A stretch of 64,000 nt of DNA from Xestospongia bergquistia. Its lineage: Eukaryota > Porifera > Demospongiae > Haplosclerida > Petrosiidae. The stretch is taken from contig OZ014424.1 of the NCBI GenBank assembly GCA_963965975.1, forward strand, positions 1,426,001 to 1,490,000. The letters are read 5' to 3'. Both the position numbers and the translations under genes were made by a program. The stretch's first letter is position 1. Each line of letters opens with the position of its first letter. Shown here piece after piece: positions 1-64,000 of this stretch. The notes under the pieces are model-generated. The model was given only the letters and a program-made list of their open reading frames with translations. It did no database searches and was not told the origin of the DNA.

Positions 1-1475
1 TCAAAGACCATGCAGATGTTAACATTCAAGATAACGAACGGTGGACTGCCCTAATGCTAGCTAGTCAGAATGGTCATACCCAGGTCGTTGAACAACTTCT
101 CAAAGAGCATGCAGACGTTAATATTCAGAACAAAGGAGTTGTGACTGCCCTAATGATAGCTAGTGAAAAAGGTCATACCCAGGTTGTTGAACAACTACTC
201 GAAGAGCATGCAGATGTTAACATTCAAGATAACGAAGGCTGGACTGCCCTAATAGTAGCTAGTCAAAATGGTCATACCAAGATCATTGAACAACTACTCA
301 AAGAGTATGCAGATGTTAATATTCAGAACAAAGAAGGTGTGACTGCCCTAATGTTAGCTAGTCAAAATGGTCATACTGAGGTCGTTGAACAACTACTCAA
401 AGAAGATCCAGATGTTAATATTCAGAACAAAGAAGGTGTGACTGCCCTAATGTTAGCTAGTAAAAATGGTCATACTGAGGTTGTTGAACAACTACTCAAA
501 GAAGATCCAGATGTTAATATTCGGAACAAAAAAGGAATAACTGCCCTAATGATAGCTAGTGGAAATGGTTATGTACAGGTTGTTCAACAACTAGTGAAAG
601 AGCTTGTAGACATTGATGTTCAGAGGAAAGATGGATATACAGCCTTAATGTTAGCTTGTTGTTTTGGACACATTGAAGTAGCTGAGTGTTTACTACAATC
701 ATTTGCAGATCCTCATATAATAGCATACAATGGAGCAACAGCACTTTCTTTAGCAGCTTATATTGGTAACAGAGATCTTATTAATATGCTTATAGATAAA
801 GCTGAACCCACTACTGATGAGATTGAAAAAGCAGTAGTACTATCATGTTATGGTGGTCACCCTACTCTCATTACCTTCCTCTCAAACAAACTGCCACACC
901 TCACTAATGATCAGAGAGAACTACTAGACTCATGTGTTAAAGGAGATTTAGCTACAGTCATAATGAAAACATTAGATAGTCCAGATATTCCACTCGTACT
1001 TGGTCTTACTCCACTCATGGTAGCTTCATCATGTGGACATGTCGATATAGTGGATGCTCTCATACAAGCTGGAGCTGATATCAATAAACAAGAAAGTCAC
1101 GTAGGATTCACTCCTTTGTTCTTTGCAGTAAGTGGTAGTAAATCGTCTTTGATAACAGAAATACTCTTAATGTATGGTGCTCATTCTAACGTCATTGCTG
1201 TCAATAGTACACCATTGGATGTCACTAATGAGGGAGCCATTATTGAGCTACTAATCAACTTTGGAGGTCTGACAATATCACAATTACAGAGAAAGAAAGA
1301 ATACAAATTATCAGAATTTCAGTCATCCTTACCAACATTAAATGAAGAAGCCACAACCAAATCATTATTAACAACAGACGATATAACAATGTATGAACAG
1401 TCAAGCTATGCCCTCAAGAAAGAAAGAATTTTAAAAGTACAGAGTTTCACATCTCTAACAAGTTCATTTACTTAA
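1..1475 (+). CDS. Ankyrin-repeat protein, C-terminal part (gene 1, 5' end outside window)
   Basis: The reading frame is open from base 3, before the first ATG at 54, so this is the 3' end of a larger gene. It encodes about eight 33-residue ankyrin repeats (TALMLASQNGHT-type cores) up to about residue 240. A less regular helical segment with two more ankyrin-like units (GLTPLMVASSCGH, GFTPLFFA) follows, then a Ser/Thr/Lys-rich tail ending in SLTSSFT. The tail is nearly identical to that of the gene ending at 8510, so the full protein was probably a death-domain/ankyrin protein like its two downstream paralogues. Ankyrin arrays bind proteins; no enzyme motif is visible. The 3' flank is also duplicated after 8510. 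The ligand and role are unknown. Confidence 0.85.
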   Translation, partial: KDHADVNIQDNERWTALMLASQNGHTQVVEQLLKEHADVNIQNKGVVTALMIASEKGHTQVVEQLLEEHADVNIQDNEGWTALIVASQNGHTKIIEQLLKEYADVNIQNKEGVTALMLASQNGHTEVVEQLLKEDPDVNIQNKEGVTALMLASKNGHTEVVEQLLKEDPDVNIRNKKGITALMIASGNGYVQVVQQLVKELVDIDVQRKDGYTALMLACCFGHIEVAECLLQSFADPHIIAYNGATALSLAAYIGNRDLINMLIDKAEPTTDEIEKAVVLSCYGGHPTLITFLSNKLPHLTNDQRELLDSCVKGDLATVIMKTLDSPDIPLVLGLTPLMVASSCGHVDIVDALIQAGADINKQESHVGFTPLFFAVSGSKSSLITEILLMYGAHSNVIAVNSTPLDVTNEGAIIELLINFGGLTISQLQRKKEYKLSEFQSSLPTLNEEATTKSLLTTDDITMYEQSSYALKKERILKVQSFTSLTSSFT

Positions 1476-3862
1476 ACCTCAATACTCAATTAAGTCACCA
1501 CGATATAAAAAAGAAATCAAAAAAGTGTTTGCTATGGCCAAAAAAATAATTTTGTAGTTATTAGATATGTATTTACTGGTTACACATTGTTTTATAAATT
1601 ATTATTGTTAAATGAGAATTTATTTAGTTATTTCTCTTATGTCTAATAAATATTTGATCAATATACCACAAAAATATTACTACATAAACATTTACTTAGC
1701 CAGTACAACATAGTACATTAAACCTAAGCTATTAATTAATTTATACTAGATACTGAAGTCTTTTCCCTATTTTAGTGAACAGTACAATATATAATAAATA
1801 AAGGTCCATTGTACATTGTATCAAAATATTGTACCAGCTATTACATTAATATTTGAACTATTTCCTGTCATATATATATTGTAATTCATATCAGTAACAT
1901 ACTTTTTACATATTAATAGAAATGAGAAGGTCATTCAAGAATAGGAAGGCTGGATTGCCCTAATGATAGTTAATCAAAGTGTCATATCCATGTCATTGAA
2001 CAACTACATATAGAAAATGCAGGTATTAATATTCAGACCAATGATGGATGGAGTACCCTAATGCTATCTAGTCAAAATAGTCATCCCCACATCATGATGT
2101 AAGTCACTTAATGAAATTATACTAAATTACATCTATATCTCCTTCTCTCTAGAATTGTTTATTTTATAGGTATATCTTATGCAGAAAGCACAAACATTCT
2201 GATTTGTTAAATAAACAGTAAGTCATATTATCTGTATATTCTGATGAATATATCTGAAAGAAATTAGATCTATGTTTGTATATGTATTATAAAGAATTGA
2301 GCATGAAACTGAATAGTATCATTTGAAAAAACATTATGTCATTTCAATGAGGCCTTGGTTACCATAGATTTATCAATATGATGTGCATCCTATGCTGTGT
2401 AATGTTGTTGTTTGATCATAGCTTAAATTGAAGCCTTGATTGAATAAGAGATTACTTTTTGGCTTCTAGTTGGTTTTATATGTATCGAGTTAGACTAGTT
2501 TTGGTTTTGTAGTAAGTCAATATTGGGCTTCTACATTTTATTGTTCAAACTATGGTAACCAAGGTCTCGATTAAAATGATAAAATGCTTTTTTAAGTGTA
2601 TTATTATACAGTATTGGGCTTGTACACTGTTTTTTGACACTATGGTAACCAAAATTCATGTTGAAATAATAAAATGCCCTTTAAATAAAGTGTAGAATAG
2701 TGAATTCTTTAATTTATAACTGAAATTATTAATGTGTCCTCTAGTGTTATCATTTATCTAGACAATGTATCTATGTATCAGTAAGTGTATAGTTAACTTG
2801 ATCACTTAATCATGATAGTATATGGGTAAACTGGATTGTTAGAAGAGTTTACCATATCACACTTGTTGTAGGTAATGTTGAGCACTTTATCATTTATAGG
2901 CATGATTGCTGTGGTGACGCACTCTCTCCCAGCACCTTCCCAGAAATTGTATTTCATAAACAAAAGGAGATGAACAGTACAACCCAAATTACCAGTGTAA
3001 GGTAGGTGGTGAGTAAGTTTTTAAGGAGGTACATGTAAGGAATGTGAATGATTTGGGCATATGCCTTTGTGCGCTGTTAATGAAAGCCATCTAAATATCC
3101 ATACTTCTAGGAGCAGTCCATTAATTTTGACTAGCTAAGCTAAATGTGTACTCATTGATAGTAGGTAAATGGAATGCACCATCTATATGCTCACTGTTGT
3201 ATAATCCTGTCTATAACTCCACTGACAAGTGGTATGTCATACTAATGAGTCTAACAAAACAGAAACACCATTTGTATTATATCTATATAATGTACATGTA
3301 CTTTTTCTTATACAATATTTATACTTAAAATTGTAAGTTGCCGTTTATTAATATATCTTTTGAAAGGGTTGTCTATAATAATCACTGGACTGGATTACTA
3401 AATAGGACTGTTGATTGACCTTTTGACCTCACAGAATTTTTACAAATCTGCCTATGCATTACCTCACCCATAACATTTGAATTACCAAACTTCTTTATTA
3501 GCAACAAAAGAAGAGATTTCTTTTAAATTATTATCAATAATTCAATTTTAATTGGGTAAGTATCCATGGGCAGAGACGACAATTTTGCAAAGTCAAAAGG
3601 TCAGTCCATTCCAGTGGTCTATTAGAAGACATATCCGTTTTCACAGAAGTATTGATTGTGGTAGCACTTTCTGGTATAACTTTAAATTTTGCCTAAATTA
3701 TTATAATCATTCCATAACCCTGATAGAATTTCCTTCATTATTAATGATGTCAGATCCGTCTTTGTCTAGTCATTAATAATTAAGAGGTGGGGCTATATTG
3801 TACTAAAGGAAGTTTACAGTGCTGACTCATTTGTGGCCATCATTTGTTTAGAGTTGTTATCA
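1476..3862. other. Intergenic stretch between ankyrin genes 1 and 2
   Basis: No supportable gene. Most of the stretch is colinear with 8511-11324: the 3' flank, an ankyrin relic, and the leader of the next death-domain exon. This marks one unit of a tandem duplication of about 7 kb. A short box with TATA-like sequence (ggggctatattg, about 3790) precedes the ATG at 3863 and recurs before the gene 3 ATG. Short repeated strings such as ctatggtaacca occur near 2551 and 2640. Confidence 0.6.
1931..2097 (+). pseudogene. Degenerate ankyrin-repeat relic
   Basis: The sequence still resembles about one and a half ankyrin units (gctggattgccctaatgata, then gcaggtattaatattcagac) but carries in-frame stops and indels. 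A matching relic lies at about 8991-9150 after gene 2, so decay began before the local tandem duplication. Confidence 0.6.
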
Positions 3863-4868
3863 ATGTCTGATCCTGCTTTGTCTGTTAGACCAAAGTATGA
3901 CCAGTTATTAGAATTACTGGATACTCTAGTCAATTGGCAAAAGTTTGGTGCTTTCTTACCTGGAATTAAGAGTGAACATATCCAAGTAATAGAACGTGAC
4001 GTCAGAGGAAATGACCTACAAAAAGCTGCTCTATTTTCTAAATGGCTAAGTGTTCATCCTGAAGCATCATGGCAGGATGTACTGTTTGCACTAGAAAAGT
4101 CACAAGAATATTCCTTAGCTTCAAAGGTGTATCAAAAGCTAAATACAACAACATCTACAACTAAAAATATTTCTCAAGGTATATAAAGTATTCATTGTAA
4201 TTGGTTTAATATATTAGCTATCTCTCTCTATGTATATAGCTTGTGAAGAGTCAGTAAGAATTGTGAAGTTAGAAGATGTTGAGGAGGAAAAGCAAGTTAA
4301 AATTACTTTGGGGTGCTTAGATAAAAATTTTAGTAACTTAATGGTAGCTGTTCGATCATCTCTTGATCATAAACTACAACATCAACAACTAGTACTAGTG
4401 GACTTTATTAGATGGATTGAACATCGAATGAAATGGGTTGGGCAACTGAGAAGTATTGTGGACTTGGATGAAATTTTTCTAAAACTACATCCATATTTTG
4501 ACTTCATAGACTGTGAATTGATTGTTGATATGAGTGAAAAGTTTCTAAATAATGAATGCTTTGGAGAAGACAAAAGAAGCCTCGTCAGTGAACTTAAAGA
4601 ACACATAGCTAAGGCTAATATACTTCGTTGCTCATTGACAGTGAAAGAGTTAAAAAATCAACTGAAAAGCATATATTTTCCACATATTGGAGATTTATCA
4701 AATATGCCACAAATTCAAATTGAGTTACATAATCCATGGAATGAAGCTACTATTGAAGGACTTTATCTACTAGTCCGACACTTACTACCTTATAAATTGA
4801 AGCAATCTCTTTTGGAGTATATCACAATTGATACAGGCTCAGTTATCATTAAATATATTGTCCATTAA
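3863..4868 (+). CDS. Death-domain protein with helical linker, ends at premature stop (gene 2, 5' part)
   Basis: Exon 1 is 3863-4178 and exon 2 starts at 4240; a GT-AG intron of 61 bp joins them in phase 1. I chose ATG 3863 (MSDPALSVRPKYDQ), which is shared with gene 3, over an upstream GTG. Exon 1 encodes a death-domain-like fold: a WQKFG core, then DLQKAALFSKWL and SWQDVLFALE. Exon 2 encodes a helical linker of about 210 residues with no family I recognise. A TAA at 4866-4868 replaces the GAA found in gene 3, after the YIVH motif. Beyond it the same frame stays open to 8510. Read literally, the product is about 315 residues without ankyrin repeats. Death domains normally mediate homotypic signalling complexes. 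Confidence 0.7.
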
Positions 4869-4916
4869 TCAAATGTTGATTGTCTCATAGCTTATGCTCA
4901 AGACAAGCTACAGTTT

Positions 4917-7900
4917 ATGCGTCTCATTGGTATCTTTGGTCTAACAATTAATGGTGAACCTATCCTGGAAGAAGATGAGAATATGAACTTTACTTTCGAC
5001 TCAGCTCTTCTTGAAGCTACAAATATCGGTCATAATGAAGCTATAAAATGTCTCCTCAAGTTAGGAGGTGATATGGACTATTGTAATGAAAAAGGCAACA
5101 CAGCACTTATGATAGCTAGCAAAAGTGGACATGAACAAATTGTATTTACACTTATATCAGCTGGAACTAATGTTAACATTCAAAATAACGAACGGTGGAC
5201 TGCCCTAATGCTAGCTAGTCAGAATGGTCATACCCAGGTCGTTGAACAACTTCTCAAAGAGTATGCAGATATTAATATTCAGAACAAAGAAGGTGTGACT
5301 GCCCTAATGATAGCTAGTGAAAAAGATCATACCCAGGTCGTTGAACAACTACTCGAAGAGCATGCAGATGTTAACATTCAAAATAACGAAGGCTGTACTG
5401 CCCTAATAGTAGCTAGTCAAAATGGTCATAACAAGATCGTTGAACAACTACTCAAAGAGTATGTAGATGTTAATATTCAGAACAAAGGAGGTGTGACTGC
5501 TCTAATATTAGCTAGTCAAAATGGTCATACTGAGGTCATTGAACAACTTCTCAAAGAGCATGCAGATGTTAACATTCAAGATAATGAAGGCTGGACTGCC
5601 CTAATGCTAGCTAGTCAGAATGGTCATACCCAGGTCGTTGAACAACTTCTCAAAGAGCATGCAGATGTTAACATTCAAAATAACAAAGGCTGGACTGCCC
5701 TAATGCTAGCTAGTCAGAATGGTCATACCCAGGTCGTTGAACAACTTCTCAAAGAGCATACAGACGTTAATATTCAGAACAAAGAAGGTGTGACTGCCCT
5801 AATGAAAGCTAGTGAAAAAGGTCATACCCAGGTCGTTGAACAACTACTCAAAGAGCACGCAGATGTTAACATTCAAGATAACGAAGGCTGGACTGCCCTA
5901 ATAGTAGCTAGCCAGAATGGTCATACCAAGATCGTTGAACAACTACTCGAAGAGCATGCAGACATTAACATTCAAGATAACGAAGGCTGGACTGCCCTAA
6001 TAGTAGCTAGTCAGAATGGTCATACCCAGGTCATTGAACAACTTCTCAAAGAGCATGCAGACGTTAATATTCAGAACAAAGAAGGTGTGACTGCCCTAAT
6101 GAAAGCTAGTGAAAAAGGTCATACCCAGGTCGTTGAACAACTACTCAAAGACCATGCAGATGTTAACATTCAAGATAATGAAGGCTGGACTGCCCTAATA
6201 GTAGCTAGTCAGAATGGTCATACCAAGATCGTTGAACAACTACTCGAAGAGCATGCAGACGTTAACATTCAAGATAACGAAGGCTGGACTGCCCTAATAG
6301 TAGCTAGTCAGAATGGTCATACCCAGGTCGTTGAACAACTTCTCAAAGAGCATGCAGACGCTAATATTCAGAACAAAGATGGTGTGATTGCCCTAATGGT
6401 AGCTAGTCAAAATGGTCATACTGAGGTTGTTGAACAACTACTCAAAGACCATGCAGATGTTAACATTCAAGATAACGAAGGCTGGACTGCCCTAATAGTA
6501 GCTAGTCAGAATGGTCATACCCAGGTCGTTGAACAACTTCTCAAAGAGCATGCAGACGTTAACATTCAAAATAACAAAGGCTGGACTGCCCTAATGCTAG
6601 CTAGTCAGAATGGTCATACCCAGGTCGTTGAACAACTTCTCAAAGAGCATGCAGATGTTAATATTCAGAACAAAGAAGGTGTGACTGCCCTAATGAAAGC
6701 TAGTGAAAAAGGTCATACCCAGGTCGTTGAAAAACTACTCGAAGAGCATGCAGATGTTAACATTCAAGGTAACGAAGGCTGGACTGCTCTAATAGTAGCT
6801 AGTCAAAATGGTCATACCAAGATCGTTGAACAACTACTCAAAGAGTATGTAGGTGTTAATATTCAGAACAAAGGAGGTGTGACTGCCCTAATGTTAGCTA
6901 GTCAAAATGGTCATACTGAGGTCATTGAACAACTTCTCAAAGAGCATGCAGACGTTAACATTCAAAATAACGAAGGCTGGACTGCCCTAATGCTAGCTTG
7001 TCAGAATGGTCATACCCAGGTCGTTGAACAACTTCTCAAAGAGCATGCAGATATTAATATTCAGAACAAAGAAGGTGTGACTGCCCTAATGAAAGCTAGT
7101 GAAAAAGGTCATACCCAGGTCGTTGAACAACTACTCGAAGAGCATGCAGATGTTAACATTCAAGGTAACGAAGGCTGGACTGCCCTAATAGTAGCTAGTC
7201 AAAATGGTCATAACAAGATTGTTGAACAACTACTCAAAGAGTATGCAGATGTTAATATTCAGAACAAAGGAGGCGTGACTGCCCTAATGTTAGCTAGTCA
7301 AAATGGTCATACTGAGGTTGTTGAACAACTTCTCAAAGAGCATGCAGATGTTAACATTCAAGATAATGAAGGTTGGACTGCCCTAATGCTAGCTTGTCAG
7401 AATGGTCATACCCAGGTCGTTGAACAACTTCTCAAAGAGCATGCAGATGTTGATATTCAGAACAAAGGAGTTGTGACTGCCCTAATGTTAGCTAGTAAAA
7501 ATGGTCATACTGAGGTTGTTGAACAACTACTCAAAGAAGATCCAGATGTTAATATTCGGAACAAAAAAGGAATAACTGCCCTAATGATAGCTAGTGCAAA
7601 TGGTCATGTACAGGTTGTTCAACAACTATTGAAAGAGCTTGTAGACATTGATGTTCAGAGGAAAGATGGATATACAGCCTTAATGTTAGCTTGTTGTTTT
7701 GGACACATTGAAGTAGCTGAGTTTTTACTACAATCATTTGCAGATCCTCATATAATAGCATACAATGGAGCAACAGCATTTTCTTTAGCAGCTTATATTG
7801 GTAACAGAGATCTTATTAATATGCTGTTAGATAAAGCTGAACCCACTACTGATGAGATTGAAAAAGCAGTAGTACTATCATGTTATGGTGGTCACCCTAT

Positions 7901-8510
7901 TCTCATTACCTTCCTCTCAAACAAACTGCCACACCTCACTAATGACCAGAGAGAACTACTAGACTCATGTGTTAAAGGAGATTTAGGTGCAGTCATAATG
8001 AAAACATTAGATAGTCCGGATATTCCACTGGTACTTGGTCTTACTCCACTTATGGTAGCTTCATCATGTGGACATGTTGATATAGTGGATGCTCTCATAC
8101 AAACTGGAGCTGATGTCAATAAACAAGAAAGTCATTTAGGTTTGACTCCTTTGTTCTTTGCAGAAAGTGGTAGTAAATCGTCTTTGATAACAGAAATACT
8201 CTTAATGTATGGTGCTCATTCTAATGTCATAGCTGTCAATAGTACACCATTGGATGTCACTAATGAGGGAGCCATTAGTGAGCTACTAATCAACTATAGA
8301 GGTCTGACAATATCACAATTACAGGAAAAGAAACAATACAAATTATTAGAATTTCAGTCATCCTTACCAACATTAAATGAAAAAGCCACAACCAAATCAT
8401 TATTAACAACAGACGATATAACAATGTATGAACAGTCAAGCTATACCCTCAAGAAAGAAAGAACTTTAGAAGTACAGAGTTTAACATCTCTAACAAGTTC
8501 ATTTACTTAA
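4917..8510 (+). CDS. Large ankyrin array, 3' part of gene 2 cut off by a nonsense codon
   Basis: The frame is open from 4869 to 8510 and continues the frame of the death-domain exons. ATG 4917 (MRLIGIFGLTINGEP) is internal in the paralogue, so it is probably not a native start. About 28 consecutive ankyrin repeats of 33 residues follow, with cores TALMLASQNGHTQ, TALIVASQNGHTK and TALMKASEKGHTQ. Then come two divergent ankyrin-like units near the C-terminus and a Ser/Thr-rich tail. The repeats are nearly identical at DNA level, implying recent unequal exchange. Expression depends on readthrough, an internal start, or an allele with GAA in place of TAA at 4866. The C-terminal 300 residues match gene 1 almost exactly. 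Confidence 0.75.
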   Translation: MRLIGIFGLTINGEPILEEDENMNFTFDSALLEATNIGHNEAIKCLLKLGGDMDYCNEKGNTALMIASKSGHEQIVFTLISAGTNVNIQNNERWTALMLASQNGHTQVVEQLLKEYADINIQNKEGVTALMIASEKDHTQVVEQLLEEHADVNIQNNEGCTALIVASQNGHNKIVEQLLKEYVDVNIQNKGGVTALILASQNGHTEVIEQLLKEHADVNIQDNEGWTALMLASQNGHTQVVEQLLKEHADVNIQNNKGWTALMLASQNGHTQVVEQLLKEHTDVNIQNKEGVTALMKASEKGHTQVVEQLLKEHADVNIQDNEGWTALIVASQNGHTKIVEQLLEEHADINIQDNEGWTALIVASQNGHTQVIEQLLKEHADVNIQNKEGVTALMKASEKGHTQVVEQLLKDHADVNIQDNEGWTALIVASQNGHTKIVEQLLEEHADVNIQDNEGWTALIVASQNGHTQVVEQLLKEHADANIQNKDGVIALMVASQNGHTEVVEQLLKDHADVNIQDNEGWTALIVASQNGHTQVVEQLLKEHADVNIQNNKGWTALMLASQNGHTQVVEQLLKEHADVNIQNKEGVTALMKASEKGHTQVVEKLLEEHADVNIQGNEGWTALIVASQNGHTKIVEQLLKEYVGVNIQNKGGVTALMLASQNGHTEVIEQLLKEHADVNIQNNEGWTALMLACQNGHTQVVEQLLKEHADINIQNKEGVTALMKASEKGHTQVVEQLLEEHADVNIQGNEGWTALIVASQNGHNKIVEQLLKEYADVNIQNKGGVTALMLASQNGHTEVVEQLLKEHADVNIQDNEGWTALMLACQNGHTQVVEQLLKEHADVDIQNKGVVTALMLASKNGHTEVVEQLLKEDPDVNIRNKKGITALMIASANGHVQVVQQLLKELVDIDVQRKDGYTALMLACCFGHIEVAEFLLQSFADPHIIAYNGATAFSLAAYIGNRDLINMLLDKAEPTTDEIEKAVVLSCYGGHPILITFLSNKLPHLTNDQRELLDSCVKGDLGAVIMKTLDSPDIPLVLGLTPLMVASSCGHVDIVDALIQTGADVNKQESHLGLTPLFFAESGSKSSLITEILLMYGAHSNVIAVNSTPLDVTNEGAISELLINYRGLTISQLQEKKQYKLLEFQSSLPTLNEKATTKSLLTTDDITMYEQSSYTLKKERTLEVQSLTSLTSSFT
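5170..7590 (+). repeat. Coding minisatellite, 99-bp ankyrin unit, about 24 copies
   Basis: Each 99-bp unit encodes one 33-residue ankyrin repeat. Units fall into a few types by core (GW-TALIV, GW-TALML, GV-TALMK, GV-TALML) that recur in blocks of three (297 bp; two adjacent V-W-W blocks near 5770-6360) or four (396 bp; about 6560-7380). This gives higher-order repeat structure inside a reading frame. Confidence 0.85.
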
Positions 8511-10765
8511 ACCTCAATATTCGATTAAGTCATCAGGATATAACAAAAGAAGTCAAAAAAGTGTGCTATGGCCCAAAAAATAATTTTGCAGTTATTAGAT
8601 ATGTATTTACTGGTTACACATTGTTTTATTAATTATTATTGTTAAATGAGAATTTATTTAGTTATTTCTCTTATGTCTAATAATTATTTGATCAATATAA
8701 CAATACTTGCCATAGAAATATTACTACATAAATATTTACTTAGCCAGTACAACATAGTACATTAAACCTAAGCTATTAATTAATTTATACTAGATACTGA
8801 AGTCTTTTCCCTATTTTAGTGAACAGTACACTATATAATAAATAAAGGTCCATTGTACATTGTATCAAAATATTGTACCAGCTAACTAGAGAAATAGCAT
8901 TAATATTTGAACTATTTCCTGTCATATATATATTGTAATTCATATCAGTAACATACTGTTTACATATTAATAGAAATGAGAAGGTCATTCAAGAATAGGA
9001 AGGCTGGATTGTCCTAATGATAGTTAATCAAAGTGTCATATCCATGTCATTGAACAACTGCTCATAGAAGATGCAGGTATTAATATTCAGACCAATGATG
9101 GATGGAGTACCCTAATGCTATCTATTCAAAATTGTAATCCCCACATCATGATGTAAGTCACTTAATGAAATTATACTAAATTACATGTATATCTCCTTCT
9201 CTCTAGAATTGTTTATTTTATAGGTATATCTTATGCAGAAAGCACAAACATTCTGATTTGTTAAATAAACAGTAAGTAATATTATCTGTATATTATGATG
9301 AATATATCTGAAAGAAATTAGATCTATGTTTGTATATGTATTATAAAGAATTGAGCATGAAACTGTTTGATGATACCTTCAATTGAAGCCTTGAGTAAGA
9401 GATTACTTTTTGGCTTCTAGTTGGTTTTATATGTATTGAGTTAGACTAGTTTTGGCTTTGTGGTAAGTCAGTATTGGGCTTGTACATTGTATTGTTGAAA
9501 CTATGGTAACCAAGGCCAAAGTTGAAATGATAAAATTTAGTATTGTAAATTCTTCATATGAATTAGATTTATAACTGAAATTATTAATGTGTCCTCTAGT
9601 ATTATCATTTATCTAGGCAATGTATCTGTGTATCAGTAAGTGTATAGTTGACTCAATCACTTAATCATGATGGTACATGGGTAAACTGGATTGTTGGGAG
9701 AGTTTACCATGTCACACTTGTTGTTGGTAATGTTGAGCGCTTTATCATTATAGGCATGGTTTCTGTGGTGACGCCCTCGGAACTTCCCAGAAATTACATT
9801 TCATAAACAGAAGGAGATGAGCAGTATAAACCAAGTTACAAGTGTAGGGCAGGTGTTGAGTAAGTTTGTAATCAGGTACATGTAAGGGATTTGGGTATGT
9901 GCGCTTGTGCACTATTAATGAAAGCCATCTAAATATCCATATACTTCTAAGAGCAATCCATTAACTTTGACTAGCTACCGCTAATCTGTATTTTGTGTAC
10001 TCAATGATAGTAGACAAATGGAATGCACCATCTATATACTCACTGTTGTATAATGCTGTCTATAACTCCACTGACAAGTGGTATGTCATATTAACGAGTC
10101 AAGTAAGACAGAAACAGCATTTATATTATAACTATATAATATACAAGTACTTTTCTTATTATTTAAATTGTAGTTTTGTATATACAAATCATTTTTATTA
10201 ATAAGATATATTATTTAATGTAAAATGTAGCATTATAATATTTATACTTAAAATTACAAGTGGCTGTCTATTAATCTATCTTTCAAAAGGTTGTCTAAAA
10301 TCACAGGACTGGATTACTAAATAGGACTGTTGATTGACCTTTAACCTCACAGAATTTTTACAAATCTGCCTATGCATCACCTCACCCATAACATTTGAAT
10401 TACTGTTGGGAACAAAAGAAGAGATTTCTTTTAAATTAATTATCAATAATTCAATTTTAATTGGGTAGATAATCCATGGGCAGAGACGACAATTTTGCTA
10501 AGTCAAAAGGTCAGTCCATTCCAGTGACCTATTAGAAGACACATCCATTTTCATAAAAACATTAAAGTATTCAGCACTTTCTGGTATGACATTAAATTTT
10601 GTCTAAATATAACCCTTTTCTGCATTCCCATAACCCTGCGAGAATTGCCTTCATTGTTAATGATGTCAAATCCAGCTTTGTCTATTAGACAAAAAGTATG
10701 ACCACTTATTAATAATTAAGGGGTGGGGCTATATTGTACATTTGTGGTTGTTAGAGCTGTTAACA
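8511..10765. other. Intergenic stretch after gene 2, duplicate of 1476-3862
   Basis: The sequence is colinear with the stretch after gene 1, including the decayed ankyrin relic at about 8991-9150 and a small region around 9995-10200 matching 3146-3328. I see no gene, and the short ORFs in it are not conserved between the two copies. Confidence 0.6.
8991..9150 (+). pseudogene. Degenerate ankyrin-repeat relic, second copy
   Basis: This matches the relic at 1931-2097 with a few substitutions. Frame breaks are present in both copies. Confidence 0.55.
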
Positions 10766-11456
10766 ATGTCCGATTCTGCTTTGTCTGTTAGACCACAGTA
10801 TGACCAGTTAATAGAATTACTAGATACTCTAGTCAATTGGCAAAAGTTTGGTGCTTTCTTACCTGGAATTAAAAGTGAACATATCCAAGTAATTGATTGA
10901 CCTTTGACCTCACAGAATTTTTACAAATCTGCCTATGCATCACCTCACCCATAACATTTGAATTACTATTGGGAACAAAAGAAGAGATTTCTTTTAAATT
11001 AATTATCAATATTCAATTTTAATTGGGTAGGTATCCATGGGCAGAGACGACAATTTTGCTAAGTCAAAAGGTCCAGTGGTCTATTAGAAGACACATCCGT
11101 TTTCATAAAAAGTATCGATCGTGATAGCACTATCTGGTATAATATTAAATTTTGCCTAAAATATTATAACCCTTTTTCGCATTCCTATAGAATTGCCTTC
11201 ATTGTTAATGATGTCAGATCCGGCTTTGTCTAAAAGTATGACCACTTATTAATAATTAAGAGGTGGGGCTAATTGTACTAAAGGAAGTTTACACTAATTT
11301 GTGGTGGCCCTAGAGCTGTCAATAATGTCCGATCCTGCTTTGTCTGTTAGACCAAAGTATGACCAGTTAATAGAATTACTAGATACTCTAGTCAATTGGC
11401 AAAAGTTTGGTACTTTCTTACCTGGTATTAAGAGTGAATATATCCAAGTAATAGAA
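10331..11456. repeat. 563-bp tandem duplication including the start of a death-domain exon
   Basis: Unit 1 begins at 10331 and unit 2 at 10894, both with tgattgacct. The unit carries the gene leader, the GGGGCTA-type upstream box and the first part of exon 1. The first copy ends in the truncated exon at 10766-10900; the second supplies the 5' end of gene 3 at 11325. Confidence 0.8.
10766..10900 (+). pseudogene. Truncated death-domain exon copy
   Basis: An ATG opens 44 codons (MSDSALSVRPQYDQ ... GIKSEHIQVI) matching the first part of the death-domain exon of genes 2 and 3. It then runs straight into a second copy of the upstream flank (tgattgacctttgacctcac) and stops at 10898-10900. The breakpoint sits at the junction of a 563-bp tandem duplication. 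It lacks the second half of the death domain and any splice donor. Confidence 0.85.
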
Positions 11457-13353
11457 TGTGACATCAGAGGAAATGACCTACAAAAAGCTGCTCTATTTTC
11501 AAAATGGCTCAGTGTTCTTCCTGAAGCATCATGGCAGGATGTATTGTCTGCACTAGAAAAGTCACAAGAATATTCCTTAGCTTCAAAGGTGTATCAAAAG
11601 CTAAATACAACAACATCTACACCTAAAAATATTTCTCAAGGTATATAGAATATTTATTGTAATTAGTTTAATATATTAACTATCTCTCTATGTATATAGC
11701 TTGTGTAGAGTCTGTAAGAATGTGAAGTTAGAAGATGTAGAGGAGGAAAAGCAAGTTAAAATTACTTTGGGGTGCTTAGATAAAAATTTTAGTAACTTAA
11801 TGGTAGCTGTTCGATCATCACTTGATCATAAACTACAACATCAACAACTAGTACTAGTGGACTTTATTAGATGGATTGAACATCGAATGAAGTGGGTTGG
11901 GCAACTGAGTGACATTGTTGATTTAAATAAGCTTTTTAAGAAACTACATCCATATTTTGACTTCATAGACTGTGAATTGATTGTTGATATGAGTGAAAAG
12001 TTTCTCGATAACGAATGCTTTGGAGAAGACAAAAGAAGCCTCGTCAGTGAACTTAAAGAACACATAGCTAAGGCAAATACACTTCGTTGCTCATTGACAG
12101 TGAAACAACTAAAAAATCAACTGAAAAGCATATACTTTCCACATATTGGAGACTTATCAAATATGCCACAAATTCAAATTGAGTTACATAATCCATGGAA
12201 TGAAGCTACTATTGAAGGACTTTATCTACTAGTCCGACACTTACTACCTCATAAATTGAAGCAATCTCTTTTGGAGTATATCACAATTGATACAGGCTCA
12301 GTTATCATTAAATACATTGTCCATGAATCAAATGTTGATTGTCTCATAGCTTATACTCAAGACAAGCTACAGTTTATGCGTCTCATTGGTATCTTTGGTC
12401 TAACAATTAATGGTGAACCTATCCTGGAAGAAGATGAGAATATGAACTTTACTTTTGACTTAGCTCTTCTTGAAGCTGCAAATATCGGTCATAATGAAGC
12501 TGTACAATTTCTCCTGAAGTTAGGTGATGTAGACCATTGTAATGAAAAAGGAACAACAGCACTTATGATAGCTAGTAATAATGGACATGAACAAATTGTA
12601 CAATCACTAGTATCAGCTGGAATTAATGTTAACATTCAAGATAATGAAGGTTGGACTGCCCTAATAATAGCTAGCCACTACAACAATACCCAGGTTGTTG
12701 AACAACTACTTAAAGGACATGCAGACATTAGTATTCAGACCAATGAAGGCTGGACTGCCCTAACGATAGCTAGTACCTGTGGTCATATTCAGGTTGTTGA
12801 ACAACTACTTAAAGAACATGCAAACGTTAGCATTCAGAACAAAGAAGGCGTGACTGCCCTAATGAAAGCTAGTCAAAATAGTCATACAGAGGTTGTTGAA
12901 CAACTACTAAAAGAGGGTGCAGACGTTAATATTAAGAACAATTATGGATGGACTGCCCTAATGATAGCTAGTCAAAATGGTCATACCAAGGTTGTTGAAC
13001 AACTACTCAAAGAGGATGCAGACGTTAATATTAAGAACAATTATGGATGGACTGCCCTAATGATAGCTAGTAAAAATGGTCATACACAGGTTGTTGGACT
13101 ATTAGTTAAAGAACTTGTAGACATAGATGTTCAGAAAAGAGATGGATATACAGCCTTAATATTAGCTTGTCTTTTTGGACACATAGAAGTAGCTGAGTGT
13201 TTACTAGAATCATTTGCAGATCCTCATATAATAGCATACAATGGAACAACAGCATTTTCATTAGCAGCTTATAGTGGTAACAGAGACCTTGTTAATATGC
13301 TGTTAGATAAAGCCGATCCCACTACTGATGAGATTGAAAAAGCTTCTTTGTAG
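11325..13353 (+). CDS. Death-domain/ankyrin protein (gene 3), shortened C-terminus
   Basis: Exon 1 is 11325-11640 (MSDPALSVRPKYDQ, a death domain with WQKFG and SWQDVLSALE). Exon 2 carries the ~210-residue helical linker and about seven ankyrin repeats, ending at 13353. Unlike gene 2, the linker runs uninterrupted into the ankyrins (YIVHESNVDCLIAY). The homologous acceptor before 11700 would put exon 2 out of frame, because one base is missing near 11720 relative to gene 2. An AG ending at 11710 gives exon 2 from 11711 and restores the frame. The protein ends KASL where genes 1 and 2 read on (EKAVVLSCYGG), so the last ~200 residues are lost. ATG 11325 was preferred over the upstream GTG. Confidence 0.7.
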
Positions 13354-14267
13354 GTTTTGAAGAAAAATTGGTAGAGTTAGGAAAAGTCTTGTTTGATGAA
13401 CCATTGAAAACTTTATTGTATAATAATTCATAAATTCAATTTAAGCATGTTTGCTATAACCACACCCATTTCTGTTGAAGATGAAAGCGTGCACTTTTGG
13501 GAAAACAGTTACTTCTGATGAAATTATTTGCTTAAACTCTCAGTATTCACATATTTAGAAATACCAGTGTAAAACAAGACAACAACAAAGAAATCAGGTC
13601 AAAGAAGTACATCTTACTACTAAAAATTACTAACTATATTCAGTAAACTAATATTTTTAAATGGCTGTAGTTTAACAAATTTCTTGGACAATCTCATGAG
13701 TATGACTATAAATGCCTAAGTGCATTGTATTGTAGCCTTCCCTCTCAATGACCAAGATTGAAATTGAAAACAAAATTGGTAATAATTTAGCAAATGATAT
13801 GTAATATACCAACCCAATATTAATTTAATTGAAATTTAATTTTTGTGAATTACTGATGCAAATTGTCTTACTCTTTACATTAATAAACAGACTTGCACAG
13901 CAATAAAAAATTTAAATCTTGCATATGATTTCAAAACAATCACTATATTGTGTTCATAAACAACTACAAAATGACAGTATTTTGAACTAGTCTATTTGTC
14001 ATGTAAGAAGCTAAAAGGAGGTCTAGATCTTGTTGAAAGAGATTAACAATATAGCCACAACTTTTTATCAACTATTGGAAACTTCATTCAAGGCTCAAGG
14101 CTGGTACTGTGTCATACTAAGTAAGGAGAGGTTGCTATTTTAAGAATCAGACTATTTTAGGCATAAGTTATATAGCCAGATTGTATTACAGATACAGTGT
14201 CCTGTGGTTTGATGTAAAACAGTCACAAACTGAAATGACCACAGGTTTGAGGATACATTGTTTATAT

Positions 14268-14302
14268 CATACTATACTGTATGTGTAATACAGTATAGTA
14301 TG
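14268..14302. repeat. Perfect inverted repeat, 15-bp arms, 5-bp loop
   Basis: The arms are catactatactgtat (14268-14282) and its exact reverse complement at 14288-14302, with loop gtgta. The function is unknown; it could be a transposon remnant or a cruciform-forming site. Confidence 0.8.
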
Positions 14303-14348
14303 TGTTGGATTATAACCTGTTTATAATAGAAATTCAAAGGAGTGTCAT

Positions 14349-14784
14349 AGCCCTGTATCTGATAAAGTGCTATGATGTTACACAGGGAAAATTTTCACTT
14401 TACAATGTTTGGAAAATTGATGTTTTACGTTAGTTGTAAAGTTTCCACTGTTAAAAATTACCAATCAATGTAATAGTGTTGTATTTTTGATGGTATTTTA
14501 CCACTCTTTACTACAATCAATGTAAAAAATAACTTGTTTTTCCAACAATTGGTATTTCATTGGTTATTTACTTACATTAATCCAATGATTGTAATATTAA
14601 TGGAAAATGATGTAAAATTAATGGAAATTTTACATTGTTTTTCCTACAATTGTATTTGTTATGGTTATTTTCTTACACTAATCCAATAACTGTATTATTG
14701 TTGGGAAAGTAATGGGAATTTTACATTGTTTTTCCAACCATCATATTTAATTAGCTCTGTATCTGATGAAGTGCTGTGATGTTT
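14349..14784. repeat. Short direct repeats bracketing internally repetitive AT-rich sequence
   Basis: A ~32-bp direct repeat (agccctgtatctgat at 14349; agctctgtatctgat at 14753) brackets two imperfect units of about 100 bp. Both units contain ttttacattgtttttcc and a ttattttcttacactaatcc-like core. It looks like a decayed non-autonomous element. Confidence 0.5.
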
Positions 14785-15005
14785 ACTCTCTAGTAGGATA
14801 GCATATATATATTTAATAGTATTTAGTCAGTATTACATGTACTGTACCTGGTAATGGTAGTATGTTGTATTGTAACAATAACTGCTGATCTCTGACTTCA
14901 TAAACAATTGCATGTCTGCTCTCCTGTATTGTCATTGCTTATCAATTAACTTGTAATAATAAGTAGGTGTGACTAATTATATTAATAAATTATAATTAAA
15001 GATAA

Positions 15006-15878
15006 TTATGATGGAGGGTCCTCTAGTTTTTGCTTCTTTGCTTCAGCAATTTCCCTTTTCTAAGAAAAAAATAATATTCATAATATGATTTCTATAATTC
15101 TAGAACACATTACAGAAATATCACTACATAAATGTGTAGATGACAATACAACATAATACATTGAAACTAAGTTATACTAAATATTGAAGTCTTTTTCCTA
15201 TAGTAGTAACTATAAACTATATAGTAAATAAAGGTCCATACTGTAATATCATAATGTACTGTACTAGCTAGCCTCATACCCAAACACTATGGAATGGGTC
15301 TTAGGATATGAGACTACTTCCAATATAATATATAGTAGATCAGTAACATACTGTTCCATATTGATAGAAATGAGGAGCTAGTTCATATAACCAGTCAGGT
15401 TCAATCTAACAATAGAGACACATAATAGATGGTTCACTGGTATCATCCAGGTTCGCCTGGTTCTATATTTTTATTAAAATTCAAGTAGGTAAACACAGAG
15501 TAGGTGAACCCAGCATAACTCGGTCCACTTTTGTATATTACTGAAGTATAAGGTCTTACTACAGTGATATCTCTCATAAATAACTTGGATGTTTGAATTA
15601 CTTCATTGAACACAACCCTAAGATGAAATGGCAAAAGACAGAATGTAATAATATCTGTTCAAACTTACCATTGAGGACATCTTTCTTCAAAAAGAACTGA
15701 CGATGGATGGATATGAATGTCATGATTACCTCTAATAGTTCTAATAATAAGTAATAACAGAGACATATATGAGGATATTACCAGTAAAGACTTACTTATA
15801 ACAACCTGTATAATGAAGACGAGCAGCATGGACAAAGAATCCAGAGACAATGCAACGTTGTACTGGTCTAGGATCAGC

Positions 15879-15911
<33 letters not shown>

Positions 15912-17278
15912 TAAAGAGTCAAAGATACAGTTCACATTCTATCACAACTTACATCCACATGATACTAGCTTAACTTTAAATCTTTGTACCATTTTTCTTA
16001 ACTGTTCTCTGATACTTACAGCTCTAGTCAAACCTATAGCAATAAAGTTATCACATGTCTCTACATTAACTGCTCACTTTTGTAATGTATAAAATTTTGC
16101 TGACACCATCTTGAGTTCTTCTCATACTAATAATATATTATTATTTATAATATTATTATTTATTATTAACTAACTCTAATAAAGGCATTATAGACATTAA
16201 GTAATGTTAAATGATCACCTTCATAAACACAGAAAAGACGTTTAGCTTGAGTCTAGATAGATATATCATGAAGAAGATTGGACAGTTGGATAATAGACTA
16301 GATGTAATGACAACCATATAGAGTAGTAACTTACAGCATTAGCTTTTTGTCTTGTTGGTTGATGAAATACTTGTTGTATTTGTAACATAGCAGTTATAGT
16401 TAGTATCTCCTCCGAACAACCAAAGGTATCTATTTAGTTTTTTTAACAGGATCATAAAACTAGTTGTAAAATTGGATTATCTTGTTTCTAACCTGATAAT
16501 AATAGCATTCTTGCAAACATTGGATTTAAAGGAAATTCAGCCATTTTCATACCAAGAGGGTGTGTTAATTTACCATCATCATCTAATGCTATAGAGAGAC
16601 ATGTACATATATCATAGAACAATGTCTTAATAGTAATTAATGAACAGACAATAAGAATGAATTAATAGAGGTAAAATAAATAACAAATAATCACACCTCC
16701 TAGTGCATACAATAACTCTAGTCCTTGTAATAAACATTCTGCTGGTGGAGGCTAGAAAATATTATAACATTAATACATTAATATATTAGTAGTACTAGTA
16801 TTTAACATACTGATATATTAGTAGTACTATAGTATCTAACATACTGATATATTAGTAGTACTATAGTATCTAACTTACTGATATATTAGTAGTACTATAG
16901 TATCTAACATACTGATATATTAGTAGTACTATAGTATCTAACATACTGATATATTAGTAGTACTATAGTATCTAACTTACTGATAGGTAGTCAAATCTTA
17001 GCACATTATCAACACCTAATGCTTTAAGTTGTAATACTACTGGTGCCATACTACTTCTCTGCATTTCTGCTACAGTAGTTCTGTCAAGAGAATTATATGA
17101 CTCTTCTAATAAGGAGAGACAAAGAGCAAGAGAGGAAAGGTGAGAGAGAGAGATTACGATAGACAACAATACCTGTATATAATCTATATGCTTTTCCAGA
17201 ACGTAGTCTACCAGCCCTTCCAGATCTTTGTAGAGCAGATGACTGAGATATTGGCACAATAACTAAGGACTCTGAATG

Positions 17279-17331
<53 letters not shown>

Positions 17332-20300
17332 TAATGAATTTATATATTTGAAAGTACAATTACCTAAACATGTCTTGGGAGAGAATGCTTTCAATTTCAC
17401 AAATCCACAATCAATTACTATAACATAACAAACAAGATCTGTTATATGTACATATCATTTGGTACCATTAACTATCCCATTAATTGTCACTGAAGTCTCT
17501 GCTATATTAGTAGCCACTATAACCTACACAAGAAAAAGATTATAAATTAAACAGAATTGATAGTTAATTATCATCTGAGCCGTTAAAGCCTAAATGAGGA
17601 GGAACAGCAAGTACATACATACAGAGTATACAGAGTTTGTTAAGCAATTTAGACAAAGTGTCCTTCTAGCTAGTTTCATTGATGGTGACTGGCTGAGTTT
17701 GGTTCAGTGAGACAGTTCAGGATCACCATATTTTAATACTGATCCCTATTCCCCAAACCGTAAGTGTTAAAGTATGTGGCCCAAGGTTCGGACTGTTCCA
17801 CTAGGCCACGCCAGTGGGTCAGATGTCCTTACTGGGGCTTTCATAAAAGTCACTAACGAGAGTTGACTTGAAGACTCTTTCTTTATATACTTGTTACATA
17901 CAAACAGATAAATATACTTATGTTGAAATTGAACTCAGTACATTCTGGATATTATAATCACATGTGCTATCACCTGAGCCACTAGAAACTGGATGAAGAG
18001 GCAACACAAACATATACAGTACTCTCTAGTTAATCACTAAAGAAAATTTCAGCTGTTCACAATAGAGAACGTAAGCTGTATAGTTGTATACTTTAATATA
18101 AACTATAAGCATACCTAAAAGTTATACCAAAGCCTACTAACTACCTAAGTTTGTTATGTTAAAAGTTAACACTAACACTACCAGTTGATTAACAAGCTGA
18201 TTAACAAGTGACAGTGTTTTGCTATACCTTTCGAGAATTTGGAGGTGTTCTTTGAAATACTTGAATCTACAAAGCAAAGACAGAGTTACAATCACTTCAG
18301 TATAGTCTTGATAAACTGGTTTTCCAAACCTGTTCTGAATAAGGAAGACCTCCATAAAGTGGAAGTGGTAACAGTTGCAATCCTTTAGTGGTACGCTCTG
18401 CATGTTCCCTTAACAATGTGACAGCTCTCTCTACTTCTTCCTATGTACTAACAAAATTAACATACAACTTTCCTCCCTTCATTACCTGCCCAGTAAGGAA
18501 GGCTAGTATATCTCCTTCAGGTTGTTCTCTGTGTATAGCTAATACAGTGTCCACTGTTGATGTGACATAGTTAGCTACTGGCCTGAGAATAATATAGAGC
18601 AATGAATTAAGAGATATTGAAAATCTGATATTCAAGTTCTATTTAGTGAGGGCTTTACTGTATTCTTTGGTAACTTACGTTTTTACATGATATATATCAA
18701 CATTGTAACTACGTCCTTCAATACTCATAATAACAGCAGTATCTTTACTAGGATCTGTTTTATCAGTATTAGTCTCAAAGAATGATTTAAATAACTAGTA
18801 AAGAAATTAATAATAATCATTAATGATTAAAGGAGACTTGTACTCCTTACCTCAGCATCTAAAGTAGCTGATGAAATAATCAAATGTAAATCATCTCTCT
18901 TCTTCATAATCTAATAATATATATGGAAAAATAATTTAAGAGAATAGCACTATAATTTATTAATGATATATTACTTTTTTCAATAGTCCAACTGCAATGT
19001 CAGTGTTAAGGTTACGTTCATGAGCTTCATCCAATACAACAACACTGTATAAATCATGTGTTAGTCATGTGAAAGTCATGTGATGATCATCATACCTGTA
19101 CTTACTTAACAATGGATCCCACATCATTTCTCTTACCAGCATACCATCAGTGAGAAACTAGAGAACATGACATACATACTACACACACACCACACACACA
19201 CACACACACACATACAGACATAGACACAGACACAGACACACATACATACAGACAGACAGACAGACAGACACACACATACACACAGACAGACAGACACACA
19301 CACACATACACACACACAGTAGTACATTACATAAGATATCTAAGCTACATTACCTTTATTCTTGTACCTTTTAAATCAGTACAATCATCAAAACGAATAC
19401 AGTAACCAACCTAAGAAATAAAAATGTCAGATATCCTACTTACTATTTCTCTATGATCCACCCATCTTCATTACCTCATGACCTAGTATAGCCCCCCTCT
19501 CATCAGCAACACGAGCAGCTACCTATTTACAAAAAATACAAGTGACACTTTATAGAATAAAAAAAAACAAATCAAAAGGAAAATGATTCAAGTATGAGTT
19601 TATCACAATCAATTTAAAAGCTTCCTTTGATAACAACAGCCAATGCACTAAGAAAACATACAACTTATATAGACATTGAGTTGATTGGTAATGTTACAAA
19701 TAGTCATTCACTACAATGTAACTCTAAAATATCGATGAGTAGCATTCATTATTATTTACCGTGGTAACCGCTATTCTCCTGGGTTGAGTGACAGCTACTA
19801 TATAGCCATTAGATGTCCAGTTAGCTTCATGTAAATATTGAGGAATCTGTAATATTGATTAAATTAAAAAAGTGTATTTATTGTTAACTAATCAAAGAAA
19901 GTGAATACACCTATTTTATTAGTATAAAATACTACAAGATGAATTATGATACAGATTTCAAATTTTGAAAAAGTCAATTAATATAATATACTATAATCTT
20001 TAATTTTGATACTATAATTCTTAATTTTGATTCTCAATTATTTCAATGGAAAGAGATCCGTAACGATTATCACTACGTTGAAAATTTCTCAAAAAGTAAT
20101 TTTCAATTTCCGTCCTCATATTAGCATCATAACAATCTTCTCTTTGCCTTTGTTTGTATCGTCTTAAAGCCAAAAAATACAGCAATAATCCAACAATACA
20201 AATTACACATTGAATTATAAGACTATAGAAGCTACAGGACATTTTGTCATCAAAAGTTGAAGAAGGGTTATTGAAAAATGGGAGTAACAAAGCACGACCA

Positions 20301-23300
20301 ATGCTACGATAAAAAATAACCAACAACCAGAATATTCCAGTTATCATACCAACCATATTATTTGGAGATTGACAACATATGAATTCAAATATAAAGATAT
20401 ATCCGAGACCACCAGCTAAACTTGAAAGCATAACTGGAATTATAAAGACAAGATACGACATATCAACTTGATTGTCAAAGGTATTGTCCTCAAATAAACA
20501 AGTTCTGTTACGTTCACTAGTTGTAGTTAAATCTCCTATAGTATCAATAGTAAACATTGATATTACAGAAACAGTTAACAGTAGGTAGGCTACACCAAAT
20601 CCCCAAAGTGGTTTGAGAAGGAAGTATTCAATTTTTGGAAAGAGCGGGATAATCACAAGCTCAAATAGTGGGACTAGTAACACTACAACGTCAGAAGATA
20701 TAGTTCGTAAAAAAAATGCTCTGTATCCATTAAGATTGGTATTGGGTCCTTTGAAAGAATCTATGTACAGTTTTGATCCATCTATGAGTATGTTATAATA
20801 AACAATAAAGAAACCAAATATACCAAACAAAACTACATTAATCCTTCCTAGTGTCTTTGTGTCTTCCACTTCTATTTCTCTAAACGGTCCTCCATATTTT
20901 TCTTTACCTAAATCAATACGACTTGGCATCTCACTCTCCCAGTACGTAAGAGCACTTCTATTTTCTGCAGACTTGTTAAAACATGCATATTTTAACACTT
21001 TATACACCATAATATAAGGATTGCCCATAATAATGCCACTGCCTTCAAATTTATGAGAAAACCACGAATGAAGACACAAAGCAATTGAATTGATTATAAA
21101 CACTACAAAAGCTGCCGCAATCATCACTTCATGATCAATGGAGTCCCTTCTTGATGTAATACTATACGAAACAAGATTACCAAGAAAAAAGCCCCACACA
21201 GCCCAGTGAATAAAGGCTCTAGAATGTGACTTAGGTTTATCACATATTTGATTCAACCCATATGGAAGGACATTAGTCAATAAGCCTGGTATTCCTAAGC
21301 AAGCAACTAATGATAGTGCTCCTGACATCCAATAAAAGTGACATTTAGTGTATATATGTAAATTGATAGAGCACATAATGACATAAAATATAGTACCCAG
21401 CCAACATATCCATAGACTTGAATGAACTGTTCTCTCACGACCAATCTTGATATCTGATAACATTCCAATAATGAAGAAGAAAGCAGGAAAAATAAATAAA
21501 AAAAAGAAGAGAACTAAATAGTAGTAGACAACATTACTCTCACATTGACCTTCAACTGGTATCTTAGCAACAATGTTAGCAATCACATAATTAGCACCCA
21601 ATACAATGGAGTCAATAACAAGGATCCAAGCAGGTAAGTTCATTGAACGATTTTTAAATTCAGTAATATACTTCATCATAACTTGGTTTTCTTAATAAAG
21701 CCCTGTCAGCTTAAAATTAGAAATAGTTATATTAATAATAATTATGACAGGCTACAATATTCTGTGTACTATAGTAAACAGGGATGTGGCTAGAAATAAA
21801 GTTCTTTAAGATAGTAACCAATTGTAATAACTTTACTACAATCTTTATTTAACACTGATACTAGTGGGATAATTATAATGGTAAGTGTTGTAGCTAATTT
21901 TTAGTATGCATTAGTTAATTTTAAACATAATTGTGACAATATTATTGTTTATTATTGTTTCTTTTTATTCTAATGTCGACAGACTTCACTAAGATAGAAA
22001 AATTGAAATTCGTGCTGTTAAATTAAAATTTTCTGGAAAATATTAGGGATAAAGTTAAGCTTATCATTTAACTTACAACATGTGGTAATTAAATAATGTA
22101 GTTATGTCTTGAAAGGAATTAAACTACACACAGTACACAGTCAAAATGATTTCAGCAACCATCAAGCCACACCTCCAAATATTACAAAATGAAGTTAATA
22201 TTTACAGGCCACACCTCCACACAGGACAAATAGTGGATATGTAAGGATTCAAACGATTCTTTTTACTTGAAAAAGAGTTCAGAGTTATAAGAGTTTATTA
22301 TCAGGACCATTCCAGCATCACAATAAGTAAATCTTCTGAGCAGACTTAGCCATTTAAGTATTTTTTTCCATTTTGTTTTATAGTCTATCGTAGTTCATGC
22401 ATAAGCTATAACATCCTCTGAGATAGCTCTAAACTGATCTGACAAGATTTTACATGTAAGTGTCAGCAATCATAACAAGTACTTGCTTTTAAAGGCACTA
22501 GACAATACTACACTTTATTATCACAAACACACAAAATACTATAATATATTGTAAGCAGTATAGTTTATAGTGTGATATATTTAATGGTAATAGTACCTGT
22601 GTTGTTTTTCCACTGCCAGTCTCTCCTATAATAATTACAGTACGATACTTTTCAACAAGATAAAGAATTTCATTACGATGCTATAAGAAAAAGATATTTG
22701 ATAATAATTATAACAACAGTTGTGTCATTAATAATACAATTAATGTAGACATAATTGATAACATTATTGACTAAAGAGCTATAGGAAGTAAAGACATATT
22801 ACACTAATGACTAACCTCACCCATACTCATAGGATATGATATTAATATGTAATGCATTAGTACATAGACTAGTATAATATTTAATGTATTATTTAATCTC
22901 TCTACTAAAGGTATCTATTATATAGATACCTTATTAGTTATTACATAATATAATAAACTATATACTATATTATTAACACCAAATGGATAAGTTATGGACC
23001 TTTGCTACATGCATTACATATAATAATACATGTGCATGTAATAGCATATATAATACATGTACTGTTACAACTACTACTATTATATGTACATGTACTATTA
23101 CATGTACATGTACTACACATACTACTATTACATGTTAACTAATAGTAAAATGATATTCCTAGATTATATTATAATTCAATTAGAGTAGGTCTATATACGC
23201 AATTTAATTACCAAAATATTATTAGATCATCCAATTAAAAAATAAGCACACACACATACAGAGTAGGATGTGTCCAAACTTATCATCTCACTTTAAAAAT

Positions 23301-23513
23301 AGGTAATCTTTGTCTCTGTTGTGATATTGATAAGTGTAAGTGTGTATTGAATGTCATACATGACCCAGCCCCCTCGTTACCCTGAATGACTCGTTCAAGC
23401 TCAATAGAACTACTTGGACGTGGAGCACCTATAATAACACGTACTCCATATAATGTGAACTTATAAAACATGGAAAGCTTACCCGGTTTCCAGAACTTTG
23501 GAGTGAAAGACAT
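15006..23513 (-). CDS. DHX35: DEAH-box RNA helicase DHX35, 27 exons
   Basis: The spliced model gives 694 residues (human DHX35 has about 703). Exons, 5' to 3': 23483-23513, 23292-23428, 22597-22680, 19760-19846, 19475-19522, 19354-19410, 19096-19157, 18975-19044, 18851-18910, 18679-18794, 18486-18582, 18330-18440, 18228-18266, 17466-17523, 17364-17417, 17173-17271, 16981-17105, 16697-16751, 16493-16588, 16335-16429, 16175-16252, 15953-16058, 15796-15877, 15669-15740, 15560-15617, 15352-15405, 15006-15059. All phases agree. Visible motifs are [10 protein letters not shown] (Walker A), [23 protein letters not shown] and QRSGRAGR, then winged-helix/ratchet and OB-fold regions ([23 protein letters not shown]). 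The N-terminus FWKPG matches the DHX35 start. DHX35 is associated with late spliceosomes. Exon 22 is the least certain. Intron 3 hosts another gene. Confidence 0.93.
16772..16978. repeat. 34-bp tandem repeat in DHX35 intron 17
   Basis: About five to six copies of a unit containing actgatatattagtagtac and tatagtatctaac, spaced 34 bp apart, end directly at the splice donor of exon 17. The last copy contributes the donor region sequence. Confidence 0.85.
17283..17329. repeat. (GA)n microsatellite in DHX35 intron
   Basis: An uninterrupted GA run. On the coding (minus) strand it forms the CT-rich polypyrimidine tract just before exon 16. Confidence 0.95.
19170..19318. repeat. (CA)n / (ACAG)n compound microsatellite
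   Basis: Mixed CA and CAGA/ACAT repeats fill the intron between DHX35 exons 6 and 7. The short ORF reading Cys/Val repeats across it is not a gene. Confidence 0.95.
20021..21679 (-). CDS. SLC15/POT-like membrane transporter, intronless, nested in DHX35 intron 3
   Basis: One exon of 552 residues with about 11-12 hydrophobic segments. Segment 1 is near [18 protein letters not shown] cytoplasmic loop [13 protein letters not shown] follows segment 2, in the position of the GxLxDxxxGRxxT-type MFS/POT motif. A large central loop (residues ~240-290) contains [19 protein letters not shown] and KYGGPF, which I associate with invertebrate proton-dependent oligopeptide transporter-like (SLC15) proteins. 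It lies entirely within the 2.75-kb third intron of DHX35, on the same strand, with no frame damage. The absence of introns suggests retrocopy origin or sponge-typical intron loss. The substrate is unknown. Confidence 0.7.
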   Translation of the reverse strand: MMKYITEFKNRSMNLPAWILVIDSIVLGANYVIANIVAKIPVEGQCESNVVYYYLVLFFFLFIFPAFFFIIGMLSDIKIGRERTVHSSLWICWLGTIFYVIMCSINLHIYTKCHFYWMSGALSLVACLGIPGLLTNVLPYGLNQICDKPKSHSRAFIHWAVWGFFLGNLVSYSITSRRDSIDHEVMIAAAFVVFIINSIALCLHSWFSHKFEGSGIIMGNPYIMVYKVLKYACFNKSAENRSALTYWESEMPSRIDLGKEKYGGPFREIEVEDTKTLGRINVVLFGIFGFFIVYYNILIDGSKLYIDSFKGPNTNLNGYRAFFLRTISSDVVVLLVPLFELVIIPLFPKIEYFLLKPLWGFGVAYLLLTVSVISMFTIDTIGDLTTTSERNRTCLFEDNTFDNQVDMSYLVFIIPVMLSSLAGGLGYIFIFEFICCQSPNNMVGMITGIFWLLVIFYRSIGRALLLPFFNNPSSTFDDKMSCSFYSLIIQCVICIVGLLLYFLALRRYKQRQREDCYDANMRTEIENYFLRNFQRSDNRYGSLSIEIIENQN

Positions 23514-23671
23514 AATAGGCTGAAAATTCTACAATAAAGGGTTAAATTTAATACATCGTAGGCGTTAATTCGAGTTGACCTCGTGGGTTCACTAGGCTGA
23601 TGCAATCTCCTCTCTTGACAATCTGACAATTTTTTTTCTACATTTTTCTGTTTCTCGACTCACGAAGAATT
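23514..23671. promoter_or_regulatory. Bidirectional promoter between DHX35 and EIF2S2
   Basis: Only 158 bp separate the two divergent start codons (minus-strand ATG at 23513, plus-strand ATG at 23672). The stretch includes gc-containing sequence (gtaggcgttaattcgagttg) but no TATA box. Both are housekeeping genes (RNA helicase, translation initiation factor), which fits a shared TATA-less promoter. This is inferred from geometry. Confidence 0.65.
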
Positions 23672-28502
<4,831 letters not shown>

Positions 28503-28829
28503 AGTAGTTTATTTAATTTAGTAAATATCACTAAATATAATATGCAAGTAAATACTTCAATGTCTTCATTGATTTTATATTATCTGCTCTTTTATTATAT
28601 AGTACTCTATTAGTAAGCTTGTTTCATTGTGCTTGTCTAAAATTCTCTTCCCTTATTTTTCAAAGGATTATAACTGAGCCTGCTTTATAGGCATAGGAAA
28701 ACTAATAAAAATGTCCATATGATAAATGATTGAATAATGGTGATATAAAATTGAATCATAGTTCATTCTTGGGACAAAAGGATATGAGATGTTTTATTAA
28801 TATTATTAGTACGATTATGCTTGGTAAGA

Positions 28830-29160
28830 AGATACGATTGAGTAAAACCTTTCCCACAGTCCTTATTACCACAAACAGATGTTTTTCATTCAGTATGAGT
28901 ACAATAATGCACAGTTAATTTTTTACTAAAAGCAAACTTTTTTCCACAGTCTTTACAAACATAAGATTTCTTTCCATTGTGGATACGAGCATGACTTGTC
29001 AGACTGGACAACTGAGAAAAACTTTTCTCACAATCCTTATAACCACAAACATATGACTTTTCTTCATTATTGTTATGATAATGATGAGTTAAAATTTTTC
29101 TGCTGTCTTTATAAACACATGTCTTGTTAGTAGCAATACAAGTATTAGCATCTTGAACAG
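28830..29160 (-). pseudogene. Degenerate C2H2 zinc-finger coding fragment
   Basis: On the minus strand an ATG-less frame encodes two recognisable fingers: YVCGYKDCEKSFSQLSSL with HARIH, and YVCKDCGKKFAFSKKL with HYCTH. A decayed finger precedes them. A stop at about 28889 interrupts before another finger (SVCGNKDCGKGFTQ). Linkers of EKSYVC type are eroded. It is a relic, or possibly part of a gene whose other exons I cannot place. Confidence 0.6.
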
Positions 29161-29192
29161 GTCAATGAACTTCACCAGATACTCGACTGGCA

Positions 29193-29420
29193 CTAATTTT
29201 TTGACTTGATGACATACATGGTAATATTTAGAATAGGATAGCAAGAACAATGAGCACTAGCTACCTTGACTTGATGTACACAACAATGTGTATTAACATT
29301 GGCTTCTAGACAAAATGGACACGTACAGTCTGGACAGTGATAGGACTTGTGGCCGGTGTGACAAGAACATATATGATAAGTCATAATGTTATGATCAGTA
29401 CTAGTCACATGATGGCACAA
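29193..29420 (-). CDS. Possible upstream zinc-finger exon (75-codon frame)
   Basis: The frame includes CSCHTGHKSYHCPDCTCPF followed by a C/H-rich stretch (THCCVHQ) resembling a C2H2 finger, on the same strand as the relic at 28830-29160. The frame ends downstream of a possible donor (gtagct) after the finger. I could not join it in frame to the relic. It is probably the decayed 5' part of the same zinc-finger gene. Confidence 0.3.
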   Translation of the reverse strand: MCHHVTSTDHNIMTYHICSCHTGHKSYHCPDCTCPFCLEANVNTHCCVHQVKVASAHCSCYPILNITMYVIKSKN

Positions 29421-30161
29421 GGGGTATTAAAGACTACCTTGTTTTGAGGAGCTGTGGTTGATATGTAATGTAAGTGAGCAGTTAATAAAGTTGATCATGA
29501 ACTAGAACATGTCTTCTTACAGCAACTTAACAGAGGTCAGTCATTGTGAGTACATGTTCAGGACTAGTCTTCACTGCCCAGAGGATTTGCATTAAGCCAA
29601 CAATAATTGTTTTCATAAGTTGTGCTAATTTATGCAATTTTGCAACATTCGACTATATTATAGACCTGGGATACTATATTAATTAAGGTAGTTTTATTTT
29701 ATTTTTTCTTTAAGGAACTATTTTGATTGGTTCTATTATTTATTGTCATGTATCATGATTGAATCAGCACATTTTCTACAAATAGCTTCATTCAGAGTGG
29801 AGATACTTGAGGTTACTTTCAGTCTGTGTTATTTTAACCTTTTCAAAATTTTTAGTTTTGGAAATAGTTTAAAGTTTCACTACAGTAGTCAATAAGCGGC
29901 CATTTTTGAATTAGTGAACTAATGCGCGCCTCCTCCTCTGCTCATTAATATTGTCAACGGGGAGGAGTCCAGTTTCCAGAAGTGTGTCAGGTTTACAGAG
30001 AGTTGCAGAGTTCTTTACACAGCTGTATGCTTGAGGTGAAAGTCATTTGGAGAGAAGTCAGGTAGACCTTCTTGAAGTGGACTTCTTCTTGTTCTCTGAA
30101 ATAGATGTAGAACTATGACTAACACTTAAATAATTCTAATTTTGTTCCTGCTTCTAGAAGC

Positions 30162-30274
30162 GGCTAAAGACAGGAATGTTTCCATAGGAATGTTTCCACA
30201 GGAATGGGTACATACTCTGTAATCGCCACGCCTAACTTCATGAATTTTTGATGGAAACATTCCTGTCTTTAGCC
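30162..30274. repeat. Inverted repeat, about 24-bp arms
   Basis: The arm ggctaaagacaggaatgttt at 30162 is matched by its complement aaacattcctgtctttagcc ending at 30274, about 65 bp apart. The left arm is followed by an extra short tandem copy (ggaatgtttcca). It is a small foldback structure of unknown origin. Confidence 0.75.
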
Positions 30275-30617
30275 ACTCGTCTGCTTCTACTATTGACACC
30301 ACCCTAATTTGTATTGACTAACAACATATGTGTTAATTTAATTGGGTGTGGCAAATCATGAGGTCAATACAGAGTAAAATAAACTCTATATATGACTACA
30401 AAATTGGTATAGTTCAAAATAGTTCATTATTTTCGACAATATAAGGTCGCGAGACAAGCATACATGTATGAACAGAAACAGATTATAACATGAATATGAT
30501 AGCACACTTATTATGACCTGAGAAATGGCACATAAACCACTAAATGACGAATCAAAGTAAATGTTTTCAAATAGGATCCAATTTGTTAGATTTATGGCAA
30601 ATAAGCCAATATCATTA

Positions 30618-31736
30618 TTATTTTTGAGACCAAACTGGAATACTTGTTTGTTTTGGAGCAACAGACCTTTTACATACCTCATAATAGGAACCTGGGGACT
30701 CTTTTAGACATTCATCCTTCAGTTGAAGGCACAAAAAGCAAAATTCTTTTTTGCAACGATCGCATATCATCATTTTGCATCCCACTTGGGTGTGCTCTAC
30801 AACTAGACCACATGTAGGACAAGCACGACGATTAGGAACATCAACTTTATTTAACTTTATCATAGGTGCATCTCGGATTGAAGGTAGGTCAGGATGTATG
30901 CAGGCAGGATTTCCACATTTAACTGATGATGTAGTTGGGCCTGACCATTCCTTTAAACAGTTCCAGCAGAAATCCCAGCTGGAACCAATTTTGCTTGAAC
31001 AAACTGGACATGTGACTCGAAGATTGGTTAAATCTAACCTCTCAACAAAAGACCTACACCTTGGGCATTCTTTCAAATCACAATGCATTTTTGCTGCATT
31101 TTCTGACATCTTTGATTCTATATACCTCATTTCAGCATCAGTCAGTAGTGCAGCCTGACGAATGTCACTATAATCTAACACTTTATCACAGCCTTTTGTA
31201 CCGTCTAATATAGCTGGACAAGTAATAGCGAAGGAACGATCTTCGATCTTGCTGCGAACATAATCTGTCAGGCTTTGGGGATTAAATGCGTGCCCACACT
31301 TCATTTTGACGCGTTTTTCCGTTTCTTCAAGGTTATATGGGTCAATGGCATCGGGGTCATCAGTGAACTTCAATGATTTATTTCTGTAATCATGTCGTTT
31401 CTCAGGTTGAATTGGCGGTGGGATCGGAACTCGTTGAAGTGGACCGAGGTCCGCTCCTCCTCGACATCGGAGAACAACATTCACTGTCGAACCTTTCTGA
31501 ATGTTATAATCAAGAAGAGTGTATGCTTTTCCTGTACTTTCGTTGACATCTTCGAGCTGTTTGCCAGCAAAAAGTAGTCTCATATGCTGAGGTTGTATAC
31601 TTGACTTTGTGTCGTATATCTTTTGCTTCAGTTGTTGCACAGTTGTGTTTAGGAAGTCAGTTTCATTGTCTGCTACCTTGACAACGAAGAAGCTGTCTTC
31701 GACTCCAACTATGGCTACTGACCAATTTTTACTCAT
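30618..31736 (-). CDS. Ubiquitin-like + RBR (RING-IBR-RING) E3 ligase-like protein, intronless
   Basis: From ATG 31736 ([11 protein letters not shown]) the protein has 372 residues; an in-frame ATG at 31808 would add 24. Residues ~10-95 form a ubiquitin-like domain ending LRCRGG, close to ubiquitin's LRLRGG. A reduced RING1 follows (MKCGHAFNP, then TCPAI ... GCDKVL); the usual first Cys pair is not obvious. The IBR is CPRC ... CPVC ... CWNC ... CGNPAC. RING2 is [18 protein letters not shown] with CDRC and FCFLC; the Cys in VGCKMM matches the catalytic Cys of RBR ligases (GGCNHM in HHARI). RBR enzymes take ubiquitin from E2 as a thioester before transfer. The gene is divergent from the four-USP gene. 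The substrate is unknown. Confidence 0.85.
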
Positions 31737-31852
31737 GCTGCCGTTGCAGTGCGACACTCCAAACGTCTTAATAATCTTAGGTAGTAACGACAGGGCGTTT
31801 ATAGACATATATAGGCACGCCCCTCGGTGAAGCGAAATCAAACCAATAGAGA
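31737..31852. promoter_or_regulatory. Bidirectional promoter between Ubl-RBR E3-like gene and USP gene
   Basis: The two divergent ATGs are 116 bp apart (44 bp if the E3-like gene starts at 31808). Any promoter must be shared or overlapping. A tatatatagg-like string lies near 31806. An E3-like gene and a deubiquitinase gene in this arrangement suggests co-expression; this is inference. Confidence 0.6.
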
Positions 31853-34800
31853 ATGGCAGAGAGAGAAGGTAATTAACACCTTTTGTGCATTTTATAATGA
31901 ATTTATGATTTATTTGCTGATAGATTTTGTTAAAGAGAAACCTACGAGAAGTACAAGTACGAAAAATAAGGCATTATGTAGAAAAGAAAAGTGAGCCTTA
32001 GAATTATTTATGTTTTGAGGTTTTTGTTTCAAAGGTGAGGTTTAGCAGAAAGTACTCTCTTTGGTGCATAGATATAGTTAATGCTTATACATTAGTTAGT
32101 GCATATGATCGGACTTCCTAACTAAAGTATGGAATTGAGCAAACTATGTATGGTGAAATTGCCATAAATTATTTTTAGGTCTTAAGTGACTTTAATATAA
32201 GAACTTCTTAATTATGACAAATTTTTTGTATGAATTACAATTTTAAAGATAATAATTGCTGAGTACCAATTGTTTCATATATATTATCTTCATTTTCAAT
32301 ATTAATAATCATGGTCAGAGTCTTCTCTCAGTTTTAGAAATACATTTCACATTTTTATTTCATAGTTTCAAACCTCGTGTTTGTGGACTTACAAACCCTG
32401 ATTGTACTAAGTCTTGTTGTTTTATGAACTCAGTGTTCCAATGTTTGACACACACAACTCCTTTGAGAGAATACTTCTCTGTAAGTTTAAAATATATTGT
32501 TGTACAATGTAGCAGTCATTTCTGTCTGATACAGGAAGTTATTAATTGTGATGGCTTGCTTGGTAAATTGGCTGAAGCATTTGCCTTTTTTCTTTGTGAT
32601 ATGTGTAATGGCAGTGAAGAAGTTGTCCAGCCGGAACATTTGAAGGTCTCTTACCAGCTTTGTAATACTTAAGTAATAAAGTGCTTTATAACAGGATGTT
32701 ATACACCAGTATGCTCCAAGCATCAGTGAACATCGGCAAGGAGATGCACAAGAATTATTAACTGCTATGTTAACTGGTTTACGTGAGGATTTGAATGACA
32801 TTAAGACAAAGCCATATGTAAGAATGGAAGTGGATGAAATGGAGAAATCAGAACAGGTATGATAATGTCTCATTTAATAATGTAAGTGTCACTAAGTATG
32901 CCATGTAGTGTATCTTTCACATCAGTGAAATTTGACATTTCAACCAAGTAACTACTCTAAAATATCTATATATAGGGCTTTGATCCTAGTCTAATTATAT
33001 ATATATATATATATATATATCAGTATATATATAACATACATAACATTACATGCTGTGAGTAAATTTATGATAAGAACATTCCAACACTGTAAAAATTGAT
33101 TAGTTGATTTAACCAATGCATGGCTATACAGGTTGCATATGCAAAAAGTAAACTTAATACTATATTGATTACTAATGTATTATGAAATTAATGGTTATGT
33201 AGCTATATAAGCAGTAGTACATTAGTAATGAAGACAGTATTATGATTATTTTTTCAACAAAATAAATTTGTAATTGCAACCTGTATAACCGAGTAATGGT
33301 TAAATCAACTAATCAATTTTTACAGTGAACAATGACACATATCACTGTAGAAACTGATTGGTTGATTTAACCAATATATATATATATATATATATATATC
33401 ATAATACAGATTGCATCTATAACAAAATTATTTGTTGTAAACTGAAAGTAAACATAGTGCTGTTATGATTACTAATCTTATGGAATTGACTGTTTATAGC
33501 TTGTTGCTTTGTGTAAAAATAAAGTAAATATTTAGATAGTCAATCATAACAAAATAGTAATCAAAACAGCATTACGTTTACTTTCAGTTTGCTAGATGCA
33601 ACCTGTATAATGATATATTGGTCAAATCAACCAATTAGTTTTTATGGTGTGCAAGATGCACTTCCTCATAGTTAATTTTATGTATATATATATACATATA
33701 ATATAGATTGGTATATATTATAAAATTCATAACATTATAAGTTATGATAAGAGCATACTGACAGTGACACACACCCATATATATATAATATAGATCAGTA
33801 ATAGCATAATATACATAACATTATATGCTGTGAGTAAATTTACACTATTATACAAATTAAACAAACCAACAATGACACAAGACGTACTTCCTCATATAGT
33901 TTTGCTTATAGATTTGTATATAATATTATATACATAATATTATAGTATACACAACTTTATTAAATATTAACATCATATAACACACCATTAGCTATCTATG
34001 CAAGGGAGTGCCTACTTTTCACAACTACTAACATAATTTCCTCACAGTTGCTATGACAGAAATGTTTTGAGATAGTATCTCTCTATTCAAGGGAGTGCTT
34101 ACTTATTACTACTACTAACATAATTTCCTGACAGTAGCTATGACAGAAATTTTTAAGGTAGTAGCTTTGACTATTGACCAATAAAACAATTAATCAGTTA
34201 GATGTTATCAGTGTTATAGTTACATTAATCACTGTTCAAGCAACCAATGTTTTGTAACAGTATGTTATTTATCATGCAGCATCAACTTTTTATTTGAGAT
34301 TCTACCAATAAATTTTTTATGACAAAATTTTTCATTTTAGGAAATAGCTAATGAGTGGTGGAAAATGTATGAATTAAGAGACAAGTCATGCATTGTGGAT
34401 ATGTTCTATCTTCAAATAAAGATTGCTGTTACTTGTCCAAATTGTCATTTTGAAAGCAAAAGATATGAATTAGTCAGTCAGTTAACATTACCTATACCAA
34501 TGAAACCAGGAAGTGTGACATTATATGAGTGTTTAGATTTACTTACTTCAAAGAAGGAGTCGCAATCAATGGAGTGAGTATAAAATATAGGTGTTTTGAT
34601 TATATTTCTTTATGTAGCTATTGTGACAACTGTAATAAGGTTGGTCACACAATTAAACAGGAGAAAATTTGGAAAACTCCTTCTAATCTGATTATCTACC
34701 TTAAGCGTTTCAATGCTACTAGGTAAGTATTAGTCAATATAGTTGCATAATTGATCTTATTTATTTATATCTTATTCTGCATGTAGTTTTAAACTATATA

Positions 34801-37800
34801 AGAATGTAGAATTTCCTTTAAAGTAAGTTATATGACTCTTATATGCCACTCTGTGATCATCAAAACTTCTATAAATGTTTTTAGGTTGAGTCTAGATGAA
34901 TTTTGTGCTGATGAAACAAGGACCCCAACAAGATATGATCTTTATGCTGTAATTAATTATACTGGTACCCTTGACTTAGGTCACTGTGAGTTATTAATGA
35001 TTAGTCATGCATCATATACCTGTCAGTAACATTGACTTTGTTTTGTGTGGTCATACCAACATAAAGTTTAATCTACAATGTGAACATTACTGCATATTCT
35101 TTTAGACACAGCCTATGTCAAGTGTGATGGTAATTGGTATGAATGTGATGATACTTATTGTACTTCGTTGAGTGAGTCACAAATAGTGGTAAGTTTAACT
35201 CAAACCCATTTTCCTATTATATTATTTGCTTATTTCTATAGACTTCTAGAGCTTACATACTTTTCTATGAAATTGTGTCAGAATGTTCTTTGTGTCCCAG
35301 TAGAAGTGAAAGTTTGATGGATATTGAAGCTCTTACAAGTGGTCACTCTTATGTTCAACCTAAAAAGAAAAATGTAGCAAGTAATAAATTCAGCAGCTTC
35401 TTATATATAATATCAAATATTCTTACATTATTGACTTAATGTCTTTCTAACTAGAATCACTACCAGTAAGCATAGAGGATGATTCTACTCAAAAAAACTC
35501 TCGGTAACTAATACAATACACAGAGAGCTATATTAGCATAAATTTGATTTAATGAGAGATATTCACAACCAGTTCACACTGGATGTTGTAATTTAGCATC
35601 TCTGCCTCATTCAACCTAAAAAATAATTATTATTTTGTTAATATAGCAGTTGTGGGCAAGGTGTGTACTTGAACCAACAATCTTGCTTCAATTGCACTCA
35701 TTGTCATGCTTCTTGATTGAAAGACTTGTTCCATTTTAAGACAGCCTTTGATAGCCTATGCAAAATTGAGCTTAACAGTTTTGTTTATACATAGTCATGG
35801 TAATTTATTGCAATACCTTATACATATATAGCCAGCCAGTTCATTTATGGTTAGCAAGTTCATAAGCTTGGACTTCCAAGACTAGCAGTTGGTTAATGCT
35901 CTTTCTAACAACAACATCAAGATCATTAATAGCTAAAATTAGCTTGATGCTCAGCTTGCTTATAGTCAGATCCTGAATTAGTGTATACATTGTCACTTTA
36001 CTTTATAGCCATAATTCAAAAATTCATACAATTATTCAGAGTAGCAAAAATATTTTTTCACCAATTAAAAGAGCAAAAGGTTGGTTATAAGTGAAATCAA
36101 CAGCTTACTCATAAGCTATATATACAGAAATTATTCCAACAATGCAAATATTGCAGACAAATGTTGTAGTCTAGACAACAATACAGAATAACAAATAAAC
36201 TGTTGTCAAGACCACACCCCAAATGGTTTCGCTCACATAATTACAATTTAAAGTTACTCCTATCTTATTTAGAAGTTGAAATATATAGTAAGTTATGTAG
36301 GTCATGGCATTCTGTATCTTTAACATTTGCATTCACAGAAGTGTCCCTTAGCCTTCTCTCTATAGCCATTTTATAACCTCTGCCAAATTTACAATGTTTC
36401 AACTCATAAAGCAACATCTGCACTAATTATGACATTATAATATGATAGTCATGTTCATCCTCTTCATTATGTTAGATATACTCTTAAGTTTCTTCATCTT
36501 TTAGCTTTAAACCTTGTGTTCGTGGACTTAGAAACTTTGGTAATACTTGCTTCATTAACACAGTATTACAATGTTTAACACACACAACTCATTTAAGAGA
36601 ACACCTGTTTGTAAGTCTCAATTATATAGTTATTACAAATGCTAAGTTGTTTTAATCATTACATTATTATTATATTGTGCATTATAAATAACTTTTAAGA
36701 GCTCTCACTAGCTGAGTCAATAATAGATAGTACAAATTTATCTCTTGCATAGACAGACATGTATTTTAGTCAGAAAACTAATTTTGATAATTAGAATAAT
36801 AAATTAATTTGTCAAAACAGCCAATCAATTCTAACAATGATAAATAACTTACATATCTCTGTTATAGAAAGTTGTGCATAATTGTGACAATTCTCCTGGA
36901 AAATTAGCTGAAGCATTTACCATTTTCCTTTGGGACATGTGGAATGGTAGTGAACATGTTATTGAGCCAGAGTATCTGAAGGTATCCATACCAGCTTTGT
37001 GATACTTGAGTAATAAAATGTCTTCACTACAGAAAGTTTTGTTATACTATGCTCCGACCATCAGTGAACATCGGCAAGGAGATGCACAAGAATTATTAAC
37101 TTTTTTATTAACTGGTTTACATGAGGACTTGAATGACATTAAGACAAAGCCATATGTAAGAATGGAAGTGGATGAAATGGGGAAATCAGAACAGGTATGA
37201 TAATGTCACAATTAATAATGTAAATATCACTAAGTATGCCATGTAGTGTAACTTGCAATCGTCTAAGTGATGTCATGACATAATATTATTGTTTCAACCA
37301 AGTGACTACTCTAAAATGATCAATGGCTTTGATCCTAATAGATTTATTGTCATAGCTGTTATGAGTCCATGACATCCACACTCATATAGTACTGTTATTA
37401 TACTGTTCCCTATCCTTACCCCTAAATCATTCTTAACCCTAAACCATACAACATGTATAGTACTTGTACAATACCATGAACACAAATATGAATGTGGCTA
37501 TAGCATTTATTATGATTTTGAAATTAATTGTGGTTGGAATGTATATTCTATGCTGTAAAAATTGATTGGTTGATTTAAATAATACATGGTTATATAGGTT
37601 GTATATATAAAAAGTAAACGTAACACTGTTTAAATTACTAATGTACTATGAAATTGGCTGTTTATGTAGCTACATAAACACCCATGTTAGGAAAGTTTTT
37701 AAAGTAGTAGCTTTGGCTATTGAACAATAAAACAATCAATTAGTTATAAGAGAGTGACATGATGTCTATTAGGATAGTAACTGTTAAAAGTTCTATATTA

Positions 37801-38722
37801 TTATACTATTCAATGTTTCAAACAATCAATTTGTTATAATAGTGAATTATTTATCATGCAACATGAACTTTTCATATGACATGTCACCAATGAAATTATT
37901 ATCACATATTTATCACTTTAGGAAATAGCTAATGAGTGGTTAAAAATGTATGAATTAAGAGACAAGTCATGCATAGTGGATATGTTTTGTCTTCAAATGA
38001 AGATTGCTGTTACTTGTCCAAATTGTCATTTTGAAAGTAGAAGATATGAATTAGTCAGTCAGTTAACATTACCTATACCAATGGAAAAAGAAAGTGTGAC
38101 TTTACATGACTGCTTAAATTTACTTACTTCAAAGAAGGAGTCCCAATCAATGGAGTGAGTATAAAATATAGGTATTTTAATTCATATATTCTTTATATAT
38201 AGTTTTTGTGATAACTGTAATAACTTGGGTCACTCAATTAAACAGGAAAAAATCTGGAAAACGTCTTCTAATGTGATTATCTACTTTAAACGGTTCAATG
38301 TTACTGGGTAAGGAAGTTCTTTATATTATAAATTGGTCTCATTGATACTGCTATAGTTCTATGACAAAAAACTGTAAAAAAATATGTTTTCCATTAAAGT
38401 GAGTTTGATAAGCACACATTACAATTGATAAACATTTTTATTACATTTTTAGTGACTTAAGTCTTAATGAGTTTTGTGCTAATAAAACAAGGACTCCAAC
38501 AAGATATGATCTTTATGCTGTAATTAATCATTTTGGTAGCCTTCATGGTGGCCACTGTGAGTTATTGTTTTAGGTTGCCCCTTGAATTCTGAAAATTATT
38601 TGTTTATTTTAACAACCAATTTTGTAGCTTACATAGAATTACTATGGAATCTAAAATTCATGTGAATTACTCATTATAATATATGTATATACATACATAC
38701 ATACATGCATACATACATACAT

Positions 38723-38801
<79 letters not shown>

Positions 38802-39505
38802 GTGATTGCCTGATTTAACCATTATATAGTTATACAGATTGCATGCATGTAGCAAATTATATGATGCAAACTGAAAATAAATATTATACTGCTTACATTC
38901 CTAACATACTATCAGATTTACTGAACAATCAATCTGAAGAAATGTTTAGCTAATCTGATGGTATATTAGAAATGTTTAGTAAATCTGATAGTATGTTAGG
39001 AATGAAAACAGTATAATGTTTAGTTGTTTACTTTAAGTTTACACCAAGCAATTTCCAACATATAACCAGAATAACCATATTTAGGTTAAATCAACCAATC
39101 AATTTTTAGAGTGTATTGCTTGTAATTTGTTGGAATGATATACTATCACAAAGCAACAAATTATACAGTGCATGAGTAATTTACATGAGCTCTAGATTCC
39201 ATAGTAATCCACCCTTGGAAGCTACAAATTAGTTGTTAAAATAAAATATTAATTTTTACACTGTAAAAATTGATTAGTTCATTTAACCATTACTCAGTTA
39301 TACAGGTTGCAATTACAAATTTATTTTGTTGAAAAAATAATCATAATACTGTTTTCATTACTAATGTACTACTGCTTATATAGCTACATAACCATTAATT
39401 TCATAATACATTAGTAATCAATATAGTATTAAGTTTACTTTTGCATATGCAACCTGTATAACCATGCATTGGTTAAATCAACTAATCAATTTTTACAGTG
39501 TATAA

Positions 39506-39553
<48 letters not shown>

Positions 39554-42500
39554 GCACCAACAAATTGTGTTTGATTTTACTTAAATGTTGTGCATTATTT
39601 ATAAACATGTGAACAAAACTAACATTACTGTTCTTTTAGACACAGCCTATGTCAAGCACGATGGTAATTGGTATGAATGTGATGATACTTATTGTGCCTT
39701 GTTGAAGAGTAAGTCACAAATAGTGGTAAGTTTAACTCAAACACATTTTGCCATTATATTATTTGCTGATTTCTACAGAGTGCTAATGCTTACATACTTT
39801 TCTATGAAATTGTGACAGAACATTTGTGTTCTGGTAGAAACGAAAGTCAGATCGATTTTGAAAGTCACTCTCATGTTAAATGTCAGCAAGAATTAGTAGA
39901 AAGTAATAATTTTAGCATAATTATCTAGCTTCTTGGAATGCCCATTTATTCTTATATTTATGAATATCTCTTTCTACTCAACAAGTAGCATTACAGGTGG
40001 ATACAAAGGATGTGTCTACTCAGCATAAACACCGGTCGGTAACTTAATCTGTCTGATAATTCAACAACTATAACGATACAATTATTGTAACAGGGATTTA
40101 GAAGTTGGGTACACCGAAAGTAGTGAATTTGTGCCTTTGCCATTAAGATCACAGGACGTAACTCTGAAAAATATTTTGAGGTAGGCTTTTAATATTTAGC
40201 AATTTATAATCACAGTACACTATCAGGACTTAACTAGACAATAATATGAATGGCTTTTTTTGATATTAATTATAAATTAAGCAAGATGAATAATAGGTTT
40301 TGTAAAAATCAATCTCATTTGACTAATAGAGATGTTGTGTTTTTAAGAAAATAATGGTTTGCTTTCTTTTGCAGAGTAGGCATGAGGATATGTTGCTTTC
40401 ATGGCTTTTATGTTACTTAATTCGTTAAATGATGAGTTCATAGTTAATGTAAAAATATAGTGCTCTAAAGTGTTGCCTCATGCTTTTGTTTTGTTCCTCC
40501 TCAAAAACTTTTATTATTTTCAAAGTACATGCACCATCATCTAATTTTATATGTCTTTCAAATCAGTCCACTTACATGTAATTTTAACACACATCCTTCC
40601 TCTGATAATAAAAATACTTATTTTTATATTGTTTTAACCTGAAGAGTGGCTCCTAATATCTGTGGACTTCATGATAATAATTCGTCCATGAATTCAGTAT
40701 TGCAGTGTTTGACACACACATCTCCATTAAGAACATATTTCTTAGTATGTCTAACTATACAACATATCATTATACTATGTAATGACTACCATAGGAAGCT
40801 AACTCTGATCCTGGTGGTATAACTGCAAAATTAGCTAAAGAATTTGCCATATTTCTTCACAATATGTGGCTAGGGAGTGAAGTCATTATCAAACCTAAAA
40901 ATCTAAAAGTATCACTGATTACTTTGTAAGATTTCAATCAAAATATTTTTTGTACTAGAATGTTTTAACCTGGTGTGTTCCAAATGTCAGTGAACAATAT
41001 CATGAAGATGCACAAAAATTATTAACTGGTTTATTAACTGGTTTACATGAGGATTTGAATGACATTAAGACAAAGCCAGATGAAGTAATGGAAGTGGATG
41101 AGATGGGGAAATCAGAACAGGTATGATAATGTCTCAATTAATAATGTAAATATCAATAAATATCCTATGTAGTGTAACTTAAAATGAAGTAAGTCAAATT
41201 GACATTTCAACCAAGTGACTATAGGGCTTTGATCCTAACAGATTTATCATCATAGCAGCATACCAATATCATAACTTCCTCGTAGCTTAATTTTACGTGC
41301 GCACACACATATGTGTATATATATATGTAAAGAGAGAAAGAGAGAGAGCAATATATATTATAATATACATATACTGTCAGTAAAGTTATGATAAGAACAT
41401 ATTAACAATGTTGCACACACATACACACATATCACTGTAAAAATTGATTGGTTAATTTAAACAATATATCATTATACAGGTTGTATGTAGTGAAATTAGT
41501 TAATGTAAATTGAAAGTAAACAAAATATTTTGATTATTATTGTCCTATGGAACTGAGTGTTTGTAGCATCTTATTTTGTCTAAGAATTAAAATAAACTGT
41601 AATATTTAATAAATAGTCATGTCCATTGGAAAATAGTAATCAAAACAGTATTATATTTACTTTTTGTTTGCATCAAATAATTTCACTGCATACAACCTGT
41701 ATAATGATATATTGGTTAAATCAACCAATCAGTTTTACAGTGTCCATGCAAGATGTACTCCCTCATAGTTTTATTTTATGGACACACGCACCCATATATA
41801 GATCAGTAATAGCATAATATACATAACATTATATGCTGTGAGTAAATTTACGCTATTATACAAATTAAACAAACCAACAATGACACAAGATGTACTTCCT
41901 CATAGTATAGTTTTGCTTATAGATTTATATATAATATTATATACATAATATTATAGTATACACAACTTTATTAAATATTAACATCATATAACACACCATT
42001 AGCTATCTATGCAAGGGAGTGCTTACTTTTCACAACTACTAACATAATTTCCTCATAGTACAGAAATGCTTTGAGATAGTATCTCTCTATTCAAGGGAGT
42101 GCTTACTTATTACTACTACTAACATAACTTTCTGACAGTAGCTATGACAGAAATTTTTAAGGTAGTAGCTTTGACTATTGACCAATAAAACAATTAATCA
42201 GTTAGATGTTATCAGTGTTATAGTTACATTAATCACTGTTCAAGCAACCAATGTTTTGTAAAAGTATGTTATTTATCATGCAGCATCAACTTTTTATTTG
42301 AGATTCTACCAACAAATTTTTTATGACAAAGTTTTTCATTTTAGGAAATAGCTAATGAGTGGTGGAAAATGTATGAATTAAGAGACAAGTCATGCATTGT
42401 GGATATGTTCTATCTTCAAATGAAGATTGCTGTTACTTGTCCAAATTGTCATTTTGAAATTAGAAGATATGAATTAGTCAGTCAGTTAACATTACCTATA

Positions 42501-45375
42501 CCAATGGAAAAAGAAAATGTGACTTTACATGACTGCTTAAATTTACTTACTTCAAAGAAAGAGTCACAATCAATGGAGTGAGTATAAAATATAGGCGTTT
42601 GATTCCTACATTCTTTTAAATGTAGCTTTTGTGACAAATGTAGTAAATATGACTTTGGTCACACAATTAAACAGGAAAAAATTTGGAAAACTCCTTCTAA
42701 TTTGATTATTTACTTTGAGCGCATCAATACTACTGGGTAAACAAATTTGTTAACTCATATTATAAATCAATCTTACTCTAGTTTTATTCAAACAAAAACC
42801 CATAAAAAAGTGGATTTTCCATTAAAGTGAGTTTTCATAAACATGGTGTGATTGGCAAAATATAATAATAATTTTTAGTGACATGAGTCTTGATGAATTT
42901 TGTGCTGATGAAACAAAGATGCCAAGAAGATATGATCTTTATGCTGTAATTAATCATCTAGATAACTTTAATGCTGGCCACTGTGAGTTAATGTTTTTGG
43001 TTCTCCTTACAAGCAGATATTGATGACATGTTTGACTTTACTTAAATTTTGTGCATTATTTATAAACATGTGAACATAACTAACATTATTCTTATTTTAG
43101 ACACAGCCTATGTCAAGTGTGATAGTAACTGGTATGAATGTGATGGTACTGATTGTAATTTGTTGAATGAGTCACAAATAGTGGTAAGTTTAACTCAACT
43201 TTTTGCAATTATATTATTTGCTTATTTCTACAGACTGCTAATGCTTATGTACTTCTCTATGAAATTATCGCAAAGCCTGGTAAGAAATAGCAGCAATTAA
43301 GTAATATACTTAACATTATGATGTAATTATTCTTATTGACAAGTATCTCTACCCAACAAGGAGCACTACCAGTGAATATAAAGGATGAGTCTACTCAACA
43401 CAAACACCGGTAACTTAGTCTGATACCGTACTGAAATAAAGTAATGGTATAGAAATGTCACTAGTATTGTCATTCTTTCAAAAGACATCGTAATCCTAGG
43501 ATTTAAATTGTTTGATTTGTACTGCCATATAAGCTTATTAGTTTAAATATTTCATTTAATGTTGGCAGTGAAGTGGAAGGATGCATAAGATTAGAGAGCA
43601 AACTGGAAGTACTAAGTGATTGGGAGGTCAGTATAGTTTGTAATTTATTAATATTGAATTGTTCAAAGCAGAACATGCTATAGCAATCTGCTCAGAACTA
43701 TTATTGCCTCTCTCTGTGTGAGTCGAGGTATCTATGCTTTGTAATATGCTGTATTTTGCCAAATTCACTAAATTAAGTTTTATTTTCTTTTTGTCATTAA
43801 ATATGAAGGGTTGCTTCCAACATTTGTGGCCTTTACAATAATGATTGGTCAATGAATGCAGTATTGCAGTGTTTGACACACACATATGCAGTAAGAGAAT
43901 ACTTCTTTGTAAGTTTATAACTCCAATGTATGATGATTAGTCTCCTTTGTTATAGAAATGTTTTTGTAATTCTAGTTGTAAGTCTAAAGAACTTGTTCAA
44001 ACATTTGCCCATTTCCTTCAGAATATGTGGAACAGTAGTGAAGCTACAGTCCATACTGAAAAACTAAAAGTATGGTTGTAAATATACTTCAAAAGATTAG
44101 GTCTGTTTCAACTTAAAATGCTTTTTATTACTGTAGAATGTTTTGGATAGCTATGTTCCAAAAGGCTTCTTTCAAGGAGATGCACTAAAATTACTGACTT
44201 TTCTTTTAAACACTCTACATCTGGAAGTAAACAAAATTGCTCAAGATTGCTGTTTTAAAAAAAGTTGTAGTAAAATTTTATGACAATTTTCCATGTAGGT
44301 TAAAAATGAGTCATCATGCATAAAGGAAATATTTTATTGTCAATTGAGCACCAGTACTACTTGTCCTAATTGTGATTCTCAATATAAAAGGAAAATAAGT
44401 GATGAAGATTATCATTTGACATTGTCAGTACCGAGCAAGAAAGGTTATGTTACTTTAAAAGAACTTTTTCCTTCAGAGAAGACATCAGAGACAAAAAGGT
44501 TAAGTATCGAAACACATATACTTCATTTACAGTATTACATGTAGAAATTGCTCTAAATGTCACGAATCAGTGAAGTTATCAAGCAAGACCAATATTTGCA
44601 ATCCCTCACCTTGTCTGATAATCCATTTAAATTATAACCACACAACTAGGTATATACAATATTATTATTATATTTTATATACTTTGTATTGAGTATATTT
44701 CAAGCGCAACCTTAAACAAACTTAATATTTCATATCAACATATGCAGCATCCATGGGACTAACAATATCCCAATGGTGAAATTTCCTTTGACGTAAGTGA
44801 TCAAAACAATTTAAATGATGATTATAAGTAATAGCTGTATTGACAGTTAACACTTTTTACATGCATGCATGTATACGGACCAACCATAATATTTATTGGA
44901 GGGAAAAATTAAATCATATGCATGGTAATAACATTGTAATACATTGTGTATGTTTTTCTATAGTCTAAATTTAAATTAATTACGGGCTTCATGAATTGCA
45001 TATTTTTTAGCAATTTGAGTCTTGATGAGCTCTGTGCTAATCCCCAACTTACACCAAAATATGATCTTTATGCTGTAATCAACAAGAAGTATGAAGATAC
45101 TGTTCATTGTGAGTTCAAATTCTGGAATGTTTATACATTAATTTTTATCATGCAAATCCACACATTGTGCTTTTTTGTTATTTTTGATGTCATTGTAGAC
45201 ACTGCCTATATTAAGAACAGTGGCAAATGGTATTCATGTGATGATAGCATATGTAGTGAATTGAGTGCTTCAAAAGTTGTTGTAAGTCTAAATTTTATAA
45301 TTTTTGTGACCTTTTTACACTTATATATAGACCACTAATGCCTATATTCTCTTTTATCAAAGCAAGAGTGATTAA
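31853..45375 (+). CDS. USP-family deubiquitinase with four tandem catalytic domains
   Basis: Predicted 1485 residues. Exons: 31853-31868, 31924-31990, 32366-32480, 32535-32645, 32695-32856, 34341-34573, 34618-34722, 34787-34822, 34885-34985, 35106-35188, 35242-35380, 35455-35503; 36505-36610, 36868-36981, 37033-37194, 37922-38154, 38203-38307, 38357-38398, 38453-38556, 39640-39725, 39779-39902, 39986-40034, 40094-40180; 40645-40744, 40795-40908, 40959-41120, 42345-42577, 42626-42736, 42782-42826, 42879-42982, 43101-43183, 43234-43279, 43361-43409, 43569-43626, 43684-43727; 43809-43908, 43956-44069, 44137-44226, 44299-44498, 44545-44649, 44748-44792, 45011-45108, 45199-45281, 45331-45375. Every junction is phase-consistent and no stop separates the domains. 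Domains 1-2 keep the catalytic Cys and 3-4 lack it; all keep the His box and zinc-ligand pairs. Whether one transcript spans all four is unproven; separate genes remain possible. Confidence 0.75.
33085..33327. mobile_element. MITE copy A, CACTG...CAGTG termini
   Basis: The left end is cactgtaaaaattgattag and the right end its complement ctaatcaatttttacagtg, with inverted similarity extending about 60 bp inward (ttaaccaatgcatgg / aggttgcaattaca). It has no ORF and lies in a USP gene intron. Confidence 0.8.
33343..33649. mobile_element. MITE copy B, same family
   Basis: cactgtagaaactgattggt at the left and an imperfect complement (accaattagtttttatggtg) at the right, with an internal (AT)n expansion at 33376-33400. 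Confidence 0.75.
37553..37680. mobile_element. MITE copy C, left half only
   Basis: Begins ctgtaaaaattgattggttg and keeps the internal gtaaacgtaacactgttt-like part, but the right terminus is missing. Confidence 0.6.
38697..38802. repeat. Compound (ATAC)n-(AC)n-(AT)n microsatellite
   Basis: Simple repeat in the intron between domain 2 exons 38453-38556 and 39640-39725. The minus-strand Cys/Val ORF across it is an artefact. Confidence 0.95.
38801..39113. mobile_element. MITE copy D, decayed left end
   Basis: The left end is agtgattgcctgatttaacc next to an AT repeat; the right end is ggttaaatcaaccaatcaat then ttttagagtg. The internal part contains two near-identical inverted strings (aatctgatagtatgttagg). 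Confidence 0.6.
39259..39500. mobile_element. MITE copy E, same family, inverted relative to copy A
   Basis: Intact ends cactgtaaaaattgattag and ctaatcaatttttacagtg, flanked by TA on both sides (a possible TA target-site duplication). The interior is largely the reverse complement of copy A. Confidence 0.8.
41433..41742. mobile_element. MITE copy F, same family
   Basis: Ends cactgtaaaaattgattggt and accaatcagttttacagtg, with an internal segment matching copy B (gcatcttattttgtctaag). Confidence 0.75.
41803..42577. repeat. Recent duplicate of 33787-34573 (intron plus finger exon)
   Basis: The intron before the 233-bp exon of USP domain 3 and the exon itself are nearly identical to the corresponding part of domain 1, including non-coding strings such as gatcagtaatagcataatat and ctatgcaagggagtgc. 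The equivalent intron of domain 2 is clearly different. This indicates gene conversion or a recent local duplication. Confidence 0.85.
43809..45375 (+). other. USP domain 4 of the four-USP gene, catalytic Cys lost
   Basis: The Cys box [17 protein letters not shown] shares the two-residue shortening of domain 3. DAQE is DALK and GHY is VHY. Zinc ligands CPNC and CSKC remain. The third exon appears shortened (donor after CTG GAA at 44226). The ORF stops directly after [11 protein letters not shown]. Confidence 0.82.
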
Positions 45376-45879
45376 TACAAGTCTTAACAGCATTTGAATA
45401 GTTTTCTTTACAATGTGAAGCATTAAAAGATTTTCTTGTAATTGTTTTTTATATTTCTTTCAATAAGTTTTGTTTGTTAGTTTTGAGTGAGTGAATGAAT
45501 ACATTAGAATAAAAGGTTAATTTATGACTTTAATAATATTGATCAAAACTGATATCTGCATCATGTATCCATGTATATACATGCAACAGGAGGTATATAT
45601 TTACAAGTATATATGTGTTTAGCATGAATTAAAATAAAATTAACAACAACCATGCATTATAAATATAGATATGTTTATGCAAAGGCTGAATATAGTCAGC
45701 GTAACATATATATGTACATACAATTAGACCGTAAAGCCTCAGCACGTACACGTGATTTAAATAGATAATAAAAGGTATAATATACAGTCATGCCTGTATA
45801 TTTAACTTTACCGGAAGTGATCGCGTATATATATATCGCTAAACATACGCTAACTTGTGACAATCATCATTACATCCAA

Positions 45880-48800
45880 ATGGAAGATAGTCAGGTAAAG
45901 CTAGATTCTAAGTGTTCTGGAAGCATCGGAGAAAACAATGTAGAAGTTCAAAAGAAGAAAGAAGAGACATTTAGATCAGGTATACACAGTTACGTACATG
46001 GACGTGTGTGTGAGTGTGTGTGAGTGCAAGTGTGCATGTTACGGCCTGATTGAACCGTTTCTAAACGAGCCGACGGCTTAGAAAACAGGCTGGCCTGTTC
46101 TAAACTGACAACAACCAGTGCTTGAGTTTTCAATATTGCCAAAAATAGTACCTAAATAGCCAAGCTTTCAAATTAAATACAATGCAAAAGAGCAATTTAA
46201 AAGCGCTTCATAACAAGACACATAACTCTATACGGAAGTACATTTCCTGTCTCACTTCCCACCCCATCCAGGGCGTGACAGCACGTCACTTTAATAGTTC
46301 CAGCTAAACGTCATAGTTCGCATTACAACGTCATCAACAAGCAATTAAGTGCAAAAATGGTTTGTACAGAAATAATCATGGTAATGTGGCAGCTTGCTAA
46401 AGGTGCAACAAAAAGGACTGTGTATAGGCTGTGTCTCAGCTAAAGTGGATGGTTTTGTACAAGCTGCTTGCCATGTCGTCTAGGTTCCTGTGCTAACATG
46501 CAAATAGCTACCTCTAATGTTGTCTGTCCTGCAGTTGTCAGTTCAGCTATTCAAAATAATGCTCCTGTTGACTCCTCTCAAACATCTGCTGTCTCTGTCT
46601 CCAATGATGCTAGCTTACTTTTTGATGAACATGTTGTTGGATACTCTCCTGATATTTTGGTAGGACACCATTAACACTCTGGTTGCGAGGCTGCTGTCCA
46701 TTGTATTAAGAGAGTGTTTGAGTCCAAAGATACAGAGGCACTCTTATTGGTGGATACCTCCAATGCTTTTAATTCTTTAAATCAACAGGTTGCTCTTTGT
46801 AATATTCTCCATTTGTGCCCATCGTTGGGTAAAGTGCTTGTTCACACTATTGTAGCAATGTGAATCAGTTTATTGATGGCAACAGTCTCAAGTTCCATGA
46901 AGGAACCACACAAAGACCCTTTGGCAATCGCCATGTTTGCTATTGGTGTTATACCTCTGATTAAAGAGCTTGCCACCATCTCTCTAAGTTCAAATAAATC
47001 TGGTATGTTAATGATGCCACAGCTGGCACTTCTATTGCTGGTTTACATGACGGGTGGAGTGTTTATGAATATGAATATGGTCCTGCTTTCTGCTACTATC
47101 CTAACTTTCATAAGACTTGGCTATTTGTATGGTGCTCTGAATCATATCAAAAGAGATTTGCTATTCCTTCCCAGTTGCCTCAGAGGTGTATTATTAACCC
47201 TTGTTGTTCATCTGTTCTTCAATACTGAGCGTCTACTCAGGTGACAGCTCCTTTTGTATATTTAGTGTTCAATCAATCTGAGTCTTTTCCAATTGAGGTT
47301 CAGCTAAAACAACATGATTTAAAGAAGAAGCTGAAGAAAATTATTGCTCCCTGTTGTGCTCATTACCTTCATGATGCACTACCTACTGATTGTCAAGGTT
47401 TGATGGACATTGCCATGGAAAGGAGAGTCTCTTCCTGGTTATCAGCTTTGCCCTTTCAAAACATGGTGTTGATCTTTATAAAGAGGCCTTCCGGGACACA
47501 AATTGTGTTCACTATGGTTGGCATTAACCCCTCCTTCCTGTAAAGTGTGTATGTGGGAATTCATTTGCTATAGATGATGCCTTAAGTTGTCCTTTTGGTG
47601 GTCTTCCAACACAGAATCACAATGAAATTCATGACTTGACAGCCAAACTTAAAGAAGTTTTGTACTATTGAACCTTCTCTTCAGCCTTTATCAGGTGAAC
47701 ATTTTCTTAACCAATCAACTAAATATTGAAGATGGATTCAGATTAGTCAGTGGTTTCTGGAGTTGTGCTAGGTAGACATCATTTTTGGACATAAGGGTGT
47801 TTAATCCTCTTGCTCATTCCCAGTGCAGACTCTCTTACTGCTTGCTACAGGAAACGTGAACTAGAAAAGAAATGGTACTATGATCAAGAAGTTTGTGAGG
47901 TGGAACGTGGATGCTTTTCACCATTGGTTTTTTCCACAGGAGTAGGTGTGGGCCCAATTTCCAATACTGTCTATAAGAGAATGGCCTCTGTTATCTCATT
48001 CAAACATAGCAAACCCTATAGCATTGTAATGAACTGTATGAAAGTTAGACTATCATTGTCTCTGCTACAGTCTATTATAGTTTCTCTATGCTGCATCTCA
48101 TTGACTGCAGGTGTTGATCTTGCCCTCTCTAAGGGTTGGGTCACCACTGTTTAAATTCTTATTATTTTTTATTACCTCTTTTATTTACTGCTTTGTTGCT
48201 TAACCGTATAAATGTATAAATAACATCTACAGGTATTAGCTAAACTGTTAAATAGTGAATTGATCTTTTTTTAAATAAGGTGACTCCAGTAGTACTGTTA
48301 AAGCAACAGCAGATGAGAAACCTACTGAAGAAAGTATTAACAATACTGAAACTACAGGCACAGTACTAGAAGCCAACCAAAAGAACACCCCAGATTTACA
48401 AGGTGCTACAGGTATTAGTTAAATTATTAAATAGTTAATTGATCTTTTTTAATAAGGTGACTCCAGTAGTACTGTTGAAAGTAAAACAGAAGATGATAAG
48501 AAACCTTCTACTGAAGACATTACTAATAACACTGAAACTACAGGCACAGTACTACAAGGCAACCAAAACAACACCCCAGATTTACAAGGTGCTACAGGTA
48601 TTAATTAAATTATTAAAAAGTGAATTGATCTTTTTTCAATAAGGTGACTCCAGTAGTACTGTTGAGAGTAAAACAGAAGATGATAAGAAACCTTCTACCG
48701 AAGACATTACTAATAATATTGAAACTACAGGCACAGTACTAGAAGGCAACCAAAACAACACCCCAGATTTACAAGGTGCTACAGGTATTAGTTAAATTAT

Positions 48801-51800
48801 TAAATAGTTAATTGATCCTTTTTTAATAAGGTGACTCCAGTAGTACTGTTGAAAGTAAAACAGAAGATGATAAGAAACCTTCTACTGAAGACATTACTAA
48901 TAATACTGAAACTACAGGCACAGTACTAGAAAGCAACCAAAACAACACCCCAGATATACAAGGTGCTACAGGTATTAGCTAAATTATTAAATATTGAATT
49001 GATCTTTTTTCAATAAGATGACTCTAGTAGTACTGTTGAAAGTAAAACAGAAGATGATAAGAAACCTTCTACTGAAGACATTACTAATAATATTGAAACT
49101 ACAGGCACAGTACTAGAATCCAACCAAAAGAACACCCCAGATTTACAAGGTGCTACAGGTATTAGTTAAATTATTAAATAGTTAATTGATCTTTTTTAAT
49201 AAGGTGACTCCAGTAGTACTGTTGAAAGTAAAACAGAAGATGATAAGAAACCTTCTACTGAAGACATTACTAATAACACTGAAACTACAGGCACAGTACT
49301 AAAAGGCAACCAAAACAACACCCCAGATTTACAAGGTGCTACAGGTATTAGTTAAATTATTAAATAGTTAATTGATCTTTTTCAATAAGGTGACTCCAGT
49401 AGTACTGTTAAAACTACACCAAAAGATAATAAAAAACCTTTTACTAAGTACAGTACTAATAACATTGAAACTACAGGTACAGTGCTAGAAAGTCCCAACC
49501 CAAACCACTCTTCAGTTCCTTCCTGTAAACATAATGGTACAGGTATTTCAGTACATGTATGTACTTTGATTACTGTTTTTGTCTATTGGTGATATAAAAG
49601 ATCCTAGCAAAACAATATCAGATGATAATGAATTTCTTTCTTCTAAGGACAGTAATTCTAAAGCCTCAGGTACACTTTAACAATGTAACTACCACTATAC
49701 AACCATTCTTTTCAAATGAAGGTGTTACAAAGAGTGCAAAACAGAAAAAAGGAAATAAGTCTAATGGACCTCCTACCAAAGGTAGTAATGCAAAATGGTC
49801 AAATTCAAAGAAGGCACAAGAAGGAAGGAACCCTGCAGCCTCTAAAAAACTTGCAACAGGTAATATATATATAGACAGAACGTCCAACTTAGTATTAATC
49901 CTTTATTATCTAGTTCACTCTACCAAAGGTAGCAACAGCTCATTTACACTGTCTACAAAATCTAATTGCACAACTAAAGACCTTACAATAATTGCTTCAG
50001 AAGGTATGCATTTAGGAAATTTTAAATTTGAAAAACTTTCTTATAAAATCAACTTTAAAATATAAAAAAATTTAATAAATAGGCATAGGCAACAGTCTAT
50101 AGCTACCTTGTATAAGTTGTTTAGAAATTGTTTCCTCTCTGTCTTTTTCTATTTATTCTCCCTTTATATAAATAGCCTTAAAAACACCTATCTAGAAAAT
50201 CTAGTTTATTTTCGTACAATAACTTTTACAAATGTGTATATAATAAACTTTAAGAATATCACCATTTTGCTACATACTTTTAAAAGGTGGTAAAAGTGCT
50301 TTGCCAAAATCATTTAAACATGTTCACACTACAAAGAGGTAAGCTTTACCATACTGAGCAATTGGTACAAATTACTCTCTGAATGTTTCAGAATATCTCC
50401 CCATGTTTGTGGACTTAGAAACCTCGGTAATACTTGCTTTATGAACTCAGTATTGCAGTGTTTGACACACACAGCACAGTTGAGAGACTTTGTTTTGACT
50501 TTACCATTAGTATGTCCACATACAAATATGCATGTAATAACAATGAAACTTAGGGTAAAATTAAATACAAAAATCCTGATGGTATGTCTGGTGAAATGGT
50601 CAATTCATTTGCTGCTTTCTTCCAAGATATGTGGGAAAGTGATGAAATTATTATTGTGCCCTCCAAAGTAAAGGTAAGCTCATTTAATTTAAAATTATCT
50701 TATTCATTGATTCATTTTATTCCTACAACCACAGAATGTATTGTGCCATTATGCTTCAAGATTCAGTGGAGGTCATCAAGAAGATGCACAAGAATGTTTG
50801 ATTTTCTTTTTAAATGGCTTACACGAGGAAGTGAATGAAATTAGTAGAAAGCCATACGTCAAACTGGAAGTGAATGAAAATGGCAAATCTGAACAGGTTC
50901 TGTGTAGCATACACATGCATACATTCATAATTAATTAACTATTTTGACTCTCCCTCATATACTTTAGGAAATAGCTAATGAATGGTGGATAATGTATGAA
51001 TTAAGAGACAAGTCGTACATAGTGGATATGTTCTATCTTCAGACGAAGATAACTGTTACTTGTCCAAATTGTCCTTTTGAAAGCAAAAAATATGAATTAG
51101 TCAGTCAGTTAACATTACCCATACCAAAGAGGAGAGGCAGTGTCTCTTTGAGAGAATGCTTAGAACTTTTTACTTCAGAGAAGAAGTCAGAGTCAATAAA
51201 GTGAGTAAAAATAACGAAACATAACAGTATAGTAAATATATTTACCTTGTAGTCAATGTCAATATAGTATATATATATTTATATTGTAGTCAATGTGATG
51301 AATGTGAGGAGTTTGGATATGCAACTCGTAATGTCATTATCTGGAAGACTCCACCTAACATGATTATCCATTTGAAACGGTTCTACACAATTGGGTAAGC
51401 AATATCACAAAGAACTATACTGAATAGTAAACTTGATCATTACATTTATATAATGTTAATATTAATTTCTAATAGTCATAACCAATTTAAAGTTGACAAC
51501 ATGGTGGAATTTCCATTAACGTATGTTTCCTGAAATAAATATTATATGATTCTAAATTTACCACTAGCTATTTATAATTTAGTGACTTGAACCTTGACGA
51601 CTTTTGTGCTGATAAAACAAGGACTCCAACAAGATATGATCTTTATGCTGTAATTAATCATTCTGGTTTCCTTCAGGCTGGCCACTGTGAGTTAACAATA
51701 TCTTACATTGAAGGAAGAATGGTGTAATTGTTCATGAAAATTACTGATAGGGATTAGCTCAATATACAATAATACGATATGTAATAAAGCTGTTTGGAAC

Positions 51801-53271
51801 AGAAATGATTATACAATTGATTGTTATATAAAAGTTAAGAAACTAAAGATTTATTCATTAATCTGTACATAGACACAGCATATATCAAGCACAACTCCAA
51901 GTGGTATTTATGTGATGATACGTCTTGCAGAGAGACGAATGATAATGTCATGGTATGTTAGAAGCATGTGAATTCATGTGAATACGTTCTTTGCACCATA
52001 TGTAGACTTCCAAGGCCTATGTTCTCTTTTATAATTCAAGAGAAATATATAAAACACCTGGAGGACAAGAAAAATCAGACTTCAGCTGTATTAATGGCAG
52101 CATTAAAGTTCCACAAAATCTAAATTCTATAGTAGAAGGTAGCCTATCTCAAGATATTAACTCATTGCCTCCTAAAGAAAATGCCACAGGTATATTATTT
52201 ATACTAGCACATTACTTTAACACATTTGTTTAATTTGTTAAGATGCTTCAATTAATGTAAATAATATAACACCTGGTCAAGAAGTTGCTGACAAATCTGA
52301 ATTTCATTCTACTAGTGACAGCAATACCAATAATACCTTAGAGATTGTCCTAGAAAATAACCACTCTCCTGATGTTAACAAACCATCTTCTCCAGAAGAT
52401 GTCACAGGTATTTATGGATGTTTTCCACCACCACAGTATTATATCATATTTTGTCAAGGTGGCTCCGATAAAATCACTGAAACACAGCGAAATATGCCTG
52501 AATTATCCTCAACTGAGGACAGCAATACTGACACAACAGTATATGCGCTAGAAGATAACTCCCATCCAAATGATAACACACCATCCTTTTCAGAAAGTGT
52601 CATAGGTATTCATATTTTTGCTACCACATTATCTTAGAATCTACTTTGCTAACTATATAAGGTGATTCTAATGATGCAAGTCAAAAAACACCAGAAATCA
52701 CTAAAACATCATCTGATGATAGTATTAAAACATCTGAGGTTATCCCAGAGAGTAGCCACTCTTCAGAAAATTCTAGTGGTTATGTGTGGAAATTTCTAAA
52801 GTGGCCAGTAAATTATATCAAAAACCTTTTTGATATAAATGACTCCAATGAAACGCAAGAAATGTCTGATGTTGCTACACTACCCACTGAAGAAAATGCA
52901 ACAAGTATTTTATGGCTGTTTTCACTACCTTAGTTACCACATGATTTTTTGAAGGTGACCCAAATTACTCCAGTGGCACTACCACACAAATGTCTAAATT
53001 ATCTTCTAAGGAGCATCAAGACAGCAATAATGAAAAAGCAAAGTTAGAAATGGAAGAAAACCACACTTCAGAAGTTAATGCATCATCTTCTCCAGGTATA
53101 TATAAATGTATATTATAGCGCTATAGCGTATATTTTTGAAGATGACTCCTATGAAGAAGAAATGGAAATACCTTCTTCTGAGTGCAGTAATGCTGAAAAA
53201 TTATTAGATATTGTGCCAAATGATAATCATTCTAATTCACAATACAATTCTATAGGTATATAATATTATAC

Positions 53272-53318
<47 letters not shown>

Positions 53319-53476
53319 GCATGTATATATATATATATATATATAGTATGTGTGTGTGTGTGCAATTTATATGAACACATTCTAAACCATCACACTATTT
53401 TACATTTATTTGCCTAGATGATTCTAGTGATACCAGTGAAGAAATAAAAGGTAGAAAAAAGTTCTGTATCCAATGA
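45880..53476 (+). CDS. USP-family deubiquitinase with repetitive Ser/Thr-rich arms
   Basis: Predicted 1147 residues. Exons: 45880-45979; 48280-48411, 48457-48597, 48644-48784, 48831-48971, 49018-49158, 49204-49344, 49390-49542, 49601-49669, 49722-49859, 49929-50003, 50287-50338; catalytic 50392-50509, 50554-50673, 50735-50896, 50968-51200, 51290-51394, 51476-51520, 51583-51686, 51873-51952, 52006-52189; C-terminal 52243-52407, 52459-52605, 52662-52904, 52955-53095, 53142-53255, 53418-53476. ATG 45880 ([12 protein letters not shown]) fits the exon better than ATG 45790. The catalytic core is complete: [32 protein letters not shown], zinc ligands CPNC and [21 protein letters not shown]. The arms are low-complexity, acidic and Ser/Thr-rich, with one lysine-rich exon (49722-49859). 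The donor of exon 50735-50896 is the weak GTTCTG. The substrate is unknown. Confidence 0.8.
46440..48155 (+). mobile_element. Degenerate reverse-transcriptase retroelement in intron 1 of the USP gene
   Basis: Fragments in shifting frames match a non-LTR-type polymerase common in sponges and cnidarians: [16 protein letters not shown] (palm start, ~46745), [19 protein letters not shown] (~46917), then WYVNDATAG where YADD is expected (~47000), and [14 protein letters not shown]. The 3' part reads [10 protein letters not shown], a zinc-knuckle/endonuclease region ([12 protein letters not shown]), and [12 protein letters not shown] with YKRMASV near the end. Several stops and frameshifts, plus the altered YADD, show it is dead. 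The endonuclease-like end suggests a restriction-like endonuclease LINE; the class is uncertain. Confidence 0.8.
48280..49542 (+). repeat. Seven tandemly duplicated phase 1-1 exons with their introns
   Basis: Exons of 132, 141 x 5 and 153 bp are separated by introns of only 45-47 bp, giving a ~187-bp period. Each exon encodes a 44-51 residue repeat starting GDSSSTV, then [23 protein letters not shown] and [10 protein letters not shown]. All introns share ends (gtattag ... aataag). In the fifth exon G-D becomes D-D because the acceptor is followed by AT. Confidence 0.92.
53278..53345. repeat. (AT)n microsatellite
   Basis: AT run interrupted by acatgcatgt, inside the last intron of the USP gene. 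Confidence 0.95.
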
Positions 53477-54250
53477 TGTTATTATTAACATCACAAGTGA
53501 TTACATTCAGAATGATTATATCCATGCACCTATACTCTGTCTTAGTATATGTTTTCTTACTTATTCTGTCTATTACTATGAACTTTTTCTGCTATGATTA
53601 TGAGATTATCTTTGTTTTTATAGTTCAGTATATATGCTTGCCTTTAGCATGCATGAGTGATATATCTAATTTTTTGTAATAAATGAATAATGCTATTCTT
53701 TGTAAAAGTTTAATTAAAACATTTGACAAAAGAAGTAATCTATAGTAGAAGCTAGTCTACTGCTATTATGAATCACTCCAGTTGTTGATCATGAAATGTA
53801 TATGTATATATATATATATATATATCGCAATATTATGCTTACTCAACATTTGTGATACCACCCCTTTGTTTTTCTTAATACTTTACATGAAATGAACATA
53901 GGTACAACTCACTTGTCTAACAAATAACCAATAAAAACAGAATATTATAACTCACTAAGAAAATAATTAAATCTTTCAATATCCAGTATTTATGTAGATG
54001 TAAAATACTCTTTACTAACAAGTACAACAGCCGCCATAACTATTGATATTAATCATGATAATATTTGGAATAACTCCATAGCTGGCTTCATTAACCACAA
54101 GCTATGCTAAAATTAAAGTATCACAAGTATTGTTACAAGTGATGTCAATTAACATAATTTACTTAGAGACTGTGCTTGCGAAACTAGCAGCTCTCATGGA
54201 GTTTAAGTTACACATAATCCTAGGTTTACAAACAACATGAAAAATCACCT
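53477..54250. other. Intergenic sequence after the single-USP gene
   Basis: Immediately downstream, a +1 frame (53453-53598) would read a hydrophobic tail; otherwise I see no gene. There is a short (AT)n at 53799-53825. Confidence 0.5.
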
Positions 54251-54826
54251 TTACAAAAGTACAGCTACAACCTTGGCCTCTTTGACTAGTTGACATTGTA
54301 CAGTCTTGTTTGATCATTTTATGTCAGTTCTATTCCTTAATGATCATAATACAATTCATATTTTTGCTACCACATTATCTTAGACTCTACTTTGCTAACT
54401 ATATAAGGTGATTCTAATGATGCAAGTCAAAAAACACCAGAAATCACTAAAACATCATCTGATGATAGTATTGAAACATCTGAGGCTCTCCCAGAGAGTA
54501 GCTACTCTTCAGAAAATTCTAGTGGTTATGTGTGGAACTTTCTAATGCGGCCAGTAAATTGTGTCAAAAACTTTTTTGATAAAAAAACTCCAATGAAATG
54601 CAAGAAATGGCTGATATTGCTATGCTACCCACTGAAGAAAATGCAACAAGTATTTTATGGCTGTTTTCACTACCTTAGTTACCACATGATTTTTTGAAGG
54701 TGACTCAAATTACCTTTACCGAAGTACAGCTACAACCTTAGCCTCTTTGTCTAGTTGATGTCGTACAGTCCTGTTTGATCATTTTATATCAGTTATATTC
54801 CTTAATGATTATAACATAGTACAATT
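54251..54826. repeat. Direct repeats flanking the orphan USP exon
   Basis: 54251-54357 and 54711-54826 are copies of each other (agtacagctacaacctt ... tgtttgatcattttatatca). Each is a relic of the start of the 213-residue gene family found at 57.8-64 kb. The orphan exon block sits exactly between them. Confidence 0.75.
54408..54649 (+). pseudogene. Orphan copy of USP gene C-terminal exon (52662-52904)
   Basis: The copy is highly similar to the exon and to both flanking introns (from about 54357 to 54706). It is 242 bp instead of 243, because a poly-A-rich change (gataaaaaaactcc) shifts the frame. It is not linked to a catalytic domain. Confidence 0.88.
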
Positions 54827-55070
54827 GAGGTGTCCAATGGAACCATGAGCATGTGCTATAAGATGACACTCACCTCCATATTAAAATTTGACAGAGTTGA
54901 CTATAAGAATATTTTTGACTTCCACTTGCTTGGCACCAAACCATTCCAGCTACCATTCAATTGGAAAGTGATTCGTGACTAGATGTGTATGACTTTGATG
55001 ATGCTTCAAGCTACATTATCAACTATGTAAAAGCAACTGTTACTTTGACTATATATAGCATAAACATTTC
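54764..55070 (+). pseudogene. Degenerate relic of the 213-residue gene family
   Basis: The 5' part (tgtttgatcattttatatca ... ccatgagcatgtgct) and 3' part (tgtgtatgactttgatgatg ... cattatcaactatgtaaaag) match the beginning and end of the intact copy at 60774-61415. The middle is deleted or scrambled, with several frame breaks. Confidence 0.75.
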
Positions 55071-55436
55071 AATGATAGCTGGTAACAAACATTTTCATTC
55101 AGTAGCAAAAAAGTTTTTAGGCATGACAATTTTGACAACTGTAATTTTATAACTTATTTATCAACAAATTAAAATTGAGTGATCCTAAGGCTATAATGTA
55201 CATGGCAATGTGCAAATGCACAGACAATGCTTATGGATTTCTATGTCAGCTGACATGATTTTAAGAGTAAGTAGAAGTGTTGCAATATTATAGGTGACAT
55301 AATACTCTATTAGTAAGCTTATTACATAAGTTATTTATAATTACTTCATAATCGAAGTAGTACTTGGCCAGGGGACACCCCTATAATTAGGACGCTTCTC
55401 ACAAAAGTTATTTATAAATTACTGTTTCTCTTACAG

Positions 55437-55597
55437 AGGAATATGTTACATGTCATACTTGTCGGTCACCTGATACTAACTTACAACATGAAAATCGTCT
55501 TTTCTTTCTACAATGTGGTACTTGTGGTAGTCGATGTTCAGTTGAAAAATCAGGTTTCCAAGCTGTTACAAACAGGCGATCAAGACAGCAACAATAA
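55437..55597 (+). pseudogene. Orphan copy of the EIF2S2 terminal exon (zinc ribbon)
   Basis: It matches 28336-28502 including the acceptor (tttctcttacag), the stop codon and the 3' UTR. A 6-bp in-frame deletion removes two residues in the VENVKSG segment. Homology extends through about 55340-55830 (from 28240-28760), so intron sequence was copied: a DNA-level duplication, not a retrocopy. No upstream EIF2S2 exons are nearby. Confidence 0.93.
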
Positions 55598-57315
55598 AGT
55601 AGTTTATTTAATTTAGTAAATATCACTAAATCTTAATATCCAAGTAAAATACTTCAATGTCTTCATTGATTTTATATTATCTGCTCTTTTATTATAAAGT
55701 ACTCTATTAGTAAGCTTTATGTCAACTAAAATTCTTCTTTGATTTTTCAAAAGTTTAAAACTGAGCATGTTTTATAGGCAAAGGAAAATATAGAAGTCAA
55801 CTTGATAAAAGATTGAATAATGAATATAATGATGGTTCAATGTTTGGGAGAAAAGGGAATGAAACTAGTTATTGTGTGTTACATCATTCACTTCAGCATG
55901 AAATGGGTCACTTTGACATTTCTCCTTACAATCATAAGGTTTTTCTTTTAAATCTGAATCTCCACTCTACATTTCTATGTCAATGTTATTATCACTAATC
56001 TACTAGAAACAGGAATACTTAGTCTTTGAAATGTTAGGTAGGTGATAGTACTGCTTATGTAGAGATGGCATAATACTCTTGTCTTTTTATTGTTTTGTCT
56101 ATGCCATGATAACTCTAAGAGTAGAAGTCTTATAATGATTGTTTTTAAACATAAAGGTATGTTTTTTATATAAAATATTCATTTTTACAAGTCTTTTTTC
56201 GAGAGCTTTTTAACATCGAATGTAGTGATTTGCATAGGGTTTATAAGTAGCCTCTGTAAGAGACGCCATTTTATAATTATAATGATATTCGTGAAAACGG
56301 AGGTCGTCAACGGAAATTTGTAGGGCCAGTATTCTATTCTAATGCGAGGTCTGTTTTAAGTAGTATTGTTCTGCGTTCTTCGTCGGTATAACCTTTGTTC
56401 CTGTTTCGTAAGGGGATCAGATTTGTTTGTCTTCTAGCAATCAAGAAACAGGTATCCCTACAGTACATTACCACTTGTATTAACTATTTCTGGCTTGGTT
56501 ATACAAGTATGTACATTTCTTAACTTTTGATACATGCATAATAGTTAGCATTGTTAGAGTGTTATGCTCTGTTGTATAGTATATTCTTAGTACACTCATT
56601 CAACCTGTAATAATATAGAAGCACATTGTGAATACACTTGACTAATTAATAATTCAAATAAAAATAACAAGTAAAAAATTCCATTAAATGTAGGGATGGT
56701 TGTACATAATCTCAAACAAAACTAACTGGGAATACCAGCATGGACATGCCTATACCATAGAAGTACCTGAACACATTTTTCTATTTTCGAAACCTGCCTT
56801 TTAATGCACTGCAAGTACATTCTTATATAACAAAATCTTCACATTCTCCTATATAACTGAACTGACTTTTACTTTAGACTTCTTATAGAACTGTTTGCTT
56901 CGTACAACTGTTGCAATGAAGTATTATGCCCTTGATATTGTGATTACTATGTAGGGATGTCTATATTTCTATTCTTATTGTTTGAGATATTTTTACTGCC
57001 ATTCCTGCATTTAATGAAATTTTTAGAACTTATAAGATATACAATAAATTAATATTCTACATAGTGATTTTAGTTAGTTTGTTTGTAAATTAGGATCTAC
57101 TTTGAAAGTGTGTTCTCAATACTCAAATGAACTGACCCCTATTCAAAGTCATTGATAAGTCAAATTGTCTTAATAATTTAGTTGACCTACCAATAATGAT
57201 TTATCTTGTACTAAAATTAATACAAGTAATAATAACATTTAAAAAAATAAAATATGACAATGCCAGAAGGACACACTAATCAATATTAAAATATCTTTAC
57301 ATCTTAGATACTTTA

Positions 57316-57383
<68 letters not shown>

Positions 57384-57792
57384 AAATTTATTGATATATG
57401 TGCTCTATTGTGTCATATCATTAACTTTTTACATATTTCAGTATTAATGATGCCTTAACTGTTTTAATCATTACATAACTAACATGTACATTATATGAAC
57501 AAAACATCATCAAAACTAAATTAATATTACCTGTGACAGACATTTTTAAACATTCACTCAAAAATCCTCATCACAAATACTTAAAAATTCATTCCAATCT
57601 CAGAATATAAATCATATGCATAATGATTGTGGTGATTTTTTTTTATTTTAAGTTTTGTTAGTAAAATCTATTATTTTACAAAATCAATGAAAAAATGTTA
57701 GTCCTATCTAATAAAATATTCAAAAAGTTTTCACTAAAAAATTATTGTTATATTGTTCAGTTCCTTAATTCCAATATTTTTAAAGGAATTAG
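55598..57792. other. Intergenic stretch, no clear gene
   Basis: A short minus-strand stretch near 55900-55980 (EKPYDCKEK-like when read in reverse) may be another zinc-finger relic, mirroring the relic downstream of the real EIF2S2. A CpG-containing segment at about 56190-56420 (cgtgaaaacggaggtcgtca, gcgttcttcgtcgg) could be a promoter or UTR but has no attached ORF. A 60-bp (AT)n lies at 57317-57379. Confidence 0.45.
57317..57379. repeat. (AT)n microsatellite
   Basis: A long uninterrupted TA run. Confidence 0.97.
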
Positions 57793-58431
57793 TTATGTAT
57801 GGATAGTAACAGTGGCTTTAATGTAGTTGATAATGTAATTCTCAAAATCATTAAAGCGGTACACATCAAGGTACAAATCACTTTTAGTTACATCAACAAT
57901 GGGATTGTGTTTGTCGTACACCACAGTCAACAGGTGACCATCATCAATTGGGGTTCGGCAAACTGCCACTTTTTCAAGAGGTTTGAATGTCATACGAAAG
58001 TATCGTGGCCAATGTGGATTTGTAGCTAATTCTTTATCCAAAGTTGGTGAATGTTGACTCAATACACGACCAGGCTTTCCTTCGTAACCAATATATGGTC
58101 CCAAAGTAGTATATTCAGTTAAATCACATAGCTGAATGCCTATAGCCCATTCATCACTGGCCACTGTAAACAAAATTGGATCTTTATGAATTTGTGTTCC
58201 AGTGTATTCCAGTCCAACCTCTAGTGATATTTCAAGATCTTCAACTGAAATATATTCTCCTTGTTTGTCAGCAAGCTTATATCGAAAGATACGTTCAAAA
58301 TCAGTCCTGTCACGTCGAATAAAGAGATGCATGTCATCTTGAAGTACATGCTCGCAGTTCCATTGAACATGGCTACTTTTTTCAAGGTATTTAGCTGACA
58401 TAAAACGGTCAAACAGCACTTGTCTAGCCAT
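57793..58431 (-). CDS. Hypothetical 212-residue protein, copy 1
   Basis: An intact single-exon frame from ATG 58431 (MARQVLFDRFMSAKYLEKSS) to the stop at 57793. I recognise no family. It is mixed alpha/beta in character with many aromatic and charged residues, no signal peptide and no membrane segment. Internal landmarks are WNCEHVLQDDMHLFIRRDR, VASDEWAIGIQL, GPYIGYEGKPG, NPHWPRYFRMTF and VTKSDLYLDVYRF. It is nearly identical to copies 2 and 3. Sequence just upstream of the ATG (attaacag before aATGG) looks like a splice acceptor, so a 5' UTR intron is likely. A TATA box lies about 360 bp upstream. It is head-to-head with copy 2. Confidence 0.75.
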   Translation of the reverse strand: MARQVLFDRFMSAKYLEKSSHVQWNCEHVLQDDMHLFIRRDRTDFERIFRYKLADKQGEYISVEDLEISLEVGLEYTGTQIHKDPILFTVASDEWAIGIQLCDLTEYTTLGPYIGYEGKPGRVLSQHSPTLDKELATNPHWPRYFRMTFKPLEKVAVCRTPIDDGHLLTVVYDKHNPIVDVTKSDLYLDVYRFNDFENYIINYIKATVTIHT

Positions 58432-58786
58432 TCTGTTAATGTAAATCGAAACAGTTTAAATCAATAAAGACCTGAAATATAATAATATGATACAACTTTA
58501 TTAATGCAGACAGAATTTTAATCTGTAATGCATAATTTTATCTAGCTATGCAATTTATATATGAAGATAGCAATAACTTAACAAGATAGCAATAACTTTA
58601 TTATATATAGTACACTAGGTGTATTAAGCATATTATTCTAGCTCTTACTAATACACACTATTTTTCTCAACACTACTAGTTGGCCTTACTTGAACAGTGG
58701 TAGTTGATAGACTACTATTACAGTTGTCTGAACTTAAACTTTGAAATCAGCACTTTCTGTAGCTACTTTCAACAGTGTCAGAGCAG

Positions 58787-58795
58787 CTTTATATA
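58787..58795 (-). promoter_or_regulatory. TATA box of copy 1
   Basis: TATATAAAG on the minus strand, inside a block (gctattatatataaagctgc) conserved in all three copies about 350 bp upstream of the ATG. Confidence 0.6.
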
Positions 58796-58851
58796 TAATA
58801 GCAAGTGCTGCAAAACAATTAAACATGTCATATGTGTGCATCATTACAATA

Positions 58852-59455
58852 ATGGTACTGGTCAAGTAAAGGACAAAGGCTCTTTGTTTATATGATCAGT
58901 GAAGTAAACCAATACAACCTGTCGATGGTTCTAAGAAATGTTTTATCATCCCCAATGTGGTTTATTTAATACTTTTACTCGATAAATGACTTCATTACTT
59001 TATTACATTAATGGTACTGGTCAAGTAAAGGACAAAGGCTCTTTGTTTATGTGATCAGTGAAGTAAACCAATACAACCTGTCGATGGTTCTAAGAAATGT
59101 TTTGTCATCCTCAATGTGGTTTATTTAATACTTTTACTTGATAAATGACTTCATTACTCTATTACATTAATGGTACTGGTCAAGTAAAGGACAAAGGCTC
59201 TTTGTTTATGTGATCAGTGAAGTAAACCAATACAATCTGTCGATGGTTCTAAGAAATGTTTTGTCATCCTCAATGTGGTTTATTTAATACTTTTACTTGA
59301 TAAATGACTTCATTACTCTATTACATTAATGGTACTGGTCAAGTAAAGGACAAAGGCTCTTTGTTTATGTGATCAGTGAAGTAAACCAATACAACCTGTT
59401 GATGGTTCTAAGAAATGTTCTGTCATCCTCAATGTGGTTTGTTCAATAAATGACT
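58852..59455. repeat. 159-bp tandem repeat, about 3.8 copies
   Basis: Units start at 58852, 59011, 59170 and 59329 with atggtactggtcaagtaaag and continue through gatcagtgaagtaaaccaat and gataaatgacttcattac. The last unit is shortened. They lie in the shared upstream region of copies 1 and 2. Confidence 0.93.
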
Positions 59456-60423
59456 TCATTATTGATAGGATAGACAATAATGGTATTAACAGATAGTCAT
59501 TGTATTACATGATATGACATAATACATTGCATATGTGTTTTTCTTCATTGCATGTTTATTTGTAAAAAGACAACAATCATACTCTTTCTTATGTATATAT
59601 ATAACATAGATACTCTATATTGTTTCATATATGTTTAGGTTAGACATAATTCATTCATGTCATCTTTAATGTATCTGTACTCTATATAGTCTAGCCACAT
59701 GTATGTTTGAGACGTTCTCATATAACAAGTTTATTGATTAATACAATTATGGTGAGTTACAACAGATTTCTTTGCTGTGAGGAAAGCACATTTTGGTCTA
59801 TATTATTGAAGTCAATGCATGGAGTTTGTCAAATAAGAAATAGCCACATAGTTTATCCAGAGAACTCACAGTAAATAATGTCTATATTATACTCAACATA
59901 ATATATGGATATAATCAAAATGATTTCTTGGAGTAACTTATCTAGGCTTCTTACAATATACAATTTAACTTTGACTTCATAAGAATCCATGCATCATGCA
60001 AAGGTTTAGGATTATTCTAAGAATCTTGCCTTACATACAAGTATAGAAGAAGCCTAGCCTTTGAACTTGACTTCAAGTTTGAGATCATTAAATAGATTTA
60101 GACCACATTAGAGATAAAATTAAAAACACTTCCTGGAAACATTAACAACGTAATATCCTGTCTTTATTTAAATGAAGCCATTTATCAAGTGTTAGAATCA
60201 TATTAGAGATAAAATTAAAAACATTCTTGGAAAAATCAAAACAGATTTATTCTTGAGTTGGCTTCTTAATCTAATATACTGTCTTTAAAGACTCAGGATT
60301 TTCCAAGAATCATTCCTTATATACTAGTATGGGAAGCCTCAGGATTAATTATTCCAAGAAATATTTGACTTTAAAGTGACGCACACATATTACATGTTTA
60401 ATTGTTTTGCAGCACTTGCTATT

Positions 60424-60432
60424 ATATATAAA
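60424..60432 (+). promoter_or_regulatory. TATA box of copy 2
   Basis: TATATAAAG in the conserved block gctattatatataaagctgc, 342 bp upstream of ATG 60774. Confidence 0.6.
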
Positions 60433-60773
60433 GCTGCTCTGACACTGTTGAAAGTAGCTACAGAAAGTGCTGATTTCAAAGTTTGAGTTCAGACAACTGT
60501 AATAGTAGTCTATCAACTACCACTGTTCAAGTAAGGCCAACTAGTAGTGCTGACAAAAATAGTGTGTATTAGTAAGAGCTAGAATAATATGCTTAATACA
60601 CCTAATGTACTACATATAATAAATTAAGTTATTGCTATCTTCATATATAAAATGCATAGCTAGATAAAATTATGCATTACAGATTAAAATTCTGTCTGCA
60701 TTAATAAAGCTGTATCACATTATTATATTTCAGGTCTTTATTGATTTAAACTGTTTCAATTTACATTAACAGA

Positions 60774-61415
60774 ATGGCTAGACAAGTGCTGTTTGATCGT
60801 TTTATGTCAGCTAAATACCTTGAAAAAAGTAGCCATGTTCAATGGAACTGCGAGCATGTACTCCAAGATGACATGCATCTCTTTATTCGACGTGACAGGA
60901 CTGATTTTGAACGTATCTTTCGATATAAGCTTGCTGACAAACAAGGAGAATATGTTTCAGTTGAAGATCTTGAAATATCACTAGAGGTTGGACTGGAATA
61001 CACTGGAACACAAATTCATAAAGATCCAATTTTGTTTACAGTGGCCAGTGACGATTGGGCTATAGGCATTCAGCTACGTGATTTAACTGAATATACTACT
61101 TTGGGACCATATATTGGTTACGAAGGAAAACCTGGTCGTGTATTGAGTCAACATTCACCAACTTTGGATAAAGAATTAGCTACAAATCCACATTGGCCAC
61201 GATACTTTCGTATGACATTCAAACCTCTTGAAAAAGTGGCAGTTTGCCGAACCCCAATTGATGATGGTCACCTGTTGACTGTGGTGTACGACAAACACAA
61301 TCCCATTGTTGATGTAACTAAAAGCGATTTGTACCTTGATGTGTACCGCTTTAATGATTTTGAGAATTACATTATCAACTACATTAAAGCCACTGTTACT
61401 ATCCAAACATGTTAA
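60774..61415 (+). CDS. Hypothetical 213-residue protein, copy 2
   Basis: An intact frame, differing from copy 1 at only a few residues (for example EYVSVE for EYISVE, SDDWAIG for SDEWAIG, QLRDL for QLCDL, and the C-terminal TIQTC). The same landmarks are present, no family is recognised, and no transmembrane segment or signal peptide is visible. Its 5' flank has a TATA box and a probable 5' UTR acceptor (cattaacag) directly before the ATG. The 3' flank is shared with copy 1. Preservation of the frame in three copies beside decayed relics suggests selection or very recent duplication. Confidence 0.78.
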   Translation: MARQVLFDRFMSAKYLEKSSHVQWNCEHVLQDDMHLFIRRDRTDFERIFRYKLADKQGEYVSVEDLEISLEVGLEYTGTQIHKDPILFTVASDDWAIGIQLRDLTEYTTLGPYIGYEGKPGRVLSQHSPTLDKELATNPHWPRYFRMTFKPLEKVAVCRTPIDDGHLLTVVYDKHNPIVDVTKSDLYLDVYRFNDFENYIINYIKATVTIQTC

Positions 61416-62779
61416 CTAATTCCTTTAAAAATATTGGAATTAAGGAACTGAACAATATAACAATACTTTTTTAGTGAAAACCTTTTTGAATATTTTATTA
61501 AATAGGACTAACATTTTTTCATTGATTTTGTTTTTAAAAGATAGATTTTATTAACAAAAATTTAAATAAATATACTCAGCGCAATCATTACATATGATTT
61601 ATATTATGTGAAATGGGAATAAAGTTTAGTTTAAGTTTTTGTGATAGTGATTTTTTGATTCAATGTTTAAAGATGTTTTTCACAAGAAATGGCTTATCTT
61701 TGGTGATGTCTCATTCATATAATGTATATGTTGGTTATGTAATAATTGAAACAATTAAGACATCATTGAGTCCAAAAGTTTACTCATAATCCACACAACA
61801 TGAGACTTGAGTTACTGCTGTGATGAGTTATGTGTAGAGATAGAGCCCTCACTACTAGCAAAACAGGATTTTTTCACAAGTCTATGACTGCACATTAAGC
61901 AAATCAAATAAGCAAATTAAGTAAAGGACAAAGGCTTTTTCTTTATGTGATCAGTGAAGTAAACCAATACAACCTGTTGATGGTTCTAAGAAATGTTCTG
62001 TCATCCTCTGTGTGGATTATTCAATAAATGACTTCATTATATTGATAGGATAGACAATAATGGTATTAACAGATAGTCATTGTATTACATGATATGACAT
62101 AATACATTGCATATGTGTTTTTCTTTATTGCATGTTTATTTGCAAAAAGCCAACAATCATACTCTTTCTTAGGTATATATATAACATAGATACTCTATAT
62201 TGTTTCATATATGTTTAGGTTAGACATAGTTCATTAATGTGATCTTTAATGTATTTATACTCTATATAGTCTAGCCACATGTATGTTTGAGACATTCTGA
62301 TATAACAAGTTTATTGATTAATACAATTATGGTGAGTTACAACAGATTTCTTTGCTGTGAGGAAAGCACATTTTGGTCTATATTATTGAATTCAATGCAT
62401 GGAGTTTGTCAAATAAGAAATAGCCACATAGTTCATCCAGAGAACTCACAGTAAATAATGTCTATATTATGCTCATCATGATATATGGATATAATAAAAA
62501 TGATTTCTTGGAGTAACTCATCTAGGCTTCTTACAATATACAATTTAACTTTGACTTCATAAGAATCCATGCATCATGCAAAGCTTTAGGATTATTCTAA
62601 GAATCTTGCCTTACATACGTATACAAGTATAGAGGAAGCCTAGCCTTTGAACTTGACTTCAAGTTTGAGATCATTAAATAGATTTAGACCACATTAGAGA
62701 TAAAATTAAAAACACTTCCTGGAAATATTAACAAAACGTAATATCCTGTCTTTATTTAAATGAAGCCATTTATCAAGTG

Positions 62780-62996
62780 TTGTGAAATCAATGTATTATG
62801 TCATATTATGTAATACAATGACTATCTGTTAATAACATTATTGTCTATCCTATCAATAATGAAGTCATTTATTGAATAAACAACTTTGAGGATGACAAAA
62901 CATTTCTTAGAACCATCAACAGGTTGTATTGGTTTACTACACTGATCAAAAACAAAGAGCCTTTGTCCTTTACTTGACCAGTACCATTAATGGAAT
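62780..62996 (-). repeat. Inverted fragment of the 159-bp repeat and flank
   Basis: The sequence (aacatttcttagaaccatca ... ctttacttgaccagtaccat) is the reverse complement of the 159-bp unit and its neighbour, placed directly upstream of the copy 3 promoter block. Confidence 0.85.
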
Positions 62997-63043
62997 GACG
63001 CACACATATGACATGTCTAATTGTTTTGCAGCACTTGCTATTA

Positions 63044-63052
63044 TATATAAAG
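63044..63052 (+). promoter_or_regulatory. TATA box of copy 3
   Basis: TATATAAAG in the same conserved block, 337 bp upstream of ATG 63389. Confidence 0.6.
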
Positions 63053-63388
63053 CTGCTCTGACACTGTTGAAAGTAGCTACAGAAAGTGCTGATTTCAAAG
63101 TTTGAGTTCAGACAACTGTAATAGTAGTCTATCAACTACCACTGTTCAAGTAAGGCCAACTAGTAGTGTTGAGAAAAATAGTGTGTATTAGTAAGAGCTA
63201 GAATAATATGCTTAATACACCTAGTGTACTATATATAATAAATTAAGTTATTGCTATCTTCATAAAATTCATAGCTAGATAAAATTATGCATTACACATT
63301 AAAATTCTGTCTGCATTAATAAAGTTGTATCATATTATTATATTTCAGGTCTTTATTGATTTAAACTGTTTCGATTTACACTAACAGA

Positions 63389-64000
63389 ATGGCTAGACAA
63401 GTGCTGTTTGATCGTTTTATGTCAGCTAAATACCTTGAAAAAAGTAGCCATGTTCAATGGAACTGCGAGCATGTACTTCAAGATGACATGCATCTCTTTA
63501 TTCGACGTGACAGGACTGATTTTGAACGTATCTTTCGATATAAGCTTGCTGACAAACAAGGAGAATATATTTCAGTTGAAGATCTTGAAATATCACTAGA
63601 GGTTGGACTGGAATACACTGGAACACAAATTCATAAAGATCCAATTTTGTTTACAGTGGCCAGTGATGATTGGGCTATAGGCATTCAGTTACGTGATTTA
63701 ACTGAATATACTACTTTGGGACCATATATTGGTTACGAAGGAAAACCTGGTCGTGTATTGAGTCAACATGGACCAACTTTGGATAAAGAATTAGCTACAA
63801 ATCCACATTGGCCACGATACTTTCGTATGACATTCAAACCTCTTGAAAAAGTGGCAGTTTGCCGAACCCCAATTGATGATGGTCACCTGTTGACTGTGGT
63901 GTACGACAAACACAATCCCATTGTTGATGTAACTAAAAGTGATTTGTACCTTGATGTGTACCGCTTTAATGATTTTGAGAATTACATTATCAACTACATT
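63389..64000 (+). CDS. Hypothetical 213-residue protein, copy 3 (cut by window end)
   Basis: ATG 63389 opens a frame of 204 codons that is still open at the window edge (ending FENYIINYI, nine codons before the stop in copy 2). It is nearly identical to copies 1 and 2, with small changes such as SQHGPTLD for SQHSPTLD. The same TATA block and ATG-proximal acceptor-like sequence are present. Confidence 0.78.
   Translation, partial: MARQVLFDRFMSAKYLEKSSHVQWNCEHVLQDDMHLFIRRDRTDFERIFRYKLADKQGEYISVEDLEISLEVGLEYTGTQIHKDPILFTVASDDWAIGIQLRDLTEYTTLGPYIGYEGKPGRVLSQHGPTLDKELATNPHWPRYFRMTFKPLEKVAVCRTPIDDGHLLTVVYDKHNPIVDVTKSDLYLDVYRFNDFENYIINYI

Follow-up and report, generated by a model that had tools for sequence, protein, structure and literature searches.

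A lineage-specific array of canonical and predicted pseudo-enzyme USP domains occurs twice in a sponge genome, at both loci head-to-head with a ubiquitin-RBR ligase gene

Do USP (peptidase C19) domains that follow one another on the same strand of a sponge genome belong to one deubiquitinase gene, or to several genes that happen to be neighbors? The question is raised by a locus of Xestospongia bergquistia that lies in a window of 64,000 nucleotides (C14:1426001-1490000), the whole stretch of DNA analyzed here. Coordinates are those of the window, on the + strand unless stated otherwise, and our searches of the sponge's own genome covered 146 Mb on 21 contigs. A sequence-only reading had joined about 44 exons with matching phases, from 31853 to 45375, into a single frame of 1485 residues carrying four catalytic USP domains. 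When we rebuilt the exons by hand, 44 of them could indeed be joined on the + strand over this interval, their phases agreeing and no stop interrupting the frame; the length came out differently, at 4,470 nt or 1,489 amino acids plus the stop. The model opens with N1, the first coding exon with the ATG (31853-31868, phase 0 to 1, donor 5.6 bits), followed by N2 (31924-31990, phase 1 to 2, acceptor 6.2 bits, donor 8.3 bits).

The succession of four USP domains (32366-45375, +) is borne out. D1 (32366-35380), D2 (36505-39902), D3 (40645-43279) and the more divergent D4 (43809-45375) score 185.4, 188.2, 161.6 and 124.1 bits against Pfam UCH, all far above the cut-off of 23.9 bits, and each is made of nine exons with identical phases at the eight internal introns. 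Scores and common exon plan together indicate that these domains are real, far beyond chance. The repeated plan described earlier holds in outline: exons of 162 and 233 nt are present in D1, D2 and D3, while D4 has exons of 90 and 200 nt, and in all four domains the His box is split one base into the Tyr codon, as had been noticed. A purpose-written spliced aligner recovered the nine-exon plan with identical phases in a fifth domain of the window (D5) and in a paralogue on contig C2 (C2-C); these two further USPs also have the 162-nt and 233-nt exons.

The solved sequences closest to D2 are those of USP15 (3e-68) and USP4 (5e-63), and USP15, USP4 and USP11 share with the array both the box motifs and the Cys-x-x-Cys pairs. 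According to PMC4624187, USP4, USP15 and USP11 combine a DUSP domain and a pair of UBLs with a single catalytic domain in two parts, whereas the array has several USP domains in a row and no Pfam match to DUSP or UBL beside D1-D4. A USP4/15 orthologue is present in this genome on C9 (about 2884695-2887744). In a tree of 15 rows, D1-D3 come together (100/100) with D5 beside them (83/81), and seven other USPs, including the USP4/15 orthologue, fall on one side (92/91). The other two C2 domains, C2-A and C2-B, are long-branched, A standing loosely with the array and B being unplaced (50/84). None of the best 120 of 1,738 public matches to the chain was a multi-USP relative, coverage not exceeding 23% nor identity 43%, and among the 120 listed of 197 matches to a single domain there was no near-identical protein, the best listed identity being 43%.

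The four domains are not equal in their catalytic residues. We judged the Cys, His and Asp boxes from an alignment of D1-D4. D2 is the sole domain of the four with a full canonical catalytic set. D1 retains its catalytic Cys and an intact His box, with three residues inserted ahead of the Cys in the Cys box, and its activity appears doubtful. In D3 the Cys box reads NNSSMNS, the catalytic Cys being replaced by Ser, and in D4 it reads NDWSMNA, with Trp in the same place; the HYTAY His box and the first Asp behind it are retained throughout D1-D4. The Cys boxes of D3 and D4 are both 6 nt shorter, a shared deficit that probably goes back to a single loss. The earlier description of four catalytic domains must therefore be given up: at least two of the four (D3 and D4) lack the catalytic Cys, D1 has an altered Cys box and only D2 is canonical. 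Judging from their residues, D3 and D4 are predicted USP-fold pseudo-enzymes.

We estimated dN/dS with a codon bootstrap (1000 bootstraps) for eight pairs of domains, and all eight values were below 1, among them 0.47 for D1-D2, 0.55 (0.40-0.77) for D2-D3 and 0.33 (0.19-0.48) for D4 and domain C of the C2 array. A value of 1 was reached in 0 of 1000 bootstraps for seven of the pairs and in 0.4% for D1-D3. By simulation, a neutral frame of 337 codons taken from D5 and given 0.2 base draws per site (a draw may bring back the original base) acquires 8.5 stops on average. Taken together, dN/dS below 1 and the stops expected under neutrality make D4 look like a kept pseudo-enzyme rather than a dead copy. 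For D3 a caveat applies. Exon 4 is 92-96% identical among D1-D3, and two tracts of 154 and 300 nt, lying in intron 3 and reaching the start of exon 4, are 98% identical between D1 (33895-34355) and D3 (41906-42359); we interpret them as traces of gene conversion or of unequal exchange that took place recently within the array. The intact frame of D3 may thus be due in part only to recent copying.

The genome holds a second array. A search with D2 returned 44 matches, the best of which beyond the present cluster lies at C2:15794789-15795034, with more around it. These belong to an array at C2:15788014-15795756 with three USP domains, A, B and C, one of them intact. C2-A (about 15787986-15790655) has Ser for the catalytic Cys and has lost the His; C2-B (about 15791756-15793802, start unsure) has, by hand alignment, Ser for Cys and Gln for His; C2-C (15794231-15795756) is canonical. 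C2-C ends in a stop directly behind the fold (FYEKES*), as does D4 (FYQSKSD*). Exon 9 of B, a linker exon duplicated in tandem (copies of 141 and 123 nt) and C can be read in a single frame across introns of 60, 61 and 43 nt, and on this path no ATG in frame lies between B and C. With its short introns, its duplicated frame-keeping exons and no ATG in frame, the B-to-C stretch is joinable and supports a multi-USP reading. An in-phase path from A to B was not found by hand.

The fifth domain of the window, D5 (50392-52050, +), is canonical by spliced alignment and probably sits in a separate downstream gene, since D4 ends in a stop. Six tandem copies of an exon with its intron, spaced at 186-187 nt (48322-49490), lie in what is presumably the N-terminal part of that gene, and by our own reading similar exons also occur behind the D5 catalytic domain. 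Between the presumed first exon of the D5 gene and these repeats lie broken frames (46444-47300) that we take, from a motif, to be reverse-transcriptase-like; the piece at 46864-47241 has no Pfam match. Further downstream, a unit whose open frame spans about 220 amino acids occurs three times in two orientations (57795-58581, 60624-61410 and 63262-64000); its copies are 98-99% identical, and the two that were scanned have no Pfam match. Near the other end of the window are two related Death/ankyrin genes (3770-8510 and 11298-13353). Frame 4869-8507 contains 28 stretches that match Pfam Ank. Of two Death-like frames, the one scanned (11298-11645) has a Pfam Death domain.

How much does matching phase say about whether D1-D4 form one gene? 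As a chance control, the domain ends were kept fixed, the DNA between domains was shuffled with its dinucleotides preserved, and the best in-frame splice path was sought. Shuffled DNA did as well as the real best path in 35 of 100 cases between D1 and D2, 34 of 100 between D2 and D3 and 5 of 100 between D3 and D4; between B and C of the C2 array the figure was 7 of 100. A control that ran from D4 to D5, over 5 kb and past the D4 stop, likewise yielded an open path, which 10 of 10 shuffles equalled. The best-scoring path differed from the linker series of the model in each of the four gaps (the three here and B to C). Since shuffled inter-domain DNA yields equal paths, phase consistency says little; by this control the in-phase linking does not exceed chance, and we reject it as proof of a single gene.

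The splice sites between domains, ranked against 48 internal introns, vary in quality. The donors of exon 9 are weak (0.2 bits in D1 and 1.1 bits in D2, 4th percentile), with that of C2-B falling within 0.2-1.1 bits and that of C2-A at -0.6 bits. The sites that join the first linker to exon 1 of D2 are good (6.5 and 8.8 bits), and weak acceptors are found at the linkers behind D2 (L2a, -0.7 bits) and D3 (L3a, -1.7 bits) and at exon 1 of D4 (0.7 bits).

D1, D2 and D3 are each followed, past an intron of 74-83 nt, by an exon of 49 nt that we call alpha, with copies L1 (35455-35503), L2a (39986-40034) and L3a (43361-43409). The three copies are 59-82% identical, the highest value being that of L3a to L2a, while the preceding introns are 44-54% identical and the following 150 nt 37-44%. 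Alpha is thus more conserved than both its flanks, an island of constraint. At the peptide level, shuffles were as good in 3 of 1000 cases for L1-L2a and in 0 of 1000 for both L1-L3a and L2a-L3a. An alpha-like exon is also found between domains A and B on C2, with an acceptor of 5.6 bits and a donor of 10.2 bits that carries no stop. It was equalled in 1 of 200 shuffled gaps and 0 of 27 decoy stretches; for five other stretches in the same test, 45 to 182 of 200 shuffles were as good. From this comparison, the C2 exon is likely to be the counterpart of alpha.

Other linker exons are possible and weak: L2b (40094-40180), open and in phase 2 to 2, and L3b (43569-43626) with L3c (43684-43727), proposed from their phases. 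L3b has no significant similarity to other linkers, and a direct in-phase joining of L3a to D4 is also possible. Several resemblances were set aside. L2b and L3b looked like C2 linker exons by eye, and 479 and 951 of 1000 shuffles, respectively, were as good for their matches to linker b2; the same held for N2 and L1 (763 of 1000). The exon ahead of D5 resembles L1 and L3a weakly (22 and 95 of 1000 shuffles as good).

We place at about evenly balanced the reading of D1-D4 as one gene, presumably giving one transcript, that mixes enzyme and pseudo-enzyme domains. Its in-frame linkers are present, the shuffle control is not passed and alpha is conserved. The multi-USP gene that the sequence-only reading had proposed is the likelier reading because alpha is conserved relative to its flanks and has a likely counterpart in C2, and not on the ground then offered, phase matching. 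A possible but rather unlikely alternative is a tandem of separate single-domain USP genes, in which alpha is the last exon, D2, D3 and D4 each have start exons of their own, and matching phases reflect common exon ancestry and AT-rich DNA. The alpha donor CG|GTAA of D1 and D3 doubles as a stop codon (CGG TAA), so that alpha might be the last exon in these two places; D3 exon 9 would likewise stop three codons beyond its donor. The abundance of in-phase paths in shuffled DNA and the apparent status of D5, sister of D1-D3, as a gene of its own also fit this arrangement, as does an AATAAA 26 nt past L3a. Such signals, which also occur directly behind the exon 9 donor of D1 and 3' of the D4 stop (45508-45513), are too common in this region to decide on gene boundaries. 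The C2 alpha-like exon speaks against separate genes: with good splice sites and a donor free of a stop, it makes alpha look internal rather than terminal. So does C2-C, which has no in-frame ATG after B on the path given. A scan from each alpha exon to the next domain found 1, 0 and 0 start exons ahead of D2, D3 and D4 whose donor was adequate and whose phase fitted, a count with little power as it allows a single leader exon and would miss the two-exon start of D1 itself.

The junction between D2 and D3 is doubtful. Relative to L3a, the donor of L2a is disturbed by a 4-nt tandem duplication of CGGT at about 40033-40040, which decides the D2-D3 frame. Because of it the in-frame donor (CCG|GTCGGT) scores 1.7 bits, and the stronger donor 4 nt downstream (CCGGTCG|GTAACT, 6.5 bits) breaks the frame. 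The chain may hence be broken or mixed, D1-D2 forming a two-domain protein from which the duplication cut off D3-D4, now expressed apart or decaying. We consider this unlikely: the altered and 6-nt shorter Cys box common to D3 and D4 would suit it, but both domains are open in all exons and dN/dS is below 1 in the five bootstrapped pairs that involve D3 or D4. That the array was made by collapsed or duplicated repeats in the assembly is hardly credible. The tracts of 98% identity in D1 and D3 could suggest such an artefact, yet the aligned domains share 43-74% of their amino acids, each has introns of its own, and a second array exists with the same neighbor.

That neighbor is a single-exon gene on the - strand (30618-31736), head-to-head with the array, for a ubiquitin-RBR (Parkin-like) E3 ligase with Pfam matches to ubiquitin and IBR and none to a RING family. 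Its ATG (31736) and that of the array (31853) are 116 nt apart, or 44 nt if an in-frame upstream Met at 31808 is used, and the interval (31737-31852) is a putative shared bidirectional promoter. A paralogue (C2:15785837-15786961) stands head-to-head with the C2 array, its ATG at 15786961 lying 71 nt from the array ATG at 15787033. Among 23 matches to the ligase in the genome, these two alone are close, with 100 and 64% identity across the RBR and at least most of the remaining protein, and both adjoin the two USP arrays. A third, on C10, is distant (34%, query 54-392) and has no USP match nearby among the genome matches listed.

Relatives of the ligase include proteins of Amphimedon queenslandica (59-60% identity), one ENA relative (90%) and Ephydatia, and invariant Cys columns run through 59 aligned rows. 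The ubiquitin-like part ends in LRCRGG|A, and its Gly-Gly is kept in 69 of the 70 rows with residues there, in an alignment of 72 rows made of the query and 71 of 120 listed matches. In an AlphaFold model of the ligase (pLDDT 89.5), the sole stretch of three or more residues below pLDDT 50 is 92-97, which surrounds the Gly-Gly. Foldseek places Parkin best by E-value with a TM of only 0.2-0.3, which indicates a domain-wise match, and ubiquitin has a TMt of about 0.9. Parkin and the ligase both have a ubiquitin-like domain and then an RBR; unlike that of Parkin, the ubiquitin-like part of the ligase is close to ubiquitin itself and ends in Gly-Gly. Both ligase copies look like a cleavable ubiquitin fusion, and a USP that may cut after the Gly-Gly, encoded beside such a ligase, would make an obvious pair. 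What we state firmly is that a lineage-specific USP array, with one canonical enzyme and pseudo-enzymes, is present at two loci of this genome and has a divergently oriented ubiquitin-RBR ligase gene beside it at both.

In the mechanism that we propose, the promoter common to the array and the divergent ligase gene would start a multi-USP transcript and co-regulate the two. The product would be a series of USP folds on one chain: D2 with the full catalytic set, D1 of doubtful activity, and D3 and D4 as pseudo-enzymes kept in frame. D3 and D4 would probably act as ubiquitin-binding modules, adding avidity for ubiquitin chains and positioning the active domain, and a plausible substrate would be the neighboring ligase, with its ubiquitin-like part ending in a conserved Gly-Gly. 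At its most complete this would be a writer-eraser cassette: from one promoter, a ligase in one direction and, in the other, a multi-USP protein with one working protease and natural Cys-to-Ser or Cys-to-Trp ubiquitin traps, D2 clipping the ubiquitin-like part of the ligase after the Gly-Gly and so setting ligase activity. We offer this full version as a speculation that is quite improbable as a whole.

Precedents come from other protease families. The precedent of tandem USPs in fly and mammal that had been invoked does not appear to hold for Drosophila DUSP31 and human USP31: their "two USP catalytic domains" are named alongside Cys- and His-boxes (PMC5642568), and we take them to be two halves of one domain rather than tandem copies. 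Carboxypeptidase D and the polyserases do carry homologous protease domains in tandem on one chain, as in the array though in other families, and the third domain of carboxypeptidase D is predicted to be inactive (PMC5683605, PMC1435904). Among the papers listed by our literature search, in one part of which "USP" mostly meant universal stress protein, there was no tandem multi-USP protein, nor any array of USPs or pairing of a ligase with a USP from a sponge. If the chain is real, the architecture would be new for a deubiquitinase, with dead copies that stand beside a live one and may serve as natural substrate traps. The head-to-head pairing of a ligase with a USP array at two loci also provides a directly testable ligase/protease pair.
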